Source: a virus. From it: a stretch of 33,884 nt of DNA. Position numbers and translations under genes: made by a program. The notes beneath the pieces were generated by a model. It was given only the letters and a program-made list of their open reading frames with translations. It did not search any database and was not told where the DNA came from. The stretch spans positions 1 through 33,884 of the IMG/VR virus record IMGVR_UViG_3300031669_000134, one strand, 5' to 3'. This document shows positions 1-33,884 of this stretch, piece after piece (within the stretch, counting starts at the first letter, position 1; the number at the start of each line of letters is the position of its first letter).

Positions 1-323
1 TCTCGAAGGTCACCAAGTTGCACCCACTCTCCTTGCGCAAGCACCTCATCTCGACGACTCTGCGTAATTGCGTCGATTCCATTGCGGAGATGCCGATTCG
101 TCCATACTGGATGAATGGTTGTTCCCTCAAGCTCGAATCCGAGTCTCGTTCTTATCCGGCGTGTCGGTCGAACGCCATTGTGAACGATCTGCGACGTCAC
201 ATCCGTCCCAGTTCTCGTTGCAACCCGGCACTCAAGCGGCGATACTGACTCACACGTAGGAAGAAGGGACGATATCTCGACAAGCCCTCGGTCAGTCGGG
301 ATCAGTGTATCGTGACGTACACA
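1..323 (-). mobile_element. Intein in DNA polymerase (N-terminal part only)
   Basis: Begins at Cys338 of the polymerase precursor (codon at 321-323). The first residues CVRHDTLIPTDRGLVEI form splicing block A. Block B follows about 68 residues later as GTTIHPVW, with the expected Thr-x-x-His pattern (His71 of the intein). Then comes EWVQLGDLR, the usual strand before the end of the N-terminal Hint half. The frame is continuous with the polymerase, so this is an intein and not an intron. The expected +1 extein residue is Thr, the first residue of TGRLSS, but it is outside the window, as is any endonuclease domain. Confidence 0.85.
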
Positions 324-1334
324 CACTGTTCCGGTCTGACGGTAGCTACTCCTGACACGCCCGTCTTTCGACGCCAAGGCACGCTCCTGTAGCGGCGTCG
401 CATACGTCGAGAGTAGCTTCTTAGATTTACGATATGCCGTAAGCTTCTCGAAGATTGGATGATCATTCTTGTAACGCCGAAGTGTGCGCTTGTCAGTTGA
501 CCACTGTTTCGATTTGACTTTCCACTCGTGCCCACGCTTCACCGGAATCTTAAGCACGCTCATTTGACCGAATAGAAGTGTCGCCAGCTGTTTCGATGAT
601 CCCGGATTGAACTTTGGATTTCCAGACATCGCCTGAAGCTCTAGGAGAACCTCATCATTCTGAACTATGAGATCCTTTTCGATCTTCTTAAGCTGTTCAA
701 CATCAATCGTGCATCCATTGAGTTCCATCTCCGAGAGGACTCGAAGAACTGGCATGCAGATACGTTCGAAGACCTTCGTGAGACCCTCCTCTTGAAGCTT
801 CGGCCACACGTGGTCATGCCAGATGACGTAGGTATACTTTGCGTCATCACGAGCATACGCCAATGCCTGTTCGTCGACGATTCCTTCGAGCAATCGAGTA
901 TCTTCGAATTCTGACATATCGACGCCAAGCACGATCTTCGCCTGCTTCTTTAGACCTATCATCTTCGTCTTCGCGAGCATCTCATCCAACAACCAGACGC
1001 CGACCATCCCATCGGCATCTCGCGTCTTGAGATCGAATCCCCGATAAATGAGATGTTTGTCGTCAAACCCGCCATTCCATGAAATGGCGAGCTTCTGAGG
1101 ATTACTGAACACATGCTGAATCCGCGTGAACATCTCTGGGTCTTGCCAACGAAGATGGGGCACAGGCCCCGCGAATGGGATAGCCCATGCCCCGTCTTCC
1201 GTTGCTAATGACAAGACCAAGAGGTCAGTGGTCAGCGGATCGAGACCCGTAGTTTCAATGTCGAATGCAAATGACTCGTGTCTATCAATGCTTCCGATAG
1301 CCTCGTCAAATAACGCAATGACAGAATCAGACAT
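1..1334 (-). CDS. Family A DNA polymerase (PolA-like), intein-interrupted, 3' end outside window
   Basis: Replicative DNA polymerase of the Pol I family, read from ATG at 1334 and still open at the left edge (444 codons visible). Near residues 23-28 is FDIETTG, the Exo I motif of a DnaQ-like 3'-5' exonuclease; NGGFDDKH is the Exo II region and YARDDAKYTY the Exo III region. The polymerase part begins with a fingers/palm lead-in ending SSYRQTGTV, where Pol I family members continue TGRLSS. Here the frame instead continues with Cys338 and an intein, so the C-terminal polymerase domain lies beyond the window. The start is preceded by a purine-rich AGGTGCGGA. It is the last visible gene of the replication cluster, 46 bases after the SSB gene. 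The exonuclease assignment is firm from motifs; family A rather than another family rests on the QTGTV/TGRLSS context. Confidence 0.88.
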   Translation of the reverse strand, partial: MSDSVIALFDEAIGSIDRHESFAFDIETTGLDPLTTDLLVLSLATEDGAWAIPFAGPVPHLRWQDPEMFTRIQHVFSNPQKLAISWNGGFDDKHLIYRGFDLKTRDADGMVGVWLLDEMLAKTKMIGLKKQAKIVLGVDMSEFEDTRLLEGIVDEQALAYARDDAKYTYVIWHDHVWPKLQEEGLTKVFERICMPVLRVLSEMELNGCTIDVEQLKKIEKDLIVQNDEVLLELQAMSGNPKFNPGSSKQLATLLFGQMSVLKIPVKRGHEWKVKSKQWSTDKRTLRRYKNDHPIFEKLTAYRKSKKLLSTYATPLQERALASKDGRVRSSYRQTGTVCVRHDTLIPTDRGLVEISSLLPTCESVSPLECRVATRTGTDVTSQIVHNGVRPTRRIRTRLGFELEGTTIHPVWTNRHLRNGIDAITQSRRDEVLAQGEWVQLGDLR

Positions 1335-1380
1335 TCCGCACCTGCCTCTCGGGTGAAATTATCGTCCCGGGCAGCGTTGG

Positions 1381-3342
1381 TTAGAATTCGATGGCGTCGG
1401 CGGCAGTCTCGCCATCCGATGCGCCATCGGTTCCACCAACATCGCTCGCCGATGAACTGACCGTCGATTTTCCTCCGAACGCGTCGGGTTTCGCGGCAAC
1501 GCCGCTCTTCTTGTCGCGAGGTGGTTGAACGCGGCCGGACCTGAGGAGCTTGTCGAGATCTGCTTTCGACTTCGGCTCGAACAGCTTCATGTAGTCGTAT
1601 GGATCGACGGTGAGTGGTTCCTGTCCCTGCTGCGGAGCAGGAAGCAGCCCCTCGGCTTCTTCTCGACTGAGCGTACGGATGAATTCGAGATCATCGCCAG
1701 TAACGACGCTACGCTCGCCACTTCGTGATACGTGGAACATTCCGTACTGGAACTGGCCATCGGCGATTCGACCGTCCTTCTTGTACTGACCTTGCTTCAT
1801 TCGAATGCGCTCGATTGCGTCGATCTTTGCGGCGAAGAGCCGCTTCGACCAGTGCGCAACGCCATCCTGATCCTGCCACTCGGCGAGAACCGTGTACATG
1901 CCGATGTAGTACTTGTAGTGTCCGTTAGAACAGATTGGACACGGGGGATCGATCTTGGCTAGACAGGTGAACCAGTTCTTCCAGTCACCGTCTATGGTCA
2001 GATTGTGCTCGTTGAAGCAGTTGTGCACGGCAATCCCATTGACCGTGTAGAAGTGTTCGCCATCGACGCCGAGATTGTATACGTCGGTGTCGACAACGTC
2101 GTAACTCTCTACCGAGAGGACCGGAACTGCCAGCATTCCATCAAGGAAAAACCCGTCGGTGAACTTCGAATTCATCGACCAGCTGATCCAGTACGACTCC
2201 TGCCGAGAGACACCATTGGAATCAATGCTCGCCGGGCGCACAGAGAAACTCGGCTTCTTCCCCAGCGCAATTGCAAGAGCCCTGACTTGATACGCCAACG
2301 TCTTCGAGACCGTCGCCGCCATCATGCGGCTTGTGCGATCCCGTCGGCCCTCGTAGTGATTCCCGTCTCCGGCCAAGTAGCCATCCAGTGCCGCAGCCTG
2401 AATTGGCCTCGGAGCTTCCATGACCCACTGCGGGAACCGCTTGTTGTTTGCGTGCTTTCCGCACTCATTCTCGAACCACTTGCCAACTTCCGTTGCGTAG
2501 AAGCAAACTTGGCGCTCCTGACTCGTCGGGTGGTCGACAATGTGGGCATCGAGACCAAAGATCGACTCCATCAGCTCGGAGATCGCCTCCTGGATATCGG
2601 TCTCCTCGCGATGCAGGGAGAACGTGGGGCCGTGATGATGGCAACCCTCTGCCACGTACATGCCGACAAGCCATGCCAGCTCTTCCGTGACCTTAGAGCT
2701 GTGGCTAACAACGTCCCGACCCATTCCAGCGGGATGTTCGATCGTCGCGGGAGCGGGACAGTTGTGTGCTCCCGGCATCAGAAGGAAATCGCCCTCAACA
2801 AGATCGCCGAGACGCTTTTCGACGACCGAATACTCGCGAGACGCCTTGCTGCAGGATACCTTGCACGACGGCGCGCAGTATTTCCTATTGCGAGACTTCG
2901 GAGACGTGTGGATGCAAGCCGACACTTCGACGACAGGAACGCGATGATCGGCAGTTCCTACAATCGGCTCCGAGCTTTTTGCTACCCGCGCCGACACCAT
3001 TCGCCCGTCGTACTTTCGGTGATGCAGCTGCGAGACCGTACCCCAAGTCCCGTCTTTCCGCATCACGCGCTGTCCCGCAATTACACTCTCAATGGAGAGC
3101 GCCCCGGCGTCCGTGAGAACCTGCGCACCTGCCGGGAAACAGAAGGGAACGACTGGCTGCTTGATGACTTCTCCCGAACCGGGGAGTTCGACTGCACGAA
3201 CACGAGTGAAGTCATCGAGGAATACGATTCTCGTGCTCTGTCCGACCTTGAGGAAGAAGCGCCACGGAACATTCCGTTTCTTCTCGCGCTCGATCTTCTC
3301 TCGTTCAACGCCCTGCATACCCGTTTCGAACCATTGTGGCAT
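1381..3342 (-). CDS. Single-stranded DNA-binding protein, gp32-like, intein-containing
   Basis: Precursor of 653 residues; removing a 374-residue intein leaves about 279 residues, close to T4 gp32 (301). The extein has a basic N-terminus (EREKIEREKKRNVPWRFF). Right after the splice junction comes a likely zinc site, with His446, Cys460, Cys468 and Cys471 spaced H-x13-C-x7-C-x2-C. This resembles the H-x12-C-x9-C-x2-C site of gp32. The C-terminus is a low-complexity tail rich in Asp and Gly ending in AIEF, typical of SSBs that recruit partners. Start ATG at 3342 follows AGGGAG with a 7-base spacing. The gene has its own TTGACA promoter (3468-3496), as expected for a protein needed in large amounts. 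The protein should coat ssDNA at the fork. The assignment rests on zinc spacing, acidic tail and context, not on an alignment. Confidence 0.72.
   Translation of the reverse strand: MPQWFETGMQGVEREKIEREKKRNVPWRFFLKVGQSTRIVFLDDFTRVRAVELPGSGEVIKQPVVPFCFPAGAQVLTDAGALSIESVIAGQRVMRKDGTWGTVSQLHHRKYDGRMVSARVAKSSEPIVGTADHRVPVVEVSACIHTSPKSRNRKYCAPSCKVSCSKASREYSVVEKRLGDLVEGDFLLMPGAHNCPAPATIEHPAGMGRDVVSHSSKVTEELAWLVGMYVAEGCHHHGPTFSLHREETDIQEAISELMESIFGLDAHIVDHPTSQERQVCFYATEVGKWFENECGKHANNKRFPQWVMEAPRPIQAAALDGYLAGDGNHYEGRRDRTSRMMAATVSKTLAYQVRALAIALGKKPSFSVRPASIDSNGVSRQESYWISWSMNSKFTDGFFLDGMLAVPVLSVESYDVVDTDVYNLGVDGEHFYTVNGIAVHNCFNEHNLTIDGDWKNWFTCLAKIDPPCPICSNGHYKYYIGMYTVLAEWQDQDGVAHWSKRLFAAKIDAIERIRMKQGQYKKDGRIADGQFQYGMFHVSRSGERSVVTGDDLEFIRTLSREEAEGLLPAPQQGQEPLTVDPYDYMKLFEPKSKADLDKLLRSGRVQPPRDKKSGVAAKPDAFGGKSTVSSSASDVGGTDGASDGETAADAIEF
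2020..3141 (-). mobile_element. Intein in SSB gene, LAGLIDADG type, 374 aa
   Basis: Spans precursor residues 68-441. It starts CFPAGAQVLT (Cys1, block A) and has GTADHRV as block B. Two LAGLIDADG-like helices are seen (LAWLVGMYVAEG and LDGYLAGDG), and it ends NGIAVHN with the conserved His-Asn; Cys442 is the +1 nucleophile. All residues for splicing are present, and both endonuclease motifs keep their acidic residue (E and D), so the element looks active. It also has a Cys/His-rich stretch (IHTS... KYCAPSCKVSCSK) between block B and the endonuclease, which could bind metal. Confidence 0.93.
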
Positions 3343-3430
3343 GATTGATCTCCCTATCCTATGCCCTAAAATTTGCGATGTTGGGAAAGCTAGAGGGGTG
3401 GGGGTGCTCCTTTCTTATTCCCTATGCTAA

Positions 3431-3457
3431 TATCGTATCGCATATCCCTTATCGCAT
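3431..3457 (-). promoter_or_regulatory. Direct repeats overlapping SSB transcription start (operator-like)
   Basis: On the plus strand the octamer TATCGCAT occurs at 3436-3443 and 3450-3457, 14 bases apart, with a further TATCG at 3431-3435. The block lies directly downstream of the -10 element of the SSB promoter, over roughly +4 to +30. That position suits a repressor or an autoregulatory protein site. No function is demonstrated by the sequence. Confidence 0.35.
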
Positions 3458-3467
3458 TTGTCCGCGT

Positions 3468-3496
3468 ATAATGGACTACCCATCCTACGTTGTCAA
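3468..3496 (-). promoter_or_regulatory. Sigma70-like promoter for SSB gene
   Basis: On the minus strand a perfect -35 TTGACA (3491-3496) is followed, after exactly 17 bases, by a -10 CATTAT (3468-3473). It begins four bases after the primase stop codon and would give a leader of about 120 bases before the SSB ATG at 3342. The 157-base gap (3343-3499) is the largest one inside the helicase-polymerase block and has no gene, which supports a regulatory role. Confidence 0.6.
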
Positions 3497-3499
3497 GAT

Positions 3500-5626
3500 C
3501 TAAAGAACGAATTCAGCCGCCGAAATGATGGCGTCCATTTCCTCTTTTGTCTTAATTGATCCGGGGTCTTCTCCTTCGGGACACTTGATCGTGTATTGTG
3601 GCAGCTTCCCACGCATCAATCCAATACACTGTGACGTTCCTTCTCGTCCTGCGTCATTTCCATCGAGGAACCAATATACATCTAGTCCCCAACGCAGTAG
3701 GAGAGACGCGTGTCCAGAGGTAAGCCGAGATCCAAGAAGGGCGACTATGTTTCGATGACCAAACATCCACGGTCGCCACACGTCAGGCATTCCTTCAACA
3801 ACAATCACGCGCTTAAGGGACAGATCGATCTTATGTTCACCATAGAGATACCGACCTTTTGAGAATCCCCAGTACGCGTACCACTTCGGCAGCTGATGCT
3901 TGTAGATCGATCTTCCCATCATACCGACAAGATCACTGTCGAGATTGCGGACCGGAACTACAAGCCGGTGCCGAAGATCGTCGTATCCAAGTTCCCATTC
4001 TTTGCACGTATCTATCGTCAACCCTCGACCATCTGGAATCGGGGCGACGGCGTACCGAGGGACGCGACGTGCAAACGGAGCTAGTTTGCTCTCGTCAAAC
4101 AGGACTTCCTCTTCCGGAGCATCGTCGCTGAACACCGCGTCGAGACGAGCTTGGAGATCTGCGCACTCAAGCTTTTCCGCGAGTTCGACTGCCTCGTCGT
4201 GCTGCCCGCCAGAGAGGTGATTCACCATCTTTGAGAGCGACGTAATCGTTCCTCGGAATCCGCATGCTCCTGACCAGCACATGCAGGCAGAGTCTCCAAT
4301 GGGATCGACCTTGATCGACATGCTCGGATTCTCGTCTCGCCCTTTTGGATGCTGCCACTTCGCGAGGGGGCAATTGTGTACCGCGACTGCTCCAACTGCG
4401 TATGTTTCCCCCACGCCGACCGTAAGATTGAATACGTCGCCAGAAAAATGCTTGACTGCCCTCTCTTTAACTGGATACGCCATCATCCCGCCAATGCGGC
4501 GGCCAGCGCATCGTGAGGGCTTCTTGGCCCACGCTACACACCACGAGTCACTATGATGCACTCCATTACGATCAGTCCTATCCATCTTTCTCGTTAATCG
4601 GCACGGTATCCCAAGTCTCGAAAGCAAAATAATGAGATGCGTGCTTAATCCAACTGAAATAGTCTCGACCGCTGTCCAGCTTCCTGCGCGAACTGATTTA
4701 CCAGCGTACGTATAGCCATCACCCTCAACCAATCCATCAATAAATCCACGTATCACATCATTGCTTCCCTCAATAATGCACGCCGGAACTCGCTTGTTTG
4801 CCGCCCCGGACCCGAGCATGTCCTCGAACCATCGTGCCAACATGGCACTCCCAACGAACAAATTATGACAACTCCCGCGAGGAGTTCCAGCCGTGGTTAG
4901 GCCAAACTTATCCCGAACTAGCCGTCGGCACCGGCTTATCACAGATTCCCCGGTGCCAAAACTGAACAAAAGGGCATTCGGCGTATTTTTATAGTAACTG
5001 ATGCTGCCCTCCGCTGCCCATAGCCCGAATAAGTATGCCAAGTCATAGTCTAGTACGTAGCTAGTCGGAACGGTAAGTCTAGTATGTCTAATTCCTCCGT
5101 GAGGCATCGCAGTTGGCCGATCGTACTTAGCTATATCGATTATTATTTCAGAGCAAGCCGCAGGAGTGTTTGGGACAACCACAAAATCACCGACTGATAT
5201 ATCTCTGATAGGGCGCAATTCTACGTCAACACCACTTAAAATTTCCCCTGCAGCACCCCGACTATTCTTTCCTAGCTTTCGTCGGAACTGGCGTATCTTA
5301 CCGATCGCTGACTGTACTTTGTGACGAGGAACCATGAATGTCGGGTGCTCTGCGGTCGCTGTAACAGCCTGATTTAGTCCCCGTACTTTTAACGTAACCA
5401 CTTGACCAGAATACTCACGAGAATGGACTGCCGTAACTGGCTTAAGCCCGCGATCAAACGTCACGACCCGTGACCCAATGGGCACCTGCTCAATTGCAGT
5501 TATCCCATATTCGGTGAGGATGGGAGTTCCGGCGGGAAAACACGTTGAATAGACGTTCCGACTTCCGGAGTTGTACTCGGATACGTTCAGCTTTCTCAGC
5601 ACACGAATGATGTCAGTTGAGTTCAT
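3500..5626 (-). CDS. DNA primase (zinc ribbon + TOPRIM), intein-containing
   Basis: Precursor of 708 residues; the spliced product would be about 318. Immediately after the N-terminal extein (28 residues, ending NVYST) the zinc ribbon is rebuilt as CPLAKWQHP and later CMCWSGACGF, a CHC2-type primase zinc-binding domain that reads template DNA. The C-terminal half carries a TOPRIM catalytic core: VIVVEGMPDV (about residues 608-617, with the conserved Glu) and FLDGNDAGREG (about 653-663, with the DxD-like acidic pair). The protein should make RNA primers for the fork. Start ATG at 5626 has AAGGAATACG upstream and lies 15 bases after the helicase stop. It sits between helicase and SSB, as expected for a primosome operon. 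The helicase-binding domain of bacterial DnaG is not evident, as in many short phage primases. Confidence 0.9.
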   Translation of the reverse strand: MNSTDIIRVLRKLNVSEYNSGSRNVYSTCFPAGTPILTEYGITAIEQVPIGSRVVTFDRGLKPVTAVHSREYSGQVVTLKVRGLNQAVTATAEHPTFMVPRHKVQSAIGKIRQFRRKLGKNSRGAAGEILSGVDVELRPIRDISVGDFVVVPNTPAACSEIIIDIAKYDRPTAMPHGGIRHTRLTVPTSYVLDYDLAYLFGLWAAEGSISYYKNTPNALLFSFGTGESVISRCRRLVRDKFGLTTAGTPRGSCHNLFVGSAMLARWFEDMLGSGAANKRVPACIIEGSNDVIRGFIDGLVEGDGYTYAGKSVRAGSWTAVETISVGLSTHLIILLSRLGIPCRLTRKMDRTDRNGVHHSDSWCVAWAKKPSRCAGRRIGGMMAYPVKERAVKHFSGDVFNLTVGVGETYAVGAVAVHNCPLAKWQHPKGRDENPSMSIKVDPIGDSACMCWSGACGFRGTITSLSKMVNHLSGGQHDEAVELAEKLECADLQARLDAVFSDDAPEEEVLFDESKLAPFARRVPRYAVAPIPDGRGLTIDTCKEWELGYDDLRHRLVVPVRNLDSDLVGMMGRSIYKHQLPKWYAYWGFSKGRYLYGEHKIDLSLKRVIVVEGMPDVWRPWMFGHRNIVALLGSRLTSGHASLLLRWGLDVYWFLDGNDAGREGTSQCIGLMRGKLPQYTIKCPEGEDPGSIKTKEEMDAIISAAEFVL
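4373..5542 (-). mobile_element. Intein in primase gene, LAGLIDADG type, 390 aa
   Basis: Spans precursor residues 29-418. It begins CFPAGTPILTEYG (block A), has TATAEHPTF (block B), endonuclease helices LAYLFGLWAAEG and FIDGLVEGDG, and ends VGAVAVHN; +1 is Cys419. The +1 cysteine is also the first zinc-ribbon cysteine of the primase. The CFPAG start is shared with the SSB intein, which suggests the two are related. The DNA of its middle part looks more AT-rich, with more rare-looking codons, than its flanks, consistent with acquisition from elsewhere. Confidence 0.93.
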
Positions 5627-5641
5627 CGTATTCCTTATAGC

Positions 5642-8600
5642 TTAGAATTTGAATGTCGATGCCGACGACTTGCCCTTTTTCTGATCTTCCATAAGCTCTT
5701 CAAGCTGGACTTCTTGTACGAAATCGAAGTTCATCTCTTCAAGATCCCATCGAGTGAGCCATGAGTAGTCTTCGCCTTCGCGATGTTCCATGATTGACCA
5801 AAGCATCCGATTTGATGCTCGCAGATCCTTGTCTCGATACATGGCCAGACAAACGTCACAGTTATGTGCGAGAAGACCGTCTACCCAAAACGCATGCTCC
5901 TTAGAGTTAGTGAGAACATCGTACATCGGCTCAATTTTTTCGCTCGGCCTTACCTCAGTGACAGTCGCAATTACGGAGCTTCGTGGTATCGCCCACTTTT
6001 TCCGACGGGGCCTCTGCAGCGCATCCCGCAACAGAAGTTGTTTTCTGCGCCCGATGAACCCTATCTTGTCAGCAAAAGCAGCGATACCCGAGTTGGCAAT
6101 CAGAACTCGATAAGGCTGATGACGGCCAAAACGAGATACCTTAATTGGAAACATGGAACAGTCGATTCCAAGGCTCTGTAAGAGTTGAGTAGATTGACGA
6201 ACAAGATTTGGGGATACCGACGTTAACATTACGTGTCCCGCCTTAGGATCTACGCACCCATCGGTTTCGAATAATCCTCTAAGAAACGCCATCCACACAG
6301 CGGGAGTGCCGCTCAAGACTCCCGACGGAACTTCTTTTTGATGTGCGATTCCTTTTGTAAGCCCGTATACTGAGTACGCATGGCGAGCAAGCTCTCGGCA
6401 TGCCAGCACGGCGGTAAGAGTCTTTCGGTGACGGTGGATCGCCGAGAACTTGACCCCGAACGTCCGTAAAAGAAGCCGATCAAACTCGGCGATAACGTCA
6501 CTATCGTCGACATGCCCACTAAGGGACCACTGCCGTTCATGGGCAACCCAACCGTCGCCGGTCAAAATACCAAGAATAAGCGCAATCGAGTCGTCTATCT
6601 CAAAAGGAAGCTTGATATCTCGCCCATGGACCCTCCGCTCGTCTACCCGCGAAGGAGCCCCATCTGGCTCGCGCATTAAGGGCTTTGCCCTGCAGACAGC
6701 ATCTCCCGGACAAATGTCCTCAACAGCAGCCCACGAGGTGTGGCCATTTTCTAGCACCAGGAATCGGTGATCCTTTGACGCCCGAACAACTTGGCCATTG
6801 TCGAGATGGACTTCGTAGACCCGTTTCTTCCCTGTCATCATGACCCGTGCCGGAACACTGCGTAGGCCGTTCCACACACGAAGCCCCGCCTTCCCCACAA
6901 CTGAATCGAGCCGGGTGATGCCGTCGTCGGTCGATATCAATGAATCTCCGGGTAGACAATTTTGGACGATCTCATACGCATATCCGACTTTTCCCGAGTC
7001 ACCGACGAGCGAGCCTTCCTTGAGACTTCGGTTGAATTGAGTCGTCATCATGACTGGAAGCTTGATGCGATGTGCCATCGGTTGAAGCTCATCTATGACG
7101 GTCGAGACCTTCTCGTACTTGCTCCCCCACTTTCGACCGCTCGGCTCCATCAAATAGACACCATCGATGAGGATGATTCCGGGATTCAGATCTTGAACAA
7201 GGATCTCGATATCTGCGGGACACCGAACGAGTCCATCTCCGGCGATGAAGAACTCTCCCTCCGTCGCCATGCGTTTCATTTCGTCGATGTAGCGCTGAAT
7301 ACCGTCAAATCCAAGAAGACCCGATCTGAAATCTCCGAATGCAAGCGTTGAGTACATGGCATCGAAACGACGGATGATCTTATCCGAAGACATTTCCATC
7401 GTCACAAGTAGTGGGCGAGCACCCTGCCGAACGAGTTCGCGAAGGAAAAGGATCTCTCCCCACGTATTGTGGGCCACAATAAAGTTTGCAACAAAGCAGT
7501 GGGTATCGGCGACGGAAGCGTCGTAGACCTTCCTAACTCCAGCGTCCTTAATGCTGACTATCTCGTCCCAGAAAATATCGTCGGAAATAAGGAGCGACAA
7601 ATCTGATGCGGCCCGCGATTCTCCTGAGACAATCATTGCAGCGGCTACCTTACGCAGGCGATCTCGTGATATTCGGCGTTTGTTGGTTACGAGATAGAGA
7701 TTCGAGCGTCCTCCAAATTCTGCTCGCAGAGCATCCTTCGCGCCCTTCACCTCATCAACATACCGTGTTATCGTGTCAACGATCTTTGCCGTAGAGATTA
7801 CTACATCTTGAGTCGGTTTCTGCGTTCCGGGATGATTGGCAAGAATTCGGCGCTTTCGACCAATCATCTGAATGTTAGCTTTGAAGGAAGCGTAGCATTC
7901 CGACCGAACTCGATACTCCCAATTCTTGAATCCGTTATTCGTCCTTTCGCGAATCCTGCCGACTATCCCAAAGCGCATGAGCAGCCACGATAGCTGCTCC
8001 ACCATCTTCTTGGAAGCGAGGCCAATTGAAATGTCACCCTGACTGCGCTCAATCGTTCCATCGCAACTCCAAATGATCCCAATAAACCGAGCAAGCTGAT
8101 CATCTGGAAGACTGAAGACTGAATTGGGGATAATTTTTTCTGTGGACCTAAGACCAAAGACCCCGTACTTCTCAAGGAGCTTCCTCATCGGAGCCTTTTC
8201 GTGCCCCCGAGGTCTAGTCCTACTGTAGATATACCAATCATAATCACTATTCTTGGCCTTCTCTACTCGACATCCCAAGGATTCAAAGACTCTAGTAGCA
8301 TGACGCACTATCTCTCGATCCCCGTTGCTGAAGTTTGGAGTATGCCCGCTGCTGCAGCCCTCAGCGAGCATATAGGCCAATGCATCCGCCTCGTTCATGT
8401 CCATCTTCCTCGTTTGCCTGGGTCGAGGCATCCTCTTCGCGGATGCAATGTGATCACCGGTGGACAAGGAATCAGCGCGTACCCACCCCGCAGAGGTCAG
8501 AAGCGGGTGCTCTGGTGTGCAGACGATGGATCTTCCTGATCGTAACGTGATCGTCAGGCACTCTTTTGTGCCCGTATCAATCCATGTAGGGGCAGCTGTA

Positions 8601-9274
8601 ACAAGCCGCCCATCCGAGCTAAGAGTGTGGACGTTTCCACCGAACTTGTACGCGTCCTCAATAGTTCTCACTAGGCCGGTATCAGGATCAACGATGAGGG
8701 TATCTTTATCTACGCATTTACCAGTCTTCTTCGCGGCGATAAGAACCCAGAGTTCCCCGCCGTGCATTCCACGCGTGATCGCATCAAGCTGTGCCCACGG
8801 AGTACGATAGCCATCTATCATACCGTGAAGATTCTCAAGCTCGACCTGTGCTCTAACGCGGGCGTCAATCGTAAGTCGAGGATCGACGTAGTTCTTCTTT
8901 CCAAAACGCCACTTGAGCGTTTCGCTGATGATGGCACGAGCTTCGTCTACTGCGTCGGTTGCTTTCTTACCTTGTATATGTCCGACCATTGTCTTCGCGT
9001 GTTCTTGCGTTATGCCGAGCACCTTTCGCTCGAATAGCTTCTCGGCATAGTACGATAGCGGTTCGGGAGCGGGGATATCGATGTCGACACCCGTATTGGT
9101 CAGAATCGTCGGGATCGTAGGTTCTTGGCCGTGCTTCTTTGTATGTTCCGCGATGAACTTGAAGACCTTCTCACCATCGGAAATGAACAGTTCCTCAGAA
9201 ATACCGAAACGTCGGCCCTCCGCAACCCCTTCGTTTTCGACCATACGCCTGCATGCACATAGATCAATACTCAT
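5642..9274 (-). CDS. Replicative DNA helicase, DnaB-type, with two inteins
   Basis: Precursor of 1210 residues; removing both inteins (417 and 366 residues) leaves about 427, normal for a phage DnaB-type helicase. The extein ATPase is RecA-like. The P-loop AAKKTGK (180-186) is completed by Thr604 after intein 1. METS-like VTMEMSS follows, then Walker B GIILIDG (around 699-705), a TTQFN loop (744-748), and the H4-like segment GYAYEIVQN|CDVCLAMYRD that straddles intein 2. A linker region before the P-loop (SETLKWRFGKKNYVDPR) fits the N-terminal/linker domain. The enzyme unwinds DNA ahead of the fork and should work with the loader just upstream and the primase just downstream. Start ATG at 9274 overlaps the loader stop as TAATG, with GGAG upstream. 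The C-terminus is a short Ser/Lys-rich tail. Confidence 0.93.
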   Translation of the reverse strand: MSIDLCACRRMVENEGVAEGRRFGISEELFISDGEKVFKFIAEHTKKHGQEPTIPTILTNTGVDIDIPAPEPLSYYAEKLFERKVLGITQEHAKTMVGHIQGKKATDAVDEARAIISETLKWRFGKKNYVDPRLTIDARVRAQVELENLHGMIDGYRTPWAQLDAITRGMHGGELWVLIAAKKTGKCVDKDTLIVDPDTGLVRTIEDAYKFGGNVHTLSSDGRLVTAAPTWIDTGTKECLTITLRSGRSIVCTPEHPLLTSAGWVRADSLSTGDHIASAKRMPRPRQTRKMDMNEADALAYMLAEGCSSGHTPNFSNGDREIVRHATRVFESLGCRVEKAKNSDYDWYIYSRTRPRGHEKAPMRKLLEKYGVFGLRSTEKIIPNSVFSLPDDQLARFIGIIWSCDGTIERSQGDISIGLASKKMVEQLSWLLMRFGIVGRIRERTNNGFKNWEYRVRSECYASFKANIQMIGRKRRILANHPGTQKPTQDVVISTAKIVDTITRYVDEVKGAKDALRAEFGGRSNLYLVTNKRRISRDRLRKVAAAMIVSGESRAASDLSLLISDDIFWDEIVSIKDAGVRKVYDASVADTHCFVANFIVAHNTWGEILFLRELVRQGARPLLVTMEMSSDKIIRRFDAMYSTLAFGDFRSGLLGFDGIQRYIDEMKRMATEGEFFIAGDGLVRCPADIEILVQDLNPGIILIDGVYLMEPSGRKWGSKYEKVSTVIDELQPMAHRIKLPVMMTTQFNRSLKEGSLVGDSGKVGYAYEIVQNCLPGDSLISTDDGITRLDSVVGKAGLRVWNGLRSVPARVMMTGKKRVYEVHLDNGQVVRASKDHRFLVLENGHTSWAAVEDICPGDAVCRAKPLMREPDGAPSRVDERRVHGRDIKLPFEIDDSIALILGILTGDGWVAHERQWSLSGHVDDSDVIAEFDRLLLRTFGVKFSAIHRHRKTLTAVLACRELARHAYSVYGLTKGIAHQKEVPSGVLSGTPAVWMAFLRGLFETDGCVDPKAGHVMLTSVSPNLVRQSTQLLQSLGIDCSMFPIKVSRFGRHQPYRVLIANSGIAAFADKIGFIGRRKQLLLRDALQRPRRKKWAIPRSSVIATVTEVRPSEKIEPMYDVLTNSKEHAFWVDGLLAHNCDVCLAMYRDKDLRASNRMLWSIMEHREGEDYSWLTRWDLEEMNFDFVQEVQLEELMEDQKKGKSSASTFKF
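5861..6958 (-). mobile_element. Helicase intein 2 (H4-like motif site), LAGLIDADG type, 366 aa
   Basis: Spans precursor residues 773-1138. It begins CLPGDSLISTDDG, block B is RASKDHRFLV, the LAGLIDADG-like helices are ALILGILTGDG and FLRGLFETDG, and it ends DGLLAHN; +1 is Cys1139. The site splits EIVQN from CDVCLAMYRD, which aligns by position with the DnaB H4 motif (the -EQDADVV-FLYRD-type segment) that forms DNA-binding loops. All nucleophiles and both endonuclease acidic residues are intact. Confidence 0.93.
7466..8716 (-). mobile_element. Helicase intein 1 (P-loop site), LAGLIDADG type, 417 aa
   Basis: Spans precursor residues 187-603. It begins CVDKDTLIVDPDTG, block B is VCTPEHPLLTS, the endonuclease helices are ALAYMLAEG and FIGIIWSCDG, and it ends FIVAHN; +1 is Thr604. 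It interrupts the Walker A motif between GK and T, so ATP cannot be bound before splicing. A C-terminal extension of about 100 residues between the second LAGLIDADG helix and the Hint C-half (TRYVDEVKGAKDAL...) makes it the longest of the set. Confidence 0.93.
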
Positions 9275-9906
9275 TAAGCTTCTCCAAGAATGTCTTGTGA
9301 TAGGTCGCGGGCCTCTTCGTCACGCCAATTCTTTCCGGTGACGAGAACTGGGAGCGTAATCGATTTCAATATAGCCATCGTACTGTCACCATACGATGAC
9401 ACGAGATCCTTGAATCGATTTGTCGTGCAGATGATCGACTTTGTTCGATTAGATCGAATCCGCACGACGCGCTCGACAAGGCTCCGACCCCAATTGCTAT
9501 CATGCTCTGAGCCAAGATCGTCGAGGATCAGTAGATCAACGCTCTGCATTCGATCCCATACGGTCTGGCCCTCTTCCTCGTCGAACTTCGTTTTATCAAA
9601 CTTGGCGTCTGACAACTCGGTCACGGGAACGAAGTACGCCGTCCCTCCATGACATACCGTCGCCTTCGCTACGATCACCGCTGCGCCAGTCTTTCCGGTA
9701 GAGAACTCACCGTGGAATAGAAGTCCCCGCCCGTTACGAATGTGATCGGCAATCTTCGCGACGTACTTCTCAAGAACGTCCTTGTATGAGAGTCCGTCGG
9801 GAATTTGTGACATCCGGCATCGCCACCATCTTCGCCCGATATTCATTCGATTGAGGTCGTCTGGCCCAAGCCCGTCTCTGATCGGATTGTTCTCAATGAA
9901 GCTCAT
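9274..9906 (-). CDS. Helicase loader, DnaC/IstB-like AAA+ ATPase
   Basis: A 210-residue AAA+ ATPase expected to place the DnaB-type helicase, encoded directly downstream, onto DNA. Visible motifs are Walker A GEFSTGKT (residues 66-73), Walker B LLILDDLG (125-132) and a sensor 1-like ICTTNRF (159-165). These are in the order and spacing of DnaC/IstB proteins, which lack the extra domains of DnaA. The N-terminal ~60 residues (with GRRWWRCRM) would be the helicase-contacting part. I chose ATG 9906 over an in-frame GTG at 9921 because GGAAGG stands 7 bases upstream of it and the ATGA overlap with the preceding gene implies translational coupling. Its own stop overlaps the helicase start (TAATG). 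Confidence 0.85.
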   Translation of the reverse strand: MSFIENNPIRDGLGPDDLNRMNIGRRWWRCRMSQIPDGLSYKDVLEKYVAKIADHIRNGRGLLFHGEFSTGKTGAAVIVAKATVCHGGTAYFVPVTELSDAKFDKTKFDEEEGQTVWDRMQSVDLLILDDLGSEHDSNWGRSLVERVVRIRSNRTKSIICTTNRFKDLVSSYGDSTMAILKSITLPVLVTGKNWRDEEARDLSQDILGEA

Positions 9907-10142
9907 TTTGAAGCCTTCCACTCTGAGAATGCCTCAACAACTTGTTGTATCTCCCGCACTGAAAGACGCCCAAGTTTTGGCCCATAGTAGCGTTCGCCAC
10001 TCTGCTTCACTCCGAAACGCTGAAGTTGGATCTTCGGAGGACCGCCGTCGTATCGGCATACGCTGAACTCAACGCCAGTTTTTCCATCGGGGTCAAGATA
10101 CTTCTGCCAGATGATCTGATCCTTTGCCGAATCATAGCTCAT
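9903..10142 (-). CDS. Small DNA-binding-like protein, possibly PC4/p15 fold
   Basis: A 79-residue protein. Its core reads as beta strands (GVEFSVCRYDGG, PKIQLQRFG, RYYGPKLGRLS) followed by an amphipathic helix (REIQQVVEAFSEWK). That order and the KLGRLS turn before the helix resemble the PC4/p15 single-strand DNA-binding family, but similarity is only by eye. It has ATGA overlaps with both neighbours (dNMP kinase before, helicase loader after), so it is a translated member of the replication operon. ATG 10142 is preferred over GTG 10163 because of the overlap with the preceding stop. Alternative: an unrelated small replication accessory protein. Confidence 0.75.
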   Translation of the reverse strand: MSYDSAKDQIIWQKYLDPDGKTGVEFSVCRYDGGPPKIQLQRFGVKQSGERYYGPKLGRLSVREIQQVVEAFSEWKASK

Positions 10143-10678
10143 AACTTTTCCCGTCCTAACCACGATTTCCCGTATGAGTATGCCATATTGCGCACATGTT
10201 CAGGAGAGCCACACGTGAACGTCTCGTCAGCAACGATGTCGTCAACTCGCCGCTCTGTCTCGTGATTGTCTACCGGACCCTGCGTTACTCGATGTAGTCT
10301 GATGATCTTCGCACCAAACTGATTCCGGAGACGCTCTGCCTCGATTGGAAGACGAACATCCGGAACCACTACGCGAGCGTCACACTCAAGTGCATGCGTG
10401 ATTTGCTCACAGGCTCGTGTCATCCAGTAGTTCTCGTCGATTCTCCGGCGAGCAGATCCGAGATCCTGCAACGGCCGACGATAGTGTGGTTCCTTGAACG
10501 TTTCTATCGTCCCGGTAGTGATTCCAAGGAACTTCGCAAGCTCCCGCTTGATCTCATCCGCAATAGCTAGCCGGACGACTTTTTGAAAGCGTAGCTGGAG
10601 CGCCGCGCAGAATGTATCCTTTCCGGAAAGCTTGTATCCGGTGATACCTAGAACCTGAACTCCGTTGTGCACACTCAT
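10139..10678 (-). CDS. Deoxynucleoside monophosphate kinase
   Basis: A 179-residue P-loop kinase likely to phosphorylate dNMPs and supply dNTP precursors for phage replication. The P-loop is GITGYKLSGKDTF (residues 11-23). Downstream VVVPDVRLPIEAERLR carries the Asp-Val-Arg signature of T4 gene 1-type dNMP kinases, followed by IIRLHR, with basic residues at the lid. Length is at the short end of the family (typically 180-240). The start ATG at 10678 overlaps the stop of the initiator-like gene (ATGA), and the stop overlaps the next start in the same way, so it is cotranslated with the replication genes. Confidence 0.82.
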   Translation of the reverse strand: MSVHNGVQVLGITGYKLSGKDTFCAALQLRFQKVVRLAIADEIKRELAKFLGITTGTIETFKEPHYRRPLQDLGSARRRIDENYWMTRACEQITHALECDARVVVPDVRLPIEAERLRNQFGAKIIRLHRVTQGPVDNHETERRVDDIVADETFTCGSPEHVRNMAYSYGKSWLGREKL

Positions 10679-11787
10679 TCATCACCCCATCCAACGCTAG
10701 GTGCCTTCGTCGCCCCGGAATCAACCCGATGGGTACGACTTGTAAGGCCACTCCCGGACCGAACGATTGGTATCAATTCGCGGCGCAACGTGAACGCAGC
10801 GTAGAACGTCGGTATTGAAGTCTTCGCGAGGTGTGGCCATTTCTCGTGGACCACTGCCCATCGCGTCGCGACTATCTCAAATAGACCGATGATATCGTCA
10901 ACGTCATGTTCCTTCAGCAGCTTCTTGCAGTTTGCGAGTTCCCTATCGGTTGGATCTGGTGACATGTAGCCGGGGTAGGTTTCTATCATGACGCGCTGGA
11001 ACTCTGCCCAGACTGCCCTTGCCGTTTCAGGACTGCTTTCGTCAGCAGCCTTCGCATCATCCGGAATCCCAATCTTTGAGACTGACTTTGTGGTAAGCTT
11101 CGCTTCTGCTAGACGCGCAAGAAGACCTCTTGGACGCGAACGGGACTGCGCAGATCTCTCTTCTTTTCCGGACGTGCCTTTTCGATTCTCTTCCGGTCTG
11201 CTGTTAGAGCCGCGTCGTTCGCGGCTCTTATCCGACAGGATAGCTATGTCTTCTTCAACGACTACGTCTTTATCAGATTCCGCCGTTTGGCTAACCGGAG
11301 CAGAAATCGGCATCTCCTGCGTGATTCCGTCGGTCCCCGTCGTTTGCTCTACCACACCACGTCGTGTGCTGGAGCCAACGACGTCGTGTGCTGGGGCCAA
11401 CGACTGAGGAATTTCTGCACCATTAGCCGATTCTAGCGGTTCTACGTCACCCGGAATCTCGGGGGCTTCGTTAAGGTAGACATAATGTGGATCGCAGATA
11501 TAGGTTAGCGAACTTCCTCCGGGTCGGCGTTTTCTCTCGATCAATCCTCTATCAATCAACTCCTTCATGCGCTGAGAGACTGTCCATTCTGACTCACCAG
11601 TAAGCTCGGCAAGCTTTGGACGTCCAGCCCACGAGACGAGAAAGTACTCCTTACCAACTCGCTTTTGACGGCCATATCGCGTCAGGAGCGTGTATAGCAT
11701 ACGCGCCTGTGACGTCAATGTGACGTCTTCCAACACACAGTTTGGGATGATTGTGAAGTGTCCCCGGTCAGTCCAGCCTTTCCCCAT
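10675..11787 (-). CDS. Replication initiator-like protein with winged helix (lambda O / DnaD-like organisation)
   Basis: A 370-residue protein. Residues ~25-90 form a winged helix: LTSQARMLYTLLTRYGR, then PKLAELTGESEWTVSQRMKELIDRG and the wing LIERKRR, as in HTH_36-type phage replication proteins. Residues ~110-245 are a Ser/Glu/Arg-rich linker. The C-terminal ~100 residues (AVWAEFQRVMIETYPGY ... LLKEHDVDDIIGLFEIV) are helical and may contact the loader or helicase. I chose ATG 11787 because GAGGAGG sits five bases upstream; an in-frame ATG at 11853 would add 22 residues but has only a weak site. It heads the dNMP kinase/loader/helicase operon. The linker DNA carries a hairpin and a 22-base tandem repeat, like origins placed inside lambda O-type genes. 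Role inferred from domain layout and neighbours. Confidence 0.78.
   Translation of the reverse strand: MGKGWTDRGHFTIIPNCVLEDVTLTSQARMLYTLLTRYGRQKRVGKEYFLVSWAGRPKLAELTGESEWTVSQRMKELIDRGLIERKRRPGGSSLTYICDPHYVYLNEAPEIPGDVEPLESANGAEIPQSLAPAHDVVGSSTRRGVVEQTTGTDGITQEMPISAPVSQTAESDKDVVVEEDIAILSDKSRERRGSNSRPEENRKGTSGKEERSAQSRSRPRGLLARLAEAKLTTKSVSKIGIPDDAKAADESSPETARAVWAEFQRVMIETYPGYMSPDPTDRELANCKKLLKEHDVDDIIGLFEIVATRWAVVHEKWPHLAKTSIPTFYAAFTLRRELIPIVRSGSGLTSRTHRVDSGATKAPSVGWGDE
11206..11228. repeat. Perfect 9-bp inverted repeat in initiator linker
   Basis: AGAGCCGCG (11206-11214), loop TCGTT, CGCGGCTCT (11220-11228). It lies in the part of the gene that encodes the low-complexity linker, where protein constraint is weak. 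It may be part of an internal origin together with the tandem repeat at 11359-11402. Confidence 0.6.
11359..11402. repeat. 22-bp tandem direct repeat, iteron-like
   Basis: Two adjacent copies of ACGTCGTGTGCTGGRGCCAACG (11359-11380 and 11381-11402) differ at one base. The junction forms a 10-bp palindrome ACGACGTCGT. The 22-base period is not a multiple of three, so the two copies encode different peptides; the repetition is therefore selected, or arose, at DNA level. Further CGTCGT hexamers lie at about 11213 and 11336. Candidate binding sites for the encoding initiator protein. Confidence 0.6.
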
Positions 11788-11792
11788 CGAAT

Positions 11793-11799
11793 CCTCCTC
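11793..11799 (-). promoter_or_regulatory. Ribosome binding site deciding initiator start
   Basis: GAGGAGG on the minus strand, five bases before ATG 11787. It is the strongest site in the neighbourhood and argues for the internal ATG over the more upstream ATG at 11853. Confidence 0.75.
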
Positions 11800-11918
11800 A
11801 GTACCCCACGTACGCCGCTCTCGCCTAGCGAGAGCGATGAAATCATCGAACATGATCCACAGTGCCCATGCACAGTAGATTGCTCCGTATATCCCCGCAA
11901 TAGCTCGAAGTTTTTCAT

Positions 11919-11946
11919 ACTATATCCTGTGATTTCTCTTGACCAA
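11919..11946 (-). promoter_or_regulatory. Candidate promoter of the replication operon
   Basis: On the minus strand TTGGTC (11941-11946), a 16-base spacer and TATAGT (11919-11924). It lies in the 255-base gap between the unknown 137-aa gene and the initiator gene, giving a leader of about 120 bases. The -10 is good (5/6 to TATAAT) and the -35 moderate (3/6). Confidence 0.4.
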
Positions 11947-11985
11947 TTACACTACCGGCGGTATTTTTCGTGCATTCTCCAAGTC

Positions 11986-12005
11986 GCCCGTCTCCACCAA
12001 CGGGC
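11986..12005. repeat. Inverted repeat in the leader/intergenic region
   Basis: GCCCGT (11986-11991) and ACGGGC (12000-12005) with an 8-base loop. It has no adjacent T-run, so it is not a clear terminator. It lies just upstream of the candidate replication promoter and may be a regulatory dyad. A stem with the same core sequence recurs at 33628-33646. Confidence 0.4.
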
Positions 12006-12015
12006 ACGAATGTGA

Positions 12016-12040
12016 GGGCCGTCACGCAATGTGGCGGCCC
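12016..12040 (-). terminator. Terminator-like hairpin after the 137-aa gene
   Basis: Minus strand GGGCCGCCAC, loop ATTGC, GTGACGGCCC: a 10-bp stem with one G-T pair, starting three bases past the stop codon at 12043. No clear U-tract follows, so it may be a weak or Rho-assisted terminator or a 3' stabilising hairpin. Confidence 0.5.
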
Positions 12041-12042
12041 GC

Positions 12043-12456
12043 TCATTTCTGGGTTTCCGCGAGCATTGACCCAACTTGGATCTCCCAGTGATGTAGTGTT
12101 CCACTATTCGATGACGAAACAGTAGCAAGTCTACAATCACGTAGTTTTAATATGGTCAGATCTTCGAATAGACGATTAGGAAACTTGACTATTACAAAAT
12201 CGATCGATTTTCCCCATACCTCGTTGGAACGAATGATCTTCATGATCTCGGTTATGTTGTCGTCACTATCAAACCTCATATCAAGATGTATTGGAGTAGT
12301 TCCAAGCGCGGAAGACACTGATATCATGTTTATACTGATTACGTAGAGAGACGGCATCTCCGATGGATCACGGCTTATTCCCAGCCAGACCGGTCCCGTG
12401 AATTCGGTCGACGGAACACCACCATTCAATGACACCCCGGCGGGATCGGTTAACAT
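12043..12456 (-). CDS. Hypothetical protein, 137 aa
   Basis: I do not recognise this protein. From ATG 12456 (TTGGAG six bases upstream; a TTG 12 bases further up is less likely) it encodes 137 residues with alternating beta-strand-like segments: VWLGISRD, LYVISINMISVSSAL, HLDMRFDSDDN, DFVIVKFP, ILKLRDCRLATVSS. One helix sits in the middle (EIMKIIRSNEVWG). No signal peptide or membrane segment is seen. It is a monocistronic unit between its own TTGACA promoter (12512-12541) and a hairpin (12016-12040), at the boundary between structural and replication modules. That position is typical of regulators or early moron-like genes, but no DNA-binding motif is visible. Confidence 0.7.
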   Translation of the reverse strand: MLTDPAGVSLNGGVPSTEFTGPVWLGISRDPSEMPSLYVISINMISVSSALGTTPIHLDMRFDSDDNITEIMKIIRSNEVWGKSIDFVIVKFPNRLFEDLTILKLRDCRLATVSSSNSGTLHHWEIQVGSMLAETQK

Positions 12457-12474
12457 ACCATTCTCCAAGTCATG

Positions 12475-12492
12475 CGTCGGCCACCGCCGACG
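12475..12492 (-). promoter_or_regulatory. Stem-loop in the 5' leader of the 137-aa gene
   Basis: CGTCGGC (12475-12481), loop CACC, GCCGACG (12486-12492): a perfect 7-bp stem with a 4-base loop. It begins about 19 bases upstream of the ATG at 12456, between promoter and ribosome binding site. It may modulate translation or protect the 5' end of the transcript. Confidence 0.45.
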
Positions 12493-12511
12493 TTTGCGGA
12501 AAGTGCCCGGC

Positions 12512-12541
12512 GTTGTAGCACGTCGTTGTGCGGAGTGTCAA
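12512..12541 (-). promoter_or_regulatory. Sigma70-like promoter for the 137-aa gene
   Basis: Minus strand TTGACA (12536-12541), 18-base spacer, TACAAC (12512-12517). It stands directly downstream of the strong terminator at 12564-12601, so it would restart transcription after the structural/glycosyltransferase transcript ends. Confidence 0.5.
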
Positions 12542-12563
12542 TACCTTACGTTGAGTTCTAGGT

Positions 12564-12601
12564 AAAAAATGGCCGCACGGTTTGTGGGGAACCGTACGGC
12601 C
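12564..12601 (-). terminator. Intrinsic terminator after glycosyltransferase gene
   Basis: Minus strand stem GGCCGTACGGTT, loop CCCCACA, AACCGTGCGGCC (12 bp with one G-T pair), then ATTTTTT (six Ts at 12564-12569). There is no T-run on the other side, so it acts on minus-strand transcripts. It ends the transcript that carries the tail, lysis-like and glycosyltransferase genes. Confidence 0.9.
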
Positions 12602-12623
12602 ACACAACAGGGAAAGTTCAGAG

Positions 12624-12651
12624 AGCATATCTTCCAATACTATCATGTCAA
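12624..12651 (-). promoter_or_regulatory. Possible promoter just upstream of the terminator
   Basis: Minus strand TTGACA (12646-12651), 16-base spacer, TATGCT (12624-12629), beginning right after the glycosyltransferase stop. Transcription from here would reach the terminator after about 50 bases. It may be a chance match, or the source of a very short terminated RNA. Confidence 0.3.
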
Positions 12652-12656
12652 CATCT

Positions 12657-14150
12657 TTATCTAATTTCTCCTGTGAATGCGTCGCCATCGACTAGCATCG
12701 GTTCGTCCTGATCGCACAAGTCACGATAACCCATGAATTGTGCGCATTGCCGGATAAACATCCTGCTGACAAACTGATTTCGTCTTCCGAACTCAAGCCC
12801 CGAGCGCTGAGCACACGCAGACATCATTTTGAACACCATTTCTATTGGTGCCGGTCTGGGCATCGCTCCGAGGGCCTTCGCGACGAGATTCTTGAATGTC
12901 ATCGAGTGGCCTTCGCCAAACTGAAGTGCATAGTGACGACGAGTCTTCTGAAGCATCCAATCGTAGATCGCTGCATTGACCTTCGATCTCTCGTAGTGAT
13001 CGCGGAGATATGGTCGAACCCGCTTTTCTAGTACGGCCTGATTCACTTTCATGTCGGCTGGCGTGATCGCATCTCTGAAGACTCGGTACATCTCCTTTGG
13101 ATTCTTTGCTCGAAGTGCCCAGTACTCCTCGGGGAGCACTGATCGATTCCACGGGCGATCAAGGAAGATGCCCACGAGACCTTGGTACATCATCTCCCAG
13201 TACGAGATGCCGAAGCCTTCCCACATCGAGAACGACAGGAATAGGTGCCCTTCCTTCAACTTTTCGTAGAAGGTCTCTCGATTACAGTTCGGATAGAACT
13301 CAATCATCGGATACTTCTTGCGAAGATCCTCGGCGCGAACATCTTCATCTGCCGGAGTCGTGGCAATGCCGTAGATCTTCGCTCCGCTCTTGAACGCCTT
13401 CTCGACGAATTCTAAGTACGTCGAGAAGCCTTTCCCTTCGACCCACCGACCGCCGAAGAATACGCAGACGCCCCTCGGGCCGACCGATTTCGGCAGCGCC
13501 GGAACATACTTATCCAGCACATCGAATCGAATTCCGCCCATCGGCGCGATGAACGAGTTTTTCAAGAACTTCTGAATCTGCTTTCCGGCAAGGTACGTTG
13601 CGCAGTTGTCGCGAGCCATGTCGAGTTCGGCCCCGCACATGAATAGTGAGTAGTCCGTCAACCATGCGACGGTCTCCGCGATCACGTCTTCTTCGCCATA
13701 GTCGGTATTCATCTGCTGGTGCTTCGGGATATTCGTGCGAACACTGCCCGTGTGATTAAAGATCGGGATGTTGATCGTGCTCTTCACGAACTTCGGCTTG
13801 AGCACCTTCTTCAGTACTGGGCTGAAGATGGCGCGAGGATTGAGTACCGCATCGTAGTAGTACGGGGTGTAGTTCACATTGAACAGATCGTACAGCTGGC
13901 GCGTTGCGATCACGCACTGCTGAATGCCCCCCGTCGTGATCATAGGAACGTAGTGAATCTTGATTCGTTCCTGCCCCTCGTAGGGAGATGAATCGTAGTC
14001 GCCCCACACCTTGTCCTTCTCCGGAAGGAGTACATCGAACCGAGCGTTCGGATACATGTCGCGAACTGACAACGCCCATTCCCACGGCTGAATGAATAGT
14101 GTCGAGAAGCCGGGGAGCTTCGTGCAGTCACTTACGATCAGAATTCGCAT
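12657..14150 (-). CDS. Glycosyltransferase, GT-B fold (GT4-like)
   Basis: A 497-residue protein. The N-terminus MRILIVSDCT starts a Rossmann-like domain. The C-terminal domain carries FFGGRWVEGKG (231-241), a donor-binding loop, and EGFGISYWEMMYQG (311-324), the E-x7-E-like nucleotide-sugar motif of GT4 family retaining enzymes. The last ~100 residues are helical and not recognised. It may glycosylate phage DNA, a virion protein or a host surface component; the sequence does not say which. ATG 14150 has GGAGG four to five bases upstream. The gene stands alone between a 389-base structured gap and a strong terminator, downstream of the envelope-protein cassette. No partner enzyme for base modification is seen in the window. 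Confidence 0.85.
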   Translation of the reverse strand: MRILIVSDCTKLPGFSTLFIQPWEWALSVRDMYPNARFDVLLPEKDKVWGDYDSSPYEGQERIKIHYVPMITTGGIQQCVIATRQLYDLFNVNYTPYYYDAVLNPRAIFSPVLKKVLKPKFVKSTINIPIFNHTGSVRTNIPKHQQMNTDYGEEDVIAETVAWLTDYSLFMCGAELDMARDNCATYLAGKQIQKFLKNSFIAPMGGIRFDVLDKYVPALPKSVGPRGVCVFFGGRWVEGKGFSTYLEFVEKAFKSGAKIYGIATTPADEDVRAEDLRKKYPMIEFYPNCNRETFYEKLKEGHLFLSFSMWEGFGISYWEMMYQGLVGIFLDRPWNRSVLPEEYWALRAKNPKEMYRVFRDAITPADMKVNQAVLEKRVRPYLRDHYERSKVNAAIYDWMLQKTRRHYALQFGEGHSMTFKNLVAKALGAMPRPAPIEMVFKMMSACAQRSGLEFGRRNQFVSRMFIRQCAQFMGYRDLCDQDEPMLVDGDAFTGEIR

Positions 14151-14200
14151 TCATCCTCCAAGTAATCGTCGTGGATCTTGCCGTCAGGCACTACATATCT

Positions 14201-14222
14201 CCCTGTACTGTATTAGGGAGGC
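14201..14222. repeat. Inverted repeat upstream of glycosyltransferase
   Basis: About 50 bases before the start codon CTCCCT and AGGGAG can form a 6-bp stem with a 10-base loop. It may influence the leader of the glycosyltransferase mRNA; no promoter with good -35 and -10 elements was found next to it. Confidence 0.3.
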
Positions 14223-14231
14223 TCTGCAGGG

Positions 14232-14516
14232 TCAGTTTCCGATATTGGCGTACAGAGGCTCAGCAATCTTCTCGGCTTTTGCAGCACCAATCGTAGATTG
14301 TCCCAGCCTACCTACTCGACGTAAAGTATCCGCAACCTGCGGATGGGAAGCTAAGAAGTCTTGGGCACCTGGGTTCTTCCTTGAAACCTCGACTGTCTCT
14401 CCATCAACGACTGCATCAAAGGTCTCGGATATGCCGTCTTCAAGGCTAGCGAGGACGGCCGGGACAGGGTCGGGGCTTGGGAAGAAGCTTCCTGTCGTGG
14501 GCGACCGTCCTCGCGC
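14232..14516 (-). pseudogene. Open frame without a start codon (possible gene remnant)
   Basis: In the gap between the holin-like gene and the glycosyltransferase gene, a minus-strand frame is open for 94 codons between a TAA (14517-14519) and TGA (14232-14234). It contains no ATG, GTG or TTG. The translation looks protein-like, for example ISETFDAVVDGETVEVSRK and QVADTLRRVGRLGQSTIG, with balanced acidic and basic residues. It could be the 3' remnant of a deleted gene, a gene with an unusual start, or coincidence. Its 5' part overlaps a strong RNA-fold candidate. The frame is shifted by -1 relative to the holin-like gene, but the TAA lies between, so read-through is excluded. Confidence 0.3.
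14448..14514 (-). other. Nested stem-loop element (structured RNA candidate)
   Basis: A perfect 10-bp inverted repeat GCGAGGACGG (14449-14458) / CCGTCCTCGC (14505-14514) encloses a second repeat GACAGG (14463-14468) / CCTGTC (14491-14496) and an AAG/CTT tip. It lies 26 bases past the stop of the holin-like gene, without a downstream U-tract. It may be a 3' UTR structure, a processing site or a regulatory RNA. Confidence 0.5.
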
Positions 14517-14524
14517 TTATTTGC

Positions 14525-14540
14525 GTCCAATCGATTGGAC
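14525..14540. repeat. 16-bp perfect palindrome at end of holin-like gene
   Basis: GTCCAATCGATTGGAC is fully self-complementary and touches the TAG stop of the holin-like gene. Palindromes of this kind are typical of dimeric DNA-binding protein sites or restriction/methylation targets. A near copy with a one-base centre change, GTCCAATTGATTGGAC, lies inside the coiled-coil gene near 29367. Confidence 0.6.
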
Positions 14541-15019
14541 TATTTGCTTCCGTTCTTCATGTCATCGACCTTCTTACGAAGAAGCGATTCTAGGACATTC
14601 TCGCCAACCGATTTTGCGACAGCTGTGCCGAGTTCAGCTTTCGCGGCATCGATAGCCTTTTTGCCGAGCTTCTTCAATTCTTCCTTGCTGACTACGCCGT
14701 CGGCCGACGCCGCCCTCAACTCAGCGAGTTCCTTGTTGGCGAGATTCGCGGCAATACGAGACAGCACGGATTCGGCCTCGTACCTGAGCTTCTCTCGAAG
14801 TCCAGCCTTTTCGACTTCCTTCTTTGCGGCGACCGTAGCCGACCAATCAGCCGCCATCTTTGCGAGAATGGCCATCAAAGGAACCGCAATTACCCCAAGG
14901 ATGTAACCAACGATGTCCCAGAAGACCGATCCAGTCTTCGGTGGCGCTACCACAACTTCTTCAGCCAGAGCCGGAACGGCAATAACCAGTGCGGCGATCA
15001 ATGTGAACAGCTTCCTCAC
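14540..15019 (-). CDS. Holin-like / exported helical protein (LLH-like)
   Basis: From GTG 15019 the 159-residue product begins MRKLFTLIAALVIAVPALA, a textbook signal peptide with an A-x-A site. I prefer this GTG to the overlapping ATG 15037 because GGAGG lies six bases before it and the ATG version would put WRC in front of the signal. A second hydrophobic helix follows (WDIVGYILGVIAVPLMAILA), then a long charged helix (KKEVEKAGLREKLRYEAESV) and a Lys/Ala-rich C-terminus. Two hydrophobic helices plus a charged coiled-coil tail resemble LLH-type phage holins. It is the last gene of the envelope cassette. Alternative: a periplasmic or inner-membrane structural protein of unknown role. Confidence 0.75.
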   Translation of the reverse strand: MRKLFTLIAALVIAVPALAEEVVVAPPKTGSVFWDIVGYILGVIAVPLMAILAKMAADWSATVAAKKEVEKAGLREKLRYEAESVLSRIAANLANKELAELRAASADGVVSKEELKKLGKKAIDAAKAELGTAVAKSVGENVLESLLRKKVDDMKNGSK

Positions 15020-15025
15020 AGCACA

Positions 15026-15030
15026 CCTCC
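15026..15030 (-). promoter_or_regulatory. Ribosome binding site deciding GTG start of holin-like gene
   Basis: Minus-strand GGAGG six bases before GTG 15019 and inside the alternative ATG 15037 reading, so it supports the shorter product with an intact signal peptide. Confidence 0.7.
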
Positions 15031-15033
15031 AAA

Positions 15034-15477
15034 TCATAGATCCTTAAATGCCTTGGCGAAGTCGCCCCTATTTCCGAACAGCCACTTTCCAAGATTGTAG
15101 ATCACGTCGACAATCGGAAGTGCAAGTGTGAGAATCATGCACGGCAAGAGCCACGCTGTACGCTGTGCCCAAAACTCTTCCCTGTTCATGAATGCGATGA
15201 TTCCCCCAAAGAAGAGAGTGGCGTCTACGTAGTATGGCATCAGCAACGTCGTCTTGTTCGCCTCGCCCGTAAAGCGCACGTAGCCCCAGTACCATCTCCC
15301 GTCGATTCTGCTTGGGAGATACTTGAACTCGACGATACGAAGACCTTGGCGCTTCGCGCCAAGCGCGTGCGCTCCCTCGTGCTTCAGAGTTCCTATGATC
15401 TGGTAGAGGGGGTAAAGAATGATGTGGATTACCCATATCCACCACGGGAAGTCTTTGAGGATGTCGAGATAGGTCAC
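15034..15477 (-). CDS. Integral membrane protein with HExxH motif (M50-like metallopeptidase candidate)
   Basis: A 147-residue protein starting at GTG 15477 (GGAGG four bases upstream; GTGA overlap with the previous stop). A first membrane helix (residues ~11-29) is followed by LKHEGAHALGA, where His33, Glu34 and His37 form an HExxH zinc site. Hydrophobic segments at ~84-98 and ~107-125 follow; Asp89 in PYYVDA could be a third ligand. HExxH next to a membrane helix, with an Ala/Gly-rich continuation, is the pattern of M50-type intramembrane peptidases, but the C-terminal NPxDG motif is not seen. It lies between a transglutaminase-like gene and a holin-like gene. It could cleave a membrane or cell-wall-linked substrate; it may also be a non-enzymatic relative. 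Confidence 0.78.
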   Translation of the reverse strand: MTYLDILKDFPWWIWVIHIILYPLYQIIGTLKHEGAHALGAKRQGLRIVEFKYLPSRIDGRWYWGYVRFTGEANKTTLLMPYYVDATLFFGGIIAFMNREEFWAQRTAWLLPCMILTLALPIVDVIYNLGKWLFGNRGDFAKAFKDL

Positions 15478-16025
15478 GCTGCCTCCGGAAAGGATGCGCC
15501 GATTCCATAGATATAGACGAAGCCCGTCTTGTCTCCGTAGAATGTGCGTACTGCACTCTGAGGATCTGCAAACCCGCGCTTAACGTGCTGATTGGAAACC
15601 AGCGTCCACTCGGGTCCGGTCCGAACGACGAGAACACAATGACCGCCGCCATCGACGCTGTAGCAAGACGCCCTGTGCATCTCGTCGACGTTTCCTTTGA
15701 GGACGAACCGAGCAACCGCCATCATGTCGTCGCAGTCGCCGTGATTCTTCGCCACGGCTACCCACGGCTTCGACACGAAGTCAATCAGTCCCCCAGCAGG
15801 ATCTGGTCTCCACGTGAAGTGTCGCTGGTTGTACCAGAATGAGATGTCCTCAATGAAGTGAAGCTGCTCCCGAATCATCTTGAGATCATGCAACGCCTCT
15901 TTGCGATGGAAGAGATACCGCAAGGCTTCTAGATTCGAGAGCACGAAACTCGTAACGGGTCTCCAGATGCGGAAGATGAAGAACCGAATAGCCGAGATCT
16001 TGTTCGCGCGAATCCAGAAGGTCAT
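15474..16025 (-). CDS. Transglutaminase-like cysteine protein
   Basis: A 183-residue protein. KNHGDCDDMMAVARFVL (Cys98) and GGGHCVLVV (His129) are the Cys and His positions of transglutaminase-like/papain-fold domains; the GDCDD context is typical of bacterial transglutaminase-like cysteine proteins. An Asn or Asp near SNQH (145) could complete a triad. The N-terminal 40 residues are basic and hydrophobic (FFIFRIWRPVTSFVLS) and could attach to the membrane. ATG 16025 is chosen over 16085 because it overlaps the previous stop as ATGA; the ribosome binding site is weak, as is common for coupled genes. In this cassette it may process or cross-link a cell-envelope component, or act as a peptidoglycan peptidase. 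The substrate is unknown. Confidence 0.78.
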   Translation of the reverse strand: MTFWIRANKISAIRFFIFRIWRPVTSFVLSNLEALRYLFHRKEALHDLKMIREQLHFIEDISFWYNQRHFTWRPDPAGGLIDFVSKPWVAVAKNHGDCDDMMAVARFVLKGNVDEMHRASCYSVDGGGHCVLVVRTGPEWTLVSNQHVKRGFADPQSAVRTFYGDKTGFVYIYGIGASFPEAA

Positions 16026-16465
16026 ATGATCGATCCAATGATCTTCGCCCCGATGGACAATGCCTTGCGGCCTCCGCGCTTCCACTTCTCGCGCTTCGTC
16101 TCGGCCTTGATCGCCTTGTTGAGCGCTCCCAAGAGTCCGTCAGGGTCGTCAGTCTCATCAACCTCTGCCGGAATCTTCTTCTCCGGCATCGCCGCAATAG
16201 CCTCGTCGGCAAGAACCTGAATCGCGTTTCCCGCGAGCTTCTTTGGATTCGCATTCTTCATGGCGTTTGCGATCTCAGCAACCTTCGCAATCTTCTCCGG
16301 ATCAGGAAGCTTGTCGATTCCAGTCTCCTTCATCAGAGCCTTGATCGTCGCATCCTTCGCATCCGACTTGAGCTTGTCGAGATATTTGCGCCCTCGCGTA
16401 AGTACGTAGAGAGCGACGAGGACAAGAATGACGAGAAGTCCCCACTGTGCCATGAACTCTTCCAT
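16022..16465 (-). CDS. One-TM membrane protein with charged helical tail
   Basis: A 147-residue protein. After MEEFMAQ comes one membrane segment (WGLLVILVLVALYVLT), then a long Lys/Asp-rich helical domain (KYLDKLKSDAKDATIKALMK) and a basic, amphipathic end (KRGGRKALSIGAKIIGSII). Topology suggests N-out/C-in or the reverse, as for inner-membrane spanin subunits or holin accessory proteins. ATG 16465 has AAGGAGG seven bases upstream and overlaps the lipoprotein stop (TGATG); a GTG directly before it is possible. It follows a small lipoprotein-like gene, an order that suggests a two-component spanin, but the length and lack of strong coiled coil keep this tentative. Confidence 0.72.
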   Translation of the reverse strand: MEEFMAQWGLLVILVLVALYVLTRGRKYLDKLKSDAKDATIKALMKETGIDKLPDPEKIAKVAEIANAMKNANPKKLAGNAIQVLADEAIAAMPEKKIPAEVDETDDPDGLLGALNKAIKAETKREKWKRGGRKALSIGAKIIGSII

Positions 16466-16728
16466 CACTCCACCTCCTTGGGTGCTCCAATGAGATCGGC
16501 AAGACCTGATGTCACTACCGTGAGATCACGTGCCCGCTTCAGGAGAGCCTTGCCTTTCTCGGTTCCGGAAATCTTCTCCCCGGTATTGAGCGTCATGTCG
16601 GACAACTCACGAATCTCCGTCTCCTGTAGTTCCGTCTTGTTTGCAATCTTCCGAGACAAGTTTACAGTCGTCCCCGAAAGACAGCATGATGAGCACAGCA
16701 GTGCCACTACGATCATTAATTTCTTCAT
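16465..16728 (-). CDS. Small exported lipoprotein-like protein
   Basis: An 87-residue product with a clear export signal, MKKLMIVVALLCSSCCLSG. Cys15 or Cys16 after a short hydrophobic core is an imperfect lipobox (C-S-S-C rather than L-A-G-C), so a lipid anchor is probable but not certain. The rest is a soluble helical domain (TELQETEIRELSDMTL) with no recognised motif. ATG 16728 overlaps the stop of the 36-residue mini-gene (ATGA), with GAGGAA upstream. It may be the outer-membrane subunit of a spanin pair with the next gene, which would imply a Gram-negative host, or a superinfection-exclusion lipoprotein. Confidence 0.7.
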   Translation of the reverse strand: MKKLMIVVALLCSSCCLSGTTVNLSRKIANKTELQETEIRELSDMTLNTGEKISGTEKGKALLKRARDLTVVTSGLADLIGAPKEVE

Positions 16729-16835
16729 GAGTTCCTCGAATCCTTGAAGTTCTTCACATCATCGAGCGCGTAGTTCTTCTCCTCGTTGAACATGGAGAAT
16801 GGGTTTCGGCTGTACTTGCCGGTGTATCCGCCCAT
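16725..16835 (-). CDS. 36-aa mini-protein repeating the fibre N-terminal tag
   Basis: The product starts MGGYTGKYSRNPF and continues FNEEKNYA; it matches the first 23 residues of the 1228-aa fibre at 19 positions and the 844-aa fibre almost as well. It then diverges (LDDVKNFKDSRNS) and stops. The TGA overlaps the lipoprotein ATG (ATGA), so it looks translated. There is only a weak ribosome binding site (GAGATG). It is either the remnant of a third fibre gene or a stand-alone peptide that occupies the same docking site on the baseplate as the fibres. Confidence 0.65.
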   Translation of the reverse strand: MGGYTGKYSRNPFSMFNEEKNYALDDVKNFKDSRNS

Positions 16836-16861
16836 CGTTACATCTCAATCGTCCTCAGACG

Positions 16862-19800
16862 CTAGTTCTTGTTCACTGACGTTCCGCTGGCTTCCATGAT
16901 GGTGGGCCACGCGAGGGGGAGCGGCTCTCCAGTTTTGAACGAGTTGCCTATCACGACGCAGCCCCCGGGATTTGTTCCACCGAACGTGGAGCCTGACGTA
17001 TAGCCAGTCGCTACGCTTGCCCAGTGATTTCCAGTAATCGTCAGCCGAATGCAGTTGGTGAATTGGACGGCATAGGTAGTGGAGAAATCCCCAAGCCTGT
17101 TGTTGATTTTTACGGTATTACCACAAATGGACGAATCCACTACAGACTCGAACCGATACCCTACCGCTTGCCTCGCACTGCTCCCCGTGATGCCGCCATT
17201 GTAGACGAGTCGAGACGAGTTCCCGGTAAAGGTCATGTCCTCTAGGCTGATCATCCATATGCCTAATTCTTGGAGAGAGCTGACGTAGGACGACCAGTCT
17301 TCCATCGTAACGGAGTTGTTAGAGACACTCCACCCGTTCCCACCAATCGAGACCTCAAGACCTCGCATAGGCCGTGTTTGGGTGTTGTGTGACTTCGGTC
17401 CCGGGGTACCGTCCTTGCTGAACGGATCGTCCGCATTGCTCACGTAGATTGTGTTGCCGTCAATATTGCCGGGCTTATCAGTCCCGAATTGCGGGCTGGA
17501 TCTACCAAATCCGACGCCCACGATGTATTTATGGATCGTAGAGTTGGTACCGGAGCAGAATACCGAGACTCGGTTGTATGATACCGACTGTTCGCCAAAG
17601 AACGTTAAACCAGACGTGCTCGCCGTATACGACCACACATAAATTCCAGTGACGTAGTCTGACGAAGACGTAGAGGTCATTTCGGACGTCGAGTGAATCA
17701 GAACAGAGTTGTTATTGATCAGGAACCTAGTCACTACCGAGAAGCCCTGAACAGTCGTTCCAGCGTACGTCTGTAGCTTGATCCCTACTGGAGTGTTGAT
17801 GTTTCCTTCGAGCTTGACGTTGTTGCCGTTGATTACCGAGTATCCGTTAGGGTACTCGATGTTGATCCCCATCATTGACTCGATCTCTGAAGCTGGCGTT
17901 CCACTCGTGATCGTGTTGTTCGTGATCGTCAGCTGGTTGTCAGTCGACCGAGTGTAGTCTGATGCCGCCTTCCTGACATCGATCCCAACACTATCCGTAA
18001 CGTTCATTCCCTCGATCACGTTGTCGCTGATTTGAATGATGCTGGGGTTGATGGGCATGTAGACGAAGACGCCCTTCGTCGTGATGTCAGTGAAGTAGTT
18101 CGAGGTGATCGAGAAGTCTCCGACAGCTATTCCGGCATCGCCTATGTTCACCCCGTAGGTGAATCCGGAGAAGTGGTTCCCCGTGACGACGATGTCGGAC
18201 TTTGTCGTAGCTCCAAGGAGTTCAATCGCGGCCTCCGTAGAGTCTCCGGTAACCTTGTTGCCATTGACTACTAGGTTAGCCACGACTCCCTCAAGACGCA
18301 GGAATCGGGTAGCCCCAGTAACCACGTTATCCGCAATGGTTCCTCGAACCATCTCCGAAAGGTTAGTCATACTGATGATGTCCTGGTTCACTGCTCCGTC
18401 GAGGACGTTGTTGGACATCGTGAAGTCGAACACCCCGAGAGCGCCTCCGCTGGAGGAAAACAGACCAGCCCCGCCCGAAGAGGTGACGATGTTGCCGAGG
18501 ATCGTGAAGTTCTCAAGAGTTCCTGCGCCTTGTCGAGTGACGAGCACTTGCGACCGCATACGATTGCCCGTCACCTGCATCCCGCTGCCCGCCGACGGCG
18601 CAGATCCGTCAATTCGCAGGAAGCTAGATATCGTGGCTCCTCCGACGATTTCGTAGTTGTTCTTGACCACGAAGTCGACAGCAGAGTCGACTCCAATGAA
18701 TGCCTGAATGGCAGTTCCCGCAACGGTCTCGACACGATTGCTGACAACTTCGAAAGTGGCTGACCCGGTGCTGTCGATGACGCGTGCGCAGTTATGAGGG
18801 TTGAAGTAGTTGTCGCGAATGACGACTGATCGATCGGCAACCACGTTCGAGGCAATTTCAATGTGGTTGACCGACGCGTCATCTTGGAACGACGAGTCAA
18901 ACCAGCACTGCTCGATCAGCGCCGTGACCGTAGTCGCCGAAACTACGACGCCGCTTCCTCTGAAAGTCCCTACCGACTTGGAAAGCGAGCACCGACGAAG
19001 CACGGAGTCTGTTCCCATGGCCACGAAAGACGAGGCCGTGCCTACCGCGTCGATGGTGTCAATCGCCACGTCCTGAACAGTCGCGCCAGTCCCGAGTGTG
19101 AGGATGACGGGATCGTCGAGTGCGATTGTCGTCTGCGACTTGCCGCATCCAGAGAGGGTCATTCCACTACCGAGCGTGACGGAAGAGGACGGAGTATGGG
19201 TTCCGGGCATGAGGAGGAAGCGCGAGCCAGCAGGAGCGCCGGAAACGACGGAGGCCAAGTCCTGCGCCGGGCCGACCAAGATGTAGGGACTCGCGGCCTC
19301 TCCCACGTACGGACGTATGTCGGCGATGTCGTCATCATCTATGACAACCGGTCCACCAACCTCATCGACGTACAAAGAGGCGAGGCATGTTCCGATGCCG
19401 ACGGGAAACGCCGGAACACCTGCACCCTCTTGCCCCTCGAAGATGCCGAGAGTGCCTGAGTCGTCTATATACAGGATATCGTACCTTGCGCTGCCGCTCG
19501 GGGCGCTCGTGACCGGACTCAGCCCTCCAGTGAAGATCACCTCTTCGACCCCAAGAGTCGACCTGCATCGTCCGGCCTGTACGTACACCTGATCATCGGC
19601 TCCTGCCGGATTCTCCGAGACCTTGAGGTCGGCTAGCTGAGCCTGTGAAATGTTCTCGAAGCCGATGGTTCCGACGTGATCCGTTATCATGCCGGAATCG
19701 ATGTTTGGCGACGTTGTTCGTGCGAGTGAAGCAAGGCGGAACACGTAGTGCTGGTTGCCATTAGAGTCTACGTAGTCGACAAGCGGCGCATAAGTTACGA

Positions 19801-20548
19801 TATCCTCTCTCACGTAGATCGTCTGGATGACCTTTGCGCGTAGCTGTGCCTCGACAGTCTGGCCGCCGATGTCCTTTTCGATATCGGGATCGTCGGCCGC
19901 ATCGTATTCGTCGAGATAGACGTTCAGGTACACTTCATCAGTTCGCGGACTGCCGGTCGGAGTCGACAGTTTGAGAATGTAGTAGTCACCAATAGAGGCA
20001 TCTGCAGTGACGTCTCCCGTGATCCGAATCTCATCGACAGTGTTGCTAGCAATGGCGTGAGTGCCGACGGGAAGCGTGATTGTGCGGGATACAAGCTCTC
20101 CTGCGACCCATCCAGCTGCCGAGTCTTCTAGAACTGTCTCTGAGATTCCGTCGAAGTAGAAGTTCGTGATTCGTGGATGAATCGACTGCTCGGGAATATC
20201 GGAAAGAGGATTCAGGTAGTCGACGTCACGGAGCAGAATGCAGCCAATGCCGCGCATGAAGAATCGACCAGCAGCCTCGATGTCAGCATTGCCGGGGCCG
20301 CCGCCGAGGATCTTGAAGTTGTCCGCTGGAGAGGACGCAGCTGCGATCCTGAAGCCATTGTTTGAGGTTCCGTACTGACCAAACAACTGAACCAGCCGAC
20401 GCGATCTCGTATACAGAGAGATTCGATTGTCGTTCTCGTCGTCATCGGTGACAGGAATACCTTCCTGCATGAGGGCGAACGCGTAGTTCTTCTCCTCGTT
20501 GAAAACCGCAAAGGGATCTCTGCTATAACGTCCGGTGTATCCGCCCAT
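16862..20548 (-). CDS. Tail fibre/spike with N-terminal docking domain and beta-helix
   Basis: A 1228-residue virion protein. Residues 1-40 (YSRDPF, FNEEKNYAFALMQEG) resemble the start of DUF6519-type phage proteins, thought to attach to the baseplate. Residues 1-420 are paralogous to the neighbouring 844-aa protein, including LNVYLDEYD and NPAGADDQVYV. From ~422 the sequence becomes a right-handed parallel beta-helix (FLLMPGTHTPSSSVTLGSG, then many N-N-x-I/V coils such as ISNNTI-like GNRMRS and TSNYFTD) to about 1200. Such folds occur in host-surface-degrading or -binding spikes; no catalytic residues could be assigned. Start ATG has AGAGGAG six bases upstream. It is the likely host-range determinant, along with its paralog. 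Confidence 0.87.
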   Translation of the reverse strand: MGGYTGRYSRDPFAVFNEEKNYAFALMQEGIPVTDDDENDNRISLYTRSRRLVQLFGQYGTSNNGFRIAAASSPADNFKILGGGPGNADIEAAGRFFMRGIGCILLRDVDYLNPLSDIPEQSIHPRITNFYFDGISETVLEDSAAGWVAGELVSRTITLPVGTHAIASNTVDEIRITGDVTADASIGDYYILKLSTPTGSPRTDEVYLNVYLDEYDAADDPDIEKDIGGQTVEAQLRAKVIQTIYVREDIVTYAPLVDYVDSNGNQHYVFRLASLARTTSPNIDSGMITDHVGTIGFENISQAQLADLKVSENPAGADDQVYVQAGRCRSTLGVEEVIFTGGLSPVTSAPSGSARYDILYIDDSGTLGIFEGQEGAGVPAFPVGIGTCLASLYVDEVGGPVVIDDDDIADIRPYVGEAASPYILVGPAQDLASVVSGAPAGSRFLLMPGTHTPSSSVTLGSGMTLSGCGKSQTTIALDDPVILTLGTGATVQDVAIDTIDAVGTASSFVAMGTDSVLRRCSLSKSVGTFRGSGVVVSATTVTALIEQCWFDSSFQDDASVNHIEIASNVVADRSVVIRDNYFNPHNCARVIDSTGSATFEVVSNRVETVAGTAIQAFIGVDSAVDFVVKNNYEIVGGATISSFLRIDGSAPSAGSGMQVTGNRMRSQVLVTRQGAGTLENFTILGNIVTSSGGAGLFSSSGGALGVFDFTMSNNVLDGAVNQDIISMTNLSEMVRGTIADNVVTGATRFLRLEGVVANLVVNGNKVTGDSTEAAIELLGATTKSDIVVTGNHFSGFTYGVNIGDAGIAVGDFSITSNYFTDITTKGVFVYMPINPSIIQISDNVIEGMNVTDSVGIDVRKAASDYTRSTDNQLTITNNTITSGTPASEIESMMGINIEYPNGYSVINGNNVKLEGNINTPVGIKLQTYAGTTVQGFSVVTRFLINNNSVLIHSTSEMTSTSSSDYVTGIYVWSYTASTSGLTFFGEQSVSYNRVSVFCSGTNSTIHKYIVGVGFGRSSPQFGTDKPGNIDGNTIYVSNADDPFSKDGTPGPKSHNTQTRPMRGLEVSIGGNGWSVSNNSVTMEDWSSYVSSLQELGIWMISLEDMTFTGNSSRLVYNGGITGSSARQAVGYRFESVVDSSICGNTVKINNRLGDFSTTYAVQFTNCIRLTITGNHWASVATGYTSGSTFGGTNPGGCVVIGNSFKTGEPLPLAWPTIMEASGTSVNKN

Positions 20549-20560
20549 GATCGCTCCTCT

Positions 20561-23095
20561 TTACTGCGGGTTGCTTCGGGTCAGCATCTCGAACGAAGTT
20601 GTGTAAATCTTAATAGCGGCAGCAGAGCCGCCACTTTGAAATGCGGCGTAATCAATCTGCTTAGAAGCATTAGTCAACACAGTAGCCATTCCGGCTTGAG
20701 CTACGAAACCTGTGGCCTGAACTGAAAGCACTGGATCAGAATTCCACGAGGTTGGCGGTACAGCACGAATCCAAAACTGACCGTCGAACGGATCAGCACT
20801 AGTAGCATTAGAATGAAAGCACCGGACATGAGCTAGGCAGTACGGGGGACAAAGGATTGCAGCAGTCTCCCAAGCTTGGCTTGCGAGGGTACTGTCGTCT
20901 ATGTCTGGAACAGGAGTATCGTTCCACAAATACGTAAAGTGATCGCCCACTTGCTGGAACGGTACGATGTCAGAGCTGGCATCAGTCCTGATTGCACCTA
21001 CGAGTCGCTTGAGGGTGTAGCCACCAGGCATCGTTGGAGCGGTGAACGACTCCGAAAACAGCACATCCACTACACCAGTATCAACGCGCTTGATCACCCA
21101 GATTGCATAAAGGGTGTTAGCTGCAACTGTACCAGCATCAAGCCCCGGCTGCGAGTCGCCAACCAACCATGTGCCATCGAGTCCTTTTGTAACGAATATA
21201 GCGATGTCGAGATTGTCCACGTTTGTAGAATCGCGCGCACCGCCCGCCCTGACTTGGATCCAGGTATCAGGATAGAACATAGATGTAATGCGAAACCCAT
21301 GGAGGTGGTCGGGCTGATAGGCCATGGTAGCCACTAACTCTTTGGTCCCAGTTGCACCTATCAGCACACGACCCGTCCCAAGCTCAGAGGGGTCAAGTAT
21401 GAGGTCTGACCCGTCATAGTAAACGCTCGCCTCCTGGTTACTACCAAAACGCGCTTTCTGGTCGTCCATCCACGCAGATCCCGGCGTAAGGACGGCCCGA
21501 GCATCGACGAGGTCGGAAGCACTAATCGTAATTGTTCCGGTCTCGTCGACGAACACGAATGCCACCGGAGTTGTCCCCGAATCAAACTCGGGCCTCGTCG
21601 GCATTCCCGTAGTCTCCACTCCCTGAATGATGTCAAGGGAGGCGTCATTACGAAGAACTAGCGCATCCCAGCGAGTATTCGACGGGCTGACGGAAGTTGC
21701 CCATGACGGGCTTGTCCCACCGGGCCACTCTATCAAGGACGATCCGTCAGATGTCAGCGCGTTCCCGGGAGAGACGTAAACCTTCGTCGTATCTCCGGGA
21801 TTAACGCGTGCTCGCAATCCCGTCGGATCGCGGTCGTTAATGATCGGACGAATGTCGGTAATATCATCGTCTTCTATGACATTCGATCCTGCCGACCCCT
21901 CAACGAAGAGAATCGCCAAGCAAGTCCCGAGGTCAATTGGGAAGTCTGGGATAACGGCTGTTCCTGTAGACGCCGCAACGCCATCAAACACGTTAAGAGT
22001 AGCGGAATCGTCGAGGTACACGACGTCGTACCTATCATAACCTGCCCCCAACGCGGTCACCGCTGGAGCCAGTCCTCCGGAGAAGGTGATCTCAGAGAGA
22101 CTGTCGACGGACCGGCATCTTCCGGCACTGACGTATACCTGATCGTCGGCCCCAGCGGGATTCTCGACGACCCTCAACGCGGCAATCTGATCCTGCGAGA
22201 TGGTCGTGAATCCAATCGACGGAACACGATCGACGATGTCTCCTGACACGATATCAGCAGTTGCAGTCCTATTGAGAGTCGCCAACTTGAACACGTAATG
22301 CTGATTTCCGTCGGTATCGACATAGTCACTAAGTTCTGTCGGACCAGTCACTCCTTCACGAACGAAGATCGTCTGAATGATCTTTGCCCGGAGTTGCGCC
22401 TCAAGTTCTGTTCCACCAATGGACTTCGCGATATCTGGATCATCGACGGAATCGTACTCGTCAAGATAGACATTCAGGTACACTGCGTCTTCCCGAGCAC
22501 CGCCCGGCGTGGTCAGGTTGATTCGATAGTGCTTGCCCATTCCAGAAGATATCAGCGCCGCTTCGCTTCCACTGATCTTGAGTTCGTCTTGCGTCGTATC
22601 CGCTACGGTGTACGAAGTCCCATCAATGATGACTGTCTTGCCATTGTGCTCGTCAGCGAGCCAGTTCGCGGCTGAATCCTCGACAACGGTATAGGCTGAC
22701 CCATCCCAATACACGTTCGTCACTCGTGGATGGATCGACTGTTCAGCAAGATCGGTAAGGCTGTTGATGTAGTCGACATCCTTGAATAGTAGACACGACA
22801 GTCCGCGCATGAAGAATCGACCAGCATTCTCGATATAAACTCCGTCGCCACCGCGAATCGCGAAGTTGTTTGCTGGTGCGGTAGCTTCGACAATCCTGAA
22901 TCCATCATTCGGGGAACCGTACTGTCCGAAAAGCTGAATCATTCGACGCTGGCGCACAAACTGTTCGAGCCTATTGTCGTTCGAGTCGTCGTCCGTAATG
23001 GGCACACCCTCTTGCATGAGCGCGAAGGCATAGTTCTTCTCTTCATTGAAAACCGCAAATGGGTTTCGGCTGTACTTTCCTGCGTAGCTGCCCAT
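20561..23095 (-). CDS. Tail fibre/adsorption protein, paralog of the 1228-aa fibre
   Basis: An 844-residue protein that starts MGSYAGKYSRNPFAVFNEEK and matches the 1228-aa fibre over about its first 420 residues. It lacks the beta-helix. Instead it contains a second, weaker copy of its own ~310-430 region (first GADDQVYVSAGRCRS ... DITDIRPI, then GDTTKVYVSPGNALT ... DLVDARAVL). A C-terminal lectin- or knob-like region follows (ARFGSNQEASVYYDGSDL onward). GAGGAGG lies five bases before the ATG. It is adjacent to the gpI-like genes that usually connect fibres to the baseplate. Exact receptor and partner are unknown. Confidence 0.85.
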   Translation of the reverse strand: MGSYAGKYSRNPFAVFNEEKNYAFALMQEGVPITDDDSNDNRLEQFVRQRRMIQLFGQYGSPNDGFRIVEATAPANNFAIRGGDGVYIENAGRFFMRGLSCLLFKDVDYINSLTDLAEQSIHPRVTNVYWDGSAYTVVEDSAANWLADEHNGKTVIIDGTSYTVADTTQDELKISGSEAALISSGMGKHYRINLTTPGGAREDAVYLNVYLDEYDSVDDPDIAKSIGGTELEAQLRAKIIQTIFVREGVTGPTELSDYVDTDGNQHYVFKLATLNRTATADIVSGDIVDRVPSIGFTTISQDQIAALRVVENPAGADDQVYVSAGRCRSVDSLSEITFSGGLAPAVTALGAGYDRYDVVYLDDSATLNVFDGVAASTGTAVIPDFPIDLGTCLAILFVEGSAGSNVIEDDDITDIRPIINDRDPTGLRARVNPGDTTKVYVSPGNALTSDGSSLIEWPGGTSPSWATSVSPSNTRWDALVLRNDASLDIIQGVETTGMPTRPEFDSGTTPVAFVFVDETGTITISASDLVDARAVLTPGSAWMDDQKARFGSNQEASVYYDGSDLILDPSELGTGRVLIGATGTKELVATMAYQPDHLHGFRITSMFYPDTWIQVRAGGARDSTNVDNLDIAIFVTKGLDGTWLVGDSQPGLDAGTVAANTLYAIWVIKRVDTGVVDVLFSESFTAPTMPGGYTLKRLVGAIRTDASSDIVPFQQVGDHFTYLWNDTPVPDIDDSTLASQAWETAAILCPPYCLAHVRCFHSNATSADPFDGQFWIRAVPPTSWNSDPVLSVQATGFVAQAGMATVLTNASKQIDYAAFQSGGSAAAIKIYTTSFEMLTRSNPQ

Positions 23096-23110
23096 CTAAT
23101 CCTCCTCAGG

Positions 23111-24808
23111 TCACGGACCTTCTATTCGGACAACGTATGACGTGTCCGCAGGAGCGAACTGGCTCATGATCTTTGCGAGCGACTCAAGTTCTTCCGTCGA
23201 CACGAACTCTCCGGCAGCAAGAATGATCCACACCCGGAGGATCTCGAAGCTATAGATATCGGACGGATCTAGCACTTTTCCCGGAACTCGGACCCTGTCA
23301 GGATAAATTCCGTCAAACTGATCGACGACTGGAATATCCCAGATGAATCCGGTACTATCGTCATACCAATCGTACGCCGGACTGACCAGAGCATTATTCG
23401 CAACAGTATACGAGTTCTCCGTCGGCTCGTCGAGAGTCAACACTGTTGACGAGGGGATATCTAATACGACGATCTGCTCGCCCTCCGGAGTTACGGAGTC
23501 ACGAATCGTGATCGTCTTTCCAGCCTCAAACGGTGACGTATCGTCAACGGTAATCGACGTTGCACCTATCGAGACGTTGGCAGTTACGTGAGGAACGCCG
23601 AACTGAACGCACCGCCATAACAGTGTTCCGTCCGCAACAACGTCTCCCGGGATGGTTGGCCACGTTGGCTCGGTTCCTCCCGCAACCCCTGTCTCTCTCG
23701 TCTGATAGTAGTATCCCGTCCGATTTGCCAGAGTCGGCACTACGATGTCTCCGCGTGAGTACGGAGATCCGGCTCCTGCGTACTGGGGATATGCTCCAGC
23801 AAGCTGTCCTTGGGCGCTAAGCCGTGTCGTACTATTTGACATCATGATATGTCGCGACATTGGATCGACAAAGACGTCATTTACCCCAACTGCCTGACGA
23901 AGTGACGGCTCAAGTGACCGCGTCGTTCCCTTGATCTTGTATGTTGGAACTGCCGCCATGAGCGAGTGGCGTTGCTTATTCGTTGGAAGAGTTGTATTTA
24001 GTTCCCATCCAAGAAGACCTGCCAGCATGGGAAGCAATTCTGGTAGAGTCTCATCCGGATCAACTGCTCTCGGGTAGAAATCTATCGCTCCACGAATCCT
24101 CGAAAGCGCTAAGCCAAAAATCGAAAGAAATCGCTCGAATTCTCCACGAGCAACGAATCCTGTCTCGTGAATAGCGCTCCATACGTCGTAGAAATCCGGA
24201 TCTTGTTGTGGAGATAGCTTTACTTGATTCGATTCGGCATCAGCATTTCTATAGGCCGAAGGAACTTTTCTGGCCAGTAGTCGTTGCATGTACTCAGAGT
24301 CCCACGTGAACGCAGAGTCCTTTGATACATCAGTCGTTACCCAACTTGGATTTGCTCCAATACATCTCCACAATACATCTCCATCCTGAACCGTACTTCC
24401 AATGATCGTTGGCCACGTCGGCTCAACCGAACCCGCAAGACCTCTCGACTGTGACTCGTAGAAATACCCCGTTGGAGATGCCAGCGGGATTACCACGGCT
24501 CCTTGCTGATACAACAAATCCGGGCTCCACGCCTGTGTGCCGCTGTAGTAGATGTACGCCGCGTAGCACCAGACTGTGTCAATGGAAGGATTGAGATCTA
24601 CGTAAGACGTTGGAGAACTGGCGACAGGGCTGTTGACGAGAATTGTTCCGTCATTCTCATCATCCGGATATGCTTTCTCCTTCTTGAGAACGCGTATATT
24701 CAGACTTCCAGTATCTATTGGCAAGTTCCACCGAAGAAGGATCTGCGGACCTTCCATGACTGGATCAGCGGTGAAGTTTGACACGAATGCGCCAATATAC
24801 TCAGCCAT
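23111..24808 (-). CDS. Baseplate tail protein, gpI/TIGR02242-like (copy 1)
   Basis: A 565-residue baseplate protein. Residues ~10-85 look like a fibronectin-III-type beta domain (GPQILLRWNLP ... VWCYAAY). Residues 206-310 carry the gpI-like core (FERFLSIFGLALSRIRGAI, DETLPELLPMLAGLLGWEL, KIKGTTRSLEPSLRQAVG), the part that joins baseplate wedge and fibres. Two copies of a ~50-residue module occur (around 100-149 and 350-400), each with GYxY, EPTWP, DG and LWRC. Residues ~409-475 form a separate beta domain (ITVDDTSPFEAGKTITIRD). The protein ends FAPADTSYVVRI, as does its paralog. It is next to the fibre genes. It is tandemly duplicated with the following entry; why two are needed is unknown. 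Confidence 0.85.
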   Translation of the reverse strand: MAEYIGAFVSNFTADPVMEGPQILLRWNLPIDTGSLNIRVLKKEKAYPDDENDGTILVNSPVASSPTSYVDLNPSIDTVWCYAAYIYYSGTQAWSPDLLYQQGAVVIPLASPTGYFYESQSRGLAGSVEPTWPTIIGSTVQDGDVLWRCIGANPSWVTTDVSKDSAFTWDSEYMQRLLARKVPSAYRNADAESNQVKLSPQQDPDFYDVWSAIHETGFVARGEFERFLSIFGLALSRIRGAIDFYPRAVDPDETLPELLPMLAGLLGWELNTTLPTNKQRHSLMAAVPTYKIKGTTRSLEPSLRQAVGVNDVFVDPMSRHIMMSNSTTRLSAQGQLAGAYPQYAGAGSPYSRGDIVVPTLANRTGYYYQTRETGVAGGTEPTWPTIPGDVVADGTLLWRCVQFGVPHVTANVSIGATSITVDDTSPFEAGKTITIRDSVTPEGEQIVVLDIPSSTVLTLDEPTENSYTVANNALVSPAYDWYDDSTGFIWDIPVVDQFDGIYPDRVRVPGKVLDPSDIYSFEILRVWIILAAGEFVSTEELESLAKIMSQFAPADTSYVVRIEGP

Positions 24809-24810
24809 CG

Positions 24811-26514
24811 CTATATCTCTTCAATTCTTACGACGTACCTAGTGTCAGCAGGAGCAAACTGGGTCATGATTCGTGCAAGCCGCTCCAACTCTGGATTCGT
24901 CACCGCTTCTCCGGCTTCAAGAAGGAACCATACTCGGAGAATCTCGAAGCTATATAGTTCAGATGGCTCAAGCACGGCACCCGGAACTCTGATTCTATCG
25001 GGATAGATTCCGTCGAATTGATCTATGACCGGAATGTCCCAGATAAATCCAGTCTCATCGTCGTACCAATCAAATGCCGGTGACACGACTGCTTCGTCTG
25101 CGGGTCCATAGCTATTGTCGAGGGCTCGCTCAAGCTCTAATGTTACTGAGTCGACAACTTCGGCCACGATGATGTTCTCGCCCGCCGGGGTAGCCGCGTC
25201 TCGTACGTTGATCGTCTTTCCAGCTTCAAATTCTGACGTGTCGTCTACGATGAGCGTTGTCGCAGTAGCGACGGCAGCGGCCGTGAGGTGAGGAACTCCG
25301 TACTTTCGTGTCCGCCAAGTGACGCTACCATCGACAATGTCTTCCAGCGAGGTAGTGGGCCACGCCGGTTCCGTACCGCCGCTCGTACCTGCGCGAGTCA
25401 CTTGATAGTAGTACCCCGTACGATTCGCGGATGTTGGAATAACAATGGTTCCTCGTGCATAGGCAGTCGTAGCAGTCCAATCAGGATACGCTAGTTCCTG
25501 TCCTCCTCGCGCTCCAAGTCTGTTGATTCTGTTCGACATCAGAATGTGCCGCGACATCGGATCAAGAAAGGCCGCATTGACGCCAGCAAGTGGGCGCAAG
25601 AGCGACTCAAGGCCACTCACTGTCCCCTTGGTTTTGTAGACTGGAACCGCCGATAGAATTTCCTGCCTTTGAAACTGTGTTGGAGACGTCGTACTAAGTT
25701 CCCACCCAACGATTCCAGCAAGCTTCGATAGGTATTGAGGAAGACATTCGTCAGGGTCGACGAGTTGCGGATAGAAATCGGCAGCACCCTTTACCCGAGA
25801 TAGCGCGATCCCAAATATCGATAGGAATCTCTGAAGCTCGCCCTTTTCCGTTGTACCAGTCTCGCGTATCGCTCTCCATGTTCCATTGTCAGATAGGTCA
25901 ACAGCAGGAGCTAGTTTTTGCTGCGCCGAATATGCGTCGAGTCTTCGGTACTGAGATGGAATGCTCCCAAATAGCAACTCGCGCATATACGATGCGTCCC
26001 ACGTTATCGAGGCGGCTCTTGCCCGTTCACCGGTAATCCAACTTGGATTTGTTGATCGACAGACCCACGTGATTTCTCCGTCAACAGACTGTATCGTATC
26101 GCCAATTACTTCTGGCCACGCGGGCTCAGTTGTTCCGGCCGTTCCCTTATTCAAAGCCTCGTAGAAATAGCCGTTTGGAGTCGTCGGAACGACAGTCTGG
26201 CCAACCTCAAATACAGTTGCGGATGCCCATGTCTGTTGTGCATTATGATACGTAAATAGCGCGTAACACCACGCTCGATGAATCATCGGATTCAGGTCTG
26301 CGTAATATGTCGGAGATCCCCCTACCGTGGAACTCAGAAGCTCGTCTCCGTCGGCAATATCTTCGGGATACGCAAGAAGCTTCCTGATCAACTTAATGTG
26401 CGTAGAATCTTCGTGGGTCGGCAGATCCCACGTCAGCACGATCTGCGGGCCTTCCATTACGGATTCTGCTGCCATATTGTAGGCAGTTATGTATGCATCA
26501 GACTCCGTGGCCAC
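24811..26514 (-). CDS. Baseplate tail protein, gpI/TIGR02242-like (copy 2)
   Basis: A 567-residue paralog of the 565-residue protein encoded directly downstream, with the same domain order. N-terminal beta domain (GPQIVLTWDLP), first EPAWP/WVCR module, gpI-like core (LQRFLSIFGIALSRVKGAADFYPQ, ECLPQYLSKLAGIVGWEL), second EPAWP/VTWR module, and beta domain (LIVDDTSEFEAGKTINVRD). It ends APADTRYVVRIEEI. Start is GTG 26514, overlapping the gpJ-like stop as TAGTG, with GGAGGAG upstream. Likely forms, with copy 1, the connector that holds the two different fibre types, one per copy; this pairing is inference. Confidence 0.85.
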   Translation of the reverse strand: MATESDAYITAYNMAAESVMEGPQIVLTWDLPTHEDSTHIKLIRKLLAYPEDIADGDELLSSTVGGSPTYYADLNPMIHRAWCYALFTYHNAQQTWASATVFEVGQTVVPTTPNGYFYEALNKGTAGTTEPAWPEVIGDTIQSVDGEITWVCRSTNPSWITGERARAASITWDASYMRELLFGSIPSQYRRLDAYSAQQKLAPAVDLSDNGTWRAIRETGTTEKGELQRFLSIFGIALSRVKGAADFYPQLVDPDECLPQYLSKLAGIVGWELSTTSPTQFQRQEILSAVPVYKTKGTVSGLESLLRPLAGVNAAFLDPMSRHILMSNRINRLGARGGQELAYPDWTATTAYARGTIVIPTSANRTGYYYQVTRAGTSGGTEPAWPTTSLEDIVDGSVTWRTRKYGVPHLTAAAVATATTLIVDDTSEFEAGKTINVRDAATPAGENIIVAEVVDSVTLELERALDNSYGPADEAVVSPAFDWYDDETGFIWDIPVIDQFDGIYPDRIRVPGAVLEPSELYSFEILRVWFLLEAGEAVTNPELERLARIMTQFAPADTRYVVRIEEI

Positions 26515-28466
26515 TACGCTCCTCCGGTAAACGAAAGCGTTTGTGTGTCAAGTTGTCGGATCTCGAAGTCCTCGATTTCGACGTTGTTCACGTACTGCGA
26601 CGTTCGGAAAACAGCGCGGTCGTTGTTCGCCATTGGAGTTGGATTTAGTGATGGATAATCGAGCTTTATCTTCAATGCCGAATCAGTGGTCAAGATTTCT
26701 ACCCCGACGCTAGCAACTCCTCCCGGAGTCACATTCACCCCTCCCACGTCTCTAACGACATACGTCGATGAACCAGTGAATGTGATCGTGTATTGCTGGT
26801 CGATTAAATTCAACGTGTTCTGACCGATGATGTAGGTCACGTCGACAGGAGTCGCCGGAGCAACCTCCCAAATCAATGTATTCGCCGGATTCAGCGTTAA
26901 CTGGAAAATGTCGACGTGGTCGACTCCGGTAACATTGTCGATGAGAGCCATTAGGTCAGATAGGTTAACGTCCTTTCCGAACTGAGCTTCTTCTGACGTT
27001 ACGGCGAAGAAGGTCTCGATCACGCTCTCAACGAGAATTCGAACATCAGTCCAATCATACGTCGAGATCACATCCACCGTAGCGACAAGGAGGATTCCAA
27101 CAACATTAACCGGTCCATTCACGTACACCGTTTCTCCGGCCATTGCTCGTTCTTGAAGATAGACGCGAACCTGTTCGACGAGAGTTGCACTGGGTGTATA
27201 GCTCCCAAAAGGAACAATGTAGACATCAATCTCTCGAAATAGGGGAGATCCTCGACGAACCGCGCTGGCCTCTCGAACACCGGTTACTGTTCGCGCAAGA
27301 GTCGCGTAATCTTCGAGAGTAACGGCCCGGCCAAGCGCACGTAGCGACTTTGGCCCAAGCAGCTTTGCGTCGTCGATACTCTGTTCTTCTGCACCACCAG
27401 ATGCTTGTTCTGGATTCGTGACCTCGAATGTTACCGGACCTCCCGACGACGAAATCGTGTCGAGAAGTCGCGTGATCTTGTATGCGCCAACGTTTCCGAC
27501 CGTGCCACCTCCAACGCGGTAGATTGACGATACAGTGGCACCAGCATTTGGAATTTTGCCTTGCGTCCCATCACCAAATCTGACGATCACGTCGCCAGTG
27601 AAGTTCCGCGAGAGTTCGTACACCTTCTGCCCCGGAGTCGCATACCCGAGGCTTTCTATCTCTTCCCAGATCTCAGGGACACCCTCATCGACAATGATTC
27701 CAACTGACCCCTCAATGACGTCGTCGCGAGGTACCTGCATTATCTGCCATGCTTCGCCAGTACTAACGCCAATGTCGTCACTATATGTTGTTCCCTCTTG
27801 AATTCCAATGCTGACAATCATCGCCGATAGCCGTGCGGTTTGCGCAATAGTGTATGCGTTAGCGAGATCCGTCTCGAAGATGATCGTCGAAGAATCGGGA
27901 ATTGACGCTATGGTGATCAGTTCGTTAGTCGCGGTATCGTCGCGGATATTGACTCTATCTCCAACGTGAAAATCGAGCGAATTCGTTACCTTGATCTCGT
28001 TTGAAGCAAGGGGTGATCCCGTATTCTGTGTCAAGGTTGTGTATGCCATCACGTATTCGTCCAATGTATTGAACGAAATCGGTGATCCGCCGGTTCCTGC
28101 TGGAGCCTGTAGCCGCGTTGCTCGTGGAATCGTGATCGATTCGTCGTACGGAGCATCCTCGATCGTGAATTCCTCGTCGGCAGTAGCCGCCTGCTTTCCG
28201 GGAACGTTGTAGTCTATGAGCTTGAGAAGATTGACCACTGACTGTCTTGTGAACGCAGTAGGTAGATAGAGATCCTGTGCTCTTCGGTCGACGTAGAAAT
28301 GAAGAATGTCTGCCGCGTACGAGAATAGCTCGATTAGTACGATTCCGAGGTCGTTAGGATTTCGATCAGTCCATTCAGGTGTGAAGTATGGAATGAGTCG
28401 GATTAAATCTGATCGAATGCTGTCGAAATCGCGAGAGAAATAGTCAATAGTTGGTGCTTGTGCCAT
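26514..28466 (-). CDS. Baseplate J-like wedge protein
   Basis: A 650-residue baseplate wedge protein. N-terminal RDFDSIRSDLIRLIPYF ... WTDRNPNDLGIVLIELFSYAADIL and the following YLPTAFTRQSVVNLLKLI are hallmarks of gpJ-type (T4 gp6-like) proteins. Central VIVRFGDGTQGKIPNAG and the C-terminal ...ALGRAVTLEDYATLARTVTGV plus FGKDVNLSDLMALIDNVTGV complete the pattern. A beta-rich insertion (residues ~157-214, IKVTNSLDFHVGDRVNIRD) resembles the ~67-residue domain in the two gpI-like proteins. It sits between gpW-like and gpI-like genes, the usual order. Start ATG 28466 has a purine-rich AGGAGGA region upstream. High confidence in family. Confidence 0.92.
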   Translation of the reverse strand: MAQAPTIDYFSRDFDSIRSDLIRLIPYFTPEWTDRNPNDLGIVLIELFSYAADILHFYVDRRAQDLYLPTAFTRQSVVNLLKLIDYNVPGKQAATADEEFTIEDAPYDESITIPRATRLQAPAGTGGSPISFNTLDEYVMAYTTLTQNTGSPLASNEIKVTNSLDFHVGDRVNIRDDTATNELITIASIPDSSTIIFETDLANAYTIAQTARLSAMIVSIGIQEGTTYSDDIGVSTGEAWQIMQVPRDDVIEGSVGIIVDEGVPEIWEEIESLGYATPGQKVYELSRNFTGDVIVRFGDGTQGKIPNAGATVSSIYRVGGGTVGNVGAYKITRLLDTISSSGGPVTFEVTNPEQASGGAEEQSIDDAKLLGPKSLRALGRAVTLEDYATLARTVTGVREASAVRRGSPLFREIDVYIVPFGSYTPSATLVEQVRVYLQERAMAGETVYVNGPVNVVGILLVATVDVISTYDWTDVRILVESVIETFFAVTSEEAQFGKDVNLSDLMALIDNVTGVDHVDIFQLTLNPANTLIWEVAPATPVDVTYIIGQNTLNLIDQQYTITFTGSSTYVVRDVGGVNVTPGGVASVGVEILTTDSALKIKLDYPSLNPTPMANNDRAVFRTSQYVNNVEIEDFEIRQLDTQTLSFTGGA

Positions 28467-28477
28467 CGGTAGTCCTC

Positions 28478-29215
28478 CTACGCCGGAGTTTCCATGTTAA
28501 ATGGATACACCAAATTTCCTTCTCGGTGCGTCCTAAACGTCCTGAACTTAATGTCGGCAAAAACCGTTCCGGCAACTCTATTTCGTCGTATGATGACGTT
28601 CGTTACTTCGGCTCGATGCTCGAAGTCTGCCAACGACGCTTGAATGGATGCCGCGATATCCTGCCCAATGAGTGTATCGGGAGCGAAAAGCTTTCCAGCA
28701 AGAGGAGACCCAAATTCTCGTCTAATGAATCTACTCATCACCCGAGTAAGCAGAACTTGCTGCATCCCATCGACGACGTGATCAATTCCCGAATTGACCT
28801 GTGGAGCGCCGGTGGCGGTTGAGAAAGTGAACGGAAATGCGAGACCCGCTCCCATTGGACCCGCCTGTTGTACGGCAGTGCTCGCCGTTCTCGTGATCCC
28901 AACACCAATTTCCGGCTGTTCCTCTTCTTCTAGCGGCCGAATGATTACGCTCGCAGCCATTCCCGGTTGCGACCAGTCGATTGGAACCGACCCATCTCCG
29001 GAAATGACGACGAGTGAGTAGCTGATACCTCGCCTCGGAACGATGACTATCATCGTTCCCGGAGCACTGATCTGATTGCTGGCCACCACATTCGCGTCCA
29101 TATCGAATAACTCGGCCCTGAACACCACGGCGATTCCTGCCACATTTACGGTTACTTCACGAGTTTCGTGATTGATGTTCACGATAGATGCAGTTGGCCT
29201 AGCTGGTGCTGGCAT
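28478..29215 (-). CDS. Baseplate W / gp25-like wedge protein with N-terminal beta domain
   Basis: A 245-residue protein. Residues ~120-240 are the gp25/gpW-like domain: GLAFPFTFSTATG, VDGMQQVLLTRVMSRFIRREFGSPL, IAASIQASLADFEHRAEVTNVII. This domain starts sheath assembly at the baseplate. The first ~100 residues are an Ig-like or beta-sandwich addition (IVNINHETREVTVNVAG, MIVIVPRRGISYSLVVI), so the protein is about twice the family length. ATG 29215 lies inside the end of the upstream coiled-coil gene (17-base overlap). Neighbours on both sides are baseplate genes. The role of the N-terminal addition is not known; it may bind another wedge component. Confidence 0.87.
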   Translation of the reverse strand: MPAPARPTASIVNINHETREVTVNVAGIAVVFRAELFDMDANVVASNQISAPGTMIVIVPRRGISYSLVVISGDGSVPIDWSQPGMAASVIIRPLEEEEQPEIGVGITRTASTAVQQAGPMGAGLAFPFTFSTATGAPQVNSGIDHVVDGMQQVLLTRVMSRFIRREFGSPLAGKLFAPDTLIGQDIAASIQASLADFEHRAEVTNVIIRRNRVAGTVFADIKFRTFRTHREGNLVYPFNMETPA

Positions 29216-29657
29216 TACCAGACTCCTGATTCCGCGCGATTCTCCCCATCAACGAGATGGCGATTCTTCGCCCCGCGTCAAGCAGCGCCCTTTCTTGCGT
29301 AAGGTCGTGCTTTCTCTTCAACTCGTCGTCCGGACGAGTTTCTGCTATCCTAACCTTGAGCTTGTCCAATTGATTGGACAGATGGAGTTTAAATAGCTGC
29401 ATCTCAAGATCCGCTACATGCGATTTCTCATGCTCATCCATCTTCTTTAGTAGCCGCTCAAGAAGGGCTCTCTGCCCCGATAGTTGTTCTCTCCTGCTAT
29501 TGGTTTCGTTGATCTCAGAGACTATCTTTGCGAGATCAGACTCGATTTCTGTTATCCGACGCTTGTACTGCCCATCTGACATAGCCTGCAGCACTGTCAC
29601 GAGATCATCCCTGCCCGTGCTTGTTAGCGTCTCAGAGAACTTGTCAATTGCACCCAT
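29199..29657 (-). CDS. Coiled-coil hypothetical baseplate-cluster protein
   Basis: A 152-residue, strongly charged, almost wholly helical protein: RRITEIESDLAKIVSEINE, REQLSGQRALLERLLKKMDE and RKHDLTQERALLDAGRRI show heptad patterns. No signal peptide or membrane segment. It lies between a 242-aa tail gene and the gpW-like gene, and its end overlaps the latter by 17 bases. Probably a tail/baseplate assembly chaperone or a rod-like structural part. I do not recognise a family. Confidence 0.78.
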   Translation of the reverse strand: MGAIDKFSETLTSTGRDDLVTVLQAMSDGQYKRRITEIESDLAKIVSEINETNSRREQLSGQRALLERLLKKMDEHEKSHVADLEMQLFKLHLSNQLDKLKVRIAETRPDDELKRKHDLTQERALLDAGRRIAISLMGRIARNQESGNASTS

Positions 29658-29658
29658 A

Positions 29659-30387
29659 TCAGCTCACCACGTGCCAATGACCCGGAGTCGGGGTAACCGG
29701 GTCTATCGATGATGCCACGACCGCATAATTTGCGACATGTTCACACACTGCCTCGGAGAATGCTGTGAAGATCACTTCAAGACTATTCTCCGTTACCGGA
29801 GGATCTCCCGGAGTAACGATGACGTCGGTTCCTTCAACGGGCGGAGAAAGCCCTCCCAGCGCGCCGATGATCGCATCTTTCAAGTCTCCGGCAGTCGACG
29901 CGAATGGATGTAGCGGAGGAGTCGCTACTCCATACGGAGGATCGTAGTTTGGAGGCACGGGAGGAACGGGAATAGTAACAGGACCCGGTAACGAGTGGTC
30001 GTGAAGAGTCGCACCAGCGGTGTACACATTCGTCTCAATGGTTCCGAAATGGGTGGCGATCTCAGTTGCAAGAGCAGTGAAGTACTGAGCAGCAAGACCC
30101 GAAGGGTTTCCAGTATAGCCAAGGGCTAACGCAGCAATCGTTACCGGTACGAAAGGAATCACTACTGCATGCTTATGAGATGCCGGAGATGTTGCTCCTC
30201 CGTTATCCATGTTGAACGGAAGCGCCGTCCACGTGCTCCACATAGTGATGATATCAGCGAAGACAGCATCTACCCACTGCCGAGGTGGCGTCAGCGGGTC
30301 GGGAGCCGGATCTGCCCACTGCGGCTGCCACTCACTGGGCAGCTTAGATACCATTGAGTTAAGCATGACTGACTTAATGAGTGGCAC
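29659..30387 (-). CDS. Tail/baseplate protein, unknown, Pro/Ala-rich
   Basis: A 242-residue protein from GTG 30387, which overlaps the stop of the spike gene as TAGTG and has GGAAGCGAG upstream. Longer (30447) or shorter (ATG 30366) starts are possible. The N-terminal part (MVSKLPSEWQPQW, PRQWVDAVFADIITMWSTWT) and the Gly/Pro-rich middle (VPPVPPNYDPPYG, PLHPFASTAGDLKDAI) lack known motifs. The position between a gp5-like spike gene and the coiled-coil/gpW-like genes suggests a baseplate or spike accessory protein. No function is assigned. Confidence 0.75.
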   Translation of the reverse strand: MPLIKSVMLNSMVSKLPSEWQPQWADPAPDPLTPPRQWVDAVFADIITMWSTWTALPFNMDNGGATSPASHKHAVVIPFVPVTIAALALGYTGNPSGLAAQYFTALATEIATHFGTIETNVYTAGATLHDHSLPGPVTIPVPPVPPNYDPPYGVATPPLHPFASTAGDLKDAIIGALGGLSPPVEGTDVIVTPGDPPVTENSLEVIFTAFSEAVCEHVANYAVVASSIDPVTPTPGHWHVVS

Positions 30388-31208
30388 TACTGACTCGCTT
30401 CCACGTGTTGCGATCCACCCGGATGTGGTCCTCCACTGAATACGCACGGGTGACTAGGAGTATTCGCGCACACGACTCCACCTAAGGCCGGGATTAGCCC
30501 GCCGCCTCCCAACAAAGAAATATTGCCATTCGCGATGATGGACACATTCCCGCTGCTATCTATCTCGATCTTCGTTGTATTGTCTGAGTGCGCAATCGTC
30601 AGCGTTGTGTTCGTGTCATCCATTTCGATTTTGTGCCCGCCCGGCGTCTCCACGAAGACGCGTTCGTCTCCATCAACATCAGATAGTCCAATCGTGTTGC
30701 CCTTCACTGTCTGAATCGAGACGTGTTCGGAATCTTTGGTATTGTTCAGTTCGACGATGTGTCCATGAAGCTTTCCTTCTGGAATCGGCGTCGATAGGCG
30801 CATATAATTCGTCGAGTCTTCGATATCCTCCTCGCTCTTGGTATTTTCGTTTACTTGTGTGCTGATATCCTTGAATTCGATCTTATGCCCACGAGGAGTC
30901 GCAATCATCCGATGAAATGGGTATTCTGCCTTCGACTCATAAGGAATCGTGCTACGGCCCTTGTACTGGGGATACCACGTTCCGCTGTATAGCGGTCGAT
31001 CAACGTCACCCGCCTCGAATTCAACCCACACTGGAGATCCGACTATTGGCTTCCAACTCCAGAACGTTGCTGGGTGCTTTGGCCATACCCAGTCAGTAAT
31101 CTCGTTTCCAAGTACTTCTGGAACACGAACTTTGATTCGATCAAGTCGCTTCGGATCGTCAACGTTAACAACGACCGCTCGATGTATTCCGTAGTGCTTA
31201 GCTGCCAT
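30387..31208 (-). CDS. Baseplate central spike, gp5/VgrG-like
   Basis: A 273-residue spike protein. Residues ~5-85 form a gp5-type OB fold (HYGIHRAVVVNVDDPKRLDRIKVRVPEVLG ends the first strands; PVWVEFEAGDVDRPLYSG continues). After GHKIEFKD begins a repetitive beta-prism (GHKIEMDDTNTTLTI, STKIEID-like repeats and GNVSIIANGNISLLGGG) that makes the needle. The last ~30 residues carry VVCANTPSHPCVFSGGPHPGG, with two Cys and four His, and could hold a metal at the tip. ATG 31208 overlaps the gpD-like stop (TAATG). There is no lysozyme domain, unlike T4 gp5. The protein should pierce the outer layer on sheath contraction. Confidence 0.88.
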   Translation of the reverse strand: MAAKHYGIHRAVVVNVDDPKRLDRIKVRVPEVLGNEITDWVWPKHPATFWSWKPIVGSPVWVEFEAGDVDRPLYSGTWYPQYKGRSTIPYESKAEYPFHRMIATPRGHKIEFKDISTQVNENTKSEEDIEDSTNYMRLSTPIPEGKLHGHIVELNNTKDSEHVSIQTVKGNTIGLSDVDGDERVFVETPGGHKIEMDDTNTTLTIAHSDNTTKIEIDSSGNVSIIANGNISLLGGGGLIPALGGVVCANTPSHPCVFSGGPHPGGSQHVEASQ

Positions 31209-32416
31209 TAGACTTCAGCCTCACTCGATCCTGAGACATTCATATAAGGAGTTGGCGTTCCTCCTACAGAATCCGATCCTGACGATGGAATCGTTCGCCG
31301 ATATTTTCCCGTCGTTGTTCGCTCTCCTTCAAAGATAGTGACGTAATCTGATCCTTGCTTTCGAACTTCATGGACAACGTGCGTGACGTAGTATGGCCCA
31401 CAGAATCGAGATCCAACATTGAGAAACATGACGAATTGTCGCGGAGCAAGCTGTTCCATTCCATCGACAACAGCCCGTACTCGAACTACCTGCTTTCGTC
31501 GATTCGCTTCTGCGTCCAGCATTGTCTGAAGCGCTCCTTGCGACAAGAGATTTCCACGCCCGTCGACGTAGATAGTCTTGTATCGAACAAGTTCTTCTAT
31601 GTCGATCTGATCGCTAGATTTGACGTGTAGAATATTGTCTGGAACAAATTGAGATGTTACCGTCTCGAATAGTCCTGTCATTGGATTGATTGGAGACGAG
31701 ATTATTTCCGCCGAATTTCCCATTCCGTCGATTGAGAACGTGATGGAGCGTGCCCCGTCTCCAGCAGCGTCGACTATGTGAGGCTGGTTTGTTGGCTTGA
31801 TTGATGGAATCATGAAGTAGAGATTGTTTCCCCGAACAAAGAAATCAGTTCCAGACCGAAGGGCAAGTTCTTTCAAGAATGCGTAGTCGGTCATTCCTGC
31901 CTGAGTAACACTGGGAATGGTTTCGCGTAGAGGAATTGTTATGTCGTTGGTCTCGTACCCATATTCCTTTGCAATCTCTATTACGATTTGATCGTAAGTC
32001 ATTCCTTCAAAGACTCGCCGCTTTGCTTGAATCGCGAGCGGAGCGCCATCTCCCAGACCTGATAGGATGATTCTTTGCTGCTGTCCGCCAAACTCAAATC
32101 GAGGGCTCGATAACGCGAAACTTCCATGACGATTGATCCGATCCGGCCTATTCGCGTATCCCGTCGTGAGGTGCGCAATGGTTCCCTCACTCCACAGGAT
32201 GTCATCGGTTAGCTGAACATTGACATTATCGATATAGACCTCTGCGTATGAGATCTTGTCGATATCAAGATCTATCTTTCCTCCCTTTACGAGATGCTGA
32301 ATTCCAAGTTCGACGGCAGTCATCGTTCCAACCTGTATCCCAATGAATGGATACAGAGGCGCTCTACTCGTCTCATTCAGCGATCTATACGAGCCTGTAG
32401 ACTCGACCGGGCACAT
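31208..32416 (-). CDS. Baseplate hub, gpD/gp27-like
   Basis: A 402-residue hub protein matching phage late control gene D proteins. A split-barrel fold is seen: KISYAEVYIDNVNVQLTDDI, FEFGGQQQRIILSGLGDG, then YDQIVIEIAKEYGYE, TDYAFLKELALRSGTDFFVRGNNLYFM, typical of gpD/gp27. The C-terminal domain includes NRRKQVVRVRAVVDGM and the RFCGPYYVTHVVHEVRK tail segment. It carries the gp5-like spike encoded next, with TAATG overlap between the genes. ATG 32416 likewise overlaps the stop of the gpX-like gene. Length is as expected for gpD (350-400). Confidence 0.87.
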   Translation of the reverse strand: MCPVESTGSYRSLNETSRAPLYPFIGIQVGTMTAVELGIQHLVKGGKIDLDIDKISYAEVYIDNVNVQLTDDILWSEGTIAHLTTGYANRPDRINRHGSFALSSPRFEFGGQQQRIILSGLGDGAPLAIQAKRRVFEGMTYDQIVIEIAKEYGYETNDITIPLRETIPSVTQAGMTDYAFLKELALRSGTDFFVRGNNLYFMIPSIKPTNQPHIVDAAGDGARSITFSIDGMGNSAEIISSPINPMTGLFETVTSQFVPDNILHVKSSDQIDIEELVRYKTIYVDGRGNLLSQGALQTMLDAEANRRKQVVRVRAVVDGMEQLAPRQFVMFLNVGSRFCGPYYVTHVVHEVRKQGSDYVTIFEGERTTTGKYRRTIPSSGSDSVGGTPTPYMNVSGSSEAEV

Positions 32417-32688
32417 TAGAAGGGCATATCCAATCTAGTTGCCTGTGGAAGATCAAGTGGCCAGAATAGACTATTGGCCTCGGCAATCTGCCACCACCGC
32501 CTCGCCTGACCACCGTACTCATACGCAAGCAAATCCAGTTCTTCTTCTGGAAGAAGCTCGTGCTGCGTGACGAGAGAATATCGAGGAGGAATACGAAGAT
32601 GAATGAACTTCTTCGTTGTCGAGTTGTCTGCCTCTATAAGAGGAGTGAACTTCAGTCCCTCATAGCGACTTCCCGCAAAGATCGGCAT
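32416..32688 (-). CDS. Tail protein X / LysM-like
   Basis: A 90-residue protein with a LysM-like layout: HLRIPPRYSLVTQHELLPEE, then LDLLAYEYGGQARRWWQIAEANSL and FWPLDLPQATRLDMP. This is the pattern of gpX-type baseplate proteins (T4 gp53 neighbourhood), which bind at the hub or peptidoglycan. It sits directly before the gpD-like hub gene, with TAATG overlap. Function follows from position and motif; binding to peptidoglycan is not shown. Confidence 0.82.
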   Translation of the reverse strand: MPIFAGSRYEGLKFTPLIEADNSTTKKFIHLRIPPRYSLVTQHELLPEEELDLLAYEYGGQARRWWQIAEANSLFWPLDLPQATRLDMPF

Positions 32689-32697
32689 AAGCGCCCC

Positions 32698-33603
32698 CTA
32701 CTTCTCTGTCGGCTTTTCTTTCTGAAAGTAATAGTTCGCAATGGTCTGCGTCTTTGATGGCGTCGCTTCGCGAATTTCTCCGGACTGGACTTTCTTCGTC
32801 CATTCTTTTAGCGACGTGACCTCATCAACTTTCTCATTTGCGGCGACAACGAGTCCGTTTCCAACAGTTCCCTTATAGTCTGGCCACTCGACGAATTCGA
32901 TATTCGCGATGGCAATGGTAGGATGACCTGTCATGTTATCAATTGCGACGATATCGATCTCAAGATTTTGGATGACGCATCTGAAGTCTTCTTGCGTGAT
33001 CAGTTTCAATATCAGAGGACGTGGAGGATGCCATACGTGATCGACAAGGCGATTTCCTGTTACTTGTGTAACGTCGACAGCGTGAGACCGCGGCTGTTCG
33101 CCAGCCGGTGTTAATTCTTCGACACTTATTGGCCCCTTCTTTCCACGTATCCGCCGGAAATATTCAGTCACGGCAATCGGGCCGATGATCTTCTGATCGA
33201 GTTCCTGATACCACTTCTCTCTAATTGGAAGCGACATCGCCTCAAGAATCTCAAGTGATCGCTGAGTAGATACGGCCGTTCTTCCGCTTCTATTAGTATC
33301 GACCCGACGAGTTTTACCCTCAGTTGGGACAATCTCCGATGACTCGGCATAGTCGGTGAACATGAGCTTCATGCCAAGCACACTCGGGCTCGTGTCATCT
33401 TCGTATAGCCACGGAATTTCAAGCTCGCCATTCACGTCTCGGTCCTTGTTTCCCGGCTTCCATTTAGTCTTTACGTCGAACTTGATGTCGCTCGGATCAA
33501 AGTGAAATAGGAGACGCGAATTCTCCGGCTCGTCGTGCCATTTGTATTCCCAATGGCGTTCGTCGATGTAGTTAGGATCTAGATATACGTATCCAATAGC
33601 CAT
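32698..33603 (-). CDS. Contractile-injection tube/adaptor-like tail protein
   Basis: A 301-residue protein. The N-terminal half has LLFHFDPSDIKFDVKTKW and ELEIPWLYEDDTSPSVLGMKLMFTD, the pattern of CIS tube-type adaptor domains found in phage and injection-system baseplates. The middle (IREKWYQELDQKIIG) and C-terminus (KEWTKKVQSGEIREATPSK) are charged and helical. No LysM is seen here; a LysM-like protein is encoded next. ATG 33603 follows CCGAGGTAAGC. It probably joins tube, hub and gpX. Family assignment is by pattern only. Confidence 0.75.
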   Translation of the reverse strand: MAIGYVYLDPNYIDERHWEYKWHDEPENSRLLFHFDPSDIKFDVKTKWKPGNKDRDVNGELEIPWLYEDDTSPSVLGMKLMFTDYAESSEIVPTEGKTRRVDTNRSGRTAVSTQRSLEILEAMSLPIREKWYQELDQKIIGPIAVTEYFRRIRGKKGPISVEELTPAGEQPRSHAVDVTQVTGNRLVDHVWHPPRPLILKLITQEDFRCVIQNLEIDIVAIDNMTGHPTIAIANIEFVEWPDYKGTVGNGLVVAANEKVDEVTSLKEWTKKVQSGEIREATPSKTQTIANYYFQKEKPTEK

Positions 33604-33627
33604 GATGCTTACCTCGGATTCGGGTAG

Positions 33628-33646
33628 AGCCCGTTACCAACGGGCT
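33628..33646. repeat. 8-bp hairpin with stop codon in its loop
   Basis: AGCCCGTT (33628-33635), ACC, AACGGGCT (33639-33646): a perfect stem with a 3-base loop. The TAA of the rightmost partial gene spans the loop. There is no U-tract. It may slow ribosome release or polymerase between two tail genes and so set the expression ratio. Confidence 0.55.
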
Positions 33647-33884
33647 TGGTGAGTTGCATTGTAAGAGTCGTCCCACCGGTTAACCATGACTACAAATGGC
33701 GGGAGTACGTAGTCGTACCACGCCGTTCCACGTGACGGATTTGGTGCCGGAGTCCTGATGAATCTCGCTTCGACGATCTTCTGCTTCGGCGTATCCTTTA
33801 TGCCCCAAACATCGTTGTTCATGATTTCTTGCAAGGTAAATTTCAGTTCAGCGCTTCTGATGATGTTCTGTTCGAAGCGAATGA
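33634..33884 (-). CDS. C-terminal part of an unknown tail gene (start beyond right edge)
   Basis: The frame is open from the right edge to TAA at 33634 (83 codons), so this is the 3' end of a longer gene. Visible residues include EQNIIRSAELKFTLQEIM, DTPKQKIVEARFIRTP and DYVLPPFVVMVNRW. No family recognised. In-frame TTG and ATG codons exist near 33834-33822, but the upstream frame continues without a stop, so they are probably internal. It precedes the tube/adaptor-like gene and is likely a tail protein. Confidence 0.7.
   Translation of the reverse strand, partial: IRFEQNIIRSAELKFTLQEIMNNDVWGIKDTPKQKIVEARFIRTPAPNPSRGTAWYDYVLPPFVVMVNRWDDSYNATHQARW

Follow-up and report, generated by a model that had tools for sequence, protein, structure and literature searches.

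A 36-codon open reading frame beside two phage fibre genes is most likely a leftover of fibre-gene duplication and loss

Introduction

Why does a phage genome carry, directly downstream of two fibre genes, a 36-codon ORF that begins like both fibres and then ends? The ORF lies in viral record IMGVR_UViG_3300031669_000134, and the whole stretch of 33,884 nt that was analysed is referred to here as the window (Table 1). It might encode a small protein acting at the baseplate, and if it is true that such a peptide docks, the phage would have an unusual self-encoded competitor for its fibre sites. It might instead be what remains of another fibre gene.

Table 1. Features of the fibre and baseplate region of the window.
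Feature	Position	Strand	Remarks
M50B-like membrane protein	15034..15477	-	First gene after the fibre region in common with phage L023
Small lipoprotein-like ORF, 87 aa	16465..16728	-	Signal peptide and lipobox (by eye)
Stop/start overlap ATGA, short ORF/lipoprotein ORF	16725..16728	-	
Short ORF, 36 codons	16725..16835	-	Residues 1-23 copy the fibre N-terminus; sequence MGGYTGKYSRNPFSMFNEEKNYALDDVKNFKDSRNS
Tag copy, codons 1-24 of short ORF	16764..16835	-	Patchwork of fibre A-like and fibre B-like codons
Gap after fibre B, 26 nt	16836..16861	-	SD-like TGAGGA ~17 nt from short-ORF ATG
Fibre B, 1228 aa	16862..20548	-	N-terminal 417-aa DUF6519-like anchor domain
Fibre A, 844 aa	20561..23095	-	N-terminal domain as in fibre B, C-terminus different
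Tail_P2_I-type protein, second copy	23111..24808	-	Candidate fibre-docking partner
Tail_P2_I-type protein, first copy	24811..26514	-	55% identical to second copy
Baseplate J-like protein	26514..28466	-	
gp25/GPW-like baseplate wedge protein	28478..29215	-	

Results and Discussion

The Short ORF Copies the Start of Both Fibres

The short ORF was found at exactly the coordinates and on the strand given in the initial annotation. Its match to both fibres, also proposed there, is real but not exact, with 19 of residues 1-23 (83%) identical to fibre A and likewise 19 of 23 to fibre B. Searches with blastp inside the window gave E-values of 7e-12 and 2e-11 against the two fibres. Among 949 other open frames shorter than 130 aa there was a single match past 1e-3 (an antisense frame, 5e-4); since such frames almost never match the fibres, the similarity of the short ORF is not due to chance. 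At the DNA level the likeness covers 74 nt at 78-80% and ends sharply at about nt 73, that is, at codon 24. No match was found for residues 24-36 (LDDVKNFKDSRNS), including in both fibres and in the related phage L023 (see below), and the lipoprotein ORF downstream matched neither fibre nor L023.

The shared element had been described as a tag of only 23 residues, which is too narrow. Fibres A and B have ~417 N-terminal residues in common at 57% identity, and the 23 residues are therefore merely the point at which the short copy stops. Nor is this the best conserved stretch of the two fibres, as its 24-residue window has 20 of 24 identities against a maximum of 22 of 24. Beyond the N-terminal domain fibre B appeared repetitive and beta-helix-like by eye, and residues ~530-840 of fibre A are similar to known phage fibre or hypothetical proteins.

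The Fibre N-Terminal Domain Resembles DUF6519/eBAP5

The N-terminal domain of the fibres was recognised by neither Pfam nor PHROGs. Its conserved pattern, SRD-F...K-Y...LMQ-x-G...D-x-D-x-N, pointed to DUF6519, a relationship that was then tested by profile comparison with hhalign, using DUF6519 reference proteins from plasmid records. The profile of the two fibres matched DUF6519 at 84%, and a three-fibre profile did so at 92.6% (~93%; E 5e-7, score 59.6), whereas the highest values among 60 column-shuffled controls were 0.8% and a score of 22.3. A relationship to DUF4815 was dropped (0.6-0.8% in hhalign). On these profiles the domain belongs with DUF6519/eBAP5 of extracellular contractile injection systems, as a divergent relative. 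The two have [YF]SR.., K.Y..., LMQ[QE]G, D.D.N[DE] and G..G.P in common, and the order of gp25, baseplate J, Tail_P2_I and fibre genes in DUF6519 injection-system loci is also that of the window, where gp25 and baseplate J are followed by two Tail_P2_I genes and two fibre genes. The fibres differ in escaping the Pfam model (PF20129 matched nothing in the window at its curated cut-off of 22.4 bits), in aligning over only ~90 residues, and in having an insertion of three residues behind the SR motif and a longer stretch ahead of it; the short ORF has the first motif only. The AlphaFold model of the domain (pLDDT 31.7) was too poor for judging whether it has the shoulder-like fold with an inserted beta domain, and a search of solved structures returned no relative.

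The name eBAP5 was recently given to DUF6519, which is predicted to be a baseplate anchor and has Tail_P2_I proteins as its proposed partners (PMC12923769). Because of this homology, and because the fibre genes directly follow those for baseplate J and Tail_P2_I, an anchoring role of the fibre N-terminus can soundly be inferred. A type of anchor described mainly in injection systems would thereby be extended to a divergent phage lineage.

Could the Short ORF Dock by Itself?

To call the copied residues a fibre docking tag, as the initial annotation did, was a fair guess in view of the homology and of the Tail_P2_I genes just upstream, but the 23 residues do not hold the core motif. The short ORF stops ahead of the LMQ-x-G / D-x-D-x-N core of the anchor domain, and docking by the short ORF alone is therefore mere conjecture. 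We consider it rather improbable that it encodes a functional mini-protein whose tag binds docking sites on Tail_P2_I, capping empty sites or setting the occupancy of each fibre. The tag forms the beginning of an anchor-like domain, the duplications of Tail_P2_I and fibre suggest that sites may be shared, and the ORF is intact and coding-like throughout, with its fibre likeness held over 23 residues. Against these points, the conserved [L]MQ-x-G...D-x-D-x-N core is missing, A14 and V15 are changed, the ribosome site is weak, and the ORF is absent from every other locus examined. A more specific form of this reading, in which the 36-residue peptide is made, occupies the Tail_P2_I sites and caps them so as to tune the ratio or number of the two fibres, is more doubtful still, and no support was found for the earlier proposal that it caps or competes for docking sites.

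A precedent for a short N-terminal peptide of a receptor-binding protein serving as an anchor comes from Klebsiella phage KP32, in which RBP2 docks to RBP1 via a conserved peptide, CP (PMC13082707). In the excerpted text of that source, CP always continues into the remainder of its protein, and a free-standing peptide is not mentioned (PMC13082707); we claim no sequence relation between CP and the tag of the short ORF. A literature search for truncated or decoy fibre peptides found nothing.

Comparison with Related Loci

The viral collection was scanned with fibre A, baseplate J, two tag DNA patterns, the fibre pair, the Tail_P2_I pair and the three-fibre alignment. These scans returned only a near-identical contig, phage L023 (IMGVR_UViG_3300007900_000688) and a weak, irrelevant match (L024). 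The near-identical contig, the sole viral record of its kind, stops inside fibre B before the site of the short ORF, which leaves L023 as the only informative phage relative. L023 has the same baseplate module with its gene order intact (51% identity to the window in baseplate J, 37% in Tail_P2_I and, by tblastn, ~43% in the fibre N-terminus), but with one Tail_P2_I gene, one fibre and no counterpart of the short ORF. Downstream of the fibre, the next recognisable gene common to both phages is that of the M50B-like protein (34%), which in the window is separated from the last fibre by the short ORF and three further ORFs. From this comparison it follows that the lineage of the window differs by extra adaptor and fibre copies and by a different post-fibre segment, and the short ORF sits at the junction of the fibre genes with that segment.

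The short ORF was thus not conserved as a separate ORF in the one informative relative. Its absence from relatives, named in the initial annotation as evidence against the proposal, was observed in one distant relative, L023. A tag-only ORF was also absent from the eight DUF6519 injection-system loci examined, and the tag motif from Streptomyces and gut phages whose baseplate J is similar. Scans of genome contigs gave no matches, and a match to Pectobacterium phage CBB was dropped (E 2).

The duplication of Tail_P2_I (23111-26514) parallels that of the fibres, both being single in L023, which suggests adaptor-fibre pairs. Tail_P2_I residues ~350-478 also match a stretch within the baseplate J gene of L023 (L023 7370-7696), suggesting an insert domain in common. 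The region at 14540-16728 (-) is a cluster of small, overlapping, membrane or lipoprotein-like ORFs, of which only the M50B-like ORF is common to L023; weak matches to a transglutaminase-like protease and to a holin also fall within it. After the fibre/lysis-like region, 12657-14150 (-) encodes a 497-aa protein with a weak match to glycosyltransferase group 1.

Translation Signals and the Overlap with the Lipoprotein ORF

In the gap after fibre B, an ATG-TAA start-stop sits between the SD-like TGAGGA, the closest good ribosome-binding sequence, and the ATG of the short ORF. The sequence upstream of the short ORF resembles the ribosome site of fibre A plus ~8 nt, a likeness that is suggestive only, as its score lies between the 99% and 99.9% levels of random 27-mers and is borderline. 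The ribosome site of the short ORF looks displaced. The start-stop also provides fibre B with a second stop in frame. An Rfam search gave no match.

At its other end the frame closes, as had been reported, in an overlap with the next gene: the stop of the short ORF (16727-16725) and the ATG of the lipoprotein ORF (16728-16726) form ATGA. It is possible, though unlikely, that the overlap is the whole point, the peptide being irrelevant and the ORF a leader whose TGA hands terminating ribosomes on to the overlapping ATG of the lipoprotein ORF. Consistent with this, the SD of the lipoprotein ORF (GAGGA) falls within the last codons of the short ORF, and no promoter or terminator signal above background was found around it. 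However, that SD-like site is the lipoprotein ORF's own, four-base overlaps are routine in phages, and a leader would leave the copying of the fibres unexplained. Such a role is compatible with the short ORF being a stub of a fibre gene.

The Tag Copy Is a Patchwork

Codons 3 and 5 of the tag copy are those of fibre B, codons 7-12 those of fibre A and codons 17-23 again those of fibre B, with codons 6, 13-15 and 24 private to the short ORF. The informative sites fall into three blocks, B-like, A-like and B-like (p = 0.001 by site, 0.024 by codon). This is the pattern expected if tag copies had exchanged sequence, and the earlier suggestion that the tag is a substrate for recombination fits it, at the modest significance of the codon-level test.

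Programmed diversification of the fibres, with the copy as template of a diversity-generating retroelement or as part of an invertible fibre segment, might be considered on account of this codon-block patchwork and of a partial fibre copy adjoining fibre genes, but we regard it as highly improbable. What is copied is the 5' end, the copy lies in direct orientation, its differences are not limited to adenines, and the window proteins that were searched included no recognisable reverse transcriptase or invertase; retroelement and inversion models were rejected on orientation, location and substitution pattern. Equally hard to credit is an assembly artefact in which fibre reads were joined to the lipoprotein region. 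The record is metagenome-derived and its sister contig ends inside fibre B, but there are many sites at which the copy is unlike either fibre, and identical runs, as read from the alignment, extend to no more than ~25 nt, which is not enough to confuse assembly.

In comparisons with either fibre, the differences in the tag are for the most part silent (dN 0.09-0.12, dS >1). Nearly all of them are shared with one fibre or the other, and the low pairwise dN/dS is mostly inherited from the differences between fibres A and B. Private nucleotide changes in codons 1-23 comprise four nonsynonymous and two synonymous ones, so replacements are not depleted; they produce A14S and V15M at positions invariant in fibres A, B and L023. 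These changes appear compatible with no selection, although counts so tiny cannot reject purifying selection. The codon score of the tail of the short ORF was 0.40, against 0.28 +/- 0.22 in genes and -0.49 +/- 0.48 out of frame, which is consistent with either a working ORF or the original 3' terminus of a gene since lost.

A Probable Stub of a Third Fibre Gene

Overall, the short ORF is most likely what duplication and loss of fibre genes left behind, and not a working decoy, and we think it is probably, if by no means certainly, the stub of a third fibre gene left by internal deletion or incomplete duplication. Such an event may have occurred at a variable site just downstream of the fibre genes, where the start codon and first 24 codons of the anchor domain would have been joined in frame to 12 unrelated coding codons. 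Internal deletion, with loss of everything except the first 24 codons and the last dozen, would account economically for the survival of the start and tag, for a tail that resembles gene sequence and for an ATGA overlap that looks native. Alternatively, a partial duplication may have been spliced onto the end of another gene. Of the two options in the initial annotation, the evidence favours deletion of a third fibre, but apart from the 5' end no trace of such a fibre, its C-terminal part included, was detected in the window, and a partial duplication would look the same. We know of no relative with a full third fibre. A counterpoint is that the frame is intact and compactly overlaps the next gene, as in functional phage genes.

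Exchange of sequence among the tag copies would have followed, giving the A/B patchwork. Translation of the stub, if any, is probably low and by reinitiation after fibre B, and its main consequence may be translational coupling, with the ATGA overlap passing ribosomes on to the lipoprotein ORF. The locus would then represent a fibre cassette caught in turnover, with adaptor and fibre duplicated, a third fibre reduced to a stub and exchange among the tag copies.

Elsewhere in the window, inteins were seen in three replication genes, all on the minus strand: two Hint/LAGLIDADG inteins in a DnaB-type helicase (5642-9274), one in a Toprim primase (3500-5626) and one in a further replication gene (1381-3342). 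A truncated PolA gene (3-1334) looked, by eye, to be interrupted near the window edge.
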